From contig NZ_LN898230.1 in assembly GCF_001457835.1 (NCBI RefSeq), forward strand, positions 203,600 through 267,599: a DNA stretch of 64,000 nt, read 5' to 3'. The number at the start of each line of letters is the position of its first letter. Position 1 is the first letter of the stretch. The notes below the pieces were generated by a model, which had not been told where the DNA came from, ran no database searches, and was given only the letters and a program-made list of their open reading frames with translations. The position numbers and the translations under genes are program-made. The stretch is from Fenollaria timonensis. Its GTDB lineage: Bacteria > Bacillota > Clostridia > Tissierellales > Peptoniphilaceae. This document shows positions 1-64,000 of the stretch, one piece after another.

Positions 1-1
1 G

Positions 2-613
2 TGGATTATAACAGAGAACACCCACGAAGGTTTAATAGACAAAACTACATTTGAAAATATCAGAGAGATAAAGGAGAAAAAACAAAACTATCTACCTTAC
101 CATTCACTGAAAAACATAATAAAAGACGGAAAAGAAAATGTTGGAGTAAAAATTCAAAGAGATCATAAAAAAGAAGGAAAGTATGACGACCTCATACAGT
201 GCAGTGTTTGTGGCAGATATTTGAAAAAACAATATGGACCACGAGGACTGAAATATCATGATGAGATTTGCTATTGTTATTATTGTAAAGGTGGAGATAG
301 ATTAAACTTAGAAAAATCTCATGTAAGAATATACGAAACAGACCTAGATAAAATTTTAGTAGATACCTTAAAAAGACTGGTTTCAAGCTTTTATAAAAAG
401 GATAAAAGATTACGACTAAAAATATATTTAGAAAATATAAGTACTGAAAAGATAAATCAAGTTTCTCTAAAAACAGATGTAAATAATAAAAAGATTGCTT
501 CTCTTAGGATCAATCTACAAGAACAATATGAAAACTATGTTAAAGGAGAGGTTCTTTTAAGTGATTTTAAAATAGAAAGTAAAAAAATAAATAATGGAAG
601 ATTGTATAATTAA
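2..613 (+). pseudogene. Large serine recombinase A, 5' portion (starts before window, cut by an IS)
   Basis: This reading frame is open from base 2, so the start lies outside the window. What is visible is the C-terminal part of a large serine recombinase: the end of the recombinase domain (around W-I-I-T-E-N-T-H-E-G), a zinc ribbon with the pattern CSVCGRY then CYCYYC, and the start of a coiled-coil segment. The frame ends after six codons that belong to the inserted IS (NGRLYN and stop). The missing C-terminal segment lies downstream at 1874-2131 in the matching frame. Large serine recombinases integrate and excise mobile elements at attP/attB sites. The truncated product keeps its zinc ribbon but loses most of the coiled-coil that controls integration direction in this family, so activity is doubtful. 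Confidence 0.85.
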
Positions 614-1859
614 CTTAGCCACCAAATAAAAAAATCATGTGTACATATGGTATAGTATTAGTAACAAACAAAAAAACAACTATACGGAGGTACACATGAC
701 TCATATAAATTATACCATAGAATTTACAGAACGCAAGAAAAATTCACATCTATCACTACATGAAATGTCATTAATACAGGCATGGAAAATAGATGGACAT
801 AGCAACAGAGAGATAGCAAGAAGGCTAAATAGAGCCCCGCAGACAATAAACAACGCAATAAAGAAAGGCACAGTAAAGCAAAAGAGAATAATAAAAAGTA
901 ATAACAAAACATATACTTACTACGATGAAAAATACTTTGCCTTAACTAATTATGAGGTATATATAAACAATAGATCTTCTTGCGGAAGAAGACCAAAATA
1001 TATAGATATAGTCGAATTTCTTAAATGGGCAGACAATAAAATGTTAAAAGATAAATGGTCTCCAGATGTATGTGTTGGATACGCAAAAGCAAATAGACTC
1101 TTTCCATCATCAGAAATACCATCAACAAAAAGCCTCTACAACTGGATAAATAAGTCACTAATGAAAACAAAAAATATAGATCTACTAGAAAAAGTAAAGA
1201 GAAAAAACAAAAATAGCACAAGAAGAACAAGACAAAACAAGAAAAAGCTTGGCATATCCATAGAAGAAAGACCAGATAAAATACAAACAAGAGAAGAATT
1301 CGGCCACTGGGAAATAGATACAGTTATAGGTAAAAAGAAAAAGACAGATCCAGTACTACTTACATTAGTAGAAAGAAAAACAAGATATGAAAAGCTGATA
1401 AAAATACATGGAAAAACACCCGATGCAGTAGACATTGGACTTAAATTCTTAAAAGATAATGCGCAGTTAAACAAAGAAATATTTAAAAGTATAACATCAG
1501 ATAATGGTTCAGAATTTTCAAGCTTATCAGAATTAGCAGAATATGTAGATATATATTTTTGTCATCCATATACATCATGGGAAAGAGGAACTAGTGAATG
1601 TCAACATAAATTAATACGAAGATTTATACAAAAAGGCACATCAATAGAAGAAGTATCAAAAGAAAAAATATACAGAATAAACGAGTGGATGAATAATTTG
1701 CCAAGAAAAATCTTTAATTACAAAACTGCAAAAGAAGAGTTCATAAAGGAAATAAAACAGCTTAAAAGTATCTAGTTTAATAAAAATAAATACTTTTAAG
1801 CTATACTATACATTTAGTCTATATGATGTCTGGGTGGCTAACTTATTGTTGCAATTTAT
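596..1859 (+). mobile_element. IS30-family-like insertion sequence inside recombinase A
   Basis: A 1264-bp element carries one transposase gene. Both sides show the same 14-bp sequence (AAAAAATAAATAAT, at 582-595 and 1860-1873), read as the target duplication. The ends form an imperfect inverted repeat of about 27 bp whose inner nine bases are perfect (TTAGCCACC at 615-623 against GGTGGCTAA at 1833-1841). Joining the flanks through one copy of the 14-bp repeat restores the recombinase frame exactly, which independently supports these boundaries. A shorter alternative, a 7-bp TAACTTA repeat next to GCCACC, is possible but would not restore the gene. A 14-bp duplication is longer than the 2-3 bp usual for IS30. 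Confidence 0.8.
696..1775 (+). CDS. IS30-family transposase
   Basis: The product has 359 residues. The start ATG at 696 is chosen because GGAGG lies just before it, although the frame is open further upstream. The N-terminus has a helix-turn-helix of the HTH_38 type (LSLHEMSLIQAWKIDGHSN, then REIARRLNRAPQTINNAI). The C-terminal DDE integrase core shows HWEIDTVIG (first Asp), ITSDNGSEF (second Asp) and SWERGTSE (Glu). Length and motif order fit IS30 transposases, which cut and paste or copy IS circles between short inverted repeats. The frame is intact, so the element may be active. Confidence 0.92.
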   Translation: MTHINYTIEFTERKKNSHLSLHEMSLIQAWKIDGHSNREIARRLNRAPQTINNAIKKGTVKQKRIIKSNNKTYTYYDEKYFALTNYEVYINNRSSCGRRPKYIDIVEFLKWADNKMLKDKWSPDVCVGYAKANRLFPSSEIPSTKSLYNWINKSLMKTKNIDLLEKVKRKNKNSTRRTRQNKKKLGISIEERPDKIQTREEFGHWEIDTVIGKKKKTDPVLLTLVERKTRYEKLIKIHGKTPDAVDIGLKFLKDNAQLNKEIFKSITSDNGSEFSSLSELAEYVDIYFCHPYTSWERGTSECQHKLIRRFIQKGTSIEEVSKEKIYRINEWMNNLPRKIFNYKTAKEEFIKEIKQLKSI

Positions 1860-1873
1860 AAAAAATAAATAAT

Positions 1874-2131
1874 CAAATAAAAACCTTAAAAAATGAATTA
1901 AAAGTTTTTGCTGAAAGAATAAGAAATATAAAAAAGAAAAAAAGAGAAATTATAGAATTTATAGATGTACTATTTTGCTGCTTGGATGCTAAAAGCATAG
2001 AAGTTGATAAAGAATTGGTCGATACATTAATTAGTCATATAGAAATATCAGAGTATAAGCAGGTTACCATATATTTTAAGTTTAAACTTGATAAAGATGT
2101 GGGAAAGCAGTTGGAGGTAGAGCATGAATAA
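1874..2131 (+). pseudogene. Recombinase A, displaced C-terminal segment
   Basis: The frame beginning at 1874 (Q-I-K-T-L-K-N-E-L) continues without a stop to TAA at 2129-2131, ending QLEVEHE. It is lysine/glutamate-rich and coiled-coil-like, then ends in a beta-strand segment (QVTIYFKFK) typical of the C-terminus of clostridial-type large serine recombinases. The residues KKINN occur on both sides of the IS, and the frames are compatible. It has no start codon or ribosome site of its own. Its end overlaps the ATG of the next recombinase by 8 bases, so the two genes were originally translationally coupled. Confidence 0.8.
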
Positions 2132-3644
2132 GATAGCTATATATTTAAGACTTTCTGAAGAAGATTATCACAAAGTGGATGAAAGTGAAAGTATAGCAAA
2201 TCAAAGAGATTATATAAAAAGCTACATTGAAAATGAAGCCTCTTTAAAAAGTTGTGAAATAGAAGAATATGTAGATGATGGATATTCTGCTACTAATACA
2301 AATAGACCTTCCTTTTTAAGGCTTATTGAGGATATAAAGAGTGGTAAAGTGGGAACTATAATTGTAAAAGATATGTCTAGGTTTTCAAGAGATTATATTT
2401 TGCTTGGGGATTACTTAAGCAATATATTACCATTTCTAAAAATACGATTTATTGCTATCAATGATTGTTATGATTCCATAAACGAAAATGGAAATGGATT
2501 AGATATGGATACACAATTTAAGACATTGTATTATGATTTATTCAGTAAGGAATTATCTGAAAAGGTAAGAAGTTCTATTAGGCAAATTAAATCGCAGGGG
2601 AAAAATATAAATTGGGCAGCACCTTTTGGATATATTAAAGATCCAAAAGATAAACATAGTATCATCATTGATGAAAAAACAGCTTTTATAGTTAAAGAAG
2701 CTTTTGATTTATTGCTAAAAGGATATTCGTGTATTCAAGTGGCTAATATATTTAATGAAAAAGGTTATATTACACGCTCTGAACGAAAAGAAGAACTGAA
2801 ACTTTCTGATTATACTGGAAATTTAATTACTGGAAGTGAGGTAAAGAAAAGAGTTTGGACAAATGCAGCTATCTCACAGATTACAAGGAACGAACTATAT
2901 ACAGGAGATTATGTATATAATAAATTCAAAGAAACAAAAATAGGTGGAAGAAAAAGAATTTTACTTCCTGAAGAGGAGTGGAAAATACTTCCAAATACCC
3001 ATGAATCGATTATTTCAAGAGAAGTGTTTGATAAGGTTAAGAAAATAAAAGAAAAACGAAGTTTTGGGGGATATACAGGAAACAAAAATCGTTCTATTTT
3101 TTCTGATAAGATTTTTTGTAAAGAATGTGGTAGACATATGAGTTTACGATGTGACAGTAGACAAAAGAAGAATTCAGATAAAATATACAAGTATAAAAGT
3201 TATTATTGTAATTTATGTAAAGCTGAGAAAACACCAAACAATATCAAAGAGAAAGATATTATTGAACTTATAAAACCAAAATTAAAAGATTTTAAGATTC
3301 AAAATACATTAAATGAAGAGAAAGTTATAGAACACAAAAATGTAAAAGAAGAGATTCTAAAGGAAATATCCATATTAAACAGCAATTTACAAATCATCTA
3401 TGAAAACTATAAAAAGAAAAATATTTCAAAAGAGGAGTATCTAAAGGAAAAAACTTTTATCCAAGATAAAAAGATATTATTAGAGAGTAAATTGGAAGAA
3501 TTGAAGTCAGAGAAGATTGATCCAAGGAAAGAAACGGATATTACAGTCTTAGACGAAGAAAGTTTATTGAAGGCTTATTTAGACAATAAAATTGATAAGA
3601 TAATTGTATCAAGAAGTGGAGAAATAGAAATTGTAGAAATATAG
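2124..3644 (+). CDS. Large serine recombinase B (site-specific)
   Basis: The product has 506 residues and appears complete. The N-terminal resolvase domain begins IAIYLRLSEED, with the likely catalytic serine in YLRLSEED (residue 11). VKDMSRFSRD is the usual arginine-containing catalytic motif. It is followed by a recombinase domain (PFGYIKDPKD, then the HESIISREVFD region), a zinc ribbon (FCKECGRHMS and YYCNLC) and a long coiled coil near residues 395-460. It overlaps the end of recombinase A, and paired serine recombinases of this kind sit at one end of integrative elements and act together. With recombinase A broken, recombinase B may be unable to mobilise the element alone. Confidence 0.93.
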   Translation: MNKIAIYLRLSEEDYHKVDESESIANQRDYIKSYIENEASLKSCEIEEYVDDGYSATNTNRPSFLRLIEDIKSGKVGTIIVKDMSRFSRDYILLGDYLSNILPFLKIRFIAINDCYDSINENGNGLDMDTQFKTLYYDLFSKELSEKVRSSIRQIKSQGKNINWAAPFGYIKDPKDKHSIIIDEKTAFIVKEAFDLLLKGYSCIQVANIFNEKGYITRSERKEELKLSDYTGNLITGSEVKKRVWTNAAISQITRNELYTGDYVYNKFKETKIGGRKRILLPEEEWKILPNTHESIISREVFDKVKKIKEKRSFGGYTGNKNRSIFSDKIFCKECGRHMSLRCDSRQKKNSDKIYKYKSYYCNLCKAEKTPNNIKEKDIIELIKPKLKDFKIQNTLNEEKVIEHKNVKEEILKEISILNSNLQIIYENYKKKNISKEEYLKEKTFIQDKKILLESKLEELKSEKIDPRKETDITVLDEESLLKAYLDNKIDKIIVSRSGEIEIVEI

Positions 3645-3663
3645 ATGGATAGTATTAAAAGTA

Positions 3664-3756
3664 ACTCATAATCTCGCCAACTTTAATTTTAATACGCCAA
3701 AATGTAAATAATGGCGAGAAAATTTGCGGAAATAAATAGTACTGTTTACTATGAGT
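3664..3756. repeat. Nested inverted repeat between recombinase B and the KilA-N gene
   Basis: Two nested dyads are visible: ACTCATA (3664-3670) with TATGAGT (3750-3756), and TCTCGCCA (3672-3679) with TGGCGAGA (3712-3719). A third GCGGAAATAAATAGT stretch lies between the right arms. The arrangement is symmetrical about an AT-rich centre. It could be a recombinase binding or attachment site, an operator for the KilA-N gene, or a transcription end for the recombinases; the sequence does not decide between these. Confidence 0.5.
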
Positions 3757-3833
3757 TGATAGGGTAAATATTTAGGAACAAACAAAAAAATGATATAATT
3801 ATAGTTAAAATGAGATATTGTGAGGTGATTTTT

Positions 3834-4637
3834 GTGTCTAAAATAAATGTGGAAGGATCAGAAATTAGCATTATTGCCATAGATAATAGAGATTATATTT
3901 CTTTAACCGACATGGTTAGAAATGTTGAAAATGGTGTGGCACTGATAGAAAAATGGCTAAGGAATAAAAATACAATTGAATTTTTAGGAATATGGGAAGA
4001 AATGTATAATGCGAATTTTAATTCCACCGAATTCGAGGGAATTAAAAATGAAGCAGGTTTTAATCGTTTTATTTTATCGGTTAAACAATGGGTCAATAAG
4101 ACGAATTCTATCGGAATTATTGCCAAAGCAGGAAGATATGGTGGAACATATGCACATAAAGACATAGCTTTTGAATTTGCGTCGTGGGTATCACCTTATT
4201 TTAAGCTCTATCTTATTAAAGAGTTTGAGCGCTTAAAAGAAGAAGAACAAAAACAATTAGGTTGGGATATCAAGAGGAATTTAGCTAAGATAAATTACAA
4301 AATTCATACAGATGCAATTAAGAATAATCTTGTCCCTGAAAAATTATCAAAGGAAAGAATAAACTATATCTATGCTAGTGAAGCAGATATATTAAATGTA
4401 GCTTTGTTTGGAATGACAGCAAAAGAATGGCGTGAAAATAATCCTGAGTTAAAAGGAAATATGAGAGACTATGCTGATATATCACAATTAGTGTGTTTAT
4501 CAAATCTTGAGAACTTAAATGCTGTTTTTATAAATGAGGGAATGGATGCAACTGAAAGGATAGAAAAATTAAATGCAATTGCTATTGAACAAATGAGGAT
4601 TCTAACAGAAAGTGAACGTATAAAAAAGTTAAAATAA
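3834..4637 (+). CDS. KilA-N domain protein of the mobile element
   Basis: The product has 267 residues. The preferred start is GTG at 3834, because AGGTGATTTTT precedes it; an ATG at 3810 in the same frame has no comparable site. The N-terminal half is a KilA-N DNA-binding domain: DYISLTDMVRN, then WLRNKNTIEFLGIWE, and the conserved GRYGGTYAHKDIAFEFASWV, followed by SPYFKLYLIKEFERLK. KilA-N proteins are common in phages and integrative elements and bind DNA, but their exact roles are mostly unknown. The C-terminal half (a SEADILNVALFGMTAKEWR-type segment) often accompanies KilA-N. The gene is the last one before the element's right junction. Confidence 0.88.
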   Translation: MSKINVEGSEISIIAIDNRDYISLTDMVRNVENGVALIEKWLRNKNTIEFLGIWEEMYNANFNSTEFEGIKNEAGFNRFILSVKQWVNKTNSIGIIAKAGRYGGTYAHKDIAFEFASWVSPYFKLYLIKEFERLKEEEQKQLGWDIKRNLAKINYKIHTDAIKNNLVPEKLSKERINYIYASEADILNVALFGMTAKEWRENNPELKGNMRDYADISQLVCLSNLENLNAVFINEGMDATERIEKLNAIAIEQMRILTESERIKKLK

Positions 4638-4650
4638 AAGTTTTGTATAT

Positions 4651-4680
4651 AAATTAGGCGATAGAAATATCGTCTAATTT
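4651..4680 (+). terminator. Hairpin after the KilA-N gene
   Basis: The arms AAATTAGGCGATA and TATCGTCTAATTT flank a GAAA loop, giving a 13-bp stem with one G-U pair. It lies 13 bases after the stop codon. The following T-run is short, so termination may be weak. Confidence 0.65.
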
Positions 4681-4688
4681 TATGTAAC

Positions 4689-4718
4689 AATTGCTTGACA
4701 TTGTAGGGTAAATCAACA
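4689..4718. other. Junction of the integrative element with an ABC ATPase gene (attR candidate)
   Basis: The sequence CTTGACATTGTAGGG passes directly into GGT AAA TCA ACA, the G-K-S-T codons of a Walker A motif. The codon just before GGT is a TAG stop, so protein homology begins abruptly here. The same arrangement recurs at 14497-14526 (CTTGACATTTTAGGG followed by GGC AAA ACA ACT). I infer a site-specific recombination junction whose crossover lies at or near the shared TAGGG. TTGACA also resembles a -35 box. Confidence 0.65.
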
Positions 4719-5228
4719 TTTGCAAGACTATTAACAAAAGAGCTTGACGGATACAAAGGCGAAGTTACAGTCTACGGACAAGACTTAAACGAAATATCAG
4801 AAAAGTCCTTGTTTGAAAGCGTTGCAGTAGTGCCACAAGAAGCCATGATATTTAAAGATAGCTTATTTAACAATATCACAATGTATGACAGCTCTATAAA
4901 AGAAGAGAGCGAAGAATATAAAGAGATAATTAAGAAATTAAATCTCGAAGGCTTAGCAAAGAAAGAAAAAGAGGGTACACTTGATGTACTTCAAGCCTCT
5001 GGCGGAGAAAAAGAAAGAATATCCATAGCCAGAGCTATGATTAGAAAACCAAAGATACTTATACTGGACGAGCCAACAACAGGACTTGACCCAGACAATG
5101 CAAGAGAAGTCAAGAAGATAATCACAAACTTAGACGGCGTCTTAAGACTTGTCATAACACACGATTACGACGAAGAATATCTAAAGAAGTTCGATGGCGT
5201 AATATTTATGAATGAAGTTTGTGCTTAA
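4707..5228 (+). pseudogene. ABC transporter ATPase, C-terminal half only (fragment A)
   Basis: The frame runs from the Walker A codons GKSTFARLL to a stop at 5226-5228, about 173 residues. It holds the Q-loop (VVPQEAMIF), signature (ASGGEKERISIARAM), Walker B (ILILDEPTTGLD) and H-loop (RLVITHD). Everything before the Walker A lysine is absent: there is no membrane domain and no GxxGxG. Starts such as TTG at 4809 lack a clear ribosome site. The rest of the gene presumably lies on the other side of the integrative element, left of this window. The ATPase motifs are undamaged, so this is either a cleanly split gene or a silent cassette rather than a decayed one. Confidence 0.85.
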
Positions 5229-5238
5229 TAAATTGATT

Positions 5239-5268
5239 ATAGGTGGAGAGAAATCTTCACCTATTTTA
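5239..5268 (+). terminator. Terminator of ATPase fragment A
   Basis: ATAGGTG and CACCTAT form a stem around a 12-base loop, followed by TTTTATT. The stop codon, spacer and hairpin (about 45 bases) are almost identical to those after fragment B at 14921-14965. Confidence 0.85.
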
Positions 5269-5297
5269 TTGAATAAAACATTATTAAGTAGTATAAT
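5269..5297 (+). promoter_or_regulatory. Promoter for the mini-peptide and ABC exporter
   Basis: TTGAAT and TATAAT are separated by exactly 17 bases, directly downstream of the terminator of fragment A. It would drive the 10-codon peptide at 5342 and the exporter at 5401. Confidence 0.65.
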
Positions 5298-5341
5298 TAA
5301 TATGTAAATAAAATTTTACAAATTTCACAGGAGGTATTACG

Positions 5342-5374
5342 ATGAGGGTAATTTTACATGATGTAAGAAAATAA
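5342..5374 (+). CDS. 10-residue peptide MRVILHDVRK, possible degenerate RiPP precursor
   Basis: An ATG preceded by AGGAGG (spacing 7) opens a 10-codon frame, MRVILHDVRK, then stop. The ribosome site is better than that of the exporter that follows. The peptide start resembles that of the candidate RiPP precursor at 11979 (MKVIRHGNKN): M-K/R-V-I-x-H is shared, and both sit beside one-piece ABC exporters. It lacks any cysteine core. It may be a truncated precursor remnant or a leader peptide that couples translation to the exporter. The match covers only a few residues, so homology is uncertain. Confidence 0.45.
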   Translation: MRVILHDVRK

Positions 5375-5400
5375 TATAATTATATCATGAGGTGAAACAA

Positions 5401-7173
5401 TTGAAAAAATATAATGTGAAAAATTACTTGAGTTTATACTTTAAAAGCTTCAAGTATCTTTGGCGTGCGTCTAAAAGCAATGTCTTCGTACTGCTTTTAG
5501 TGATTCCTTTACAAGCTTTGCTGCCATCGATAACTTTGTATATTGCAAATTATTTGATTGACAATGTCTACAGTTTAAGTAATAAAATTTTATACATCGT
5601 TCTTGCTGCATGGGGACTTAGTTTTCTTTTGAATAACGTTTTTGCTCCACTAGTAACATTGGTACAAGGCAAGCTAACAGATGATTTAACATTCAAGCTT
5701 AACTATGACATAATGAAAAAGTCAGAAGAGATAGAGACCATTGATTATTATGAAGATCATAATTTTTATAATGACATTGAAATTCTAAGCTCTGAATCGA
5801 GTTGGAGACCTGTAAATTTATTGGTTTTTGGAACGAGTATCATTTCTAATGCGATACTCTTTGTATCAATGTTATTTATATTCGCTAGCTTTCACGCGCT
5901 CATAGCTTTGGCTATGCTATTTGTATTAGTGCCACAAGCCATCATAGCATATTCATTACAAGCACAAGCCTTTGAAACGCTAGTTTCTAACAGTGAAGAG
6001 TCAAGAAAGCTAGAGTACTATAGTCAAACTTTGCTATCTTCAAAATCTATAAAAGAGGTTAGACTTTATAATCTATATAAATTTTTTATGGATAAATATA
6101 CAGCTTCTTTTAATAAGATTAAGATGGGCGTTAACAAGGAAAGAAAGAAAAAATTTAGAAATTCTCTTTTCTTTTTGATAGTAACAGCTTTGATTAGCGT
6201 TGGAACATTTATCTATATAATCTACTCGATTAGAAAAGGTAGCCTTGGGCTTGGAGCCATAATGCTTTTTGCATCAAGTGTAGTTTATGCGATGAACAGT
6301 ATGTCAAGGTTGATTGAAGATTCGTCACTTCTTTATGACACTTTGTTATATATGGAGAAGTTTTTTAAGTTTAATGAAATAAAAACTGATGTTGAGTGTG
6401 GCAATCTTGAAATGCCAGACGATATAGATAGCATTGAGTTTAAAAATATTAGCTTTACTTATCCCAATGGCGATAAAAAAGCACTTAATAACATTAGTTT
6501 TAGTATAAATAAAGGTGAAAAAATTGCCATAGTTGGTGAGAATGGTGCCGGTAAAACTACTTTGGTAAAATTATTATCAAGATTTTATAAACTTGATGAT
6601 GGCGATATCTTAATCAATGGAGTGCCTATAAGTAATTATAGTTATGAAGCGTATAGAGAGAAGATAGCAGCCATATTTCAAGATTTTGCGAAATTTGATC
6701 TAAGTATAAGAGAAAATATTGTGATATCTGATCTAAATAAAAAAGAAAGTGATGATGAGATTGAGCTTGCTCTTAAGAAAAGTGGCTTTGATAAAGATTT
6801 TACAGCTAATTTAGATAGGGTGCTTGGACAAAGGTTTGAGGACAGCACAGACATATCTGGTGGACAGTGGCAAAGACTTGCTTTAGCAAGAGCTTTTTAT
6901 TCAGGGGTGCCCATACTTATCTTAGATGAGCCGACATCTGCACTTGATGCAAGAATCGAGTACGAGATATTTCAAAAGTTTTTAGAGCTAACAGAAGGGA
7001 AAACTGTATTTTTTATTACACATAGACTAGCAAGTGTGAGACAAGCGGATAGAATACTTGTTTTGAAAGATGGACGAGTTGAAGCCTTTGATAACCATGA
7101 GACCTTGATGAAGAGTGACGCATATTACAGAGAGCTTTATGAGATGCAGTCATCTTTGTATTATAAAGAGTAA
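5401..7173 (+). CDS. ABC exporter, fused membrane and ATPase domains
   Basis: The product has about 590 residues. TTG at 5401 is preferred, since AGGTG lies just upstream; GTG at 5392 overlaps that site. The N-terminal half holds an ABC type-1 exporter membrane domain with hydrophobic segments near residues 25-70, 150-200 and 255-305. The ATPase half has Walker A (GENGAGKTT), Q-loop (AAIFQDF), signature (DISGGQWQRLALARAF), Walker B (ILILDEPTSALD) and H-loop (FFITHRLAS). There is no N-terminal peptidase domain. It would act as a homodimer or heterodimer exporting a peptide or lipid-like substrate. Being next to ATPase fragments and a RiPP locus, peptide export or self-immunity is the likely role (inference). 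Confidence 0.9.
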   Translation: MKKYNVKNYLSLYFKSFKYLWRASKSNVFVLLLVIPLQALLPSITLYIANYLIDNVYSLSNKILYIVLAAWGLSFLLNNVFAPLVTLVQGKLTDDLTFKLNYDIMKKSEEIETIDYYEDHNFYNDIEILSSESSWRPVNLLVFGTSIISNAILFVSMLFIFASFHALIALAMLFVLVPQAIIAYSLQAQAFETLVSNSEESRKLEYYSQTLLSSKSIKEVRLYNLYKFFMDKYTASFNKIKMGVNKERKKKFRNSLFFLIVTALISVGTFIYIIYSIRKGSLGLGAIMLFASSVVYAMNSMSRLIEDSSLLYDTLLYMEKFFKFNEIKTDVECGNLEMPDDIDSIEFKNISFTYPNGDKKALNNISFSINKGEKIAIVGENGAGKTTLVKLLSRFYKLDDGDILINGVPISNYSYEAYREKIAAIFQDFAKFDLSIRENIVISDLNKKESDDEIELALKKSGFDKDFTANLDRVLGQRFEDSTDISGGQWQRLALARAFYSGVPILILDEPTSALDARIEYEIFQKFLELTEGKTVFFITHRLASVRQADRILVLKDGRVEAFDNHETLMKSDAYYRELYEMQSSLYYKE

Positions 7174-7179
7174 TTAATT

Positions 7180-7209
7180 TAGCCTAAGGAAATATATTTC
7201 CTTAGGCTT
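7180..7209 (+). terminator. Terminator after the ABC exporter, left copy of a 30-bp duplicated palindrome
   Basis: AGCCTAAGGAAA pairs with TTTCCTTAGGCT. The same 30 bases occur again at 8791-8820, on the other side of the IS1182 element, so this copy is also the left target duplication. The T-run now lies only after the right copy, and this copy is followed by the IS end. Confidence 0.85.
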
Positions 7210-8678
7210 CAGAGTGAAGACAAACCCAGGAATTTTTTCCTGGGTTTGCTTATTTTTATTAAATTTAGTAAAAAATCAAATTTTTTATGTATTTTTGCAA
7301 ATAAACGAGTAAATACCTCCTTATTTGGATCCATCCTATACATCATTAGTGCTAGTTTTTTCATATTTAAGCATGCAAAAGTAAGCGCAGCTTTCATATC
7401 CATCTTAGCTTTGCCCTTCATGTTTGTATATCTAAAACTATGATACTCTTTTGCGCTTCCAAATTGTCTTTCTATTGTTTCTTTTCTTCTTGCGTATTCT
7501 TTCTTGCCTTGATTTGTATATCTATATTCTTCTGTTATGTCAAGGTAGTCTTGCCATATATGTCTTGTTATTACTTTTTGTTTGTTTTTACTATGTGTGC
7601 ATCTATCTATGTTAGGACAGTTCTTGCAGTCGTTTATATCACTTTTATACTGTCTGTATCCTTCTCTATCTGTAGTTTTGTAATTTAAAAGTTTTCCTTG
7701 TGGACATATGTAGCAGTCATAATATTCGTCGTATATGTAGTCTCTTTTGTAGTATGGATTTTCTATTTGTAAGTTTCTCTTTTGTCTTGTATATGGAAAT
7801 ACTGGGAGTATTTTATCGTCTATTAATGTTTTTGCTATGGCTGGTATTTTGTAACCTGCATCCATAACTATCTTTTGGGGTTTCATCTTTTTTAGTTTTT
7901 CTTCATAGAATGGTAAAAATGTTGTGCTGTCATGTAAATTTCCTGGAAATGATTTGTATGCTAGTATCCAGCCGTTTTTATCGCATGATGTTTCTACGCA
8001 ATAGGCGAATACTTCTTTATGTTCTCCTTTGTGAAAGAGGCCGCTTTCTGGATCTGTTGTTGACTGAACTATCGTTTGCCTCTCTTTATCTTCTTTCTCT
8101 TTTAAGGGCTTTTTTCCGTTTTCTTCTCTTTCTTGTGCTATTTCTTTGTCTAGCTGTGCTTGATATCTTCTTGCTTTTTTCTCTATTGTTACTTTTTTGT
8201 TTTTATGTCTGTTTGCATGTGCTTTAACATGTGTTGAGTCTACGAATTGAATCTTCTCATCCACAAAACCTTGTTCTAGTGCTTGGTTTAATATGTTTTG
8301 GAAGATGTTTTCAAATATGTCTGTATCTTTGAATCTTCTTCTATAGTTTTGGCTGAATGTTGTAAAGTGTGGAATCTTGTCGTAGAAGTCATATCCTAAA
8401 AACCATCTGTATGCAATGTTTACTTCTATCTCTTTTATTGTTTGCCTTATGCTTCTTATGTTGAATAGGTATTGTATGAATATTATCTTCATTAGCACTA
8501 CTGGATCTATGCTTGGTCTTCCGTTATCTAATGAGTATTTATCTTCTACTAAATCATAGATAAAGTCAAAGTCTATATACTTATTGATCTTTCTTAGTAT
8601 GTGTTCTTGTGGAACTAATTCTTCAACTGAAATTATTTGTGCTTGATCTGTTTTTGATTTACTATTTTTATGTAACAT
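7209..8678 (-). CDS. IS1182-family transposase
   Basis: The product has 489 residues and is intact. The start (MLHKNSKSK) follows GAAGGTGATAAA on the minus strand. It has the N-terminal DUF772-type domain (VPQEHILRKINKYIDFDFIY, DNGRPSIDPVVLMK), a DDE core with VDSTHVKAHAN and VMDAGYKIP for the two aspartates and TIERQFGSAKE for the glutamate, plus a cysteine cluster (CYICPQGK, CKNCPNIDRC) typical of this family. The stop codon uses the final bases of the IS together with one base of the target. Confidence 0.93.
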   Translation of the reverse strand: MLHKNSKSKTDQAQIISVEELVPQEHILRKINKYIDFDFIYDLVEDKYSLDNGRPSIDPVVLMKIIFIQYLFNIRSIRQTIKEIEVNIAYRWFLGYDFYDKIPHFTTFSQNYRRRFKDTDIFENIFQNILNQALEQGFVDEKIQFVDSTHVKAHANRHKNKKVTIEKKARRYQAQLDKEIAQEREENGKKPLKEKEDKERQTIVQSTTDPESGLFHKGEHKEVFAYCVETSCDKNGWILAYKSFPGNLHDSTTFLPFYEEKLKKMKPQKIVMDAGYKIPAIAKTLIDDKILPVFPYTRQKRNLQIENPYYKRDYIYDEYYDCYICPQGKLLNYKTTDREGYRQYKSDINDCKNCPNIDRCTHSKNKQKVITRHIWQDYLDITEEYRYTNQGKKEYARRKETIERQFGSAKEYHSFRYTNMKGKAKMDMKAALTFACLNMKKLALMMYRMDPNKEVFTRLFAKIHKKFDFLLNLIKISKPRKKFLGLSSL

Positions 8679-8790
8679 TTTATCACCTTCTATGTATTAT
8701 ATATACCCAATAGATGTGTATTTTAAGAGGTTTTCAAGTAAAAAAGTAGGCGTATTTTTATAAAAATACGCCTACTTTGTCAACAGTCTG
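7210..8790 (-). mobile_element. IS1182-family element inserted at a terminator palindrome
   Basis: A 1581-bp element holds one transposase gene on the minus strand. The ends match: CAGAGTGAAGACAAA at the left, and CAGACTGTTGACAAA at the right read on the opposite strand. Both outer flanks are the same 30-bp palindrome (7180-7209 and 8791-8820). Inside each end is a strong hairpin (AAACCCAGGAA with TTCCTGGGTTT; AGTAGGCGTATTT with AAATACGCCTACT) that would isolate the transposase from outside transcription. From memory, members of this family favour palindromes and leave long, variable duplications. Confidence 0.85.
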
Positions 8791-8820
8791 TAGCCTAAGG
8801 AAATATATTTCCTTAGGCTT
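8791..8820 (+). terminator. Right copy of the duplicated terminator palindrome
   Basis: This is identical to 7180-7209 and is followed by a TTTTTT run, so it is the functional original terminator of the ABC exporter operon, now 1.6 kb away from it. Confidence 0.85.
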
Positions 8821-9005
8821 TTTTATCTTCGCTTTTGTGTTTTTATATTTAAGAAAACTATTTACTCAAAAACACTGCCTTTGTCCTGGGTATAATTTAT
8901 ATGAGTCATGTGTAGCTCCGTGTAGTTGTATTTTTGGTGCTAACTTTATTATACAATCTTCCTATTTTTATTACTATAATAAGATTAAAAACATTATAAA
9001 ATGTA
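8821..9005. other. AT-rich spacer before the RiPP locus
   Basis: I see no convincing gene here. Open frames lack ribosome sites and resemble no family. The spacer separates the terminator copy from the promoter at 9006. Confidence 0.5.
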
Positions 9006-9034
9006 TTGACACTTTTTATTTATAGTTATATAAT
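9006..9034 (+). promoter_or_regulatory. Strong promoter of the radical SAM operon
   Basis: A consensus TTGACA is followed after exactly 17 bases by a consensus TATAAT. The start codon of the maturase lies 39 bases further on. Confidence 0.85.
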
Positions 9035-9072
9035 GTAATCAAAGTTACTATTTATTGAATGGAGGGATTCCT

Positions 9073-10389
9073 ATGAAATGGACTATTTTTAAAATTGAAG
9101 ATTATAAATATAATTCTATATTACTTTTAAACACATTTAATGAGGCATTAATCGAACTTAGTGAAGAAGAAAAAGAAGATGTTGAAGAAAGTATTAAAAA
9201 TAACACATCAAATGAAAATTTAAAAGTTTTAGTTAATGAAGGTTTTTTAGTAGATGACAATTTAGATGAAAAAGAGATATTTATTGATAATTTAAAAACT
9301 GAGATTAATAACGATTATAATTTTATTTTACATATTTTACCGACTACCGCATGTAATTTTAAATGTTCATATTGTTATCAAGATGGGATTGAAAGGCAAC
9401 ACTTTTTATCAGTAAATGACATAAAGATAATAGGTGAAGAAATAAATTTATACTTAAAGAAATATGTAAACATACGCAATTTAAAATTAATCATTCACGG
9501 CGGAGAGCCTACTATGAATTGGAAAATTGTTCCATTTATGATGAATTATTTACAACATATATGTAATAATAACAATGTAAAATTAATGACGTCTATTGTC
9601 AGCAATGGCTACGAGTTAACTTCAGAGAAAATAGAGTTTTTAAAATTCTTTGATTGGTACAGGTTTCAGGTAACATTGGACGGCATAAAAGAAGTACATG
9701 ATTCAAGGCGAATGTTAAAAAATGGCGCTGGAACTTTTGATAGGATAATACAAAACATAGAGTATATTATGAAAAATGATATATTGGATAAAATTGATTT
9801 AAGAATTAATTATGATAAATCTAATTACGATCAAGTTCCTTTGTTTTTGAAATATTTATCAAATAAAGATTACAGAAAAAAATTAAATATTTCTTTAGGC
9901 TATATAACACAAACGGTTAATAGCAATGCTCACGAATACATGAAAAAAGAGCAATTCAATACAAAAGAACAGATTAATTGTCATTATGAATTGTATTCAA
10001 TTGCGACGTCGCTTGGTTTAAATGTAAGTGATAAATTTGTTTATGGTTCGCTTTGCACAAGCAAGTTGAAACATAGTTATATTATATCGCCTGATGGATT
10101 TTTGCACAAGTGCCTGAGCATGGTAGGCAGGGACAAAGGAATTGTTGATAATTGGAGAAATAATAAAAATTGTTTTAATAATTATAGTATGCTTAAATAT
10201 AAATTATATGATAAATGTTTTGAAAAAAATTGTCCACTTATACCTTATTGTCATACAGATTGTAGATTTGATAGTTTAATTAAATATAATGACGTTTATA
10301 AGGTTTTTTGTAGAAAAGATGAACTTTTGGAATTGAACAAAAGACTCATGAGGAAAAAATATGAAAACGAGTGTAGAAAATCAAAATAA
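9073..10389 (+). CDS. Radical SAM-SPASM peptide maturase
   Basis: The product has 438 residues. ATG at 9073 is chosen because GGAGGG lies 6 bases upstream; the TTG at 9055 would place that site inside the gene. Residues 1-85 form an N-terminal extension of the kind that recognises peptide leaders. The radical SAM cluster is C94-x3-C98-x2-C101 (TTACNFKCSYCYQDG), followed by the HGGEPT motif near residues 142-147. The C-terminal SPASM region has cysteines at about 328, 347, 382, 387, 393, 397 and 413 for auxiliary iron-sulfur clusters. SPASM maturases install thioether, C-C or epimer modifications on ribosomal peptides. The ABC exporter overlaps its end, and a 30-residue peptide follows. Confidence 0.92.
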   Translation: MKWTIFKIEDYKYNSILLLNTFNEALIELSEEEKEDVEESIKNNTSNENLKVLVNEGFLVDDNLDEKEIFIDNLKTEINNDYNFILHILPTTACNFKCSYCYQDGIERQHFLSVNDIKIIGEEINLYLKKYVNIRNLKLIIHGGEPTMNWKIVPFMMNYLQHICNNNNVKLMTSIVSNGYELTSEKIEFLKFFDWYRFQVTLDGIKEVHDSRRMLKNGAGTFDRIIQNIEYIMKNDILDKIDLRINYDKSNYDQVPLFLKYLSNKDYRKKLNISLGYITQTVNSNAHEYMKKEQFNTKEQINCHYELYSIATSLGLNVSDKFVYGSLCTSKLKHSYIISPDGFLHKCLSMVGRDKGIVDNWRNNKNCFNNYSMLKYKLYDKCFEKNCPLIPYCHTDCRFDSLIKYNDVYKVFCRKDELLELNKRLMRKKYENECRKSK

Positions 10390-11956
10390 ACTTATTAAAT
10401 ATTTATATTACATATTTCAAAGCATAAATATGCTCATATCACTAGTGCTGCCAATATTTATAAAAAGGATAGTCGATGCAGTGAGCGATAAAAATTATGC
10501 TTTATTCAAACTTAATGCAATAATATTTGCAATTCTGATATTAGCTTTCATTTGCACACTAGCACTTTCGTATTACTTTATGATTTATTATGAAGAGAAG
10601 GAATTAAGATGGCTTAGGAGTAAATTTTATAAGTACCTTGGCTTTGAAAGTTTAAACAATTTAAAGAACAAATCTTTAGGATCTATTATACAGCTTTTCA
10701 ATTCAGACCTTGAAGGCATCAGAAGCTTTATACTTGAAATACCATACAAGAGAATAGTTAAAGCGATATATTTAGTTTTAATTATAATACTTATGCTTAG
10801 AGAAAATATTTATCTGAGCGCATCTATACTTATAATACTACCAATATTTTACTTCATACAAAACAAGATGAGCGAGAAAGAAGCTGTAGTTAACAAGGGT
10901 ATAGAAGAAGCAAATGAAAAGCTTAATAGTAATATCGAAGAGTTTTATAATTATAATTACACGATAAAAGCCTTTAATTCAAGTGAAGATACAATTATAA
11001 AAAATGAAGCGGGTTTGGATAAATATCTCGAAAAAGTTTTTGAAAGACTAAAGATTGATATAGTTTATGACTATTTTATGTCAAATGGCCTTTTAAATAT
11101 ACTTGACCTAATCATATACATCTTCGGTGGCTTTTTAGTTTTTAAAGGCTCAGTCAGCATAGGAACTTTGATCTTATTTAGTCAATACGTATCAAAGCTA
11201 TGGAATCCAATTGAGTTTTACATGTCATATCCAAGAGAGAAGTCCTTATATGAAATGCACAAAGGAAGGTTAGAGAGCATTCTTAACTTTGAGAGTAAAT
11301 TTATAGACGAGGATGCAAAAGATTTTGAAAGCCTAGAGCTAAAAGATTTATCCATCGAATACAATGAACTTATTTTAGATAAGATTAATTTAGAGATAAA
11401 AAAGGGTGAGAAGATACTGATAAAGGGAAGCAATGGTTCAGGTAAGACAAGCCTTCTAAGAACTATATCAGGCCTTGAGACTGATTATAGTGGAGAAATA
11501 CTTTTAAATGGCAGCGAGGTAAATAAAGAATCAAATCTATTAAACAAGATGATAAGACTAGTACCAGACAAGGCAGATATATTCTACGGAACTATAGAAG
11601 AAAATATCAATATGTTTTCAAATAAAAGTATTGATAAAGATACAAAAATAATTAAAGCCTTAGGGAAAAATAATCTTAGCTTAGATACAGTTCTTGCATC
11701 AAGCATGAACAATCTATCTGGTGGAGAGAAGAAACTTATTGAGCTTGAAAGAGCATTTCAAAGCACAGGAGAAGTATTTATCTTTGATGAGCCGCTTAAT
11801 TATATAGATAAAAATAATTCAGACTTAGTTATAGATTGCATCAAAGATTTTACAAAAGATAAAACAGTAATTTTAGTATCACACAATGAGAGCATAGAAA
11901 AAATTGCTGATAAAGTCTATGAGATAAAGAACAAAAAATTGATTAGAATTAAATAG
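10361..11956 (+). CDS. ABC exporter of the RiPP locus
   Basis: The product has 531 residues. Its ATG lies 29 bases inside the maturase gene behind GAGGA, so translation is coupled. The N-terminal membrane domain has hydrophobic stretches near residues 20-75, 130-165 and 245-280. The ATPase shows Walker A (GSNGSGKTS), signature (LSGGEKKLIELERAF), Walker B (VFIFDEPLNYID) and H-loop (LVSHNES). It has no peptidase C39 domain, so any leader removal needs another protease. The Walker A codons (GGT TCA GGT AAG ACA) are the kind of site at which the two ATPase fragments in this window begin. Confidence 0.9.
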   Translation: MKTSVENQNKLIKYLYYIFQSINMLISLVLPIFIKRIVDAVSDKNYALFKLNAIIFAILILAFICTLALSYYFMIYYEEKELRWLRSKFYKYLGFESLNNLKNKSLGSIIQLFNSDLEGIRSFILEIPYKRIVKAIYLVLIIILMLRENIYLSASILIILPIFYFIQNKMSEKEAVVNKGIEEANEKLNSNIEEFYNYNYTIKAFNSSEDTIIKNEAGLDKYLEKVFERLKIDIVYDYFMSNGLLNILDLIIYIFGGFLVFKGSVSIGTLILFSQYVSKLWNPIEFYMSYPREKSLYEMHKGRLESILNFESKFIDEDAKDFESLELKDLSIEYNELILDKINLEIKKGEKILIKGSNGSGKTSLLRTISGLETDYSGEILLNGSEVNKESNLLNKMIRLVPDKADIFYGTIEENINMFSNKSIDKDTKIIKALGKNNLSLDTVLASSMNNLSGGEKKLIELERAFQSTGEVFIFDEPLNYIDKNNSDLVIDCIKDFTKDKTVILVSHNESIEKIADKVYEIKNKKLIRIK

Positions 11957-11978
11957 ATTAGTTAAGGAGGTGAATGCA

Positions 11979-12071
11979 ATGAAAGTTATTAGACACGGAA
12001 ACAAGAATGTAAGTATAATTATGAAAGGAGGTTCTACGAGCAAAGATTCTTGTTGTGGCGGCAGAGGTTAA
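11979..12071 (+). CDS. 30-residue candidate RiPP precursor ending SCCGGRG
   Basis: An ATG 8 bases after AAGGAGG opens a 30-codon frame. The peptide starts MKVIRHGNKNVSIIM, continues KGGSTSKD and ends SCCGGRG, with cysteines at 25 and 26. It lies 22 bases after the exporter and is followed by a large hairpin, so it completes a maturase-exporter-peptide operon. The charged N-terminal part would be the leader, and the short Gly/Ser/Cys tail the core. Neither the mature product nor the modification can be read from sequence. An in-frame GTG at 11970 overlaps the ribosome site and is unlikely to be the start. I do not recognise the peptide family. Confidence 0.72.
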   Translation: MKVIRHGNKNVSIIMKGGSTSKDSCCGGRG

Positions 12072-12086
12072 ATAATTTAATAAAAT

Positions 12087-12137
12087 ATACTATATAATGT
12101 ATTAAATTAAAAAATTTAATGCATTATATAGTATTTT
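12087..12137 (+). terminator. Long hairpin after the RiPP peptide
   Basis: A 22-bp stem (ATACTATATAATGTATTAAATT at 12087-12108 with its complement at 12113-12134, one G-U pair) has a 4-base loop and is followed by TTTA. It closes the RiPP operon. The stem is almost all A-T, so it may also act as an mRNA-stabilising element. Confidence 0.65.
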
Positions 12138-12277
12138 AGATTAGGCAAATAGTGCATGTCCCTTTAATAAATAAAATTTTAAAGAAGACACATTTTAAAA
12201 ATTCTGTACCATATTATAAGACTTTATGTCAGACATTTGAAAGACTTATTATTAAAAGTCTCAGGCTGATGACAAAG

Positions 12278-12308
12278 CAGGCATATTTTAAAAAATATGC
12301 CTGTTTTT
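12278..12308 (+). terminator. Rho-independent terminator
   Basis: CAGGCATATTTT pairs with AAAATATGCCTG and is followed by TTTTTG. There is no gene between it and the previous hairpin; the 12138-12277 stretch holds nothing I can support, so the gene it once served may be lost. Confidence 0.75.
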
Positions 12309-12377
12309 GTATTAGAAAACCCCCAGTTAGTGATATGTACCCTCTTTACTGGACAAACCAGTAAGGAGGGTATTTTT

Positions 12378-12927
12378 ATGCGATATAGTTATGAATTCAA
12401 AAAAGAATGCGTAGAACTATACAAACAAGGAAAGTGGATGGAACCACCAGAAGGAGTTACACAAGAAGCTTTCAGGAAAAAAATTAGGTATTGGGTCAGA
12501 CTTGTAGACTTTCATGGAGAAGAGATACTAAAACACAAAGAGCAGGATAAAAAGTGGACTGCAGAAGAAAAATTTAAATGGATATCAAAAGTATTAGTAG
12601 GAAATTCATATAAGTCTGTAGCTATAGAGGCTGGCATTTCAAGTGGTCAACTTTACAATTGGGTTAATAAATATAAAAAATTTTGGGTATAATTCTCTTG
12701 AAATTAAGAAGAGAGGAAGACCATCTAAAATGAATGATAAGGATGAAAACACTAATATAGAGCCAAAGCCACTTAACGAATCCGAACGAGAAGAACTTAT
12801 TCGTTTAAGAGAAGAAGTCAGATATTTAAAAACAGAGCGAGCAGTCGAAAAAAAATTAGACGCCTTGAGAAGGGAAAAATATGCTGCATATCTCAAGGCG
12901 AAAAAGCAGCAGTCATCAGAGAATTAA
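12378..12927 (+). pseudogene. IS3 OrfA (helix-turn-helix protein), frameshifted
   Basis: From ATG 12378 (behind AAGGAGGG) the frame encodes an IS150-type OrfA: MRYSYEFKKECVELYKQGKW, then the second HTH (SYKSVAIEAGISSGQLYNWV). It stops early at 12692 after NKYKKFWV. The expected continuation (FGYNSLEIKKRGRPSKMND, with a Leu-rich coiled coil EELIRLREEVRYLKTERAV) is in another frame and runs to 12927. The frames meet at a run of six A followed by four T near 12674-12683. One A fewer would restore a normal OrfA of about 182 residues. This is a one-base insertion unless the run is slippery. Confidence 0.82.
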
Positions 12928-12965
12928 GAAATGAAGGCCACATACTAAAAGACCTTTTAAGTGCT

Positions 12966-13766
12966 ATGAACCTACCTAAATCAACATACTACTACGAATT
13001 AAGTAAAGTTGACCAAGTTGATCTAAGAAACAAAGAAATCAAAGAAAAGATACAAGAAATATTTACCTCAAACAAAGGTAGATACGGAGTAAGAAGAGTG
13101 CATCAAGCACTTTTAAGTAAAGGATATATAGTTAACCACAAAAGAGTTCAAAGACTTATGCACAATATGCAGCTTCTAGGTAAGAGACCAAAAGAAAAGT
13201 ATCATTCATATATGGGTAAAGTTGGTAAAGTAGCTGATAACATCATAAACAGAGACTTCACATCAACAAAGCCATGTGCTAAGTGGACTACAGATGTATC
13301 TCAATTTAACTTCTCGTGGGGTAAATGCTACCTATCGCCAATATTAGATATGTACACAAACGAAATCATCTCATACGACTTATCTTTACACCCAAACCTA
13401 GAGCAAGTATCAAGAATGCTTAATAGAGCATTTGAAAAGTTTCCATGCGTAGAAGGCTTAATCATGCACTCAGACCAAGGCTGGCAATATCAAAACAGCT
13501 ACTACATCAAAGAATTAGAAAAACATAAAATAACTCAGTCAATGTCAAGAAAAGGAAACTGCTACGATAACTGCATAATGGAAACATTCTTTGGAAGACT
13601 AAAAACAGAGATGTATTATGGATGTGAAAGAGAGTTTAAAACATTTGAAGAGTTTTCAAAAGCAATTGATGAATATATATACTACTATAATAACGAAAGG
13701 ATTCAGAAGAAAACAAAATGGATGCCACCTACTTTGTATAGGTTAGCATCCATGAATGTAAACTAA
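12966..13766 (+). CDS. IS3-family transposase OrfB (DDE catalytic subunit)
   Basis: The product has 266 residues from ATG 12966. The same frame extends upstream (KAAVIRELRNEGHILKDLL), so in the active element it would be made as an OrfAB fusion by frameshifting near 12900. It carries the HTH_21 region (GRYGVRRVHQALLSKGY) and the rve DDE core: WTTDVSQF (Asp), MHSDQGWQYQ (Asp) and RKGNCYDNCIMETFFGRLK (Glu). The catalytic residues are intact. Without a functional OrfA the copy is probably unable to move by itself. Confidence 0.9.
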   Translation: MNLPKSTYYYELSKVDQVDLRNKEIKEKIQEIFTSNKGRYGVRRVHQALLSKGYIVNHKRVQRLMHNMQLLGKRPKEKYHSYMGKVGKVADNIINRDFTSTKPCAKWTTDVSQFNFSWGKCYLSPILDMYTNEIISYDLSLHPNLEQVSRMLNRAFEKFPCVEGLIMHSDQGWQYQNSYYIKELEKHKITQSMSRKGNCYDNCIMETFFGRLKTEMYYGCEREFKTFEEFSKAIDEYIYYYNNERIQKKTKWMPPTLYRLASMNVN

Positions 13767-13876
13767 ATATTAATGTGTCCAGTTTTCTGGGTACACATCA
13801 GTTAGACTGGGGGTTCAGTTTAGCTTTAGCGGTGATAAACAAACAAAAAACCTCCCTGTTTGATATAATATAATTG

Positions 13877-14490
13877 TAATCTGTCAATTGCAATATAAAA
13901 ATCAAAAAAGGGAGGAATTAAAAATGTCATTGAATGACACACATAGTTTATCACATACAAAATGGAATTGCAAATATTACATAGTGTTTGCTCCTAAATA
14001 TAGAAGGAAAGAATTTTATGGCGGAAAAAGACTTGAAATAGGACAAATTTTAAGAGAATTGTGTAGTTGGAAAGAAGTAAACATAATAGAGGCAGAAGTT
14101 TGCCCGGATCATGTACACATGTTGGTAGAAATACCACCAAAATTAGCTATATCAAGTTTCATGGGATTTTTGAAAGGAAAAAGCAGTATAATGATTTATG
14201 AAAAATGGGGCAATTTAAAATATAAATACAGAGGACGTCAATTTTGGTGTCGAGGCTATTATGTAGATACAGCAGGAAAAAATACAAAAATCATACAAGA
14301 ATATATACAAAATCAATTGAAACAAGACCAGCTTAGTGAACAGCTGACATTTGATACAATAGACCCTTTTAAAGGGTAGCTAGTATAATTTGCAAGTGAC
14401 AGATTAACCAACGTCCTTGAGGCGCGGCTAGTAATACAGGCCCTTTGGGCCGCATGAGAAAAACCCCCGGCTAGGCCGGAGGATATTTAT
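13877..14490 (+). mobile_element. IS200/IS605-type element (approximate ends)
   Basis: A single Y1 transposase gene is bracketed by an inverted 17-base pair, TAATCTGTCAATTGCAA (13877-13893) and its near complement at 14390-14406. The right flank contains GC-rich hairpins (GGCCCTTTGGGCC, and CCCCCGGC with GGCCGGAGG near 14464-14482), the subterminal structures that such transposases recognise. These elements make no target duplication, so exact ends cannot be fixed; the left end may reach back to about 13830. Confidence 0.7.
13924..14379 (+). CDS. tnpA: IS200/IS605 Y1 transposase TnpA
   Basis: The product has 151 residues. ATG at 13924 follows GGGAGGAATTAAAA; the frame is open 12 codons further upstream without a site. 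It has the HUH motif (CPDHVHMLVEIPP) and the catalytic tyrosine region (FWCRGYYVDTAGKN). It cuts single-stranded DNA at hairpin ends during replication. Length and motifs are full, and there is no tnpB partner. Confidence 0.92.
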   Translation: MSLNDTHSLSHTKWNCKYYIVFAPKYRRKEFYGGKRLEIGQILRELCSWKEVNIIEAEVCPDHVHMLVEIPPKLAISSFMGFLKGKSSIMIYEKWGNLKYKYRGRQFWCRGYYVDTAGKNTKIIQEYIQNQLKQDQLSEQLTFDTIDPFKG

Positions 14491-14496
14491 TATTAT

Positions 14497-14526
14497 CAAT
14501 TACTTGACATTTTAGGGCAAAACAAC
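14497..14526. other. Second Walker A junction, match to 4689-4718
   Basis: CTTGACATTTTAGGG passes into GGC AAA ACA ACT of a truncated ATPase. As at 4689-4718, the codon before the glycine is TAG. The two junctions share CAATT, one variable base, then CTTGACATT, one variable base, then TAGGG. The IS200-type right end lies within a few tens of bases upstream. I infer a second scar of the same recombination process. Confidence 0.6.
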
Positions 14527-14923
14527 TATAGTCGAGGCAATACTTAATTATAATAAGAGATACAAAGGCAAGATATATATTAACGGTGAAGAACTAAAAG
14601 ACCTTTCATACTCAGACATAGTTTATATACCAGCAGATTACTTGATATCAAAGTTTGGAGTGCTTGAGGACAAAGCTAAGATGTCGTCAGGACAAAGAAA
14701 GAAGGCTCAATTTGATCTATCACTGCTAACAGATAAGAGCGTGTATATAATCGACGAGCCAACAAATTTCTTAGACCTTGAGAATAAAGAAGCAATTGCA
14801 AGGCTTATATCTGATCTACATGATAAAGGAAAGATAATTATAATGATTACACATGATAAAGACATTATGAATAAATTAAATAATGTAGAGACTATATATT
14901 TAGAAAGAAAAGTTGTAGCTTAA
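14516..14923 (+). pseudogene. ABC ATPase, C-terminal half only (fragment B)
   Basis: The frame starts at the Walker A codons GKTTIVEAIL and ends at 14923, about 135 residues. It has a signature-like MSSGQRKKAQFDL, Walker B (VYIIDEPTNFLD) and H-loop (IIMITHD). It is shorter than fragment A and quite different in sequence, yet its 3' end (GCTTAATAAATTRATTATAG) and terminator are nearly the same. No matching membrane-domain half exists elsewhere in the window. Start codons such as TTG at 14642 have no clear ribosome site. It is either half of a split gene or a silent cassette. Confidence 0.82.
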
Positions 14924-14933
14924 TAAATTAATT

Positions 14934-14965
14934 ATAGGTGGAGAGAAATCTTCACCTATTTTTAT
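14934..14965 (+). terminator. Terminator of ATPase fragment B
   Basis: ATAGGTG and CACCTAT form the stem, followed by TTTTT. It is near-identical, with its flank, to the terminator at 5239-5268. Confidence 0.85.
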
Positions 14966-15000
14966 ATCTTAATGGGTACATATATAAAAGAGGTGATTAT

Positions 15001-15897
15001 ATGCTAAAGAGATTTTTTGATCTTAGTGGTGACGAGATCATTAATTTAAATAAAGATGAATTGAAACAGTCGATTAAGTCTTGTGAAGCAAGGATTGTTT
15101 TGTCGGAGAATGTTGTGGTTCAAGAGCCTGCAACTTATGGTGTGACATCGTCTGAGCTTGCTAAGGCTTTTGGCGCTGACTTAATTCTGCTTAACTTTTT
15201 TGATGTGAATGAAAAGAAAATCAAGGGCCTTGATTATAGTGGTGACGACATTATTAAAAAGCTAAAAAATCTTGTCAAGAGACCTATCGGTTTAAATCTG
15301 GAACCAGTTCAAGACAAGAATATGTTTAGTGAAAAGAAAGTGATTAGCGAGGGAAGAAAGGCGAGCGAAGAAAATATTAAAAAGCTTGACGAGATGGGCT
15401 TCGACTTCGTTATGTTTACTGGAAACCCTGGTACTGGCGTTGACAACGAAGGCATTAACGAGTCGATAAAGCTTGCGAAAAAATATTTCCACGGACTTAT
15501 CTTTGCTGGCAAGATGCATTCATCGGGCGTTGACGAAAAAATAATAGATAAAGATGTATATGAAGGTTTCCTAGTTTCTGGTGCAGATGTTCTTTCTGTC
15601 CCAGCTGTTGGCACATGTCCAGGTGTTTTCGATGAAGATGTAAAAGCTATCGTAGAGCTTGCTCACAAAAACGGTGCTCTTGTGATGACTACCATCGGCA
15701 CTTCGCAAGAAAGTTCGCCCAAGGAAGTCATTAGGGACATAGCGCTTAGAAATAAAATTTTAGGCGCTGACATTCAGCATATAGGCGACTCTGGTTATGG
15801 TGGCCTTGCCATTTGCGAGAATATTTTTGAACTTTCAAGAACTTTAAGAGGAGATAGACACACATTTAAGCTTATGGCTGCGTCTATAAATAGATAA
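15001..15897 (+). CDS. DUF7916-family TIM-barrel-like protein
   Basis: The product has 298 residues from ATG 15001, behind GAGGTGATT. It begins LKRFFDLSGDEIINLNKDEL and contains EPATYGVTSSELAKAFGADL, FVMFTGNPGTGVDN and ADIQHIGDSGYGGLA, which I recall as a conserved family often labelled haloacid-dehalogenase-like or PEP-phosphonomutase-like, now DUF7916. The barrel-like strand pattern suggests an enzyme, with reaction unknown. Its stop overlaps the start of the M20 peptidase gene (TAATG), so the two act in one operon, plausibly on the same amide or peptide substrate. Confidence 0.75.
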   Translation: MLKRFFDLSGDEIINLNKDELKQSIKSCEARIVLSENVVVQEPATYGVTSSELAKAFGADLILLNFFDVNEKKIKGLDYSGDDIIKKLKNLVKRPIGLNLEPVQDKNMFSEKKVISEGRKASEENIKKLDEMGFDFVMFTGNPGTGVDNEGINESIKLAKKYFHGLIFAGKMHSSGVDEKIIDKDVYEGFLVSGADVLSVPAVGTCPGVFDEDVKAIVELAHKNGALVMTTIGTSQESSPKEVIRDIALRNKILGADIQHIGDSGYGGLAICENIFELSRTLRGDRHTFKLMAASINR

Positions 15898-17006
15898 TGG
15901 ATATAGAAAAGTTTATTCGTTTTAGAAAAGAGCTTCACAAGATGCCCGAGGAGGCTTTTAAAGAGGATAAGACTAGGGCTTTTATCAAAAATGTTTTGAA
16001 TGGTGTTAATGGCCTTGAGCTTCTTGAGGACAAATCTTATTTACTATATAGATATTTTAAGGGCGAGGACAAAAAGTCAATAGTTTTGCGCTGTGACATG
16101 GATAGCATTGTAAATAGCAAAAAGACACGCTTTCACGGCTGCGGTCACGATGGGCACATGGCGATAATGCTTGGCACTATACTTTCAATGGATGCATCTA
16201 AGCTTGATAAGAACGTATATTTTTTATTTCAAGCGGCTGAAGAGACTGGTTACGGAGCGCTTGATGCTCTTGAAATTTTTGATAAATACAAAATTACTGA
16301 GGCTTACGGTCTTCATAATTACGCTGGAATCAAGACAGGAACTATATCTACAAAGAAGGGATTATTGTTTTTATCGTCATTTGGCTTAAAAGTAAATATA
16401 GTGGGAAGGCAGTCGCACGCGTCCATACCAGAAAATTCACTAAACCCGATATACGCTTGCAGCGAGATTATCAAAGATATAGAGCCATTTATTAAAAAAG
16501 ACGCTTACAAAGATTTTACTCTTCAAGGCGAAAAATTTTCTGATAACATTTTCATTACTGTTGTTGGCGTAAAGCTTGGCGGAGAAAATTTTGGCGTGTC
16601 GCCAGCAAATTTGGAGTTGGATTTAACCTTGAGAGCATATAATGACGATGATTTGGCAAGACTTAAAAATATTTTTGAAAATAAATATAAAAAGGCTTTA
16701 GAAGAGATGGGTTTTGTGGTAGAATTAAATAGTACGGATGAATTTCTATCGGTCGTGAACGATGAAGAGTTTTATGATGCCTTTACGAAAGCCATAGCAA
16801 TGGATGGACTTCCATTCGAAGAGAGAAAAGAGATAATCAGAAGCAGTGAGGACTTCGGCTACTACAGGCGCAAGGCGAGAGAATTATTCTTCCTACTTGG
16901 CGTGGGCGAGGATCACAAGGACATTCACGATGAAGCGTATGAATTTAATGATGAGTCTATAGAGAATGGCGTGAAGGCGTTTTTATCTATAGCATATAGA
17001 CTTTAG
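15897..17006 (+). CDS. M20-family amidohydrolase
   Basis: The product has 369 residues. It starts within the stop of the previous gene. Metal-site motifs are visible: FRKELHKMPEEAF near the start, VLRCDMDSI with its aspartate, RFHGCGHDGHMA, and FQAAEETGYGA with the catalytic glutamate pair. A dimerisation domain occupies about residues 165-275 and ends in the C-terminal metal His region (GVGEDHKDIHDEAYEFNDES). Such enzymes remove acyl groups from amino acids or cut small peptides. It belongs to the DUF7916-M20-Mrp operon. Confidence 0.9.
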   Translation: MDIEKFIRFRKELHKMPEEAFKEDKTRAFIKNVLNGVNGLELLEDKSYLLYRYFKGEDKKSIVLRCDMDSIVNSKKTRFHGCGHDGHMAIMLGTILSMDASKLDKNVYFLFQAAEETGYGALDALEIFDKYKITEAYGLHNYAGIKTGTISTKKGLLFLSSFGLKVNIVGRQSHASIPENSLNPIYACSEIIKDIEPFIKKDAYKDFTLQGEKFSDNIFITVVGVKLGGENFGVSPANLELDLTLRAYNDDDLARLKNIFENKYKKALEEMGFVVELNSTDEFLSVVNDEEFYDAFTKAIAMDGLPFEERKEIIRSSEDFGYYRRKARELFFLLGVGEDHKDIHDEAYEFNDESIENGVKAFLSIAYRL

Positions 17007-17016
17007 GAGGGATTAG

Positions 17017-17820
17017 ATGAGCTGTGACAACGATTGCAAGGCGTGCAAAGACAAGTGCGCGTTTGAAAAGCTACAAGCGAATGATAAATCAAAGATAAAT
17101 AAGGTGATAGGCGTCGTGAGCGCGAAGGGCGGCGTTGGCAAAAGCTACGTAACAACGCTACTTGCAAACGCTTTGGCAAAAAAAGGCTACAAGGTCGGTA
17201 TACTTGACGCGGACCTTACAGGACCGTCAATACCAGCATCTTACGGTCTTCATGGCATGATTACTTCAGAAGATGGCGTGAACATCGAGCCAGCTGAAGC
17301 GGCTAATGGCGTTAAAGTTGTTTCAATGAACTTACTTATGGAGCACGAAACAGATCCACTCGTTTGGAGGGGACCTATGCTAATGGGTGCCTTGAGACAA
17401 TTCTATCAAAACGTTAACTGGGGCGAACTTGATTATCTTTTAGTTGATATGCCGCCAGGAACATCAGATATACAGCTAAGTATATATCAATTGTATCCAT
17501 TAAACGGACTAGTCATAGTTACATCGAGCCAAGAGCTTGTTGATATGATAGTTCAAAAAGCCTTTAAGATGGCTGGGTTAATGCACATCAAGGTATATGG
17601 CCTAGTTGAGAACATGGCATACTTTATATGTGACGAGTGCAATAAGAAGCACTACATCTTTGGTGAGCCAAAGGCAGAGGCACTAGCTGAAAAATTTGGC
17701 GTGAAAGATTATGCGGCACTAGCATTAAAGCCAGAAAACACAAGACTAGTTGACTCAGGTCAAGCAGATTTGATAGAAGAAAAAGATTTGGACGGCATAG
17801 TAAAAGCGCTAGAAGAATAA
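17017..17820 (+). CDS. Mrp/NBP35-type P-loop ATPase, iron-sulfur carrier
   Basis: The product has 267 residues, with GGAGGG before the ATG. The N-terminus has a cysteine cluster (C3, C7, C10, C14) of the NBP35 type. The deviant Walker A is SAKGGVGKSYVTT, followed by GILDADLTGPSIP and the Mrp motif (LLVDMPPGTSDIQLS). A later pair, CDECNKK, lies in the MAYFICDECN region. Proteins of this group carry or insert iron-sulfur clusters. It follows the M20 gene by 10 bases and ends its operon. Confidence 0.92.
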   Translation: MSCDNDCKACKDKCAFEKLQANDKSKINKVIGVVSAKGGVGKSYVTTLLANALAKKGYKVGILDADLTGPSIPASYGLHGMITSEDGVNIEPAEAANGVKVVSMNLLMEHETDPLVWRGPMLMGALRQFYQNVNWGELDYLLVDMPPGTSDIQLSIYQLYPLNGLVIVTSSQELVDMIVQKAFKMAGLMHIKVYGLVENMAYFICDECNKKHYIFGEPKAEALAEKFGVKDYAALALKPENTRLVDSGQADLIEEKDLDGIVKALEE

Positions 17821-17878
17821 TTTATTCGAAAAAATATTTATATAAAAATTTATAAAGAAAGTTTTATTAAAACACATA

Positions 17879-17907
17879 GCAGAGTATGATTTTCGTACTC
17901 TGTTTTT
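17879..17907 (+). terminator. Terminator after the Mrp gene
   Basis: CAGAGTA and TACTCTG pair around TGATTTTCG, followed by TTTTTATT. Confidence 0.8.
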
Positions 17908-18050
17908 ATTTGAAATAAGAAAGCGGAAAATGAATTCTTATTTCAGAAACTATCGATTATTTGAAATAATGAAGCAAAAATATGATTCTTATTTCAGAAA
18001 CTATTGACTTTTTGAAATAAGAAGTGTATAATGTAATCACTATTTCAAAT
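17908..18050 (+). promoter_or_regulatory. Three tandem dyads around the promoter of the Fic gene
   Basis: The half-site TGAAATAAGAA or a close variant occurs three times forward (17911, 17962 and 18013) and its complement (TTCTTATTTCA or CTATTTCAAA) three times, forming three spaced dyads. The promoter TTGACT (18004-18009), 17 bases, TATAAT (18027-18032) sits under the third dyad, so a bound protein would cover the -10 region and spacer. This looks like an autoregulatory operator. Confidence 0.75.
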
Positions 18051-18063
18051 TGGAGCTGATCAT

Positions 18064-19230
18064 ATGAGTAAAGAAAGAGCGGGTAAGTTAATAAAAAATC
18101 TTTCTGGAGCTAGTGAGTACTATTCATTCAGACCAAGTCCACTGCCACCAGAACCTGCTATTGCAATTGACAACGAGCTTAACAATTTAATAATAGATGC
18201 ACACAAGATGCTTGCCATTTTGGATGATAGGGCAGAGAAAATCCCTGATATGAATTTATTTATATCTATGTATGTGAAGAAGGAAGCGCTTCTCTCATCG
18301 CAAATAGAAGGCACACAGGCAACGCTTGAGGACATCTTTGAAGTGAATCGCGATGAGAGCATAAACGAAGACGTCGAAGAGGTAGTTAACTATGTAAAGG
18401 CGGCGCACTATGCTATAGATAGATTAAATACTTTGCCGCTATGCAATAGACTGCTTTTGGAGACGCACGAAATTTTGCTTTCAGGCGTAAGAGGCAATGA
18501 GAAAAATTCGGGCGAGTTTAGACGCAGTCAAAATTGGATTGGCTCAAAGAACTCAAATATCACTACGGCGAGGTATATACCGCCAAATATTGATGATATG
18601 AAAGAGGCTCTATCAGATTTAGAAAAGTTTATTAATGACGATAGTCCATACGATGCGCTGATAAACGCGGCTCTTGTGCATTATCAGTTTGAGAGCATAC
18701 ATCCGTTTTTAGATGGCAATGGCAGGATAGGCAGGCTACTTATAGTTTTGTATCTACTATATAAAGACACTATCAAGACGCCAGCCTTGTATCTATCATA
18801 TTATTTAAAGGAGCATAGAATTGAGTATTACGATAGAATGACGGCGGTTCGAGATAGCGGCAATTATGAGCAATGGATTAAATTCTTTGTGCGCGGTGTA
18901 TATATCTCATCAAAATCAGCGATAGAGAGCGCCGACAAGCTTATTGAGCTTAAAAATTCTGATGAAGATAAAATAAATAGCCTAGATATAAGTGATAGAA
19001 GAAAGATAAATATAATGAAGCTATATAGACATCTCTTAGCAAAACCTATAATTGATATAAAAGGCGCAGCAGAAGAGCTTGAACTTGCATACAACACAGT
19101 AAAATCTGCAGTTGACGTGCTTATGGACCTAGATATACTTAAGCAAGATAATGATCAAGAAAGAAATAAAGTTTTTTCGTATGAAGCTTACTTAGCTGTA
19201 TTAAGAGAAGGAACAGAGATAATTTTATAG
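18064..19230 (+). CDS. Fic-family protein with N-terminal Fic_N and C-terminal winged-helix domains
   Basis: The product has 388 residues. The Fic motif is complete: HPFLDGNGRIGRLL. Fic enzymes transfer AMP or other phosphate-containing groups to hydroxyl side chains. The Fic_N segment (LLSSQIEGTQATLEDIFEV) carries the inhibitory-helix pattern S/T-x-x-x-E-G/N within SSQIEGTQ, so activity is probably self-restrained. The last 80 residues look like a winged helix (DIKGAAEELELAYNTVKSAV), which could bind the three dyads in its own promoter. It is a single gene with its own terminator. Its base use resembles the neighbours, and no antitoxin gene is adjacent. Confidence 0.92.
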   Translation: MSKERAGKLIKNLSGASEYYSFRPSPLPPEPAIAIDNELNNLIIDAHKMLAILDDRAEKIPDMNLFISMYVKKEALLSSQIEGTQATLEDIFEVNRDESINEDVEEVVNYVKAAHYAIDRLNTLPLCNRLLLETHEILLSGVRGNEKNSGEFRRSQNWIGSKNSNITTARYIPPNIDDMKEALSDLEKFINDDSPYDALINAALVHYQFESIHPFLDGNGRIGRLLIVLYLLYKDTIKTPALYLSYYLKEHRIEYYDRMTAVRDSGNYEQWIKFFVRGVYISSKSAIESADKLIELKNSDEDKINSLDISDRRKINIMKLYRHLLAKPIIDIKGAAEELELAYNTVKSAVDVLMDLDILKQDNDQERNKVFSYEAYLAVLREGTEIIL

Positions 19231-19234
19231 ATGA

Positions 19235-19263
19235 GAAAACGCCTCGATTGTGAGGCGTTTTTA
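19235..19263 (+). terminator. Terminator after the Fic gene
   Basis: AAACGCCTC and GAGGCGTTT pair around GATTGT, followed by TTATC. A weakly symmetrical stretch up to 19397 contains nothing else I can identify. Confidence 0.85.
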
Positions 19264-19397
19264 TCTGTGAGTAATTATTTAATTATACTTAGAATTCTGA
19301 ATTCTGTAAGAATAATTGATGGATTAAGCGAAGCGTAGTAAACGAGCGAGTGAGTAGTACTAGAGTACTTCGCAATGAGTGAGTGAACATAGCAAGC

Positions 19398-20609
19398 TTA
19401 AGGCGCAATTATTCCAAGAATTCTTTTGCCAAGGTTTGCCCATGAATATTCTTCTAAATCCTTTGAAATTTCTTCTGTAAATAAATTCTCATCTAGTCTA
19501 TTTATTTGCTTTTCTATATTTGCCACAAGTCTCTCGACATAGGCATGTATGTCCTCTGTATATGGCTTATCAACGTCGCGTATACGAGGAAGCTTTGTAA
19601 ACTCTATTATTCCGCTATTTACAAGTTTTTCACCAAGCAATTGTCTTAACCCATCTATCTCCGAAGCGACTACTAATTTGTGGCAGGCAAGTGCCTCTAT
19701 CGCAACTAAACCAAGGGCTTCGAAGTATGACGGCAAGATGAATATATCTGAGCGTCTTAGGTCTTCCGCCATAAGCATTTGGTTCTCGGCGTCTCGTATA
19801 AATAAATTTTTGGAGTAGTTCGCCTCCATCATCATCTTTTCTTTATCTTCATCTGATGCATTTCCTATGATGTGCAGCTCGACATTGGCGTGATTTTTCT
19901 CTAGATATGGCAAAGTCGCTGCTAGAGCAAAAATGCCTTTTGACTCAACTATCTTCCCAGCGTACATAAGTCTGATTTTGCCATCATCTTCATGATTTTC
20001 ACTAGGGTAGAAGACTTTGTCGTTATAAGCGCCGCCAACCAAGTGAATTTTTTGCTTAGATATGCCAAGCAGCTCCATTATTTGCTCGTGCTCAGCTGGA
20101 GTTACAGTGAGTACTTGATCAAGGTCTTTAAGGTGAGTGAGCCTCTTTAGGAAGCGCTCGTGCTGCTTGATTTGCCTTATGTCAGTACCGTGGCTGATGC
20201 CAACGACTTTCACATCGTCAAAAATTTCACGAACAAGGTCCGTCAAAAACATTAGGTGATGAGCGATAACTAAGTCTGGTTTAAAATCATTTTTCACTTT
20301 AATAAGTCTCTTGCGAAAGGCGTCAAGCATTGTATCTATCATATCTTCACTCATTTCGCTATATATAGTCGACTCGTATGGCATGATGTCACTCATACCG
20401 CAGATGTGGAAAGGCACTTCATCCGTGTCATATAAAACTTCATATGCCTGATCCGCGTCTACATTTATCAAGTCTCTGTGTTTTTCTTCAGCGCCGTATA
20501 TGGCAGCATTCTCTACGCCTGCCGCCTTGAAAGCAGATATTAAATTTGCAAAGTAAACGCCGCTACCAGTTTTAGCGGGAAGCTGTGTCAAGACGTGTAG
20601 TACTCTCAT
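19398..20609 (-). CDS. GT4-type glycosyltransferase
   Basis: The product has 403 residues. It begins [20 protein letters not shown], an N-terminal GT-B fold with the glycine-rich loop, and has the GT4 donor-site features [14 protein letters not shown] and [19 protein letters not shown] (the E-x7-E motif). It transfers a sugar from a nucleotide donor; the acceptor is unknown. Its first 38 bases overlap the end of the ABC ATPase gene, so it is translated as part of the importer operon, an unusual partnership. Confidence 0.88.
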
Positions 20610-21534
20610 CTATGTCCTCCATTTCATATTTAACCTTAATTTTCTCGCCAATTTGATAATTGACGTCGTCGTTTAAAATTAGCATTTCTAGCTTATGCTC
20701 ATCATTTTCTATATCCAGTTCAATGGTCTCGCCATTAAAAGTTATGTCCTTAATTACAAATTCTTCGCCATTTGCATCAGGGCGAATTTTTTCTGGCCTT
20801 ACATATTTATCCTTGATAATGTTTTTATTGCCGATAAAGTCAAGAGTGAATTCATTTTTCGGATGATTGTAAATATCTTGCGGAGCGCCTTTGGCAACAA
20901 GTTCGCCGTGATTTATGATGATTATCTCATCCGCCATGACAAAGGCTTCCTTTTGATCGTGCGTTACGAATATGGTTGTTATGTTAAACTCTCTTTGTAT
21001 CCTTCTTATCTCAAATTGCATCTCACTGCGAAGTTTTGCGTCAAGCGCGCTCAGTGGCTCATCCATAAGCAAGATCTTTGGCCTAACTACAAGGCTTCTT
21101 GCGAGAGCAACACGCTGCTTTTCGCCGCCTGATAGCTCCGATGGATACCTTTTTTCGTAGCCATTTAGTCCGACGATGCGTAAAACTTCTCTCGCCTCAG
21201 CTTCTTTTTCTTTCTTTGATTTATCTTTTTCCTTAAATTTAAGGCCATACATAACGTTTTTCAAAACATTCATGTGAGGGAAGAGGCCAAAGCTTTGAAA
21301 AACGGTCGAAACGTCCCTGTCTTCAGGTGAAAGATTCTTAATGCTTTTGCCGTCAAGGATTATCTCTCCCTCATGTTTGATAAAGCCCCCAATTGAGTGA
21401 AGTATAGTTGACTTACCCGAACCAGATGGTCCAAGTAGGCATAGGAACTTGCCTTTTTCCAAAGAGAAGCTCACGTCCTTTATCGCGTATTTGTCCTCAT
21501 ATTTTTTTGAAATATTTTTAACTTCTAAAAACAT
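20572..21534 (-). CDS. ABC importer ATPase (FbpC/PotA/PhnT type)
   Basis: The product has 320 residues. It has Walker A (GPSGSGKST), Q-loop ([11 protein letters not shown]), signature ([15 protein letters not shown]), Walker B ([12 protein letters not shown]) and H-loop (FVTHDQ), then a C-terminal TOBE-like segment ([15 protein letters not shown]). It powers uptake through the two-domain permease that immediately precedes it. Its partners suggest ferric iron, thiamine or 2-aminoethylphosphonate as substrate; sequence alone does not decide. Confidence 0.92.
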
Positions 21535-23199
21535 TTACTTCACATCCTTTCTTGCAAATATCTTTGTAAATTTATTTTTAATATTCTCTCTAAAATCTCT
21601 GCTCATCAAAAGCCTTAAAATGACGTTAAAAGCTAGGCAAATTAGTATGATGTAGAAGGCGATTACAGAGCCGACGCCATATTTCCCGCTTTGAATAACG
21701 TCAAACATAACGAGCGTCATCAGTTTCTTGCCAGGGTAGACAAGGAAAATGATTGTTCCGACAGTTGTCATCGTCGTTGTGAACGCATTTATCATCGAAA
21801 TCATTATTGAATTTTTTGAAAGAGGCAAAACCCCGTCAGTAATTTCGTTTATAGATGAGCCGCCTAAGTCTCTGATCGAGTTAAGTGTATTCGTGTCAAT
21901 GTCCATCATAGCTGCGCTCGATGCCCTCGTTGAGAATGGTAGCTGCTTAAATAAAACGTTTAAGACAACTATCGCCGCAGTTCCTGTTATTGCTATAGGA
22001 GGAGATCTAAAGAATAGCAAATAACCTAGTCCAAAGAAAGTTCCTGGTATGATGTATGGTAGATTTGCTATGGTGTCAATGACCTTCATATATTTATAGC
22101 GTTTAATTATTAAGTAATAGCCGATTAAAAGTCCGATGAAAGTGCCGCCAATGGCCGAGATTATACTATAAGCAATACTTCTAAGTGCGACGCCGCCTAT
22201 AAAGAACTTGGTATTTTTAAAATTATCAAGAGTAAATACAAGTTCGCCGACACGCATCTTAGTAAAAGCATTTAAAATGATGGACGCATATAAAGATACT
22301 ATCCAAAATATGAAAAATATTGCAAAAGCGCTGATTAAATAATACAAAATGCCATTTCTCTTAAGTGGGACTTCTTCCTTACTAGGTGAGCCGCTTGCTA
22401 GTGTACCTGATTTAACTGCCTTTGATGAGAATAAAAATATGATTAGTGTTGGTACTAGTATAAATACGTTCATGGCTGCCGCTCTGCCAAGATTACCGTT
22501 GGCAATGACTTGGAAATAACTTTCAAGAGCCAGCACTTCGTAGTTACCACCGATTATGGCTGGCGTACCGAAGTCTGAAACACTTCTAAAAAAGCTAAGC
22601 ATCATGACAGCCTTGATACCATTTTTCATCGCTGGAACAATTATATCGATGATTATGTCATTAGTGCTCGCGCCCAAGCTTCTTGCCGAGTTAATTATGC
22701 TCTTGTCAAGACTTTGAAGAAAGCCTATGAGCAAAAGACTGTTTAGCGATAAATCCGATAGAGCCTGCATAAAGACTATGCCCCACATGCCATAAGGGTT
22801 CATGTTTAGGCCTAAGAGTTTGTATGTTATTATCCCGCGTCTGCCAAAGAGCGTGATATAGCTAAGCGATGAGACGAAAGGCGGGCTTATTAGTGTGATC
22901 GAAAGTATAAGTATAATGAGCGTCTTTACTTTTTTCCTCGATAGATAATAAAATATAGCTACGAAAGATGAGGAAAATGTTGCGACTAGTGTAGTAAGCA
23001 CACCCATCTTAAATGTATTTGTAATGAGCTTTTTATTAGAGAGAATTTTTTGGTAATGCTCTAAAGAAAAAGCACCATCTACAAAGAAACTCTCTTTAAA
23101 AACTGTTAAGAATGGAATGAGTATGAAGATTACGACTAGTGCAGAGAGCACAGCCGCAATTGTGTAGTCTATTAACTTAGATGATTTAATCTTTTTCAT
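21535..23199 (-). CDS. ABC importer permease with two fused membrane domains
   Basis: The product has 554 residues, about 12 membrane spans in two homologous halves, as in FbpB, ThiP and PhnV-type permeases. The coupling loops that contact the ATPase are visible in each half (INSARSLGASTNDIIIDIIVP near residue 185, and LNSIRDLGGSSINEITDGVLP near 455). The stop adjoins the ATPase start without spacing. It lies downstream of the binding protein, separated by a partial terminator. Confidence 0.92.
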   Translation of the reverse strand: MKKIKSSKLIDYTIAAVLSALVVIFILIPFLTVFKESFFVDGAFSLEHYQKILSNKKLITNTFKMGVLTTLVATFSSSFVAIFYYLSRKKVKTLIILILSITLISPPFVSSLSYITLFGRRGIITYKLLGLNMNPYGMWGIVFMQALSDLSLNSLLLIGFLQSLDKSIINSARSLGASTNDIIIDIIVPAMKNGIKAVMMLSFFRSVSDFGTPAIIGGNYEVLALESYFQVIANGNLGRAAAMNVFILVPTLIIFLFSSKAVKSGTLASGSPSKEEVPLKRNGILYYLISAFAIFFIFWIVSLYASIILNAFTKMRVGELVFTLDNFKNTKFFIGGVALRSIAYSIISAIGGTFIGLLIGYYLIIKRYKYMKVIDTIANLPYIIPGTFFGLGYLLFFRSPPIAITGTAAIVVLNVLFKQLPFSTRASSAAMMDIDTNTLNSIRDLGGSSINEITDGVLPLSKNSIMISMINAFTTTMTTVGTIIFLVYPGKKLMTLVMFDVIQSGKYGVGSVIAFYIILICLAFNVILRLLMSRDFRENIKNKFTKIFARKDVK

Positions 23200-23250
23200 A
23201 TAAACTCCTATATCTGATATGTTTTAGGCCATATGCCTAATATGTAAAAA

Positions 23251-23281
23251 AATAGTGTGACAGTAAAAACTATCACACTAT
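23251..23281 (-). terminator. Intra-operon hairpin after the binding-protein gene
   Basis: On the minus strand TAGTGTGA and TCACACTA form a stem followed by a run of T. It lies between the binding protein and the permease, where a partial terminator would favour higher levels of the binding protein. Confidence 0.75.
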
Positions 23282-23294
23282 AGATTATTTAAAC

Positions 23295-24410
23295 TTATTT
23301 GTCTTCAGTTTTACCTTTTGAAATTTCGTTAAACTTGTCTAAGATTCTTTCTCTGTCTGAACCAAATGTTGATAGGTCTTCCTTAACTAGTCTGTCCTTT
23401 GGTAAACCTAGGTCAAAGCCTTCAATACCAGGAACGATAAGTTGGTTAGAGTCCTTTCCGTCGATTTCAGCAATCATCTTTTGAGCGTCTACACTTAACA
23501 TGAAGTCGATGAAAGCTTTTGCAACGTCAACGTTTTCGCTACCTTTGAATATAGCAACTCCTTCTGGTACCCAGCATACGCCGTCTTCTGGATAGATAAC
23601 TGTTAAGTTATTGTCCTTAGCTGCGTCAAATGCTTTCTTGTCAGCAGGAATTATACCGATGGCGAATTCGCCTTGAACAGTTTTTTCTTGTGGGTCTTTA
23701 CCTCTCTTTGAGTAGAAGTCAATGTTATTGTTGATGCCTTCAAATATTTTCCAGCCTTCTTCTTCTCCGTAGATGTCTAGTAAGCCCTTAAGAGCTGCAT
23801 AGTTAGTACCTGATATAGCAGGGTTACTCATGATAACTAAGTGTTCGTACTTAGGATCAGCAAGGTCCTTCCAAGTCTTAGGTGCTTCTAAGCCTTTTTC
23901 TTCTAGAATTGCATCGTTAACGATGAAGCCAACAACAGTGATACCCTTAGAGATGTACGCGCCGTCTTTGTCCTTGTATTCTTCAGGAACTGTAGCAGTT
24001 ACATCAGATGTGTAGTTTTCTAGAAGACCGTCATCTCTAGCAGCCATGAAAGCGTCAAGTCCGCCTCCGAACCAAAGATCAGCCATTGGCTTGCCTTCAG
24101 CCTTAGTTCTTGAGATAACTTCACCACTTGACATAGATAAGAATTCTACCTTAGCGCCAGTTTTTTCAGTGAACTTATCAAATAAAGGTACATAAGAATC
24201 ACTTGTAGCAACTACGTTTAAAGTTTTGCCTTCAAAGTTTTGTGTATATTTATTTTCTTCTTCTTTGTTTTCTTCGTTGTTTTCAGCTGTTTCGGTTTGA
24301 GTGTTTTCTTCAGCTGGTTTTGCATCATTGTCATCTTTTTTACCGCAGCCAACTATTACTAGTGAAGCCATGATTAAAACTGATAACAATACTAAAAATT
24401 TTCTTTTCAT
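23295..24410 (-). CDS. Lipoprotein substrate-binding protein of the iron/phosphonate-type importer
   Basis: The product has 371 residues. A lipoprotein signal ends in the lipobox VIVGCG (Cys at about 22), then a Lys/Glu/Asn-rich linker of about 30 residues, then a type 2 periplasmic binding fold (LNVVATSDSYVPLFDKFTEK, LWFGGGLDAFMAARDDGLLE, YSKRGKDPQEKTVQGEFAIG). This resembles ferric-iron, thiamine and AEP binders. It would sit on the outer face of the membrane and deliver substrate to the permease. Confidence 0.9.
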   Translation of the reverse strand: MKRKFLVLLSVLIMASLVIVGCGKKDDNDAKPAEENTQTETAENNEENKEEENKYTQNFEGKTLNVVATSDSYVPLFDKFTEKTGAKVEFLSMSSGEVISRTKAEGKPMADLWFGGGLDAFMAARDDGLLENYTSDVTATVPEEYKDKDGAYISKGITVVGFIVNDAILEEKGLEAPKTWKDLADPKYEHLVIMSNPAISGTNYAALKGLLDIYGEEEGWKIFEGINNNIDFYSKRGKDPQEKTVQGEFAIGIIPADKKAFDAAKDNNLTVIYPEDGVCWVPEGVAIFKGSENVDVAKAFIDFMLSVDAQKMIAEIDGKDSNQLIVPGIEGFDLGLPKDRLVKEDLSTFGSDRERILDKFNEISKGKTEDK

Positions 24411-24431
24411 AGTTTTATCCCTCCAGACGAT

Positions 24432-24460
24432 ATTGTAACAGAAACTTTACAAATAATCAA
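24432..24460 (-). promoter_or_regulatory. Promoter of the importer operon
   Basis: On the minus strand TTGATT and TACAAT are 17 bases apart, just upstream of the binding-protein gene and its GGAGG site. Confidence 0.7.
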
Positions 24461-24518
24461 GATATATTGATTTATTAAATATTGAGTGCTATTGCTATAG
24501 AAAATATTTATACTGCTT

Positions 24519-25016
24519 TTACCTAAGTGACGTGTCACTATGTTTTACGATATAGTCAACAATTTTTTCTAAATATTCCTTGTCAATGGCATCAAAATTA
24601 CTATATTCATAAGAGTCGATATCCAATACACCAACGCCGCGCGTCATATTATATATAGGAACGACAATTTCACTTTTGCTCATAGCGTCACAAGCGATGT
24701 GGCTAGCAAAACTATTAACATCGTCGACAACAATAGTCTTTTTGCTTGAGTAAGCAGTGCCGCAGACGCCTTTGCCAAGCATTATCCTATTGCAAGCGGG
24801 TTTGCCTTGGAAGGGACCAAGCACAAGATTAGTTCCGTCATATAGGTAAAAGCCCGACCATGATACGCCATCAATCAAGTGATATATGATGGCAGCGGTA
24901 TTCGCAAGGTTTGCTATAAAATTCGTCTCCTCTTGAAATTGACGCCTAATCATCTCGATGGCAAGCTTGTATTTATCCTCTTTACTTAAATTATTTGCTC
25001 TACTTATGTCAATCAT
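24519..25016 (-). CDS. msrC: GAF-domain free methionine-(R)-sulfoxide reductase
   Basis: The product has 165 residues, a single GAF domain. It carries the three family cysteines in GPFQGKPACNRI, GKGVCGTAYSS and SHIACDAMSKSEIVVP, which act in reducing free methionine sulfoxide. VSWSGFYLYDG and GVLDIDSYEYSNFD are also typical of fRMsr (YebR). It is cytoplasmic and repairs oxidised methionine. It is a single gene with GAGGTGATTAA before the ATG. Confidence 0.9.
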   Translation of the reverse strand: MIDISRANNLSKEDKYKLAIEMIRRQFQEETNFIANLANTAAIIYHLIDGVSWSGFYLYDGTNLVLGPFQGKPACNRIMLGKGVCGTAYSSKKTIVVDDVNSFASHIACDAMSKSEIVVPIYNMTRGVGVLDIDSYEYSNFDAIDKEYLEKIVDYIVKHSDTSLR

Positions 25017-25147
25017 TTAATCACCTCATAAAAATATTATCATATATATAGTATTTTGTAAATTAAATTTTACATTAAAATACCCTCTTATCGCCATATT
25101 TGAATTAAGGGGGTACTTACATTTACTTTTTACTAATATATGATGAT

Positions 25148-26725
25148 TTACAATCTAATAACTTCGTCAAATTTATTTAGTGTTTCCTCATCACTTGTAT
25201 GAGTTATAACTATTACTATCTTGCCACTTATTTTGAATATTAATTCGAAAATGATTTTGCTTGTTTCTCTGTCTAAGTTTGATGTTGGTTCATCAAAAAT
25301 AAGGACATCATAATCTTTTACTAGAAATCTAAGTATATCTATCCTTTGCTTTTCACCAGTTGAAACTAAATTTCTGCTGCCATCTTCAATATTTTTATTT
25401 AGAAAGTCTCCAGTAAATTTTAGTTGATCATATAAGCCTTGTTGAACTTTTAAGTTTCTATACAGTTCAATATTATCTTTTATAGTTCCATCCACATAGA
25501 AATCATTTCTTTGTATATAAGCAATTTTATTGAATAGACTTTCTGTATCAATCTTATTAATGTTTGTTTCGTTTATTAAAACTTCTCCACTGTATGAACT
25601 GGATGGGTAATACTTCATAATTAGTTTTACTAGTGTTGACTTACCTCTACCAGATTCGCCAACTATAGCATACTTTTTATTGCTTTCAAAATTAACATTA
25701 TAATTGTCAAATATATGCTTATCTTTAAAATCCATGCTTAAGTTTTTAATGGCTATGCTATTAACATTATCGTTTAGCTTTATGTCAAGGCTTTCTTCAT
25801 TATCTGTAGCCATTATATCTTCAAAGTTTTTAACGATATCTTTAACTGTACCCATTAGATTTTTGTTTTGAGCAAATTCTTGAACTGGACTAAAAACTCC
25901 ATTCAATAAGTTTATAGAAGATATTAAGAGACCTACTGTTAAATTTCCTTGTAAAACAAACCAGATGCCTATAGACATACAGGCAAGTTGAGCAAAGAAG
26001 CTGAAAAATATTCCCAAAGTATTTGCAAAACGAGAGGCAAACATGTACTCTAGTCTTACGTTTTCAAAATCATTATCTTTTTTCTTGAAGATATTTTGAA
26101 AAATATTAAATAGATTAAGTAGCTTTATTTGCTCAAATCCTGATAAATTATTATTTATAAGCTTTAGATTATCTGCATTTCTTTCTGAAAACTTAACAGT
26201 TTTCTTTGCCATAATTACACCAGGTAGCTGTGATAAAATAATTGTTACTAAAGTAACTGCTAAAAAAGAAAGACCAAGTTTCCAATTAATAAAAAATATA
26301 GTACCTACACTTACAATTGCACTTATAATGTTTGAAACAATATCGCACTTTGGTCCTAAGTAGTTATCATTATAAAAATCAATGTTTTTAGTTAGATTAT
26401 TCAAATAATACTCATTGGATACACTCATATAGTCTGATATTTCCTTCTTTCCTATTGAGTTGTATAGATGCATTTTTAGATCTTTTATTACATCAGATGC
26501 GTATTTACTTTTAACATAACTAAAGATACTAGAAAGAACAAACCATAGAAAAATAATAAGAATACAAGATAAAATTTTATCTTTAAGTGAGCTATTTTTA
26601 TTAACAACTACGTCAATAACTTTGCCGAGTCTTATGGCAAACACAGAAAATAAAAACGATGTTAAAATACTTAATATTATTGTTAGTAAATATTTAAAAC
26701 TATGTTTTTTTAGAATTTGATTCAT
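25148..26725 (-). CDS. ABC exporter under a C9-tract promoter
   Basis: The product has about 525 residues. ATG at 26725 follows AAAGGAGTGATATCT; an upstream GTG overlaps that site. The membrane domain (spans near residues 15-35, 50-75, 130-175, 245-280) is fused to an ATPase with Walker A (GESGRGKST), Q-loop (AYIQRNDFY), Walker B (VLIFDEPTSNLD) and H-loop (VITHTSD). The signature reads VSTGEKQRIDI instead of LSGGQ, a weaker form typical of one partner of asymmetric dimers. Its C-terminus (NKFDEVIRL) resembles that of ATPase fragment A. The substrate is unknown. Confidence 0.88.
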   Translation of the reverse strand: MNQILKKHSFKYLLTIILSILTSFLFSVFAIRLGKVIDVVVNKNSSLKDKILSCILIIFLWFVLSSIFSYVKSKYASDVIKDLKMHLYNSIGKKEISDYMSVSNEYYLNNLTKNIDFYNDNYLGPKCDIVSNIISAIVSVGTIFFINWKLGLSFLAVTLVTIILSQLPGVIMAKKTVKFSERNADNLKLINNNLSGFEQIKLLNLFNIFQNIFKKKDNDFENVRLEYMFASRFANTLGIFFSFFAQLACMSIGIWFVLQGNLTVGLLISSINLLNGVFSPVQEFAQNKNLMGTVKDIVKNFEDIMATDNEESLDIKLNDNVNSIAIKNLSMDFKDKHIFDNYNVNFESNKKYAIVGESGRGKSTLVKLIMKYYPSSSYSGEVLINETNINKIDTESLFNKIAYIQRNDFYVDGTIKDNIELYRNLKVQQGLYDQLKFTGDFLNKNIEDGSRNLVSTGEKQRIDILRFLVKDYDVLIFDEPTSNLDRETSKIIFELIFKISGKIVIVITHTSDEETLNKFDEVIRL

Positions 26726-26739
26726 AGATATCACTCCTT

Positions 26740-26780
26740 TGTTATATTATATCATTTTATGGGGGGGGGTTGCAATATAA
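26740..26780 (-). promoter_or_regulatory. Promoter with a nine-C tract in its spacer (phase-variation candidate)
   Basis: On the minus strand TTGCAA is followed by nine C (plus strand G9 at 26761-26769), ATAAAATGA, then TATAAT: a spacer of 18 bases. Loss of one C would give the optimal 17. The tract is the longest G or C run I see in this AT-rich window. Confidence 0.65.
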
Positions 26781-26840
26781 TTTTTATATTATTTTAATAT
26801 TTTTTTATTTTGGGTAATAATATAAAAAGGGGGAGATATT

Positions 26841-27086
26841 ATGTACTCAATTATAGTTGGAGCCTTATCTGGTTGGATAGCTTCATTAATTATGAAAACA
26901 GATGCACAAATGGGTTGGATCAAGAACATTCTTGCTGGTATCGTAGGCGGCGGCATAGGCAAATGGATTGCGAAGCTTGCTGGCTTCGAAGCAAAGGGCG
27001 GCATGATCAACGACATCATAGTTGGTATTGTCGGCGCAGTTGTACTGATCTGGTTAGTTAATATGATTTTTGGAAGAAAAAGATAA
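26841..27086 (+). CDS. GlsB/YeaQ/YmgE-family small membrane protein
   Basis: The product has 81 residues with three hydrophobic, glycine-rich helices ([58 protein letters not shown]), the hallmark of this stress-associated family. GGGGGAG precedes the ATG. It is transcribed away from the C9-tract exporter and ends with its own terminator. Its molecular role is not known. Confidence 0.88.
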
Positions 27087-27106
27087 ATATTTAATTAGAT
27101 GAAGAA

Positions 27107-27137
27107 ACTCTTGGGCAATGGCTCAAGAGTTTTTTTG
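27107..27137 (+). terminator. Terminator after the GlsB-like gene
   Basis: AACTCTTGGGC and a GCTCAAGAGTT arm form a stem followed by TTTTTT. Confidence 0.85.
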
Positions 27138-27274
27138 TATGCTATATTATGCTGAGTGTCATTTAATAAATATAAAAAGCAAGTAGATATATTGTTTTTG
27201 AAAAAAAATGTGCTATAATGTATTTATCATAATGTGTATTAATATGCAAAAGAATATATATATAGGAGGCAAAT

Positions 27275-28834
27275 ATGATAAGAGATAAATACAAAAAGAA
27301 TTTTTTTAAGATTTTATTACTATTTTTAACAGGAATAATCGTAGGTAGTTTAAGTATATTTCCTATGGTATTCATTCAAAAGGTGATAGACTACTTAACA
27401 TTGGGTGTGCAAAGTGAATTTATAAAATATATAATACTTTATTCGCTAGTATATATTTTTGTAAATATGTTTAAGATAGCCCTAGTCAATTTTGGTTCAA
27501 AATTTGAATTGAATTTGAATAGAGACATAAAGGATGAAATTGTAGAAAGTATACTTAGTACAAAGATTGATCAGCTTGAACAAGCTGGACGCAGTAATGT
27601 CTTTAATGTTATTATCGACGATTTAAAAGCGCTTGACGATAAACTTATACCGCTAATATTTGACCTAGGCTTTTCAATATCAAGCTTTATAATTGGGTCT
27701 ATCATAATTATTAAGTACGACTACATCATGCTATTTGCGATGATTATCATATCTGCCATATCAACACTAGTGATTCAAAAAATCTTGGCAAGTTCAGAGA
27801 CAGCATCTGAAAAGAGCCAAATACAAAGGCTTAATGTAATTAATAAATTTTTCGACATCATTGTTGGCGCGAGAGACATAAAGCTATTTAATAAAGAGAA
27901 AGTATTTACAAGCGAGTTTCACGAAGAGAATCATGAATTAACTAAGCTTGATAAAAAAATTGTAAATATCAAAAATGTTTCTCAAGCACTTGTAAGTTTA
28001 TTGTTCAACCTGATTATGGCGACTCTAATTTTTATTGGGGGTATGCGTGTTAGTCAAGGCAGTCTCTCTGTCGGAGCACTAATCGCCATCATATTATATG
28101 CATCGATGATTACCGATCCAATTTTTAATATCATAGAAAATCAAAAAGAAATATCTGCTTTTAAAAACTCAGTTAAGAGAATAGACGAGACTTTCAAAAA
28201 TATAGAGAGAGAAAATATCGATTTAATCGAAGACTTTAAGAAAATCGAATTTAAGAACGTTTCACTAAAATATGGAGATAATCAGATCTTGAAGGATTTT
28301 AATTTGCTCATAAATAAAAATGATAAATTAAAGATTAACGGCAGAACTGGTTCGGGTAAGTCGACCATTGCAAAGCTAATTACTAATATGTATAAGCCGA
28401 CTTCTGGTCATGTTTGTGTCGATGGCAAAGAAAATCAAATGATATCTTTATCAGCAGTTTTTCAAGAGAATAAATTATTTAACATGTCAATCATTGATAA
28501 TATCACATTCAAGTCCAAAGTAGATGATGACAAGCTTAATAAAATCATTAAGATATGTAGACTAGATGAAGTTATTGAAAAATATGGCTTAAACAATATT
28601 GGTTTTGATAGCAGCACTCTATCTGGCGGCGAAAAGACGAGAGTACTATTAGCAAGAGCCTTATACAAGGACTGCGAACTATATATCTTTGACGAGATAA
28701 GCACGGGACTTGACGAGACGCTCTTTTATGAGATATTTGATGACACTATGAAATATTTAGCAGCTAAAACAATCATCACTATCGACCATAAATACATTGA
28801 CGAAAAGTATTTTACAAAGAGCATTGCTATATAA
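27275..28834 (+). CDS. ABC exporter, fused membrane and ATPase domains
   Basis: The product has 519 residues, with TAGGAGG before the ATG. About six membrane spans lead into an ATPase with Walker A (GRTGSGKSTIAK), Q-loop (SAVFQENKLF), signature (LSGGEKTRVLLARAL), Walker B (LYIFDEISTGLD, with Ile in place of Pro after the catalytic Glu) and H-loop (ITIDHKY). It lacks a peptidase domain. It is a sibling of the exporter at 25148 but not its operon partner. A TTGTTT-TATAAT pair about 80 bases upstream is the likely promoter. The substrate is unknown. Confidence 0.88.
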   Translation: MIRDKYKKNFFKILLLFLTGIIVGSLSIFPMVFIQKVIDYLTLGVQSEFIKYIILYSLVYIFVNMFKIALVNFGSKFELNLNRDIKDEIVESILSTKIDQLEQAGRSNVFNVIIDDLKALDDKLIPLIFDLGFSISSFIIGSIIIIKYDYIMLFAMIIISAISTLVIQKILASSETASEKSQIQRLNVINKFFDIIVGARDIKLFNKEKVFTSEFHEENHELTKLDKKIVNIKNVSQALVSLLFNLIMATLIFIGGMRVSQGSLSVGALIAIILYASMITDPIFNIIENQKEISAFKNSVKRIDETFKNIERENIDLIEDFKKIEFKNVSLKYGDNQILKDFNLLINKNDKLKINGRTGSGKSTIAKLITNMYKPTSGHVCVDGKENQMISLSAVFQENKLFNMSIIDNITFKSKVDDDKLNKIIKICRLDEVIEKYGLNNIGFDSSTLSGGEKTRVLLARALYKDCELYIFDEISTGLDETLFYEIFDDTMKYLAAKTIITIDHKYIDEKYFTKSIAI

Positions 28835-28865
28835 ATGTTTTTTACGAGTAATAATATACGAGAAT

Positions 28866-28945
28866 TAATAAATGGATAGGAATTAACTTTCCTATCCATT
28901 TTATTTGCATAAAGAAAGGCAGAAGCGAATCGTTCTGCCTAATAT
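28866..28945. terminator. Two back-to-back hairpins between convergent genes
   Basis: GGATAGGAA and TTCCTATCC (followed by ATTTTATTT) serve the exporter. AGGCAGAA and TTCTGCCT, with a T-run on the minus strand, serve the SanA-like gene. Confidence 0.75.
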
Positions 28946-28952
28946 AATCTTA

Positions 28953-29525
28953 TTAAACTTTTCCTGTCACTATCTTAAATGCTAAATAAAATATCGATGC
29001 GACTTCTTGTAAATAGTTTTTGACTAGTATATCCTGTGGCGTTTTGGCTGAGTATAGCTCATGCTTGATGCCAAGGTACTTACTTATTAAATCGATTCTA
29101 AACATATGAAAGCCGTTTGACACGATTAAGTACTCTTTGTCTTTGCCGGCTATGTCGCTTGCGTACTCAAGATTCTCTATAGTATTAGTAGAGTGCTCTT
29201 CAGTGATTACGTCAGCTTCATCAACGCCAAGCGATACAAGATAGTTCTTCGCAGCCATCGCTTCGCTTATAGTTTCGCCTTGACTCTCAGCGCCTGTAGT
29301 GATTATCTTGACAGCTCCATGTATAGTGTAGTACTCATACGCTGCGTCGAGCCTATACTTAAGTGCGAGCATCGGCTCATTGTTCTTGCATCTCGCTCCT
29401 GGTACTATGATGTACTCGGGTGAGCCAGATGGTCTCTTGCTATTGTTAAAAATAACTAAGAGCTCCAAGACTATTGCCAAAGCTAAAAATATTTTAATCA
29501 ATAGCTTAATTATTTTCTTTATCAT
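28953..29525 (-). CDS. SanA/YdcF-like DUF218 protein
   Basis: The product has 190 residues. An N-terminal membrane anchor (residues 5-25) precedes a DUF218 domain: EYIIVPGARCKNNEP, ITTGAESQGETISEA, EHSTNTIENLEYA and YLIVSNGFHMFR. Members act at the cell envelope and affect barrier function; the reaction is not settled. Its ATG overlaps the stop of the upstream 3D-domain gene by 4 bases, so the two wall-related genes are coupled. Confidence 0.87.
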   Translation of the reverse strand: MIKKIIKLLIKIFLALAIVLELLVIFNNSKRPSGSPEYIIVPGARCKNNEPMLALKYRLDAAYEYYTIHGAVKIITTGAESQGETISEAMAAKNYLVSLGVDEADVITEEHSTNTIENLEYASDIAGKDKEYLIVSNGFHMFRIDLISKYLGIKHELYSAKTPQDILVKNYLQEVASIFYLAFKIVTGKV

Positions 29526-30355
29526 TGTAAGATGTAGACCATAACTGGTCTTCTACCAAATTGTAAGCACTCCCAAACTGTGTCCATGAATAGGTCAATC
29601 TTGTTACCTTTGATAGCGCCGCCAGTATCTTGAGCGATGGCAAAGCCATAATCAGGAACGCCTGGTGTAAGGCTCTTTACATATAGCTTAGTGCCAAGAG
29701 GAATTACGCGTGGATCGACTGCAACAGTGCCTCTCTTGGCTCTTGCGCCTGAAGCAGTGATGCCGTAGCCTTTGTCGCCAGGCCTTTTACCAGTTGATCT
29801 TGGACCTGCTTCATATGCAGTTGCCACCATCTTGATGGCTTTTCTTGCGGTGAAGTCGCCTCTGTCGTTAGTAAAAACGTCTTTTGTTCCTTCTTCAAAA
29901 ACTTGGTCAATAGGCTTAACTATAGTCTCAACGTGAATTACTTCTTCTTTAATAAGCTTGTCACCTGCATAATACTCTTTGCATTTGACTTTGTTCTTGC
30001 CGTTCACACCTTGAATTAAAATTTTGCTTTGCTTATGAGTTAGCTCTTTGTTTTTCTTCTTAATAGTTTTAAAAGGCGCTTCGACTTCTTTTTCGATGAC
30101 TTTAACGTCTACCTTTATTATACTAATCTTTCCTTCGCTCTTAAGCTCTGTATCTAAGTCTGGTATGACGATGTCGTCATCATCAACTTTAATCTTTAGA
30201 TCGCTTAATAGTTCTTTAACTGTTTTACACGATGTTTTATATGTCTTAACGACTCCATTGTTATCAATCTCATATACGTGAGTTTTTGCATCTTTAGCAA
30301 AAGAAAGACTTGATACTATTAATAAGAATAGTATAAAATTAATTATTTTTTTCAT
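29522..30355 (-). CDS. Secreted G5/3D-domain cell-wall protein (YabE-like)
   Basis: The product has 277 residues. A signal peptide (residues 1-20, ending SLSFA) is followed by a DUF348-type ubiquitin-like segment (YKTSCKTVKELLSDLKIKVD), a G5-like region (residues about 75-150) and a C-terminal 3D domain with its three aspartates (VAVDPRVIPLGTKLYV, AIAQDTGGAIKGNKIDLF). This architecture matches B. subtilis YabE and related lytic, resuscitation-type murein hydrolases. It lies upstream of the SanA-like gene and within the xth-htrA-veg-ispE neighbourhood. Confidence 0.88.
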   Translation of the reverse strand: MKKIINFILFLLIVSSLSFAKDAKTHVYEIDNNGVVKTYKTSCKTVKELLSDLKIKVDDDDIVIPDLDTELKSEGKISIIKVDVKVIEKEVEAPFKTIKKKNKELTHKQSKILIQGVNGKNKVKCKEYYAGDKLIKEEVIHVETIVKPIDQVFEEGTKDVFTNDRGDFTARKAIKMVATAYEAGPRSTGKRPGDKGYGITASGARAKRGTVAVDPRVIPLGTKLYVKSLTPGVPDYGFAIAQDTGGAIKGNKIDLFMDTVWECLQFGRRPVMVYILQ

Positions 30356-30424
30356 AGTCTTCTCCTTTCGAATTTGTCATATATGATATTATAACAAAAT
30401 TAAATCGCATTTGTCAAATCGAGG

Positions 30425-31180
30425 CTAAAACTCTATATCAAGTGAGACAGGACAATGGTCTGAACCTAAGACGTCATCAAGGATTGCTGCGTCCTTAATA
30501 TTGTGTTCCAGCTCCTTCGATACCAAGAAGTAATCGATTCTCCAGCCAGCGTTTCTCGATCTTGCTCTAGTTCTGTATGACCACCAAGAGTATTTATCTT
30601 CAAGATCAGGGTAGAAGTACCTGAATGTATCGATGAAGCCCGAGTCAAGTAGCATATTGAACTTTTCTCTCTCTTCATCAGAGAAGCCTGCTTTGCCAAC
30701 GTTTGCCTTTGGATTTTTTAGGTCAATCTCGTTATGAGCCACATTTAAGTCGCCGCACACAACAACGCCCTTAGTCTTTCTTAAGCCATTTAAGTAGTCT
30801 CTAAACGCGTCTTCCCAATCCTGTCTATACTTTATCCTCTTAAGGCCGTCTTGCGCATTAGGCGTGTAGACATTGACAAAGAAGAAGTCCTCGTACTCAA
30901 GAGTTATGACTCTTCCTTCAGTATCGTGCTCAGCGATGCCAAGACCATATGTCACGTTTATGGGCTCAGTCTTAGTAAGTATCATAGTGCCCGAGTAGCC
31001 TTTCTTCTCAGCGTAGTTCCAGTACTCGTGGTAGCCTTCACGCTCCATCATCAGTATTCCTTCTGAGATCTTAGTCTCTTGAAATGCGTATATATCAGCC
31101 ATAGTGTCATCCAAAAACTCATTAAAGTTCTTTTTAAGGACGGCCCTTATACCATTAACATTCCACGAAATAAATTTCAT
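30425..31180 (-). CDS. xth: Exodeoxyribonuclease III
   Basis: The product has 251 residues of the endonuclease-exonuclease-phosphatase family. Motifs in order: MKFISWNVNGIRAV, AFQETKISEG, VVCGDLNVAHNEIDL, WWSYRTRARSRNAGWRIDYF and the terminal SDHCPVSLDI. It removes nucleotides from 3' ends and cuts DNA at abasic sites. GAGGTGATTAA precedes the ATG. It is divergent from the htrA gene. Confidence 0.95.
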   Translation of the reverse strand: MKFISWNVNGIRAVLKKNFNEFLDDTMADIYAFQETKISEGILMMEREGYHEYWNYAEKKGYSGTMILTKTEPINVTYGLGIAEHDTEGRVITLEYEDFFFVNVYTPNAQDGLKRIKYRQDWEDAFRDYLNGLRKTKGVVVCGDLNVAHNEIDLKNPKANVGKAGFSDEEREKFNMLLDSGFIDTFRYFYPDLEDKYSWWSYRTRARSRNAGWRIDYFLVSKELEHNIKDAAILDDVLGSDHCPVSLDIEF

Positions 31181-31276
31181 TTAATCACCTCTTTTAAAAA
31201 TTTTCACATCCTTATCACTATTCTATCACAAAAGACCTTTATAATAAAGTTAGAAAATCAAAAGGAGGACAAGATT

Positions 31277-32800
31277 ATGAAATTCGATGAATATGGTAAT
31301 GAAATCATTGACGATGATGATATCATTGAAAATCCAGAAGTAGAAGAGCTTCATGATGATGAAAGTACTTTTACTCAAACAGATGAAGACGTTTATGAGA
31401 GAAGGACATATAGAAGGGCCAATGGTCCTGAAAGAAATGATTACGACAGGCCAAGTGCAAGAAAAGCAAAGTTCTCATATAACGAAGTTAATAAAAAAGA
31501 AAAGAAGCGTTATGGCAAGGGCATACTTGTATGGTCAATTATATTTTCCATCTTCTTTGGTGCGCTAACAGGTTTCGGCGGCGCTTACATCTTTAACAGA
31601 GCAAACAATGCATATAATTATGTACACAGCGAGGCTAAAAACGATACACAAAAGATTACTATCGATCAACCGACTGAAATAGTCGAAGCGGCCACTAAGA
31701 AGGCTATACCATCTGTTGTAGGTATTACTACTCAGGTTATTTCGAGAGACTTCTTTGGTAGACAAGCCCTTGGCAAAGGCACTGGCTCAGGCGTTATCGT
31801 TAGCCCTGACGGCTACATCATTACAAACGCCCACGTGGTTAAATCAGAAGTGCAAAACACAAACGAAGGCTTCGACGATTTTCCATTTGGAGATGATTTT
31901 CCGTTTGGCGGAGGCAGCTCAGGCAATAAGCAAGGCAAGACTAGTGATGATGAAGATGATGACGATGATATTGATATAGATGAAGACAATAATAAAGCTT
32001 ATGATTATAGCAGCAAAGATAAAGACAATACTAAGCAAAACAAAGGCGGTAAGATAAGCGTTTTACTTGATGATGGCTCAACACACAAGGCAAAGATAGT
32101 GTGGATGGACGAGGACATGGACCTTGCCATAATCAAAATAAATGCAAAGAATTTACCAGTTGCCGAACTAGGCGACTCAGACAAAGTGCAAATCGGTCAG
32201 ATAGCTATCGCCATAGGTAATCCACTAGGACTTGATTTTAATAGAACTGTTACTTCAGGCGTTATCTCTGGTAAAGACAGAACCATAAGAGTAGATAAAC
32301 AAGTTATAAATAACCTGATTCAAACAGACGCATCCATCAACCCAGGTAACTCAGGTGGACCATTGCTAAACTCAAAAGGTGAAGTCATCGGCATCAACAC
32401 AGTTAAGCTTACAAATGCAGAAGGTCTTGGCTTTAGCATACCTATCAATATGATTAAGGGCGTTTTGAACTCAATCTTAAAGACAGGCAAGGCGCAAACA
32501 GCTCAACTAGGCGTATCCATCTACAATGCAAAGGACTACGAAGCTGCTCTTAGAGTCAAACTAAACACAAATAAAGGCGTTATCGTTCTAAGCGTTGCTA
32601 GAGGAACTGCAGCAGACAAAGCCGGTATCATGGCAGGCGACATACTACTAAAGGTAGATGATAAAGAAGTGACTGATGTCAATACACTTAAGTCGATAAT
32701 GTTTGGCTACAATATTGGCGACGAAGCGACTCTTAAGATAAATAGGAATGGCAAGGAAATGGACGTCAAAGTCAAGTTCACAAGCATGAATAAAAACTAA
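31277..32800 (+). CDS. htrA: HtrA/DegP-family membrane-anchored serine protease
   Basis: The product has 507 residues from ATG 31277, behind AAAGGAGGACA; the frame is open upstream but has no site there. An acidic cytoplasmic tail (residues 1-80) leads to one membrane span (about 82-105) and a trypsin-like domain with His186 (ITNAHVV), Asp282 (MDEDMDLAII) and Ser359 (NPGNSGGPLL), then one PDZ domain (about 410-500). It degrades or refolds damaged proteins at the outer face. Between His and Asp lies a 60-residue insert rich in Asp, Gly and Lys (residues 195-258), much longer than usual. Confidence 0.93.
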   Translation: MKFDEYGNEIIDDDDIIENPEVEELHDDESTFTQTDEDVYERRTYRRANGPERNDYDRPSARKAKFSYNEVNKKEKKRYGKGILVWSIIFSIFFGALTGFGGAYIFNRANNAYNYVHSEAKNDTQKITIDQPTEIVEAATKKAIPSVVGITTQVISRDFFGRQALGKGTGSGVIVSPDGYIITNAHVVKSEVQNTNEGFDDFPFGDDFPFGGGSSGNKQGKTSDDEDDDDDIDIDEDNNKAYDYSSKDKDNTKQNKGGKISVLLDDGSTHKAKIVWMDEDMDLAIIKINAKNLPVAELGDSDKVQIGQIAIAIGNPLGLDFNRTVTSGVISGKDRTIRVDKQVINNLIQTDASINPGNSGGPLLNSKGEVIGINTVKLTNAEGLGFSIPINMIKGVLNSILKTGKAQTAQLGVSIYNAKDYEAALRVKLNTNKGVIVLSVARGTAADKAGIMAGDILLKVDDKEVTDVNTLKSIMFGYNIGDEATLKINRNGKEMDVKVKFTSMNKN

Positions 32801-32838
32801 GACTTTAGTACAATTATAAAATAAATTTATATAAATGA

Positions 32839-32867
32839 TTGACAAATCTTATTAAGTATGCTATACT
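32839..32867 (+). promoter_or_regulatory. Strong promoter of veg
   Basis: A consensus TTGACA and TATACT are 17 bases apart. veg is known for a very strong vegetative promoter in B. subtilis. Confidence 0.85.
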
Positions 32868-32911
32868 ATATATAGATGTAGATCAAGTATATGAAGGGTG
32901 GGATTCATCTT

Positions 32912-33142
32912 ATGAACGAAATTAAGAGAATTAGAAAGAGTGTTGAGAGTATTTTAGGTAAAAAAGTGCATCTAACGACAAACGTTGGTCGAAATACCTT
33001 TGTCGAGGCACAAGGAGTGATTACCTCAGCATATCCAAATCTATTCACAGTTACGCTAGAAGATGGACAAAATAACGATCAGGTTATATCGTATACTTAT
33101 TCAGATGTATTAACATCGACGGTAGTAGTAAAAATAATCTAA
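32912..33142 (+). CDS. veg: Veg protein
   Basis: The product has 76 residues. ATG at 32912 is preferred, with AAGGGTGGGA upstream; an ATG 7 codons earlier overlaps that site. The sequence IKRIRKSVESILGKKVHLTT and the FTVTLEDGQNNDQVISYTYS region match the Veg family of Firmicutes, a small beta-rich protein that stimulates biofilm matrix genes in Bacillus. It stands beside ispE as in B. subtilis and has its own terminator. Confidence 0.93.
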   Translation: MNEIKRIRKSVESILGKKVHLTTNVGRNTFVEAQGVITSAYPNLFTVTLEDGQNNDQVISYTYSDVLTSTVVVKII

Positions 33143-33150
33143 AAAATTTT

Positions 33151-33177
33151 CCTCACAGTGATGTGAGGACTTTTTTT
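33151..33177 (+). terminator. Terminator of veg
   Basis: CCTCAC and GTGAGG pair around AGTGAT and are followed by AC and seven T. Confidence 0.85.
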
Positions 33178-33247
33178 GCCTTTTTTCATTTTTTTCTTTA
33201 GTGGGGATGATGGCAGGGCCACTTCGTTAGAAAAAGTTATTGAATCA

Positions 33248-33391
33248 TGACGAGCGAATGATGTATGACGGGCGTATGGCATGTGACGAGTGGATGGCAT
33301 ATGACGAGCGGATGATATATGACGAGTGGATGGCAAGTGACGAGCGGATGATATGTGACGAGTGAATGATATATGACGTGCGCTTATATTG
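33248..33391. repeat. 18-bp tandem repeat, about eight units
   Basis: Seven units with the pattern TGACGAGYGGATGATATA or close variants lie head to tail, followed by a degenerate eighth (TGACGTGCGCTTATATTG). Alternate units end in GATGATATA and GGATGGCATA forms, suggesting an older two-unit duplication. It lies between veg and ispE and is richer in G than its surroundings. Frames through it are open only because 18 is a multiple of three. Confidence 0.9.
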
Positions 33392-33471
33392 CCACGCGCA
33401 AATCATATAAAAAATAAAACTATACATTGAATTTAAAATGTGTTATAATTAAATTAACAGTGGAGGAGTAT

Positions 33472-34290
33472 GTGAAGGTCATGATAAAAACAAAATCTTA
33501 TGCGAAAATCAATTTGCATCTAGAAGTCATCTCTAAAAGGGACGATGGCTTTCACGACATCATCACTCTTATGTCTAAAATCAATCTTTATGATGAGCTA
33601 GTCTTTAATAAGGCGAGTGGCTTCACCATTAGCGCGGATATTGATATAAAAGATAATATCATGAAGAAGGCATATGATTTAGTAAAAGAGATAAGAGATA
33701 TACAGGGACTAAGTATAGAGCTTAAGAAGAACATACCTATGGGCGCTGGCCTTGCTGGTGGCAGCTCAAACGCTTACGAAACACTTAAGGCGCTTGATGA
33801 GCTTTATGATTTGTCCTTGACAAAGGAAGAATATTTTGATATCCTTTTAAAACTTGGTAGTGACTGTAACTTTTTTGCTTCGAAGTCGGCTGCCATATGC
33901 ACAGCTAGAGGCGAAAATATTAAAGAAGTAGAAGGGCTTAAGAAGCATCACGTGCTCTTAGTTAATCCCGGAATCAACATTAGCTCAAAAGAAGTTTATG
34001 AGGGCATGGATTTTAGCGGTGAGCACCTAAGTACTAAAGAGATTGAAGAGCTTATAAAGAAGGATGACTTTACAAAGTTTAGAAACAATATGCAAGACTT
34101 TGTCTTTGCTAATTACATAGCTGTTAAAGAGCTCTACGACGAGATGAGCGCTTTAGGCGGCTTCAAGACTATGATGAGCGGCTCCGGCTCGAGCATCTTT
34201 AGTCTATATGACGACGAGGAAAAGCTTGATAAGGCTTATAAGCATATGAAAAACCGCTACCAATTTGTGATCAAAACTCAATTGATATGA
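33472..34290 (+). CDS. ispE: 4-diphosphocytidyl-2-C-methyl-D-erythritol kinase
   Basis: The product has about 270 residues. GTG at 33472 is 5 bases after GGAGG; ATG at 33481 is the other candidate and gives the more usual MIKTKSYAKINL start. GHMP kinase motifs are visible: SYAKINLHLEV, the glycine-rich ATP loop NIPMGAGLAGGSSNAYE and the C-terminal MMSGSGSSIFSL. It phosphorylates CDP-methylerythritol in the non-mevalonate isoprenoid pathway. It is followed closely by a membrane-protein gene. Confidence 0.93.
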   Translation: MKVMIKTKSYAKINLHLEVISKRDDGFHDIITLMSKINLYDELVFNKASGFTISADIDIKDNIMKKAYDLVKEIRDIQGLSIELKKNIPMGAGLAGGSSNAYETLKALDELYDLSLTKEEYFDILLKLGSDCNFFASKSAAICTARGENIKEVEGLKKHHVLLVNPGINISSKEVYEGMDFSGEHLSTKEIEELIKKDDFTKFRNNMQDFVFANYIAVKELYDEMSALGGFKTMMSGSGSSIFSLYDDEEKLDKAYKHMKNRYQFVIKTQLI

Positions 34291-34299
34291 GGTGATTTT

Positions 34300-34977
34300 T
34301 TGTTACAAAAGATATTAGAACCAATATTTACATTTTTATATATATTAATAATCATCGTTATGGATAATTTTATCAACAAGTATAATTATGCTGATAAGGA
34401 TTTTAAGCTGCAAAGTATATTTACAAAGACTTATGTGGTCTTCGTCACCGCCTTCTTAGGCATCAGGACTTATGCTTTGTTCTTAAACGATGACGAAAAG
34501 ATAATAAGGCTTACAAACATCTCTTTGTTTATAAGTTCACTTATGGTGCCAATACTACTGATAATATTTTATTATCTAGCGGCTAAATCGCTTCGCAAGA
34601 GAAGAATGCCTGAGGCGTCGAGCATAATATATTTACTTGTGGCGATACTATTAATATTAACACTACTACCACAAAATGGCTGGTTCCAAGACAGAATCAG
34701 TAGATTTATGGAAGTCTTTAGGACCATAGTCACGCTCGTACTAACGGTACTAATCTTTATGAGTGTATTTAGGAATGCCGTCAGACGAAGAAACGTCTCT
34801 ATACAGAGGGCGTCCTTAATATTCTTTTTAGCGGGACTATTCTACAGTCTAGCTAATCTTCTAAAGGCTGTTAGGGTAAAGAACATATTTTATGTATTAA
34901 GTTTAGTACTTATACTAATTATGATATATTCGTGGTACAGAACCATTCGCAAAAAAACTGAAATATATAGAGTATAA
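34300..34977 (+). CDS. Integral membrane protein of unknown function
   Basis: The product has 225 residues. TTG at 34300 follows GAGGTGATTT. Six or seven hydrophobic segments are visible (about residues 7-23, 43-60, 73-96, 110-125, 137-158, 172-190 and 198-215), joined by short Arg/Lys-rich loops. I recognise no family or catalytic motif. It lies 9 bases after ispE and 11 before the decarboxylase, so it belongs to this long operon. Confidence 0.75.
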   Translation: MLQKILEPIFTFLYILIIIVMDNFINKYNYADKDFKLQSIFTKTYVVFVTAFLGIRTYALFLNDDEKIIRLTNISLFISSLMVPILLIIFYYLAAKSLRKRRMPEASSIIYLLVAILLILTLLPQNGWFQDRISRFMEVFRTIVTLVLTVLIFMSVFRNAVRRRNVSIQRASLIFFLAGLFYSLANLLKAVRVKNIFYVLSLVLILIMIYSWYRTIRKKTEIYRV

Positions 34978-34988
34978 AGGAGTTTTTA

Positions 34989-36401
34989 ATGAAAAGACCT
35001 GTTTTTGAAGCACTATCAAAATTAAAAGACGAAAATTCTGTATCTTTCCACATGCCTGGTCATAAGGGAAAGAACACGCTTTTCAACTGGGGCGACTACA
35101 TCCCAGCTATTGACACGACAGAAACTTATGGTATGGATAACCTACTTGAACCAAGAGGGGTTATTCTTGAGAGCGAGAAGGAAGCTGCTAAAGTATTTGG
35201 CGCAATGAACACTTTTTACGCTGTTAATGGCTCTACTGGAAGTATATACATCGCTATAGCGACTATAACTAAGCCGGGTGATACTGTTATTGTTCAAAGA
35301 AACTGCCATAAATCAGTATATAATGCTTTGATACTAAATAGACTAAATCCTGTTTATGTATATCCAAAGTATAACGACGACTATCACGTATTAACTGGAG
35401 TTGACCCAGATGAAATCGAGGACTTAATCCTTGACAATCCTGAGGTAAAGGCTGTTATAGTAACTCACACTAACTACTACGGCATCGCTTCAGACCTTGA
35501 AAGGATAGCTGAGATCTGCCATAACTACGGTAAGATACTTATGGTTGACGAGGCTCACGGACCTCATATGAAGTTCGATGACAGACTACCTAAGTCAGCT
35601 CTTGAATGCGGCGCGGACATCGTTATTCACTCAACTCATAAGACGCTAACTGGATTTACACAAACATCGATGATACATGTTGGCTCTGAAAGGATAGACA
35701 TCAATAAGCTAAAAGATAGATTCCAACTATATACAACTACATCACCATCGTATTTATTTACGCTATCGAACGAAACAGCTTGTGCGTATATGGACGGCGA
35801 AGGCAAAGAAAAGCTTCATCACAATGTAACTAAGTGCTTGGAATTTATTGAAGAGCTTAAAAAGATTGACAGAGTTGAAGTTTTTGAAGGCGATGACTTT
35901 GACAAAACTATCAAATCAAAGGATAACACTAAGATACTATTCAAGCTTGAAGGGGTTAAGGGCTCAAGACTTAGAAAAGAGCTTTATGAAAGACACAATA
36001 TTAGGCTTGAGATGAGTGACTACTACTACGCTCTAATATTTGCAACGCTAATGAATGAGGATGAAGACTACGAAAAACTTCTTGAAGCGATCAAAGACTT
36101 ATCAAAGAACTTATCTTACGAAGAGGTTAAACATATAAAGGTTAATATGCCTGATCCGAAGATCATAATCAGACCAGCGGATGCATATTACTCATCAAAG
36201 AAGATAATTAGCCTAAAGGACTCACTTGGAGAGATAGTTACTTCACCAATAATTCCTTATCCACCTGGAGTGCCACTACTAGTGCCAGGCGAAGAAATTA
36301 CTGAAGAGATACTTGATCACATACAATTCCTTAAGGAGTCAGACCTAAACATAGTTGGCTTACTTGGAGACGATCAAGACTCATTGGTTGTAGTTGACTA
36401 A
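34989..36401 (+). CDS. Orn/Lys/Arg decarboxylase-family PLP enzyme
   Basis: The product has 470 residues. It starts with the family pattern SFHMPGHKGK and has HTNYYGIASDLERIAEI, MVDEAHGPHMKF (PLP-binding Asp) and the lysine motif STHKTLTGFTQTS. The C-terminal domain is short, as in B. subtilis YaaO and SpeA rather than the long inducible enzymes. It would make a polyamine precursor, with agmatine or cadaverine possible. Its stop overlaps the tmk start (TAATG), as in the yaaO-tmk order of B. subtilis. Confidence 0.92.
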   Translation: MKRPVFEALSKLKDENSVSFHMPGHKGKNTLFNWGDYIPAIDTTETYGMDNLLEPRGVILESEKEAAKVFGAMNTFYAVNGSTGSIYIAIATITKPGDTVIVQRNCHKSVYNALILNRLNPVYVYPKYNDDYHVLTGVDPDEIEDLILDNPEVKAVIVTHTNYYGIASDLERIAEICHNYGKILMVDEAHGPHMKFDDRLPKSALECGADIVIHSTHKTLTGFTQTSMIHVGSERIDINKLKDRFQLYTTTSPSYLFTLSNETACAYMDGEGKEKLHHNVTKCLEFIEELKKIDRVEVFEGDDFDKTIKSKDNTKILFKLEGVKGSRLRKELYERHNIRLEMSDYYYALIFATLMNEDEDYEKLLEAIKDLSKNLSYEEVKHIKVNMPDPKIIIRPADAYYSSKKIISLKDSLGEIVTSPIIPYPPGVPLLVPGEEITEEILDHIQFLKESDLNIVGLLGDDQDSLVVVD

Positions 36402-37027
36402 TGAAGGGACTAGTTATCGCTCTTGAGGGTCAAGACGGAACCGGCAAGAGCACTGTAATAGATGCAATCACAGGCTACTTCGATGAGATGGGCCTTGATT
36501 ATATAAACGCGAGAGAGCCGGGATCGACTGATATTGGCGAGAAGATAAGAGATATCTTAGCTGACAAAGCTAATAAGGATATGGATTATCACACAGAGGC
36601 ACTTCTCTTCGCAGCATCAAGATCCGAGCTATACGACAAGGTGATTAAGCCAAATGTAAGCAAGGGCACCTCTGTCATATTAGATAGATTCTTACTATCG
36701 TCACTTGCTTATCAAGGCGTAGTGAGAGGACTTGGCGTAGATGAGGTCATGAAGATAAATGATTTTTTCTTAGATGGCTTTAGACCCGACCTTACTATAC
36801 TTATGGATTTGGATGCGAAAGAATCTTATGAAAGACTTAAAAAGCTTGGTGAGCTTGACAGGATAGAGTCTTTAGGAGAGGACTTTCAAGAGAGGGTTCA
36901 CATAGCATACTTAAAGCTTTATGAAGAAAATCACATGAAGCTAATTAAATTGGATGGTACTAAGGACAGAGAGAGCCTTGCTCACGAAGCCTTAGAGGAA
37001 GTAAAAAAATTAATGAAGGAGTGTTAG
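36401..37027 (+). CDS. tmk: Thymidylate kinase
   Basis: The product has 208 residues. The P-loop is ALEGQDGTGKST, followed by the DRX motif (VILDRFLLSSLAYQG) and a LID region (ELDRIESLGEDFQERV). It converts dTMP to dTDP. It sits between the decarboxylase and the c-di-AMP receptor gene, a conserved Firmicutes order. Confidence 0.95.
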   Translation: MKGLVIALEGQDGTGKSTVIDAITGYFDEMGLDYINAREPGSTDIGEKIRDILADKANKDMDYHTEALLFAASRSELYDKVIKPNVSKGTSVILDRFLLSSLAYQGVVRGLGVDEVMKINDFFLDGFRPDLTILMDLDAKESYERLKKLGELDRIESLGEDFQERVHIAYLKLYEENHMKLIKLDGTKDRESLAHEALEEVKKLMKEC

Positions 37028-37028
37028 T

Positions 37029-37355
37029 ATGAAACTAATTGTAGCAATCGTTCAAGATCAAGATGTTAATGCACTAATGGATGCTCTTACAGAAAAAAAG
37101 TATAGAGTAACAAAGCTTTCTTCAACAGGCGGCTTTTTAAAATCTGGCAACACTACATTACTTATAGGTGTTGAAGATGACAAAGTAAATGAAGTTAAGG
37201 AACTTGTTGATCATAATTGCAAGACAAGAGAGATAACTACATCTTTACTTACTGTAACTATGCCTGGAGATACTTTTGTTCCATATCCACTTGAAGTAAA
37301 AGTTGGTGGAGCGACATTATTTGTATTAAACGTAGAAGAATTTTTAAGAGTTTAG
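37029..37355 (+). CDS. darA: Cyclic-di-AMP receptor, PII-like (DarA/PstA)
   Basis: The product has 108 residues of the DUF970 family. It has the PII-like core MKLIVAIVQDQDVNALMDAL, the ligand loop region KLSSTGGFLKSGNTTLLIGV, and VTMPGDTFVPYPLEVKVGGA. It binds cyclic di-AMP as a trimer; its downstream target is unknown. Position between tmk and holB agrees with yaaQ. Confidence 0.92.
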   Translation: MKLIVAIVQDQDVNALMDALTEKKYRVTKLSSTGGFLKSGNTTLLIGVEDDKVNEVKELVDHNCKTREITTSLLTVTMPGDTFVPYPLEVKVGGATLFVLNVEEFLRV

Positions 37356-37365
37356 GAGTAAATTT

Positions 37366-38283
37366 GTGTTTGAGAAAATATTTGGGAATGATGAAGTAAA
37401 AAAAATACTTTATAACGATATCAATAATAATAAAATTGTATCGTCCTATATTTTTGAAGGCAAAGACAGTGATTATCTAGAAAGCCTTGCGATGGAATTT
37501 GCAGGGCTTCTTCTTAAGTCAAAAATTCCTGAGAAAAAAGCAGACTTTGCTTTGTTTGGTAAGAGTGATAAGATCAAGAAAGAAGACGCTCAAACGATAG
37601 CAAAGGATGTTTACATAAGGCCCTTCGAGCTAGATCGAAAGGTCTATATGCTTCTGGGCGCAGAAGACATTCAAGTCGAGAGCCAAAATGTTTTATTAAA
37701 AACGCTTGAGGAGGCGCCAAGCTATGTTGTAGTCATCTTAGTTACTAAGAGCCTTAACATGATACTTGACACTATCATCTCAAGAAGCAAAGTTATTAGA
37801 GTAATGCCTCTTAGTAAAAATGAGCTTATGGATTATATTAATGAAAATTATCCGAAGCTTGATAATAAAGAGCTCTACGCATCCATTGCCATGGGCGATA
37901 TAAGTGCGCTTAAATCCTTTATTGAAGATGAAAACCAGATGCAGCTCAGAAAGAGGGGCATAGCGGCAGCCATAAACGTATTAAAGGCAAAGCGTTATGA
38001 GAGCATTAAGGACCTTGCGTTTTTAGAAGAAAATAAAGATAATATTGAAAAAATACTTACATACTTTGAAATTTTTATCAAGGATATAGCCTCGAGCGAA
38101 GAAAGGATAATTAATCTTGACTACAAAGACGAGATTAAAAGCCTTAAATGGCTCGCTCTATATGACTTGGTTGACAGCATTGACATGATAGAAGAGACTA
38201 AAAGATACTTGGGTAACAGCGGCAATTTTAGACTGCATCTCGAGACTTTAGTTTTAAATATGATAGAAAAATTTGATAGGTGA
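37366..38283 (+). CDS. holB: DNA polymerase III delta' subunit
   Basis: The product has 305 residues from GTG 37366, with AGGAG upstream. It begins FEKIFGNDEVKKILYNDI and has the clamp-loader motifs NVLLKTLEEAPSYVVVILVT and ISRSKVIRVMPLS. There is no zinc module and the Walker A is degenerate, as expected for delta'. It is part of the clamp loader complex. Confidence 0.9.
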   Translation: MFEKIFGNDEVKKILYNDINNNKIVSSYIFEGKDSDYLESLAMEFAGLLLKSKIPEKKADFALFGKSDKIKKEDAQTIAKDVYIRPFELDRKVYMLLGAEDIQVESQNVLLKTLEEAPSYVVVILVTKSLNMILDTIISRSKVIRVMPLSKNELMDYINENYPKLDNKELYASIAMGDISALKSFIEDENQMQLRKRGIAAAINVLKAKRYESIKDLAFLEENKDNIEKILTYFEIFIKDIASSEERIINLDYKDEIKSLKWLALYDLVDSIDMIEETKRYLGNSGNFRLHLETLVLNMIEKFDR

Positions 38284-38287
38284 TTAA

Positions 38288-39178
38288 ATGAATAAAAAAA
38301 TAATAGGCGTAAGATTTAAGCCCATAGGAAAGATATTTTACTTCGACCCTATGGAGCAAGAATTTACTACTGATGACAAGGTCGTAGTTGAGACTGTTAG
38401 AGGTCTTGAGCTAGGTGATGTTGTCATCGCAAACAAGGAGATAGACCTTGATGAATTTGGCATACCTCTTAAGCCAATCATCAGAAAGGCGACTGAGAGG
38501 GACATTGCTCAAAAGCTTGACAATGACAAGAGAAAGGATGAAGCGAGAGAGATATTTGTTCAAAAGAATGAAGAATATGGTCTTGGAATGAACTTACTTG
38601 ACGTTGACTTCACTCTTGATTTAAACAAAGTCATCTTTTTCTTTACAGCTGAGGACCGTGTTGACTTTAGAGAGCTAGTTAAGGATCTTGCAAGAATATT
38701 TAGAATGCGTATCGAGCTTAGACAAGTTGGCGTCAGAGACGAAGCAAAGTGCATACCGTCAGTTGGTAAGTGTGGCAGAAAGACTTGTTGCTCGTCATTC
38801 TTGGGTGACTTCTCCCCTATAAGCATAAGTCTTGCGAAGAACCAAGACTTAACGCTTAACGGAAGCAAGCTATCTGGCCTTTGCGGTAGACTTATGTGCT
38901 GCTTAAACTATGAGGCGGATCAATATAACGAGCTCGTTGGCAAGATGCCTAAGATAGGCGCGATAGTTATTACTGATAAGGGTAAGGGCGTTGTTATTGA
39001 CAGATACATTCTTAAGCAATCCTTAAAGGTCGAGCTTAAGGAAGGCGACAACGTAGGTAAGCTAGTGCTTACATTTGCTGATGAGGTTAAAGACACGGGC
39101 AAAATCGATAAAAACTACATTCAAGAATCATATACAGATGATGATAATGAAGATATTAAGAATATAGAAGGTGACTAG
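38288..39178 (+). CDS. ricT: PSP1-domain protein RicT (YaaT)
   Basis: The product has 296 residues. The PSP1 core holds RFKPIGKIFYFDPMEQEF, FTAEDRVDFRELVKDLARIF, RMRIELRQVGVRDEAK and a cysteine-rich stretch (IPSVGKCGRKTCCSSFLGDF, then LSGLCGRLMCCLNYE), where YaaT holds an iron-sulfur cluster with RicA and RicF. It assists RNase Y-dependent mRNA maturation. It follows holB, as in B. subtilis. RicA and RicF are not in the window. Confidence 0.93.
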   Translation: MNKKIIGVRFKPIGKIFYFDPMEQEFTTDDKVVVETVRGLELGDVVIANKEIDLDEFGIPLKPIIRKATERDIAQKLDNDKRKDEAREIFVQKNEEYGLGMNLLDVDFTLDLNKVIFFFTAEDRVDFRELVKDLARIFRMRIELRQVGVRDEAKCIPSVGKCGRKTCCSSFLGDFSPISISLAKNQDLTLNGSKLSGLCGRLMCCLNYEADQYNELVGKMPKIGAIVITDKGKGVVIDRYILKQSLKVELKEGDNVGKLVLTFADEVKDTGKIDKNYIQESYTDDDNEDIKNIEGD

Positions 39179-39817
39179 ATGTTTATACAAGATAAAAAAT
39201 TACTTATTGAATACGCTAAAAAGATGATTATAGATGAGCTAAGCGTTGGCACAGCTGGCAATCTAAGTATATACGACCCAGATGAAAAGGCGATGGTTAT
39301 CACGCCATCGGGCATTCCATACGATCACATGAACTTTGATGACCTTGTTGTTATGGACCTAGATCTAAATATACTTGAGGGAAAGAACAAGCCATCGACA
39401 GAATCATTTTTACACGCACTTGTTTATAAGAACAGACCTGAGATAAGAAGCATTGTTCATACACACTCGATATATGCAACTAGCTACAGCACACTACGCA
39501 AGCCGCTTGGAGCGTTTCACTACATCATGGCGGACCTTGGTGGTGAAGACATAAAGTGCGCTGAGTACGCTACATTCGGCACACAAGAGCTAGCTGAGGC
39601 GGCTCTTAAAGCACTTGCCGATAGAAAGGGCTGTTTACTTGCTAATCACGGCGTCTTAGCACTAGGCAAGGAACTTAGAGAAGCTTACTCCAATGCTAGA
39701 ACCATAGAATACATCGCGAAGATGTATCACATAGTGCGCTTCGAAGACGATGTTCACGTATTAAGCAAAAAAGATATAGATGCAGTTATTGAAAGGATGA
39801 AGTCCTATGGACAATAA
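39179..39817 (+). CDS. Class II aldolase (fuculose-phosphate aldolase type)
   Basis: The product has 212 residues and starts right after the ricT stop. Substrate and metal motifs: GTAGNLSIYDPDEKAMVITPSG (split here by family loops), KPSTESFLHALVYKNRPEIR, and the zinc ligands VHTHSIYATSYS and ANHGVLAL. It splits a ketose-1-phosphate into dihydroxyacetone phosphate and an aldehyde. Next to an MtnA-type isomerase with a 10-base overlap, it fits the aldolase step of the DHAP shunt that disposes of 5-deoxyribose or 5-methylthioribose phosphates. Confidence 0.88.
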   Translation: MFIQDKKLLIEYAKKMIIDELSVGTAGNLSIYDPDEKAMVITPSGIPYDHMNFDDLVVMDLDLNILEGKNKPSTESFLHALVYKNRPEIRSIVHTHSIYATSYSTLRKPLGAFHYIMADLGGEDIKCAEYATFGTQELAEAALKALADRKGCLLANHGVLALGKELREAYSNARTIEYIAKMYHIVRFEDDVHVLSKKDIDAVIERMKSYGQ

Positions 39818-40865
39818 AGATAGGATGGACAAGGACCTTGGCTTTATGCTAAAGTACGAGAATGTTGCTTGGTTTGAAGACGGCAAGGTTAAGATACTTG
39901 ATAGAAGAGTCTACCCGATTGAAACGCGCTACGAAATTTGCTCGAACTATAAAGAAGTGAGAGACGCGATTAAGAACATGGTTACTCAAAGCGCTGGTCC
40001 ATATACAGCCGCTTTTATGGGCATGGCACTCGCCGCATACGAAGCAAAAGACTTTACTGAAGGTAAATTCATTAAGCATATGAACGAAGCAAAGCTAGCC
40101 CTTGCCAATGCTAGAGAAACAACATCTTTTAGAATGATGCAAGTAACTCAAAGAGCCTATGATATTGCCAAGGATGCGATAGAGAAGGACCTAGTTCCAT
40201 ACGAAGAGATATTCAAAGGAGCAGTCGAATCACTAGAGAGAAGGTACTCAGCCATAAACGAGGTGGCAAAGAACTTAGCAAAGCTAATGCCTGATGAAGG
40301 CGCCATCATGACGCAATGCTTTGGCGAGACCATAGTCGGCTATATGATGCTTAGAGCGAAGGAGCTTGGCAAAAAGATCAAAGTTTATTGCCCAGAGACA
40401 AGACCATTCTTACAAGGGGCGAGACTAACAGCCTCAGTACTAAGGAGTCAAGGCGAGGACGTGACAGTCATCACTGACAATATGGGCGCGTGGACGATGA
40501 AGGAGAAAAACATTAGTTTATTCACTTCAGCAGCTGACAGTATCACTAAGGAAGGCTACGTTGTTAACAAGGTAGGCACTTTGCAGCTCGCAATTTGTGC
40601 GAAATACATGGGTATACCGTACTTTGTAACAGGCATACCTGACCTAGGTAAATCGATTGACGATATAAGTATAGAAAAGAGAGACCCTCATGAAGCGACA
40701 TCCTTTATGGGCAAGAGCCATGTAATGAAGGGTGTTAAGGGATTTTATCCAGCCTTCGACGTGACACCGCCAGAACTAGTTTCGGCAGTCGTTACTGATA
40801 GAGGCGTCTTTGCACCATATGATTTAGCTTCATATGGCAATATGGGAGAAGTGGATTATTATTAA
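39807..40865 (+). CDS. mtnA: MtnA-type aldose-1-phosphate isomerase
   Basis: The product has 352 residues of the MtnA/eIF2B-alpha family. Key residues kept: the cysteine in GAIMTQCFGETI and the aspartate in LFTSAADSITKEG, plus CPETRPFLQGARLTA. The motifs differ from classical MtnA (THCN and GADRI), so the substrate could be 5-deoxyribose-1-phosphate as well as methylthioribose-1-phosphate. The product would be a ketose phosphate for the aldolase that precedes it. No kinase gene is next to the pair. Confidence 0.82.
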   Translation: MDNKDRMDKDLGFMLKYENVAWFEDGKVKILDRRVYPIETRYEICSNYKEVRDAIKNMVTQSAGPYTAAFMGMALAAYEAKDFTEGKFIKHMNEAKLALANARETTSFRMMQVTQRAYDIAKDAIEKDLVPYEEIFKGAVESLERRYSAINEVAKNLAKLMPDEGAIMTQCFGETIVGYMMLRAKELGKKIKVYCPETRPFLQGARLTASVLRSQGEDVTVITDNMGAWTMKEKNISLFTSAADSITKEGYVVNKVGTLQLAICAKYMGIPYFVTGIPDLGKSIDDISIEKRDPHEATSFMGKSHVMKGVKGFYPAFDVTPPELVSAVVTDRGVFAPYDLASYGNMGEVDYY

Positions 40866-40866
40866 A

Positions 40867-41952
40867 ATGTTTAAGGAAATGAATATTTACAAACAAATAC
40901 TCATCACTATAGCTGTGGTTTTAATCTTATTTCTTGCAGCGACTTTTGCTTTTCCTGATAAGGTAGTCGGCTTTTTGACTAAGCTTCATCTTAAGAGCGA
41001 GAAGACCCTTAGTCTTGATAAAGTTTATTCAAGGAATTTGACTTCAGATATGAGAGTTTGCTTTAGAGATGGCCACATCTATTATCATAAAGATGGTACT
41101 CTCGTTATGACTGGGATGAGCGACGAAGAACTTATGAGAAGGGACTTTGAAGCGAAGACTGCGAACGTGCTCTTTAAGGACAAGTACATCTACTCGACTG
41201 ATGCGCCAAATGGTATTGTTAATATTTTGAGCTACGATGACCTAAAGGACGTGAAGGATTTTAACTATGACGAAGCAATCTCATTTATAGATGAAAAGGG
41301 TGGCAGATACACTGCTTGGCTAAGCGACAACTTCAATGAAACGCTACGTGCTTATGACGACGACTTTACTGAGCGCTTTAGATACAAGGCACTAAACCCG
41401 ATACTCACATACAATGTCGACAAGGACTTTAAGACTATGCAGATAGCATCCTTCGACCCGTATTCAAGTGAGATCAAGGCCTCTTTGTACAAGGAGATCA
41501 ATAGAAAGGGCGAGAACAAACTTTATTACAAGTTTAACGACGAAGTCATTGCCTTTATCGCGGATCTTAAGGACATGAAGCTCGTTGCGACAAACAAGGC
41601 GCTATACTATATGCAAGAGGATGCTATTGTATTCAAAAAAGAGTACACAACTCTTAAGGACATAGCTGTCGATGGATCAAAAGTCTATTTGCTAGCAGAC
41701 GATAAGCTTATGACGCTTAATAATAAAGCTGAAGTTCTTGACGAACACACATTTAATCAAAATGTCAAGAGCATGCTTAAGTATAATAACGACTACATCG
41801 TTTACTCAGAAAGAGAAATCTATATACCATATAAGGCTAAGTACTATATGAAGGATATGCAAGAGGATATAAGAAATATTTATGTGAGCGGAGGCTTTAT
41901 CGCTGTAGTCTCTGATGAGAACATAACAATTTATTCAATAAAGATAGGCTAA
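40867..41952 (+). CDS. Membrane-anchored protein with beta-propeller-like repeats, function unknown
   Basis: The product has 361 residues from ATG 40867. One N-terminal anchor (IYKQILITIAVVLILFLAAT) is followed by a large extracytoplasmic part of repeating beta-strand blocks (KTANVLFKDKYIYSTDAPN, VDGSKVYLLADDKLMTLN, YVSGGFIAVVSDENITIYS) that resemble propeller blades. I recognise no named family. It follows the mtnA gene without a terminator. Confidence 0.7.
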   Translation: MFKEMNIYKQILITIAVVLILFLAATFAFPDKVVGFLTKLHLKSEKTLSLDKVYSRNLTSDMRVCFRDGHIYYHKDGTLVMTGMSDEELMRRDFEAKTANVLFKDKYIYSTDAPNGIVNILSYDDLKDVKDFNYDEAISFIDEKGGRYTAWLSDNFNETLRAYDDDFTERFRYKALNPILTYNVDKDFKTMQIASFDPYSSEIKASLYKEINRKGENKLYYKFNDEVIAFIADLKDMKLVATNKALYYMQEDAIVFKKEYTTLKDIAVDGSKVYLLADDKLMTLNNKAEVLDEHTFNQNVKSMLKYNNDYIVYSEREIYIPYKAKYYMKDMQEDIRNIYVSGGFIAVVSDENITIYSIKIG

Positions 41953-42035
41953 AGTATAAGAATTATTTATAATAGTATAAAATATCTTGACAGAAATCTA
42001 TTTTAAGTATAAATTATAAGTAGGAGGCGGTATTT

Positions 42036-42611
42036 ATGAAGGAAATAGATGCAAGAAAATTGGCATGTCCAAAGCCAGTTATATTAACAAAGAAAGAATT
42101 GGACGCAATGGAAACAGGTGTAGTATGCACACTTGTAGATAACAAGGTTGCTACTGAAAACTTATCAAGACTAGCTGAGTCAATGGGACTTAAGGCTACA
42201 GTTGAAGAAGTGGGCGAAGACTACAAAGTAACTATCAATAAAAATCACGCAGTTGAAGTAAAAGCTGATGACGAAACATTTGTTATAGGTGTAGGCACTA
42301 ACGTTATGGGTCACGGCGACGAAAAGCTTGGCGCAATACTTATCAAGAGCTTCATGTACACTGTTTCACAAACAGCTCCACTACCAAAGACTATAGTTTT
42401 CTTCAATGGCGGAGTTAAATTAACTTGTGAAGGCAGCGAAGTACTTGAAGACATTAAGAACATGGCTGACAATGGCGTTAAGATCATTTCATGCGGCACT
42501 TGTCTAGACTTCTACGGCTTAAAAGAAAAGCTTCAAGTTGGCGAAATCTCTAATATGTACACTATCTATGAAACATTAGAAAAGGCAGATAGAAACATAG
42601 TTTTATCATAA
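42036..42611 (+). CDS. yedF: YedF-family selenium-metabolism protein
   Basis: The product has 191 residues. The N-terminal TusA-like domain has the active cysteine in ARKLACPKPVILTKKEL; the C-terminal DsrE-like domain contains VKIISCGTCLDFYGLKEKL. This two-domain form is annotated as selenium-metabolism YedF and occurs near selenocysteine genes. TAGGAGG precedes the ATG, and a TTGACA box lies about 50 bases upstream. Its stop overlaps the next ATG. Confidence 0.9.
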   Translation: MKEIDARKLACPKPVILTKKELDAMETGVVCTLVDNKVATENLSRLAESMGLKATVEEVGEDYKVTINKNHAVEVKADDETFVIGVGTNVMGHGDEKLGAILIKSFMYTVSQTAPLPKTIVFFNGGVKLTCEGSEVLEDIKNMADNGVKIISCGTCLDFYGLKEKLQVGEISNMYTIYETLEKADRNIVLS

Positions 42612-42826
42612 TGAAGAGATACGTTTTAAGCTTCAACTCAACTCACCACGCAATACTTGCTGAAGGTGTGTTTAAGAGTGAAGCAATCGAGTACAAGATG
42701 ATACCAACACCAAGACACGTTAGCTTGTCTTGCGGCTTATCAATAGTCTTTAACAAGGACGATCTTGATAGAGTTAATAAACTTATCGAGGACAAGAAAA
42801 TCGAAGGCGAGGTCTTTGATTACTAA
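42611..42826 (+). CDS. DUF3343 protein, putative Se/S carrier
   Basis: The product has 71 residues. RYVLSFNSTHHAILAEGVFK and MIPTPRHVSLSCGLSIVF, with one cysteine, match DUF3343, which regularly accompanies YedF and is thought to carry sulfur or selenium. It overlaps both neighbours by one base and so is tightly coupled. Confidence 0.88.
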   Translation: MKRYVLSFNSTHHAILAEGVFKSEAIEYKMIPTPRHVSLSCGLSIVFNKDDLDRVNKLIEDKKIEGEVFDY

Positions 42827-43029
42827 TGCTTCTATATAAGTTAAATGACCTTGTTAAGATGAAGAAGGCCCACCCATGTGGCAGTGATGAATTTAAAATC
42901 ATCGCAATGGATGGAGCCGTCACTCTTAAGTGTAGTAAATGTGATAGAGTAATCGAGTTTACTAAAGAGGACTTTGAAAAGTACGTGAGAAAAATCTATA
43001 GAGACGGAAAATTTATTAGCATAAGATGA
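42826..43029 (+). CDS. DUF951 protein
   Basis: The product has 67 residues: KLNDLVKMKKAHPCGSDEFK and VTLKCSKCDRVIEF. The cysteine and CSKC pair suggest a small zinc-binding protein. DUF951 is common in Firmicutes and has no firm function. It is the last gene of the yedF operon. Confidence 0.88.
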   Translation: MLLYKLNDLVKMKKAHPCGSDEFKIIAMDGAVTLKCSKCDRVIEFTKEDFEKYVRKIYRDGKFISIR

Positions 43030-43067
43030 TGGAGATGCGATTATGATTTCGCATCTCTATTTTTTTG
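43030..43067 (+). terminator. Terminator of the yedF operon
   Basis: GGAGATGCG and CGCATCTC pair around ATTATGATTT and are followed by ATTTTTTT. Confidence 0.88.
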
Positions 43068-43077
43068 CGCGCAAATC

Positions 43078-43107
43078 AAAAATGGCGGCACTTTAAGTGC
43101 CGCCATC
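43078..43107 (-). terminator. Original terminator of the tryptophanase gene, now displaced
   Basis: A near-perfect palindrome (ATGGCGGCACTT with AAGTGCCGCCAT) is followed on the minus strand by TTTTTGATTT. It lies just beyond the left end of the ISL3 element. With the IS removed it would stand about 10 bases after the tryptophanase stop codon. Confidence 0.82.
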
Positions 43108-43123
43108 AGCGTATATAAATTAT

Positions 43124-44607
43124 GGCTCTATGTCAAATATTGGGGAGACTTATTGATTTAAGTCTCTCTTTTTATGTTAAAACTAACATTTGCACGTTTT
43201 TAATTTATATACTTAAAATAACACAAATTTATGTAATTTTTGCATGACTAATAAACCTATATAGGCTTATTAGGTTTTTATGATGTTTTATATATATATT
43301 TTAGTCTAAAAGCATTATTCTTTTTCTGAACCTCTCGAAGTTTCTCATACCAAAGCTGTTTCTTTTTAGTGTCTTTATCTTTGTATGTTTTCCTTCTAGT
43401 GCTCCATTTGAATGTTTGTAGTCAAATGAGTTTGTAATTTCATCAGACCAGTTTGTAAAGGCTGTTATACATGATTTAAACTCTTTAAGTTTTGATTTTT
43501 TACATATGTCTATCCATGCGTTTACCTTGTATTGTGCTTGTTCTTTGTTTTTCTGCACTAGAACTTCTTGATAGAAGGATTCTTTTAAGCCATATGCTAG
43601 TCTTAGCTCTTCGCTTATCTCTAGCATTAGAGCTGCTTCTCGCTTTTGATCATCATTAAGTTTTGGCATTGGTTTTGTAAGTATGCTTTTACTTCTTTTT
43701 AGGTATATTCTCATTTCTGCTGATGTATCTTTTTGTATTCTCTTTCTTACGTTTTCTAAGCTCCAAGAGACTTGTCTTACGAAGTGATATTTGTCTGCTA
43801 TGTGTACTGCGTTTTTAAAGTATGCGTTTTTAACGTTTTTAAATGTTTTTGACATATCGCTAACAAATATCTTTACATTTTCTCTTTCTTCTTTTGGTAT
43901 GTTTTTAAAGTATTCAAACAAAATATTTTCTTGCCTACTTTTAACTATGTCTATGATTTCATGTGTTATGCCATCTAGAAGTGAGCATTGATACTTGTAT
44001 GAACCGCTGTCGCCTTTAAACTCGTCTATTAAAAGTACTTTTGGAAGACTTTTTCTCTCTACTGATAGGTAAGATAGGACTCTTGTAACTGTTGATGTGC
44101 TTACTGAGTATCTTCTTGATATTGACTTTATTGAGTAAAGTTCTCTAAACTCTCTAGCTATGGATGCTACTAGTCTTTTTGTCATGGTCATTTTCTTTGC
44201 TACTAGTTCTGTTTTGCTATCAATTCTTTTCCCGCAGCACTTACAGTTGTACCTAGTTTTTCTTAGGTTTATTATGCATTTTTTACCATGCATCTGTGTA
44301 TCTTTTATCTTTTGAGTTCTGTGATCATGAACCCAGATATGTTTAGAACCACAGTATGGGCAGCTTTTTAACTTTTTTGTCTGTGCTTCTATAACTACTA
44401 CATTTTCACCTTCTTTAAAATTGTTAACAACTACATCTTTACAAGCTAGCAAATTTATGGTATTATATTCTTGCACTTGTACACACCTCCTATGTTGTAG
44501 TGGTATTTTAAGTATAGGATAAAATGTGTGCAAGTGCAACTTTTTTTTGTAATTTTATCAAAAAAATATCTATTGAGGTTTTACTCCCCAATAGATATTA
44601 TACAGCC
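43124..44607 (-). mobile_element. ISL3-family element with an 8-bp target duplication
   Basis: A 1484-bp element has ends GGCTCTATGTC with ATTGGGGAG at the left, and GGCTGTATAAT with ATTGGGGAG at the right on the opposite strand. TAAATTAT is duplicated exactly at 43116-43123 and 44608-44615. An 8-bp duplication and GGCT ends are typical for ISL3. The right duplication contains the stop codon of the tryptophanase gene, so that gene stays intact. Confidence 0.92.
43301..44476 (-). CDS. ISL3-family transposase
   Basis: The product has about 391 residues. GTG at 44476 is 9 bases after AGGAGG, and the longer frame has no site. Two zinc-finger-like pairs stand at the N-terminus (CPYCGSKH; CKCCGKR), followed by an HTH (SIKSISRRYSVSTSTVTRVL) and the DDE core of the ISL3 family (LLIDEFKG; IFVSDMSKTFKN; and a C-terminal GALEGKHTKIKTLKR with Glu). 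The frame is intact, so it may be active. Confidence 0.92.
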   Translation of the reverse strand: MQEYNTINLLACKDVVVNNFKEGENVVVIEAQTKKLKSCPYCGSKHIWVHDHRTQKIKDTQMHGKKCIINLRKTRYNCKCCGKRIDSKTELVAKKMTMTKRLVASIAREFRELYSIKSISRRYSVSTSTVTRVLSYLSVERKSLPKVLLIDEFKGDSGSYKYQCSLLDGITHEIIDIVKSRQENILFEYFKNIPKEERENVKIFVSDMSKTFKNVKNAYFKNAVHIADKYHFVRQVSWSLENVRKRIQKDTSAEMRIYLKRSKSILTKPMPKLNDDQKREAALMLEISEELRLAYGLKESFYQEVLVQKNKEQAQYKVNAWIDICKKSKLKEFKSCITAFTNWSDEITNSFDYKHSNGALEGKHTKIKTLKRNSFGMRNFERFRKRIMLLD

Positions 44608-44611
44608 TAAA

Positions 44612-46258
44612 TTATTTTTCTTCGTGCTTATACGGTTCCAAAAATGCGTGGAAGTGTCTCATAGGTAGGTTCTTGCCCCAAAGTATTCTCATATTTGGAA
44701 TGCTTTCTCTATCTTCATAAAGTGCTTTGACAGCTGCTATAACATAATCAAGGTGCTCTTGAGTAAGTCTGCTTCTATCTATAGCGAAGCGCACAACGTT
44801 TGCTAGCTCAGCTTGTTGTTCTGGCGTCTTAAGGTCATACTCCATAGAGAAGTCGCCAAGCTCAGCAACTCTTATGCCGTAGCGCCTAATAAGTTCAAGT
44901 GAAAAACCTTGGCCAGCGAAAGTATCGTGACCGCGCTTGCCGTCGAAGAACTCATCCATGTTGATGTAAACTGCATGTCCACCAGCAGGTAGGACAACGC
45001 CCTTAACGCCTGCCTTGTAGAAGCCTTGTGCAAGATACTCAACTTGCTTAACACGGCTGTCCATGTAATTAAAGTCGCAGCTCTCATATAGACCAACAGC
45101 TAGAGCCATGATGTCGTGGCCGCTCATGCCGCCGTAGGAGTCGTTGCCGTAGCAAGAGATTTGCTTAACTTTAAGTCTTACGCCGACATCCATCTTCATA
45201 GAGCCGTCTTCATTAAAGTCAGAGAACTTTTGCCAGAACAGACCCTTGTCTCTAAACGCTAGCATACCACCCATATTAGCGTGACCATCCTTTTTAGCTG
45301 ACATACAGAAGCCGTCGCAGTATGAGAACATCTCAGTTGCTATCTCGGCGATGGACTTGTCTTCGTAGCCTTCTTCATTCATTTTGATAAAGTATGAGTT
45401 TTCTGCCCAACGAGCCACGTCGAAAATAAGTGGTATATCGTATTTGTGAGCGATTTTATTTACTTCTCTGATGTTCGCCATGGAAACGGGTTGACCACAG
45501 ACAGTGTTATTTGTTATGCACATAAATATCAGTGGAACGTTTTGGACGCCAACGCCATTTATAAGCTCTTCTAATTTTTCAAGATCCATATTGCCTTTGA
45601 ACGGATTCTTGTCATATTTGCCGCCTTCAGGTATTTCATATAAAAGTTCTTTATTGTATAAGTTTCTTGGGATAGAGCCCATTTGCTTGATATTGCCTTC
45701 AGTAGTATCGAAGTGACCGTTCGATGGTATAGTGAAGACCTTGCCTGGATGACGCTCAGTCAATATATTTCTAACTATCTCCATAAGAACCGATTCAGCA
45801 GCACGTCCTTGTTGAATGATAAAGGAGTTAGGTCTTTCCATTTGCGCTGCGCCGCCATTAAATAGCCCGCCTTCGTACTCGCATAGATAAACTTCGTCCA
45901 TCATCTTTTTAACGTCTCTGCAATCAGTTCTAACAAGATCTAGAGTTTTCTTCCAGTTCTTTTCGCCGCCGCGTTCAAAGATGTCTCTAAAAGTATCAAG
46001 AAGAACGTAGTAGCCAGTGTTTCTGCCATAGGCCTCGTCACCTAAGAACATCGATGACCACTGAGTGTTAGTCATGGCAGTAGTACCCGAGTCAGATAAC
46101 ATGTCAATAGTTAAGAGCCCCGATGGAAATGCAAACTCATTGTAGTGAGTTGCCTTAAGTGCCTTTTCACGCTCTTCTACTGTCACCTTTGGAAGGTCTT
46201 TCACCACATATGTAAAGTGTGTTGGCGTAGGAACATTTAATGGATATTTTTCACTCAT
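44612..46258 (-). CDS. tnaA: Tryptophanase-type beta-eliminating lyase
   Basis: The product has 548 residues from ATG 46258, behind AAAGGAGG. It is a PLP enzyme: RPNSFIIQQGRAAESVLMEI, CITNNTVCGQPVSMANIREV, PLIFDVARWAENSYF and the PLP-lysine region FCMSAKKDGHANMGG. It splits tryptophan to indole, pyruvate and ammonia; tyrosine phenol-lyase has the same fold and cannot be fully excluded. It is longer than the E. coli enzyme (471). The ISL3 element follows its stop directly. It is divergent from the cysteine desulfidase gene and has no leader peptide of the tnaC type that I can see. Confidence 0.9.
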   Translation of the reverse strand: MSEKYPLNVPTPTHFTYVVKDLPKVTVEEREKALKATHYNEFAFPSGLLTIDMLSDSGTTAMTNTQWSSMFLGDEAYGRNTGYYVLLDTFRDIFERGGEKNWKKTLDLVRTDCRDVKKMMDEVYLCEYEGGLFNGGAAQMERPNSFIIQQGRAAESVLMEIVRNILTERHPGKVFTIPSNGHFDTTEGNIKQMGSIPRNLYNKELLYEIPEGGKYDKNPFKGNMDLEKLEELINGVGVQNVPLIFMCITNNTVCGQPVSMANIREVNKIAHKYDIPLIFDVARWAENSYFIKMNEEGYEDKSIAEIATEMFSYCDGFCMSAKKDGHANMGGMLAFRDKGLFWQKFSDFNEDGSMKMDVGVRLKVKQISCYGNDSYGGMSGHDIMALAVGLYESCDFNYMDSRVKQVEYLAQGFYKAGVKGVVLPAGGHAVYINMDEFFDGKRGHDTFAGQGFSLELIRRYGIRVAELGDFSMEYDLKTPEQQAELANVVRFAIDRSRLTQEHLDYVIAAVKALYEDRESIPNMRILWGKNLPMRHFHAFLEPYKHEEK

Positions 46259-46303
46259 AATATACCTCCTTTGAATTTTATGTGAGCCTAGTCCACTAAT
46301 TCT

Positions 46304-46332
46304 AGTATAAGCTTTTAGCATGTGAAAGTCAA
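46304..46332 (-). promoter_or_regulatory. Promoter of the tryptophanase gene
   Basis: On the minus strand TTGACT and TATACT are 17 bases apart, 45 bases before the start codon. Confidence 0.8.
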
Positions 46333-46378
46333 GAGAAGAAATATTTTATAAAAAACCATTCTCTCCTTTTTAAAATCA

Positions 46379-46407
46379 TTGAAGTAAAGACTTTTTTGTG
46401 TTATAAT
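46379..46407 (+). promoter_or_regulatory. Promoter of the cysteine desulfidase operon
   Basis: TTGAAG and TATAAT are 17 bases apart, about 30 bases before the gene and its AGGAG site. Confidence 0.8.
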
Positions 46408-46439
46408 CATCTTGGAGATTATTTTTTAGGAGTGATACT

Positions 46440-47723
46440 ATGACTAATGAAGAAAAGGAGCTTCTTGATATCATCAAAGAAGATACCATGCCTGCCCTTG
46501 GATGCACCGAGCCTATCGCCGTGTGTTACCTTGGAGCGTTTTTGAAAAAGTACATAAAAGATGACATTGCTAAGGCTAATGAGATTGATGTAGTTGTTAG
46601 CAAGAACATCTATAAGAATGGTAAGAGCGTTACTATACCAAATACTGGCACTTGCGGTCTTGACCTTGCAGCTATCTTGGGTCTAAGTGGAGGCAATAAG
46701 GACGACGGCCTTCTTGTTCTAACTAAATTTACTGACGAGATGATAGCTAGAGCGAAGGAGCTTAGAGAGACTTTAAATATCAAGCTAAGCTACGATGAAG
46801 ATACGCCTGACATATACGTTAAGATGAGTGTAAAATTTGATGACATGACAGTAGAGGGCCTTTTACAAAAGGGACATACTAATGTTGAATACATAAAAGT
46901 GGATGAGGAAGTTCTTTACGAGAATAAGCTAGATGAAGCAAAGGACGATGTGAAGGAATTTATGTCAAAGCTTACTTTAAAAAAGATTAAAGAGCTTGTC
47001 TTATCTACGCCAATGGAGGAGCTTGGCTTTATTGAAGATGGCGTTGAGATGAATATGCGCGCTGCAAATGAAGGACTTAAGCTTAAAAACTCGAAGCTTT
47101 TAGGACAAAGCCTAGAAGAGATACAAAATAAAAAGATATTGTGTAACGATGCCTATACAAGAACTAGAATATTAACTGCAGCAGCTGCTGATATGAGGAT
47201 GTCGGGCGGTAACTGCATGGTTATGACAAGCGGAGGCAGCGGCAACCAAGGCATCAACGTTATCATACCTATATACTTGATATATGAAGAATTCGACCTA
47301 GATAAAGAAGACATGATTAGAGCAATATACTTCGGTCACGCCATCAATCGTTTTGTCAAGACTTTCTCAGGAAAGTTATCTGGCATGTGCGGCTGTGCTA
47401 TAGCAGCTGGTCTTGGCGCTGCAGCAGGCATCACCATGATGATGGGTGGAACAGACGAACAAATAGAAGGTGCTTGCTCAAACATGTTCGCAAACCTTAC
47501 TGGACTTATCTGCGACGGGGCAAAAAATACTTGCTCCTTAAAGCTATCGACATGTGCAGGCGAAGCAGTACTTAGCGCATTTTTAGCACTTAACGGCTGC
47601 ACTCCTAAGGAAAATGTCGGAGTTGTTTCGGGCACTATTGAAGACACTATCAAAAACGTTGGACTTCTTTGCAGAAGCGCGTTTAACAGAGTTGACGACG
47701 TGATGCTTGAGATTATAAAATAA
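46440..47723 (+). CDS. cyuA: L-cysteine desulfidase family protein (UPF0597/CyuA)
   Basis: The product has 427 residues. It begins with the conserved EDTMPALGCTEPIAVCYLGA and contains VSKNIYKNGKSVTIPNTG, SGGNCMVMTSGGSGNQGINV and a cysteine-rich C-terminal part (LSGMCGCAIAAGLGAAAGI, LICDGAKNTCSLKLSTCAGE) where the family holds an iron-sulfur cluster. It breaks cysteine to sulfide, ammonia and pyruvate. Together with tryptophanase it points to amino-acid fermentation. It is followed 19 bases on by its likely transporter. Confidence 0.9.
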   Translation: MTNEEKELLDIIKEDTMPALGCTEPIAVCYLGAFLKKYIKDDIAKANEIDVVVSKNIYKNGKSVTIPNTGTCGLDLAAILGLSGGNKDDGLLVLTKFTDEMIARAKELRETLNIKLSYDEDTPDIYVKMSVKFDDMTVEGLLQKGHTNVEYIKVDEEVLYENKLDEAKDDVKEFMSKLTLKKIKELVLSTPMEELGFIEDGVEMNMRAANEGLKLKNSKLLGQSLEEIQNKKILCNDAYTRTRILTAAAADMRMSGGNCMVMTSGGSGNQGINVIIPIYLIYEEFDLDKEDMIRAIYFGHAINRFVKTFSGKLSGMCGCAIAAGLGAAAGITMMMGGTDEQIEGACSNMFANLTGLICDGAKNTCSLKLSTCAGEAVLSAFLALNGCTPKENVGVVSGTIEDTIKNVGLLCRSAFNRVDDVMLEIIK

Positions 47724-47742
47724 ATTTTAACAGGAAAAAATT

Positions 47743-48888
47743 ATGGAAAGAAAATTTAAAAAAGCCATCAGCTTAGAAACTTTTATCTTTTTGGCAGTAC
47801 TATTTGCCTTTTTCTACTATCTTTCATCTAAGATGGGAGCCATTAACTTAATCAATACCTTTATGAATACAGCTTATGCCTTGCTTATGGAAGTCTGCTT
47901 CTATATCATGGCCATAGCCGTTGTGGCAGGAGGACTATCAGCCATACTAAGTGAGTTTGGTGTTATATCCTTAATAAATAAGCTCTTGTCAAAGCTAATG
48001 AAGCCGATATACGATTTGCCGGGAGCGGCATCTGTTGGCGTTTTGACATGCTACTTATCAGATAACCCATCAATACTTGCTCTAGCCAAGGATAAAAACT
48101 TTTTAAGGTATTTCAAAAAGTATCAAGTGCCAGTTTTGACAAACATAGGCACAGCCTTTGGTATGGGCTTTATCACGACTACTACTATGATGGGCCTAAA
48201 GATAGACGGCAGTATAAAGGCAGCGCTTATAGGTAATTTAGGAGCAATCATCGGTTCAATCGTAAGTGTTAGAATTATGATGATATTTACTAAGAAGAAA
48301 TTTGGCACTGAGGCGATGGCTGTCGGCGATGCAGACGCATCTAAGGCAACTATGGACCTAAGACCAGTTAGAGAAGGATCGATTTTCAATAGATTCATAG
48401 ACGCCTTACTAGATGGAGGTAAGATAGGTGTAGACATGGGCTTATCAATAGTTCCGGGCGTTATACTTATCTGTACTGTGGTACTTATACTAACTAATGG
48501 ACCAGGACCAGATGGGCTTTACACAGGCGCAGCAAAGGAAGGAGTTAAGCTCTTACCAATGATTGCGGACAAACTAAGCTTTATAATCAAGCCGCTTTTT
48601 GGTTTTACTTCAGGTAAGTGCATAGCCGTTCCAATCACAGCACTTGGCTCAGCAGGAGCTGCTATAGGCCTAGTACCTGAACTTATTAATACAGGCGCAG
48701 CAAATGCTTCAGACATAGCTGTCTTCACAGCTATCTGCATGTGCTGGTCAGGCTATCTTTCTACACATATTGCGATGATGGATGCCCTTGGCTATAACGA
48801 CCTAGCAGGCAAATCAATATTCGCACACACTATAGGCGGCTTAGCAGCTGGCTTTTCAGCACACATACTATTTACACTATTAGCATAG
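47743..48888 (+). CDS. Nucleoside-recognition (Gate) domain membrane protein, desulfidase partner
   Basis: The product has 381 residues and about nine membrane spans. The Gate-like pattern appears twice (AGGLSAILSEFGVISLINKL; VTALGSAGAAIGLV with spacing). TCYLSDNPSILALAKD and TNIGTAFGMGFITTTTMMG are conserved segments I recall from the CD0519/CD1768-type membrane proteins of clostridia. It follows the cysteine desulfidase gene and may import or export its substrate or product; the substrate is not known. Confidence 0.75.
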   Translation: MERKFKKAISLETFIFLAVLFAFFYYLSSKMGAINLINTFMNTAYALLMEVCFYIMAIAVVAGGLSAILSEFGVISLINKLLSKLMKPIYDLPGAASVGVLTCYLSDNPSILALAKDKNFLRYFKKYQVPVLTNIGTAFGMGFITTTTMMGLKIDGSIKAALIGNLGAIIGSIVSVRIMMIFTKKKFGTEAMAVGDADASKATMDLRPVREGSIFNRFIDALLDGGKIGVDMGLSIVPGVILICTVVLILTNGPGPDGLYTGAAKEGVKLLPMIADKLSFIIKPLFGFTSGKCIAVPITALGSAGAAIGLVPELINTGAANASDIAVFTAICMCWSGYLSTHIAMMDALGYNDLAGKSIFAHTIGGLAAGFSAHILFTLLA

Positions 48889-48900
48889 ATAGGAGAAGAA

Positions 48901-51900
48901 ATGGACGAGAGACAAAGAGTAATTTCATTATTTAAATACATTAGGCAAACTATTGATGACAAGTACAAACCTATATTAAACGTTAAGGACGAGCTTTGGA
49001 ACAAGTATTTGGACGAGATTAACCTTAATAATAAATTTCTCTACTTTTCTTGCGGAAGCGATTCGACGAGCGACGTGATACTTAGAATCACTAGACCTTA
49101 TTCGCAAAAAACGCAAGAAGATATTAGAGTGCAAAATTTATTCAAGGAGTTCAGAGAGCTATATTACAAGCTTGAGAACGAATCGCACCTATATGAATTA
49201 GTCTTTGCCAATGGCATTTTAATATCTAAATACGATGCCAATATCTATCATCCTATATTAATAAAGAGGGCGGCAATTGATTTTGACTCAAGGAAGGATA
49301 GTATAGCAATACGCGATACAAACAGAGACATGACTCTTGACATCAAGCTAATATCAATGATTGACAGTATTAATCACTTGGAGCTAAAGAATATCATGGA
49401 GCACATCTCCATGAACTACTACCACCCATTTGACACAGCGTCAATGGCTGAGCTAATGAAGTCTATGGCGAAGAGGCTGCATACGGATTCATCTTATGAA
49501 GAAGGAAATTTGAGTGAAACAGATAAGGCCTTTACCATAATCAATAGACCACTATTATTCTTAAGAAATAAAGAGACTGATTTTATACAAAATCTTGACG
49601 AGATGATTGAGTCCATAGAAAAGGGTTCGGAAGTGAACAAGAGCTTACTTAATCTATGCGGCGTCAACATCAAGGAAAAGGAAACAGAAGAGAGAGCGGA
49701 AACGCTTGAGGACAAGATCAGAAACATCGAGGGCATCTCGCAAAGCGTTTTATTCACTAAGGAAGCGAACAAGGAGCAGCTTGAAGTAGCCGAGAGAATT
49801 GCTAACTACGATACTGTCTTGGTGCAAGGGCCGCCGGGCACAGGTAAAACGCATACCATAGCGAACCTTTTGGGCGACATTTTGGCAAGAGGCAAAACTG
49901 TTTTAGTTGCTTCACAAACGAAGAAGGCACTATCGGTACTAAAGAGCATGACTCAAGAAGAGATTAGGGCCCTTTGCGTATCGACTATTGACGACAACAA
50001 CGAGGACATGGAGAAGTCCATTGACTCGATCACTGATTATATAAGCAATCACTCCATAGAAGAGCTTAAAGAAAAGATACAAAAGCTCAATATGGATAGA
50101 AACATTCTTATAGAGAGACTTAATGAAACAAGAAAGAAAATCTTTAGCATCAAATCATCTGAGCTAAAGAGTATTAATATAGGTGAAGAAGTCTTCAGCC
50201 CAATAGACGCGGCAAGATTTTTGCATGATCACGACGGTCTAAACAAGATACCGGGAGAGGTAAAGCTATATGAGGCGCTACCGATATCAAAGGGAGACAT
50301 AGACTTTTTGTACTACTCAAACGAGGCACTTACGAGAGAGGACGAAAAGGAATTAAACATAGGCTTACCAGATCCAAACACTATACTTAATCCAGAAGAC
50401 CTTGAAAAGACTATAGATGCGATGGATGCAGCACTTCTTAGAGCGAAGACACTTAAGGAAGAGATTAGAAGAAATATCACTTTAAAGGAAAGAGTCTACC
50501 TTGATCAAAATGCACTTTACCATGGCAAGGCTGATGAAGATTTTAGCGATATCTACGAGAAGATTGATTATATCAATAGTCTTGACGAGCTAGAAGATTG
50601 GCAAATAAAAGTCATTGTTAGCGCTAAGGCAGGAAATGCTGATAAGAAGAGCTACATTAGGCTAACAGAGCTAATCACAGAGCTTGATGACTACTACGAT
50701 AGAAACGTTGAGCACCTAAGAGGCAAGAGACTTATCTACCCAGCTGATATGAATCAAAAAGAGCTAAGACAGTCACTTGAAGAGATGAGATCAAGACTTG
50801 TTGATGGCAAAAAAATCAAGGGTATATCCGCTATGTTTAAAAACTCGTGGAAGAAAGTACTTACAAGCGTTAGCATCAACGGTCAAGGTCTAGTAACTGT
50901 TGAGGATATGGACGACGCCATAGTCAATATTAATCTCGATATCAAGATATCCGAGCTAAAAGCGCTATTCGACGAGCTTATATATAAGACAAATGATGAT
51001 TTTGATAGAGAAAAGCTTATCGAAAATAAAGAATTGCTTAGTTATTTACCACTAATCACGAAGTACATGAAGTTCTACGATGAAAACGTTCAGTCCTTAT
51101 TTAAACTAATGCAAGACAAGGGCATAAACGTGAACAGCATTTTTGTAAACAACAAAGTTCTTTCGCCGCACGATTCATTTATCAAAGAGATGAAGCTGAT
51201 TAAAAACGACTTAAGAAAGTACATTGAACTTGCTGATGAGTATGATTTAAAATACATTCCTGCAAAGGCGAAGCTTGATGATACACTTGATAAATTAAAA
51301 GTAGATGAAGATAATAAATCTGATTTACTCTTACTTATGAATACTGCAATTGAGACTAAGTATTACGACAGCTATAGAGATAGTTTTGAAAATCTTAAAA
51401 AGACTTATGAAAAGATTAAGATACTTAAGAAGAGAAATGAGCTTCTTGACCAATTAGCTGCTGTTGCACATACTTGGAAAGAGTTTATATATAACCGCTT
51501 TGATATACATGGACTTAAAGACGCGCCTGAAAATATAGAAGAAAATTGGTATTACAAACAGTTTGATGGTATTATCTCAAAGATAAATAGAACGCCTTAT
51601 GAAAAGTATCAAAAGATGATGACTTGGTACAAGAAGCAGCTTTATGACATAACAAAAGAGCTTGCGTCGAACATGGCATGGCACTCATTTATGCTTAAGA
51701 TTAAGGATGATATAGAGAAAAAGCAAGCACTACAAGGCTGGCAGCTAACTATGAAGAAGATTGGTAAAGGCACTGGAAAGCAAGCGATTGGCCTAAAGAA
51801 AGAGGCTAAAGAACTTATGAAGAAGTGCCAAAGAGCCGTTCCTGCTTGGATCATGACTATTGACAAGGCGCTTGAAAGTCTTGACTATAATCAAAAATTT

Positions 51901-53067
51901 GATTATCTAATCATAGACGAAGCATCTCAAGCGGACATTTCGGCTATACCTATACTTCAATTAGCAAAAAAGGCTATCATAGTCGGCGATGATGAACAAG
52001 TAAGTCCACAAGCGGTCGGCATAGACCAAGACAAGCAAAGAAATCTTATAGATATGTATATTAAAGACAAGGTGGCAAACAGCCATTTATATGATTTAAA
52101 TTCATCTTTGTATGACATACTTAAGACAAGCTTCCCAGTCTTAACGCTTAAGGAGCACTTTAGAAGCGTTCCAATGATAGCTGCTTACTCAAATTTCATT
52201 TCTTACGATGGCATAATAAAGCCACTAAGAGAGTCATCATCGACAAAGGTTCAGCCTGCGCTTAAATTAGTTAAGCTGGGTGGCATAAGAGATGAAGATA
52301 GAGTTAACGAGGCAGAGGCGAATTACATTGCAGATGAAATCCTAAGGATAAAGGATGAGCCTGAATATGAGGGCAAGACTATCGGCGTAATATCGCTTGC
52401 GAGCGAGGATCAAGCCAAGTTTATAGATAAGCTTCTTATAGAAAAGCTAAGCCTACAAGATTATGACAGACTAAACATCTTATGCGGCAGACCAGCGGCC
52501 TTCCAAGGCGATGAAAGAGACATCATCTTCTTAACAACTGTCGATTCGAACGACAAGGACGAAGCGATGAAGGTCTTAAACGAAGGTGCCTACGATGTGA
52601 ACAAGAAAAAATACAACGTAGCCGTATCAAGAGCCAAGGACCAAGTAGTTTTAGTCACTTCGCTTGACTACAAGAAGGACCTAAAGCTAGGCGATATTAG
52701 AAGAACTTTAATCGAGTTCTTTATAAATCCTGAGGACAAGATGGTCTTTGACAAGAGAAATAGATATGAGCTATCGTCATTTGAAGAAGACATTAAGAAA
52801 GAGCTTGAAGCAAGGGGAGTCGAAGTAAAAACGAATGTCGAAGCAGGTCTATATAACATAGCCTTACTCGCAATTAAAGACGATAAGAAATTTATAGTAG
52901 AAGCAGAAGGATCAGAATTTGATATAGATGACGAAACAATCATCGACCAAATGGAAAAGAGAGATATTTTGGAAAGAGTTGGCTGGAACTTTGTCAGCAT
53001 CAGAAGCACAAAGTATTACTACGATCCATCAAAGGCGATAGATGATTTACTTAACGATATGAAGTAG
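48901..53067 (+). CDS. Large SF1 helicase with a nuclease-like C-terminal domain
   Basis: The product has 1388 residues. The helicase core is split: Walker A (VLVQGPPGTGKTHTIANLL, about residue 306) and motif Ia (VLVASQTKKALSVL), then a 650-residue charged, coiled-coil-like insertion, then Walker B (DYLIIDEASQADISAIPI, about residue 1002), motif III (IIVGDDEQVSPQ), and motifs V and VI (AFQGDERDIIFLTTV; NVAVSRAKDQVVLVTSL). The last 100 residues (FEEDIKKELEARGVEV to GWNFVSIRSTKYYYD) look like a Vsr/MTES_1575-type nuclease fold with a weakened active site (FIVEAEG). Similar proteins occur in DNA repair and in phage defence. Confidence 0.88.
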   Translation: MDERQRVISLFKYIRQTIDDKYKPILNVKDELWNKYLDEINLNNKFLYFSCGSDSTSDVILRITRPYSQKTQEDIRVQNLFKEFRELYYKLENESHLYELVFANGILISKYDANIYHPILIKRAAIDFDSRKDSIAIRDTNRDMTLDIKLISMIDSINHLELKNIMEHISMNYYHPFDTASMAELMKSMAKRLHTDSSYEEGNLSETDKAFTIINRPLLFLRNKETDFIQNLDEMIESIEKGSEVNKSLLNLCGVNIKEKETEERAETLEDKIRNIEGISQSVLFTKEANKEQLEVAERIANYDTVLVQGPPGTGKTHTIANLLGDILARGKTVLVASQTKKALSVLKSMTQEEIRALCVSTIDDNNEDMEKSIDSITDYISNHSIEELKEKIQKLNMDRNILIERLNETRKKIFSIKSSELKSINIGEEVFSPIDAARFLHDHDGLNKIPGEVKLYEALPISKGDIDFLYYSNEALTREDEKELNIGLPDPNTILNPEDLEKTIDAMDAALLRAKTLKEEIRRNITLKERVYLDQNALYHGKADEDFSDIYEKIDYINSLDELEDWQIKVIVSAKAGNADKKSYIRLTELITELDDYYDRNVEHLRGKRLIYPADMNQKELRQSLEEMRSRLVDGKKIKGISAMFKNSWKKVLTSVSINGQGLVTVEDMDDAIVNINLDIKISELKALFDELIYKTNDDFDREKLIENKELLSYLPLITKYMKFYDENVQSLFKLMQDKGINVNSIFVNNKVLSPHDSFIKEMKLIKNDLRKYIELADEYDLKYIPAKAKLDDTLDKLKVDEDNKSDLLLLMNTAIETKYYDSYRDSFENLKKTYEKIKILKKRNELLDQLAAVAHTWKEFIYNRFDIHGLKDAPENIEENWYYKQFDGIISKINRTPYEKYQKMMTWYKKQLYDITKELASNMAWHSFMLKIKDDIEKKQALQGWQLTMKKIGKGTGKQAIGLKKEAKELMKKCQRAVPAWIMTIDKALESLDYNQKFDYLIIDEASQADISAIPILQLAKKAIIVGDDEQVSPQAVGIDQDKQRNLIDMYIKDKVANSHLYDLNSSLYDILKTSFPVLTLKEHFRSVPMIAAYSNFISYDGIIKPLRESSSTKVQPALKLVKLGGIRDEDRVNEAEANYIADEILRIKDEPEYEGKTIGVISLASEDQAKFIDKLLIEKLSLQDYDRLNILCGRPAAFQGDERDIIFLTTVDSNDKDEAMKVLNEGAYDVNKKKYNVAVSRAKDQVVLVTSLDYKKDLKLGDIRRTLIEFFINPEDKMVFDKRNRYELSSFEEDIKKELEARGVEVKTNVEAGLYNIALLAIKDDKKFIVEAEGSEFDIDDETIIDQMEKRDILERVGWNFVSIRSTKYYYDPSKAIDDLLNDMK

Positions 53068-53078
53068 AAGGTGATTTT

Positions 53079-54515
53079 TTGGATACACTTAGAGAAGCAG
53101 GCATACTTTTACCTATAAGTATATTAAAGAGCAAATATAAGCACGGCACATTCAAAGACGCCATGAAGGCGGTTGATTTTTTAAACAAAGCAGGTCAAAA
53201 GATTTGGCATATCGAGCCAATCATGTATATGGACGGAGATTTAAGAAGCGAAAAAAACATTTCTCAGTTCGCCCTTGACCCAATATACGCGGATTTGGAT
53301 GAGTTCATCAACATGGGTCTACTTAGCACGGCAGAGATATTTAAGCTAGATGAAGAGGCAGAGAAAAAATTCGAAGCGCGCGACAAAGAGCTAATCAAGG
53401 CTGAAAAGATAAAAGCGCTGCGCCTTGTATATAAAAGAGCTTACCAAGACTTCACGAAAGAGGCCATTTACCAGGACTTCATCAATGAAAATCAATATTG
53501 GCTAAAAGATTACGCTTTATTCATGACTATATATAATAAGAAGAAAGTTTTTGAAGAATTTTCCGATGAAGAGATAGATATCGCCATTTACAAGGATAAT
53601 ATTGATGAAGAAATCGAAGAAGAAGCGAAATTCCAAGAGTTCGTTCAGTTCTTATTATATAGACAGTATCTTAAGTTAAAAAATTATGCCAATGGCTTAG
53701 GCGTAAAAATTTTGTGCGACGTTCCTTTTTATGCTAATGAAATATCTTCAGAGGCGTGGGCTATGAAGGACTACTTCGAAGTCGACAAAAAGCTAAGACC
53801 GCTTAACTACGCTATAAAAGCGTATGAACAAGATAAGGACTTAAATCAAATTGATAAACGACTGGTTTATAGTTTTGATTTCATCGCCTTCGACGGCTAT
53901 GAGTATATAAAGGAAAAGTATTCTTATTATGCAAAGCTTTTTGATTATATTAGATTAATCGATATTGAAGACTACGAGACAACAATCAAAGTCGATGCGA
54001 AGACCATGGATCTAGATACTATAAGCGCGGATAAAAATCCGATAGAAGAAATTTTTTCTGTATTGAAAGATATCGATGTAGTAAATAAAGTATTTACTGA
54101 TTATATTAGATGCAATTCGAAAATCATTAGAAAGATAATGAAAGACGATAGGATAATCGAGTCAAGGACTATACAAGACGCCTTTGATGTAAATGCTGAT
54201 GAGAAGAACTTGCCGCTTAATGTTGACAAAACTTGCTTATACTACAGCTCGGACTTTGATATGAAAGAGCTAAGTAAGTACTTAAACTCATCGAGCGATA
54301 TGAAGCTAAGGATAGAGGACTACACGATGAAGAAGGACTTCAATAACTACGACATCATCGAAAGGATGTACAGCTCCAACGCTTCTAAAGTAATTATTGC
54401 TCTTTGGGATTTAAGGGACGAGCTAACAAAGAAGACTAAGGAAGTCGATATTAATGAAATAAGCCTTAAGCTTGAAACGATTTTGAAGCAATACATGATA
54501 CAATTCTCACGATAG
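53079..54515 (+). CDS. MalQ-like (GH77-related) protein with a degenerate active site
   Basis: The product has 478 residues; TTG at 53079 follows AAGGTGATTTT. It resembles 4-alpha-glucanotransferase along its length: REAGILLPISILKSKYKHGT, QFLLYRQYLKLKNYANGLGV then KILCDVPFYANEISSEAWA, and YSYYAKLFDYIRLIDIEDYE. In active MalQ the last block reads like RIDHFRG with the nucleophile Asp, and a later AEDLG block supplies the acid Glu. Here the first is altered to RLIDIEDY and I find no AEDLG. It is probably a non-catalytic homologue. It follows the helicase by 11 bases. Confidence 0.68.
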   Translation: MDTLREAGILLPISILKSKYKHGTFKDAMKAVDFLNKAGQKIWHIEPIMYMDGDLRSEKNISQFALDPIYADLDEFINMGLLSTAEIFKLDEEAEKKFEARDKELIKAEKIKALRLVYKRAYQDFTKEAIYQDFINENQYWLKDYALFMTIYNKKKVFEEFSDEEIDIAIYKDNIDEEIEEEAKFQEFVQFLLYRQYLKLKNYANGLGVKILCDVPFYANEISSEAWAMKDYFEVDKKLRPLNYAIKAYEQDKDLNQIDKRLVYSFDFIAFDGYEYIKEKYSYYAKLFDYIRLIDIEDYETTIKVDAKTMDLDTISADKNPIEEIFSVLKDIDVVNKVFTDYIRCNSKIIRKIMKDDRIIESRTIQDAFDVNADEKNLPLNVDKTCLYYSSDFDMKELSKYLNSSSDMKLRIEDYTMKKDFNNYDIIERMYSSNASKVIIALWDLRDELTKKTKEVDINEISLKLETILKQYMIQFSR

Positions 54516-54614
54516 ACGAAATAAAATATAAGCACATAGACGACCACATGGCTCCGATATATGAATTTATAAGTTCAATATTGGAGCTTTATTATTGATT
54601 ATTGTTCAAAAAAC

Positions 54615-54643
54615 TTGACTTTTTTGATAAGAAAGTTTATAAT
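54615..54643 (+). promoter_or_regulatory. Promoter of the opp operon
   Basis: TTGACT and TATAAT are exactly 17 bases apart, 42 bases before the oppA start and its AAGGAGG site. Confidence 0.85.
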
Positions 54644-54685
54644 AGTCATTGTAGATACTAATTTTATTTTAAGGAGGAAATTAAA

Positions 54686-56485
54686 ATGAAAAGCAAAAAG
54701 TTTTTAGCTTTACTACTAGTTTTAGTAATGGCTATAAGCGTACTAGCAAGTTGTAAACCAGCTGACGAGCCAACAGATGCTGATAAGCCAGCTGAAAATA
54801 CAACAGATGAAGGAAAAGACGAAGGTAAAGATGATACTGATTTAGCTACAGCAAACGGATCAGTTGACCAAATGCCAACTGATGGTGAACCTGATGCGGA
54901 TCAATACATGAACACTTTTGACTCTGCACAACCAAACACATTAGACCCTGCAAAGGGAGACGATATGTATGGTAACACTATTTTACTTAATATCCTTGAA
55001 CCTCTTGTAAGAATCAAAGACGTTGAAGGACAAATGGGTTCTATTGAATATTTTCCAGCAGGAGCTGAAAGCTGGGACGTATCTGAAGATGGACTTACTT
55101 ACACATTCCATGTAAGAGAAGGAAATATGTGGAACGATGGCACTCCAGTAACTGCAAAAGATTATGAATATGGTATTCTTAGAGGTGTTGACCCAAGAAC
55201 TGCTTGCCCATTCGCTAACATATTATACTACATCAAGGGAGCTCAAGAAGTTAACACTACTAAATTAGCTGATGGTGAAGAACCTGACTTCTCAAAAGTT
55301 GCTGTTAAAGCTACAGATGATAAGACTCTAGAAATAACTCTAGCAGAACCTACACCTTATTTCATCGACTTAGTTGTTACAAGAGTTTTCTTCCCACAAA
55401 AGAAAGATTGGGTAGAAAAATATGGTGACACTTATTCAACTAGTCCAGAAACTGCTCCACAATGTGGACCATTCATTCTAAATGACTGGGTTATCAACTC
55501 AGAACAAAACTATGTAAAGAATGAAAATTACTGGGATAAAGATAACGTAAAATTAAGCAAATATAAAGTATCTATAATCAAAGACTCAAACACTATCTAC
55601 AACGCACTTAAAGCTGGTCAAATCGACTACGCAGGTGTAGGCGATCCTAAGTGGAAAGGCCAATTCTTAGACAATCCTGATTACTATAACACTGTAAGAG
55701 CAAACCCTGATACAACATACTTCATGTTTAACTGCAACGAAGGTGCAAACACTGTAAACGCTAAGATTAGAAAAGCTATATCTATATCTTTAGATAGACA
55801 AGGTCTAATCGACGCTTGCTACAATGGTGTTCCAACAGCTGCATTTGACTTTGTTCCACCAGCTGTAACATGCCAAGGTCTTGAATTTAACAAACTTGGA
55901 GAAGGTTGGATATCTAAGTTAATGGAAGACAATCCAGATCCAAAGGCTTTATTTGCAGAAGGAGCTAAAGAAGCAGGTTTAGGAGATCCATCAGGCATTA
56001 CTATCAAGCTTATGGGTTCAGATACATCTCAAGAAGGAAGAACTTCTGGAGAATTTGTACAACAATGCTTAGAAGAAGCTTTAGGATGTAAAGTTGAAGT
56101 AGATAACCAAGACTGGTCACAATTCATCAACATCGTTCAAACTGGCGAAGGTTGGGATATAGCGTGGTTAGCTTGGGGTGCAGATTTTAACGACCCATCT
56201 AACTTCCTAGAAACAATGCATTCAAAGACAGCTGCATATCCAACAGGATATAAGAATGAAGAATTTGATAAGTTATTAGACGAAGCTAAGACTGAACAAG
56301 ATCCAAAAAAACGTTGTCAACTACTTCATGACGCAGAAAAGATTGCTCTTTATGATGATGCTGCTATTACTCCAGTAATTCACAGAATTGCTCAAGTATT
56401 CAGAAGATCATATGTTAGAAATGCAAACTATAGTTACTTCTCAACTATGGGTATGTCAAGAATATTCACAAGTGGAAGAAAATAG
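54686..56485 (+). CDS. oppA: Oligopeptide-binding lipoprotein
   Basis: The product has 599 residues. A lipoprotein signal ends in the lipobox VLASCK (Cys about 23), followed by an acidic, low-complexity linker (residues 24-65), then an SBP_bac_5 domain: NTFDSAQPNTLDPAKGDD, YTFHVREGNMWNDGTPVTAK, YFMFNCNEGANTVNAKIRKA. It captures peptides outside the cell for OppBCDF. Codon use here is biased to a smaller set than in the neighbours, consistent with high expression. A hairpin after it would keep OppA more abundant than the rest. Confidence 0.95.
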   Translation: MKSKKFLALLLVLVMAISVLASCKPADEPTDADKPAENTTDEGKDEGKDDTDLATANGSVDQMPTDGEPDADQYMNTFDSAQPNTLDPAKGDDMYGNTILLNILEPLVRIKDVEGQMGSIEYFPAGAESWDVSEDGLTYTFHVREGNMWNDGTPVTAKDYEYGILRGVDPRTACPFANILYYIKGAQEVNTTKLADGEEPDFSKVAVKATDDKTLEITLAEPTPYFIDLVVTRVFFPQKKDWVEKYGDTYSTSPETAPQCGPFILNDWVINSEQNYVKNENYWDKDNVKLSKYKVSIIKDSNTIYNALKAGQIDYAGVGDPKWKGQFLDNPDYYNTVRANPDTTYFMFNCNEGANTVNAKIRKAISISLDRQGLIDACYNGVPTAAFDFVPPAVTCQGLEFNKLGEGWISKLMEDNPDPKALFAEGAKEAGLGDPSGITIKLMGSDTSQEGRTSGEFVQQCLEEALGCKVEVDNQDWSQFINIVQTGEGWDIAWLAWGADFNDPSNFLETMHSKTAAYPTGYKNEEFDKLLDEAKTEQDPKKRCQLLHDAEKIALYDDAAITPVIHRIAQVFRRSYVRNANYSYFSTMGMSRIFTSGRK

Positions 56486-56507
56486 TTAGAAATAACAATT
56501 TATAAAC

Positions 56508-56536
56508 AAGAAAAGGGGGTTTTTCCCCTTTTCTTA
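56508..56536 (+). terminator. Hairpin between oppA and oppB
   Basis: GAAAAGGGG and CCCCTTTTC pair around GTTTTT. There is no T-run after it, so it probably stabilises the oppA transcript or acts as a leaky stop. Confidence 0.7.
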
Positions 56537-56564
56537 GCTTATAAACAGAAATTAGGAGGATAAT

Positions 56565-57494
56565 ATGATAAAGTATATCGTAAAAAGAGTTATTTATTTA
56601 TTCATTACTCTTTTTATAATCACTACTGCAACATTTTATCTAATGCATACTATCCCTGGAGACCCTTTGACAGCAAGAGTTCAAAAGAATCTACCAGAAC
56701 AAATCAGAATTAACTTTGAAAGAAAGTATGGCTTGGATAAACCGTTGTACGAACAATATGGATTGTTTTTAAAAAACATGTCTCAAGGAGACTTCGGCGA
56801 ATCAATTACATATCCAGGTGTAAAAATTGCGGATAGAATTTTCTCAACAGCGCCTATCTCTGGTGCTTTAGGAGGAACAGCTTTAGTTGTAGGTTTTACA
56901 TTAGGTATGGTACTAGGTATCATAGCTGCATTAAATAGAGGTAAGTGGCCTGACTACTTAGTTATGTTCCTTGCAATTATCGGTATAGTACTACCATCAT
57001 TCGTATTAGCAACATTACTTCAATATGTATTTGCTAATAAATTAGGATGGTTACCAGTTATGGGTTGGGGTACAGTTAAGAATGCAGTTCTTCCTGTTAT
57101 AGCTCTAAGCTTTGGAACTATAGCAACTTACGCAAGATATATGAGATCTTCAGTACTTGAAGTTATTAATTCAGACTATATCTTAACTGCAAGAGCAAAG
57201 GGCGTAAGTGAATTTAACATAATTAGAAAACATGTGTTTAAAAACGCATTTATTCCATCACTAACTATTCTTGGACCACAAATCGGTGGTATATTCGCTG
57301 GTTCATTTGTTATTGAAAAGATATTCTCTATACCAGGTTTAGGTTTCTTCCTAGTAACATCTATTCAAGATAGAGACTATCCGATGATAATTTCATCTAC
57401 AATATTCTTTGCATTCTTATTTATAGTTGCTACATTGGTTGTAGACGTTCTATATGTAATAATTGACCCAAGAATTAAGTTATCAGAAGATTAA
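56565..57494 (+). CDS. oppB: Oligopeptide ABC permease, first subunit
   Basis: The product has 309 residues with six spans. The N-terminal signature HTIPGDPLTARVQKNLPEQI and the coupling loop YILTARAKGVSEFNIIRKHV are typical of OppB/DppB. TAGGAGG precedes the ATG. It pairs with OppC in the membrane. Confidence 0.95.
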   Translation: MIKYIVKRVIYLFITLFIITTATFYLMHTIPGDPLTARVQKNLPEQIRINFERKYGLDKPLYEQYGLFLKNMSQGDFGESITYPGVKIADRIFSTAPISGALGGTALVVGFTLGMVLGIIAALNRGKWPDYLVMFLAIIGIVLPSFVLATLLQYVFANKLGWLPVMGWGTVKNAVLPVIALSFGTIATYARYMRSSVLEVINSDYILTARAKGVSEFNIIRKHVFKNAFIPSLTILGPQIGGIFAGSFVIEKIFSIPGLGFFLVTSIQDRDYPMIISSTIFFAFLFIVATLVVDVLYVIIDPRIKLSED

Positions 57495-57507
57495 TCAGGA
57501 GGTAAAC

Positions 57508-58440
57508 ATGGAAGAAAAAGATTTAAAACTTACTCCTGAGATGTTCAAAAGGATACCAAAAGACAATGAAGAGGCAGAACTTATTGCTAGACCGTCAATA
57601 TCTTTTTGGCAAGACGCATGGAGAAGATTAAAAGAAAATAAAGTAGCTATGCTAGCACTTGTTTTGCTTGGCTTACTTGTATTTTTAATTATATTTGGAC
57701 CATATTTTAATAGCTACAGTCCTACAAAAATTCAAGCAAAGACAAAAGACATTACACCTAATGCACAATTTTGGTTCGGTACTGATAATGCCGGACGTGA
57801 TATATTTACAAGAGTTTTCTACGCTGGTAGAACATCTCTAATCATTGGTCTTGCAGGCGCGCTTATATCAACAGTTGTAGGCCTTTTATACGGTGCTATC
57901 TCAGGCTATGTTGGTGGAGCAGTTGATATCGTAATGATGAGAATTCTAGAAATTCTAGCTTCACTACCATATCTACTAGTGGTAATCGTACTACAAATAA
58001 GACTAGAAACAAGAAACATATGGACACTGTTACTAGCACTAACCATAACAGGATGGACAGGCACAGCTCGTATAGTGCGTGCTGAAGTGCTAAGAATAAA
58101 AGCACAAGAATACGTTCTTGCAGCAAAAACACTTGGTGTAAGCTCTTGGAAGATAATTACTAAGCACTTAATACCAAACGCAATGCCTATACTTATAGTA
58201 GGTATTACATTTGACGTTCCAGGATTTATATTCTCAGAAGCCTTCCTATCATACTTAGGTATAGGTCTTCAATCACCTGCAACATCTTGGGGTATTATGT
58301 GTTCTGAAGCGACAAGTACTTTCATGTACTTGCCACATCAAATGTTCTTCCCATCACTAATGATAGCTATAACAATGTTATGCTTCACACTATTAGGTGA
58401 TGGACTTAGAGACGCACTTGATCCAAAACTAAGAAAGTAG
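57508..58440 (+). CDS. oppC: Oligopeptide ABC permease, second subunit
   Basis: The product has 310 residues from ATG 57508, behind AGGAGGTAAAC; the frame is open 15 codons upstream inside oppB but has no site there. An OppC_N segment (ISFWQDAWRRLKENKVAML) precedes about five more spans. The coupling loop is EYVLAAKTLGVSSWKIITKH. FGTDNAGRDIFTRVFYAGRT is the usual OppC/DppC block. Confidence 0.95.
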   Translation: MEEKDLKLTPEMFKRIPKDNEEAELIARPSISFWQDAWRRLKENKVAMLALVLLGLLVFLIIFGPYFNSYSPTKIQAKTKDITPNAQFWFGTDNAGRDIFTRVFYAGRTSLIIGLAGALISTVVGLLYGAISGYVGGAVDIVMMRILEILASLPYLLVVIVLQIRLETRNIWTLLLALTITGWTGTARIVRAEVLRIKAQEYVLAAKTLGVSSWKIITKHLIPNAMPILIVGITFDVPGFIFSEAFLSYLGIGLQSPATSWGIMCSEATSTFMYLPHQMFFPSLMIAITMLCFTLLGDGLRDALDPKLRK

Positions 58441-58447
58441 GAGGCTA

Positions 58448-59479
58448 ATGATGGAAAACAATAGAGAAAAACTATTAGAGGTTAAAAATCTTAATGTTTC
58501 TTTCCATACTTACGCTGGAGAAGTAAAGGCAGTTAGAGGTTTAGACTTCCACCTTTATCCAGGTGAAACATTGGCTTTCGTAGGTGAAAGTGGATGCGGA
58601 AAGAGCGTTACAGCAAAATCACTAATGAGACTACTTCCAAAGGACAGTAGTGAAATAAAGAAAGAATCACAAATTACATTTAACGGTAAGGATGTCTTAG
58701 CTATGAACTCCAAGGAATTAACAGACCTTAGAGGTAATGATATATCTATGATATTCCAAGACCCAATGACTTCATTGAACCCAACTATGCGTATAGGGGA
58801 CCAAATCAAAGAAGCATTAAAGATACACAGACAATTAAGCGGCGCTGAAGCTGACAAGGTTGCTGTTGACTTACTAGAACTAGTTCAAATACCAGAAGCA
58901 AAGAACAGACTTAAATCATATCCACACGAACTATCAGGTGGTATGAGACAAAGGGTTATGATTGCGATTGCACTTTCATGTAATCCAAAGCTTCTTTTAG
59001 CTGACGAGCCAACAACAGCACTTGACGTAACCATTCAAGCACAAATACTTGACTTATTACAAGACCTTAAGAACAGATTAAACACAGCCATCATACTTGT
59101 AACTCATGACCTTGGCGTTGTAGCTAACTTTGCTGAGAGAATTCAAGTTATGTATGCAGGTGATATTGTTGAAGAAGGAACTACAGATGAAATCTTCTAC
59201 AATGCAAGACACCCATACACATGGGCTCTACTTAACTCTATTCCAAAGGTTCACGCAAAAGACGTTGAGCTTAGAGCTTTAGGCGGTACACCACCAGACC
59301 TATTATTACCATTACCAGGATGCCCATTTGCAGCTAGATGCTCTAGAGCGATGGAAATCTGTAAAAAGGTACACCCTCCTAAGACTGAACTATCTCCTAC
59401 ACACCACAACTGGTGCTGGCTAGAACATGAATTAGCTGGAGATATTGACTGGGATGCAATGAGAGGAGGAGCATATTAA
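58448..59479 (+). CDS. oppD: Oligopeptide ABC ATPase OppD
   Basis: The product has 343 residues; two adjacent ATGs (58448 and 58451) can both use TAGGAGG. Walker A GESGCGKSVTAKSL, Q-loop MIFQDPMTSLNP, signature LSGGMRQRVMIAIAL, Walker B LLLADEPTTALD and H-loop LVTHDLGVV. The C-terminal oligo_HPY region has four cysteines (PGCPFAARCSRAMEICKK and HNWCWLE), which often bind an iron-sulfur cluster. Its stop overlaps oppF. Confidence 0.95.
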   Translation: MMENNREKLLEVKNLNVSFHTYAGEVKAVRGLDFHLYPGETLAFVGESGCGKSVTAKSLMRLLPKDSSEIKKESQITFNGKDVLAMNSKELTDLRGNDISMIFQDPMTSLNPTMRIGDQIKEALKIHRQLSGAEADKVAVDLLELVQIPEAKNRLKSYPHELSGGMRQRVMIAIALSCNPKLLLADEPTTALDVTIQAQILDLLQDLKNRLNTAIILVTHDLGVVANFAERIQVMYAGDIVEEGTTDEIFYNARHPYTWALLNSIPKVHAKDVELRALGGTPPDLLLPLPGCPFAARCSRAMEICKKVHPPKTELSPTHHNWCWLEHELAGDIDWDAMRGGAY

Positions 59480-60498
59480 TGGCTAAATTTACTGAAAAAC
59501 TTATAGAAGTTAAAAACTTAAGTAAACACTTCAATGTTGGCAAGGGTAAAACTCTTAAAGCTGTTGATAATGTTAGCTTTGATATCTACAAGGGCGAAAC
59601 ATTTGGCGTTGTAGGTGAATCTGGTTGCGGCAAGACAACTTGTGGTAGAACAGTTCTTGGTATGTACAGAGCTACTAAGGGTGAAGCTTTATTTAACGGT
59701 AAAGACATTCACTCACTTAGAGGTAAGGAAGCTATTGACTTCAAGAAAAATGCTCAATACATCTTCCAAGACCCATATGCATCACTTGACCCAAGAATCA
59801 CTGTTGGTGACATCATTGCTGAAGGTATGGATGTTCACTTCAACTATAGTCATGAAGAAAGACAAGCTAAGATAAATGAATTACTTGACAAGGTAGGTCT
59901 AAACAAGGAACATGCTCTTAGATACCCGCATGAGCTTTCAGGTGGACAAAGACAAAGAGTTGGTATAGCAAGATCACTTGCTGTAGAACCATCATTTATT
60001 GTCTGCGACGAACCTATCTCAGCTCTAGACGTATCTATACAAGCGCAAATCGTTAACCTACTAAACAAGCTACAAGACGAACTTGGCTTAACATACATGT
60101 TCATCTCACACGACTTGTCCATGGTTAAGCACATTTCTGACAGAATCGCAGTAATGTATCTTGGATCAATCGTTGAACTTGCAGAAAGCTCACAAATTTA
60201 TGAAGCATCACTTCATCCATATACACAAGCTTTGATGAGTGCTATACCAGTACCAGACCCACATGCAGGATCAGCAAAGAACAGAATCAAGCTTGAAGGA
60301 GAAGTGCCTTCACCAATCAACACTCCACCAGGATGTAAATTTGTTAACAGATGTAGATATGCTATGGACATCTGCCACAAAGTTGAACCTGAACTTAAGG
60401 AGTTAAAACCTGAACACTTCTGCGCATGCCACTTGTATGACAACGGCTTGATAGACTTAAAAGATGCAAAGGTAACACAAGATTTAGGAAATAAATAA
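59479..60498 (+). CDS. oppF: Oligopeptide ABC ATPase OppF
   Basis: The product has 339 residues. Walker A GESGCGKTTCGRTV, Q-loop YIFQDPYASLDP, signature LSGGQRQRVGIARSL, Walker B FIVCDEPISALD, H-loop FISHDLSMV, then the oligo_HPY region (PPGCKFVNRCRYAMDICHKV). With OppD it powers peptide import. It is the last gene of the operon. Confidence 0.95.
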   Translation: MAKFTEKLIEVKNLSKHFNVGKGKTLKAVDNVSFDIYKGETFGVVGESGCGKTTCGRTVLGMYRATKGEALFNGKDIHSLRGKEAIDFKKNAQYIFQDPYASLDPRITVGDIIAEGMDVHFNYSHEERQAKINELLDKVGLNKEHALRYPHELSGGQRQRVGIARSLAVEPSFIVCDEPISALDVSIQAQIVNLLNKLQDELGLTYMFISHDLSMVKHISDRIAVMYLGSIVELAESSQIYEASLHPYTQALMSAIPVPDPHAGSAKNRIKLEGEVPSPINTPPGCKFVNRCRYAMDICHKVEPELKELKPEHFCACHLYDNGLIDLKDAKVTQDLGNK

Positions 60499-60517
60499 TT
60501 CAATAAAGAATATGATT

Positions 60518-60550
60518 AAAGGGGGAAGAGATTTTCTTTCCCCTTTAAAA
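60518..60550 (+). terminator. Terminator of the opp operon
   Basis: TTAAAGGGGGAAGA and a TCTTTCCCCTTTAA-type arm form the stem. The downstream bases AAAATATT give a weak tail. Confidence 0.75.
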
Positions 60551-60575
60551 TATTAGGAGTTTAAAATATTAGGAG
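60544..60575 (+). repeat. Duplicated 16-bp segment containing the ribosome site of the VanZ gene
   Basis: TTTAAAATATTAGGAG occurs twice head to tail (60544-60559 and 60560-60575), giving two AGGAG copies before the ATG at 60584. Confidence 0.85.
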
Positions 60576-60583
60576 CCTAAGAA

Positions 60584-61030
60584 ATGAAAAATAAAAAATT
60601 AATAAAAATATTATTTTATATCTATATTGCTTTTTTGATTCTCTTTGTCGTTTTAAAATTCGATGGTAGTTTTGAAAGAATCATATCCTTACATAATAGC
60701 ATAATAGAAAATGAAAAAGATGGTTTAAGAAATATAAATATAATTCCATTTAGAAGCATATCTCCATACCTAAGTAATATTACAGAGCCTTATGCTTTTA
60801 AAAACATTCTAGCTAACATTCTAGTCTTTATACCCTTAGGATTTTTTGTTACGAATAAGAACAGTAAAAATGTATTTAAGACTTTAGCAATTTGCTTATC
60901 TGTAATACTTTCAATTGAGTGCATACAATTATTATTCAAAATTGGATTTTTCGATGTAGACGATATAATATTAAATTTTATAGGATCATTAATTGGTCTA
61001 ATTATAAATCTATTGGCGCAAAAAAGGTAG
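60584..61030 (+). CDS. VanZ-family membrane protein
   Basis: The product has 148 residues and about four membrane spans. NIIPFRSISPYLSNITEPYA, ILANILVFIPLGFFVTNKNS and SIECIQLLFKIGFFDVDDII match the VanZ-like family. VanZ of enterococci gives low teicoplanin resistance, but most family members have no proven role. It lies convergent to dacA and shares a terminator with it. Confidence 0.88.
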   Translation: MKNKKLIKILFYIYIAFLILFVVLKFDGSFERIISLHNSIIENEKDGLRNINIIPFRSISPYLSNITEPYAFKNILANILVFIPLGFFVTNKNSKNVFKTLAICLSVILSIECIQLLFKIGFFDVDDIILNFIGSLIGLIINLLAQKR

Positions 61031-61056
61031 TTAGCAATTTGCTAACTACCTTAATT
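61024..61056. terminator. Bidirectional terminator between vanZ-like and dacA genes
   Basis: AAGGTAGTTAGC and GCTAACTACCTT pair around AATTT, with A and T runs on both sides. Confidence 0.85.
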
Positions 61057-61072
61057 TATCTTTATACAAATA

Positions 61073-62272
61073 TTATTCAGCTGTATTTAGCTTTTCAAAG
61101 CTCCATACATTCATAAAGAATTCATATATTCTATCGAAGATGGTCTTCTTTGTTAAGCTGTTCATGGCGATGGCATCTGTTTTGAAGACTTCTTCACTAT
61201 CGATGTAGACTTTATATTCGCCAATCACGTCGCCTTCTTTAACGTGGCTATAGTCAAGGTCTGCGTCCATAATAAATTTTGTCTCGGTGTTAATGCCATT
61301 ATTAAGTGAGCGAACGAAGTCCTCTTTTGGTTCTATCTCAAGCATTTCTTCCTTGTAATCATCAAGGCCATATTTAGCGATTTTACTAGCCTTTTTCGAA
61401 AGAAGTATCTTTTTCGAATAATTATCTAAGGCATATTCATATACATAAGCAGAATTTTCTACGCGAAGCTCTTTAGTTTTGGCTCCAAGCATTACAAAGA
61501 TAAATTCGTTGTCTTCAGTTTTAACGCCGTCACCTATACTATGGAAAGTCGCTACAAAGCAGTTGCCTGCGGCTCTTGTTGTTCCTGTCTTAAGTCCGGT
61601 AACGCCATCGCGACCAAAAATCGGATTAGTGTTTTCTTCGTGATAATCCTTCTCAGGGTAATCAATCGCTACTGTTATCGTGTAGTCAATATAGTTTGGA
61701 TGTTCTTTGATTATCCTCTTCGACAAATCTAAAACGTCCTTCGCGCACATCGAGTTTTGCTTAAGATCAGGTAGGCGAGGTAGGCCGTGGGCATTATAAA
61801 ATACTGCGCCGTTGTAGCCAAGCTCCTTTGCCTTTTCATTCATCATAGTTACAAAAGCTGCTTCGCTTCCAGCGATGTGTCTTGCGATGGCTGCAGTGAC
61901 ATCATTACACGAGTTTGTCATCATTATTTCAAGCATTCTTTTAAGCGTATATCTTTCACCGGGCTTGATACCCAATCTGTTTCCAGTAGGGTAGCAGTCT
62001 TCGCTTTTTATCTCAATTTCATCGCTCTCATGAATATCACCGCTTTTTAATTTATTTAAAGCTATGTAAAAAGTCATTAGCTTTGATACAGAGGCTATGG
62101 GTACTACTTCATTAATGTTTGCAGAGCTTGCTATGATGGAGTCAGTTTCAACGTTGTAGAGTATATATGCTCTCGTATCTTTTACTTCTAAATCTTTTGC
62201 AAAGCTTAGATTTGTGCTTAGCATTAAAACTATTAGCAAAAATATTATGCTTCGTTTAAACTTATGCATCAT
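61073..62272 (-). CDS. dacA: D-alanyl-D-alanine carboxypeptidase (PBP5/6 type)
   Basis: The product has 399 residues. A signal peptide (residues 1-25, ending LSFA) is followed by a peptidase S11 domain with SVSKLM (catalytic Ser-x-x-Lys), the SCN triad in MTNSCNDVTAAIARHIA and GLKTGTTRAAGN (KTG). A C-terminal PBP5_C-like domain and amphipathic tail anchor it. It trims the terminal D-Ala of peptidoglycan stem peptides. Its start overlaps the murE end by 11 bases. Confidence 0.93.
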   Translation of the reverse strand: MMHKFKRSIIFLLIVLMLSTNLSFAKDLEVKDTRAYILYNVETDSIIASSANINEVVPIASVSKLMTFYIALNKLKSGDIHESDEIEIKSEDCYPTGNRLGIKPGERYTLKRMLEIMMTNSCNDVTAAIARHIAGSEAAFVTMMNEKAKELGYNGAVFYNAHGLPRLPDLKQNSMCAKDVLDLSKRIIKEHPNYIDYTITVAIDYPEKDYHEENTNPIFGRDGVTGLKTGTTRAAGNCFVATFHSIGDGVKTEDNEFIFVMLGAKTKELRVENSAYVYEYALDNYSKKILLSKKASKIAKYGLDDYKEEMLEIEPKEDFVRSLNNGINTETKFIMDADLDYSHVKEGDVIGEYKVYIDSEEVFKTDAIAMNSLTKKTIFDRIYEFFMNVWSFEKLNTAE

Positions 62273-63701
62273 GCGCCTCCTTTATTTTCAAAATGCACTC
62301 CTTGTCAGAGTAGTGGACCTTTTCGCCCTTAATTAGCTGATAAGTTTCGTGCCCCTTGCCAGCAACGACAATGATGTCGCCTATCTCAGAAATTTCGTAA
62401 CTCAAGTCAATCGCCTTAGCTCTATCAGGCTCAGTATAGTGAACTCCTTTGATAAAGGAAGCGATTTCATTACAGATTTTCATCGGTTCTTCAAAGTTTG
62501 GATTATCGGATGTAACTATGCTTATGTCAGCGAGCGCGTCACTTACTTCAGCAAGCTCCTCACGCCTTTTTTCGCTCCTTCCGCCGACAGAGCCAAACAC
62601 AGTTATGACTCTATTCTTCTTAAATTTATTCACAGTCTCAAGTATTGACTTTAAAGAGATGTAATTGTGAGCGTAATCAATGATGTAGAGCCTATCATGG
62701 ACATTGATCTCTTCAAAGCGGCCGCGTATAGATATATTTTTAACCGCGCTAATGATTTCGTCCCAGCCATAGCCAAGCTCCTTCATCACGCTGATGGCAG
62801 CTAGATAATTATAAATATCATAGTAAGAAATGCTCTTTACCTCAAAACTTTTGCCATTTATATCAAAGTCACTTTGTATTTTAAATATATCATCAGAAAC
62901 GATTATATTTTCAGTTTTATAATCACTCGCTTCGTCAATAGAGAAGCTAAGCGCATTGCTTATGGCCTCTTTAAGCTTTTCATCGTCTTTATTATATATA
63001 AACTTTTTCGAAACGTTCTTTAGTAGCATCTTGCTCCTAAAATAATCATCAAAGTCTGGGTGCTCGATGCCGCCTATGTGGTCGTGCGAAATATTTGTAA
63101 AGACGCCGATGTCAAAATTAATGCCATAGAGCCTTTTCATCTTAAGACCGATGGACGAAGCTTCTAAAACGCAGTGAGTGATCTTCGCCTCACGCATATT
63201 ATTCAGTATTCTGTATACTTCGTAGCTCTCAGGCGTAGTATTATCAACAGCTTCCTCTTTGCCTGCGTAAAAAACACCATTGGTGCCGATGATGCCAGGC
63301 CTTGCGCCCATCTTTTTAAGCGCTTCGTATATGATGTTTGCTGTAGTAGTTTTGCCTTTAGTTCCAGTGATTGCAATCATCTTTATATCTTCATCAGGCT
63401 TATTAAAAAAGTTTTTTGATATGATGGCAAGTGCCTTTCTTGTGTCAAGAACCTTTATAAAAGCAGCATCACCATAAGCGTTGGCCATGCTATAGTCCTC
63501 TACGATAAAAACGCGAACGCCCTTATCATATGCGTCTCTAATGTATTTGTGGCCATCGCTAAGAGCGCCTCTAAGTGCAACGAAGACAGTGCCTTTGCGT
63601 GCATACTTACTATTGTAGACGATGTCATCAATCTCTACGCCCTCTATATCATGATTTTCATTAATAATTTCAAGTCCATTTATAATATCTTTTACTAACA
63701 T
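62262..63701 (-). CDS. murE: UDP-MurNAc-tripeptide synthetase (MurE)
   Basis: The product has 479 residues in three Mur ligase domains. ATP loop AITGTKGKTTTANIIYEAL; central motif CVLEASSIGLKMKRLYGINF; IDYAHN near residue 345; VFGSVGGRSEKRREELAEVS. It adds the third stem-peptide residue. The substrate motif reads SDNPNFEEP: the DNP-Arg of meso-diaminopimelate enzymes is absent, so lysine or ornithine is likelier. It sits between a racemase gene (1-base gap) and dacA. Confidence 0.92.
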   Translation of the reverse strand: MLVKDIINGLEIINENHDIEGVEIDDIVYNSKYARKGTVFVALRGALSDGHKYIRDAYDKGVRVFIVEDYSMANAYGDAAFIKVLDTRKALAIISKNFFNKPDEDIKMIAITGTKGKTTTANIIYEALKKMGARPGIIGTNGVFYAGKEEAVDNTTPESYEVYRILNNMREAKITHCVLEASSIGLKMKRLYGINFDIGVFTNISHDHIGGIEHPDFDDYFRSKMLLKNVSKKFIYNKDDEKLKEAISNALSFSIDEASDYKTENIIVSDDIFKIQSDFDINGKSFEVKSISYYDIYNYLAAISVMKELGYGWDEIISAVKNISIRGRFEEINVHDRLYIIDYAHNYISLKSILETVNKFKKNRVITVFGSVGGRSEKRREELAEVSDALADISIVTSDNPNFEEPMKICNEIASFIKGVHYTEPDRAKAIDLSYEISEIGDIIVVAGKGHETYQLIKGEKVHYSDKECILKIKEAHDA

Positions 63702-63702
63702 A

Positions 63703-64000
63703 TTAGTATCCTTCTTTTATTTCTTTTCCGCATAGTTCAAGGCATTTTTTTGCAAGAGCAGTCGATGAGTCTATGAAGAAGTCTTTGTCGAAGCCCTTGT
63801 CTATATATATGGTTGAAAGCTCTGTGCAGCCAAGCAGAACGCAGTCACAGCCGCATCTTTTGTATTCGTCAATGATTGAGTGGAAGAGATCCATGTTACA
63901 TTCTTTGCCAGCTTTTATCTCGCCATATATTATTTCCATAATCTTTTCTTGCCAAGCATCGTCTAAGACAACATAGTCTATGCCATGCTTTTCACAAGTT
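63703..64000 (-). CDS. Aspartate/glutamate racemase family protein (5' end outside window)
   Basis: The frame is open from the window end (T-C-E-K-H-G-I-D-Y-V-V-L) to the stop at 63703, about 98 residues of the C-terminal part. The conserved second catalytic cysteine motif is VLLGCTELSTIYI, and the YVVLDDAWQEKI and IYGEIKAGKE segments also fit Asp/Glu racemases. Directly upstream of murE, it could supply D-glutamate for the stem peptide, or D-aspartate; the substrate cannot be told from this part. Confidence 0.85.
   Translation of the reverse strand, partial: TCEKHGIDYVVLDDAWQEKIMEIIYGEIKAGKECNMDLFHSIIDEYKRCGCDCVLLGCTELSTIYIDKGFDKDFFIDSSTALAKKCLELCGKEIKEGY

Follow-up and report, generated by a model that had tools for sequence, protein, structure and literature searches.

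SPASM enzymes make several kinds of bond, and the annotated enzymes closest to the maturase described here belong to the families TIGR04463, NF038107 (CefB), TIGR04280 (geopeptide) and TIGR04334 (Clo7bot). The five members of the maturase clade defined below score 134-209 bits against these models and stay under their cut-offs of 400-600 bits. Several precursors of distant relatives also start with MK[FIV]I or MK[FIV]L, whereas the precursor here is shorter than those of the four systems and has one CxxR tail at its end.

Among solved structures, the nearest to the maturase is 5wgg, which we take to be CteB (profile E 6.9e-25, fold E 6.2e-16). This makes the sactipeptide/ranthipeptide maturases the best solved match, although the window precursor does not have six cysteines. 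According to its title, the 5wgg entry deals with how thioether bonds are formed in the making of sactipeptides. A different likeness is found in the Streptococcal RaS-RiPPs, for which the accessible part of the source describes 16 core-motif groups with very short precursors and one radical SAM enzyme (PMC13361665). No CxxR stands among the 16 motifs as given there (PMC13361665); the CGG, CGx and GRC groups are compared by motif name only, and the letters CGG also occur in the tail of the present peptide.

In the open-access literature, the matches listed for the tail strings look unrelated by title, no CxxR was found among the matches listed for CxxR with RiPP terms, and the names FlmE and OhkG were absent from the matches. 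For Clo7bot, geopeptide, TIGR04463 and CefB, only 'CefB' appeared among the matches listed, in other senses. Judged from these searches, the CxxR subfamily is apparently undescribed. The locus reported here, from a 64,000-nucleotide stretch of the Fenollaria timonensis genome (the window), is probably a RiPP locus of this small radical SAM-SPASM subfamily, with a cysteine-centred crosslink at the C-terminus of its product.

The maturase and its clade

A consensus promoter had been proposed ahead of the maturase gene in an earlier, sequence-only reading. The site TTGACA/17 nt/TATAAT (9006-9034, forward strand) does match the consensus at 12 of 12 bases and is the top of 33 promoter-like sites in 8600-12500, where shuffled sequence gave a mean of 27.0. 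The gene behind it (9073-10389, forward strand) encodes a predicted radical SAM-SPASM peptide maturase of 438 aa (Pfam Radical_SAM, E 1.1e-15). Both halves of that assignment were borne out: the protein carries the CxxxCxxC motif of the radical SAM domain as CNFKCSYC, and the seven cysteines of its C-terminal SPASM region (C328, C347, C382, C387, C393, C397 and C413) are all kept in the Sarcina homologue. A separate SPASM match was not returned by the Pfam search of this protein.

None of the best 25 of 47 NCBIfam families (E up to 1) reached its cut-off for the window maturase. The top family was TIGR04463 at 188.3 bits (cut-off 525), against which the other clade members scored 152.6-197.9 bits. 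NF038107 gave 171.2 bits (best clade member 209.2; cut-off 600), TIGR04280 141.8 bits (best 186.5; cut-off 400), TIGR04334 137.1 bits (cut-off 600) and the SCIFF model TIGR03974 70.8 bits (cut-off 425). The predicted structural model of the maturase has a mean pLDDT of 62.7, with residues 1-79 below 50; active-site statements drawn from it were too weak at this mean value and were dropped.

In a tree of 37 enzymes, the window maturase and four homologues sharing 35-40% identity with it formed one clade with support of 100/98. These homologues come from a Bacilli MAG (L046, 40%), a Clostridiales MAG (L047, cut short, 38%), genome G1295 (L066, 36%) and a plasmid of Sarcina sp. JB2 (L034, 35%). 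Within the clade the window enzyme and L046 are sisters, as are L047 and L066. The clade thus numbers no more than five, and two of these come from MAGs. A distant locus, G991 (E 2.2e-73), encodes a pair of maturases together with a 43-residue frame that contains KVIRTGHK and SCCRK; it sits on long branches outside the clade, and its possible relationship is only a lead.

L046 and L047 were two of six confirmed loci of one search, the remaining four (three Prevotella, one Clostridium) being more distant, and the L066 search gave matches in 2 of 248 genomes, the second being L047's own. Beyond the window's own enzyme, no clade member was found in 41 genomes or in sets of 130 (family), 249 (order), 391 (class) and 398 (phylum), sets that partly overlap and were searched under differing E-value limits. 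Searches centred on clade members returned solely the member used as centre (1/249, 1/3, 1/13 and 1/264). A single-sequence maturase scan of genome contigs gave 13 pattern-matching stretches with 0 confirmed, and three maturase-alignment scans of viral contigs also ended with 0 confirmed. Phage records matching the maturase numbered 65, the top one 28% identical. A degraded copy of the maturase is present on Sarcina plasmid p1, and two sister species of the window's organism are without such an enzyme (best matches E 4.4e-11 and 5.9e-11).

A short precursor family with a CxxR tail

The putative precursor is a 30-residue peptide, MKVIRHGNKNVSIIMKGGSTSKDSCCGGRG, encoded at 11979-12071 on the forward strand, with the ribosome site AAGGAGGTG ahead of its ATG and the tail SCCGGRG, all as first described. 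Each of the four closest maturases has a frame of 20-31 residues directly upstream, at a distance of 58-177 bases and with its own ribosome site: MKIIRKARKTHSIIRGSVMFSKDSCCPARSR (L046:5848-5943), MKVIKVKTTPVIGGQDPCCPARA (L047:5809-5880), MKIIAKKNKNSIVEKKLNIGGQDPCCGGRA (L066:4767-4859) and MIILNEKKPLVLIDKCPARA (L034:6304-6366, minus strand). A small frame therefore stands beside the maturase at 5/5 clade loci. The pairing of a RiPP precursor with a SPASM maturase had been offered on the understanding that a small frame unconserved beside homologous maturases would count against it; the frame is conserved, and the precursor call survived.

The window peptide ends SKDSCCGGRG, and its counterparts end SKDSCCPARSR, GGQDPCCPARA, GGQDPCCGGRA or IDKCPARA. 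The pattern [KQ]D[SP]CC(PA|GG)R[AGS] is found in four of the five (the fifth has DKCPARA), and the leader start MK[VI]I is also shared by 4/5. Only M1, C26 and R29 are invariant in the alignment of the five precursors, the latter two within a conserved C-terminal core region of approximately DSCCGGRG (12047-12068, forward strand). The tail SCCGGRG had been set down as belonging to no recognised class; none of the classes considered here matched it either, but it proves to be a variant of a conserved C(PA|GG)R ending.

Among 7,243 small frames drawn from 67 partly overlapping sources, C(PA|GG)R at most 2 residues from the end occurred in 9 rows, representing 5 distinct places, all of them clade peptides. 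Because this pattern was picked after the family had been seen, a second, motif-blind test compared the window peptide with all candidate frames of each locus. Its best partner was the L046 candidate at that locus (score 66; 72 frames) and the L066 candidate at the other (score 63; 92 frames), against a mean of 29.4 and a maximum of 48 for the best scores of 200 shuffled window peptides. The test thus ranked the precursor first at two of the four other loci. At L047 the peptide ranked behind one other frame in the comparison with the window peptide (30 against 35), though it scored 59 with L066 and 49 with L046. The L034 peptide was not recovered, another frame leading with 29, and it is a candidate by its motif, its position and its ribosome site. 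A DNA pattern for the precursor matched L047, L066 and duplicates, cannot match L046 (Ser codon AGT), and gave 0 matches in viral contigs. It is very improbable that the 30-codon frame does not represent a gene, for although A+T-rich DNA commonly holds short frames, this one has conserved counterparts, a strong ribosome site and scores that exceed all 200 shuffles. Judged from these comparisons, the precursor-maturase pair is very likely genuine.

A strong hairpin had also been reported 3' of the precursor. The structure at 12087-12134 (forward strand) folds at -24.5 kcal/mol, where shuffled sequence averages -7.55 (z = -7.2), but it is almost all A-U and is absent from the terminator-like list under the rule of the terminator scan. 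At L047 and L066 the same scan reports a terminator-like hairpin in the stretch that separates the precursor from the maturase; at L046 and L034 it reports none there. Two hairpins were seen by eye 3' of the L046 and L034 precursors, the scan listing neither.

Biosynthesis would then proceed as follows. The N-terminal part of the maturase may hold the leader, which is a guess given the pLDDT below 50 there. Radical SAM chemistry would take a hydrogen near the peptide C-terminus, in the CxxR tail, while the SPASM auxiliary Fe-S cluster would bind the conserved cysteine. A cysteine-centred thioether would result in the last few residues, plausibly as a four-residue C26-R29 ring. The leader would be cut off by an unlinked protease, and the ABC exporter would secrete the small product. 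The cysteine-centred crosslink is, on the sequence evidence, somewhat the better bet, and a thioether is favoured because the nearest enzyme by both profile and fold, 5wgg, comes from thioether-titled work. The arginine as the other partner is a guess from its invariance and is rather unlikely. A secreted antibacterial, rather than a signal or cofactor, is slightly preferred as the role of the product.

The cysteines could instead remain thiols, with the maturase making a C-C bond, an epimer or an arginine change and the tail being metal- or thiol-active. The number of tail cysteines varies (CC in four, C in one), and the several bond kinds made by SPASM enzymes leave room for such a product, whereas the invariance of one cysteine across the precursors and the thioether formation with which the nearest solved enzyme is concerned both speak against it. 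Free thiols are accordingly considered unlikely, though they deserve to be kept in view beside the cysteine-centred crosslink.

A probably captured resident exporter

The window locus has a 531-aa ABC exporter gene (membrane domain and ATPase; Pfam ABC_membrane and ABC_tran) between maturase and precursor, at 10361-11956 on the forward strand. Its suggested lack of a peptidase held up: Pfam returned no peptidase match, so no N-terminal C39 peptidase was detected, and alignments to bacteriocin transporters of 730-750 residues start at their residue 209-229, past the N-terminal domain. The reported 29-base overlap with the maturase is likewise present (10361-10389), and the precursor starts 22 bases 3' of the exporter stop. 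The order maturase-exporter-peptide, on the other hand, which had been presented as standard, is not the one that prevails in the clade, the other four loci having the peptide directly upstream of the maturase.

Comparison with two sister species, which supply the two further genomes of the genus covered by the analysis, points to the origin of this arrangement. In both, the exporter stands alone, without maturase or peptide, between an Fe-S protein gene and an opposite-strand gene of 420 residues; in one of them an 11/12 promoter-like site lies just 5' of it and a terminator-like hairpin just 3'. Homology at the DNA level runs from about the fourth codon of the exporter to a few bases past its stop, with 90.6% identity over 1,592 columns (10372-11963) in one species and 88.7% over 1,596 columns (10372-11965) in the other. 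On either side of the exporter, towards the maturase and towards the peptide, no match to the sister-species stretches was better than E 0.039. Homology begins at 10372, and the last four maturase codons and stop (10372-10389, forward strand) are consequently exporter-homologous DNA. None of the three aligned homologues of full length has the maturase tail NECRKSK, which is read partly from exporter DNA, as a junction would lead one to expect.

The old exporter site can be located in the window's own genome at C8:114,600-118,250, where both the upstream and the downstream neighbours are kept. It is occupied by a different ABC exporter frame (114750-116531), keeps of the original gene only some 45 bases at the 3' end together with the terminator, and is followed by a transposase. 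The simplest reading of the sequences is that the resident exporter gene moved between maturase and precursor, the overlap being the junction. Alternatively, both sister species may have lost maturase and peptide, which would require exact losses at either flank of the exporter and is the less simple reading. Since both sister species have the gene by itself, it looks like a genus-typical exporter, captured and now flanked by maturase and precursor, rather than a dedicated RiPP transporter by descent.

Such an origin raises the question of whether the exporter serves the peptide at all. It could have been placed by rearrangement only, as its solitary position in both sister species and the abundance of insertion sequences in the region would allow: the locus is flanked by one element of the IS1182 type (transposase 7209-8678) and another of the IS3 type (12297-13766 region), names taken from similar annotated plasmid elements. 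Yet the shared operon, the 29-base overlap and the 22-base spacing to the precursor speak against this, and at the Sarcina locus too an ABC exporter, 32% identical to the window's, stands directly behind the maturase, which shows that an exporter partner recurs. An exporter unrelated to the peptide is therefore improbable, if not negligibly so, and a captured exporter that would secrete the product is retained. The G+C content is 25.7% for the maturase, 28.8% for the exporter and 35.5% for the entire window. Rfam gave zero matches within 7000-15000, and an exporter-alignment scan of viral contigs gave 7 distant ABC matches.

ABC-F genes and the possible target

At two clade loci the maturase is followed by a gene for an ABC-F ATPase. 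It begins 17 bases after the last base of the maturase (7299) at L046 (L046:7316-8851) and 14 bases after it (6337) at L066 (L066:6351-7907), where it has the ribosome site GGGGGTG. The two proteins share 42% identity. These genes suggest a product that acts on ribosomes, with ABC-F self-protection at these two loci and the exporter in that role at the window and on the Sarcina plasmid. For both, NF000355 (ribosomal protection-like ABC-F) is the top-scoring family, but at 279 and 293 bits they remain below its cut-off of 380, and the best solved structures matched by the L066 protein include regulators (YheS, EttA, Uup) as well as resistance factors. Unlike L046 and L066, neither the window genes nor the Sarcina plasmid was noticed to have an ABC-F neighbour, and the L047 sequence behind the maturase is N from 7155 to 13152. 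A ribosomal target is thus a doubtful proposition at present.

A thrS gene beside L046 was considered as a resistance copy and dropped; its position after genes that we take to be dnaB/dnaI-like resembles what is presumably the usual order.

A broader and distinctly speculative picture would be a new class of ultrashort, CxxR-crosslinked, ribosome-attacking RiPPs guarded by an ABC-F protein or an exporter, with the window holding an operon in the making by capture of a host exporter; this combination as a whole is improbable. The preferred reading, a CxxR subfamily with a cysteine-centred C-terminal crosslink, offers a family of precursors in which a very small core exists in five natural versions, which makes the bond installed by the maturase clade directly testable. 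The ABC-F link points to a possible target of the product. The exporter result carries the caution that an exporter beside a maturase need not be a dedicated one, and it indicates how a transporter already resident in the genome may become the centre of a RiPP operon.

The former exporter site in the same genome

In the genome to which the window belongs, the former site of the exporter lies at G000:C8:114600-118250 (stretches L078 and L079). This place is now occupied by the frame of another ABC exporter. The original exporter gene survives there as roughly its last 45 bases, and a transposase copy that is 99.8% identical to window positions 43113-44614 follows.

Other exporter genes and repeats in the window

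The 3' remnant of a further ABC exporter gene sits at 14516-14923, behind an IS200/IS605-type element, and its counterpart in both sister species is an intact ABC exporter of 492 aa. Two divergent ABC exporter-like frames, assigned by eye, occupy 25148-28834 and enclose an 81-residue frame (26841-27086).

The window also carries a 53-base direct repeat (5215-5267 and 14910-14962, 92% identical), each copy of which comes after a different ABC gene; further copies lie close to ABC genes in the sister species. The repeat is possibly a recombination handle. Additionally, two identical 30-base palindromes (7180-7209 and 8791-8820) flank the gene for an IS1182-type transposase.

Related loci elsewhere

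Plasmid p1 of Sarcina sp. JB2 holds a degraded second copy (L038, record 75870-78882), in which the start of the precursor is fused to the end of the maturase, and behind which lies an ABC exporter frame that carries no annotation. The precursor gene of L066, the clade member in genome G1295, is odd in composition: at 4767-4859 its G+C content is 54%, compared with 45% in the maturase gene of this locus and 37% in the surrounding stretch.

A second maturase relative in the window's own genome (L032, G000:C7:154901-156061) is 32% identical, and no precursor was recognised among the frames listed beside it. The maturase relative at L028 (genome G084) is preceded by two tandem 35-residue frames on the minus strand, MRIIRRPSKPEDTILDCGVGGVTNCCPGTSPVRGK and MKIIRRPSKLEFGMACPTGGVRNCCPGSGPIQEGD. 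At L061 (G991:C76:34000-43000), two adjoining SPASM-type maturases are accompanied by a 43-residue frame that contains KVIRTGHK and SCCRK. This locus is a distant relative of the window's maturase-precursor system.
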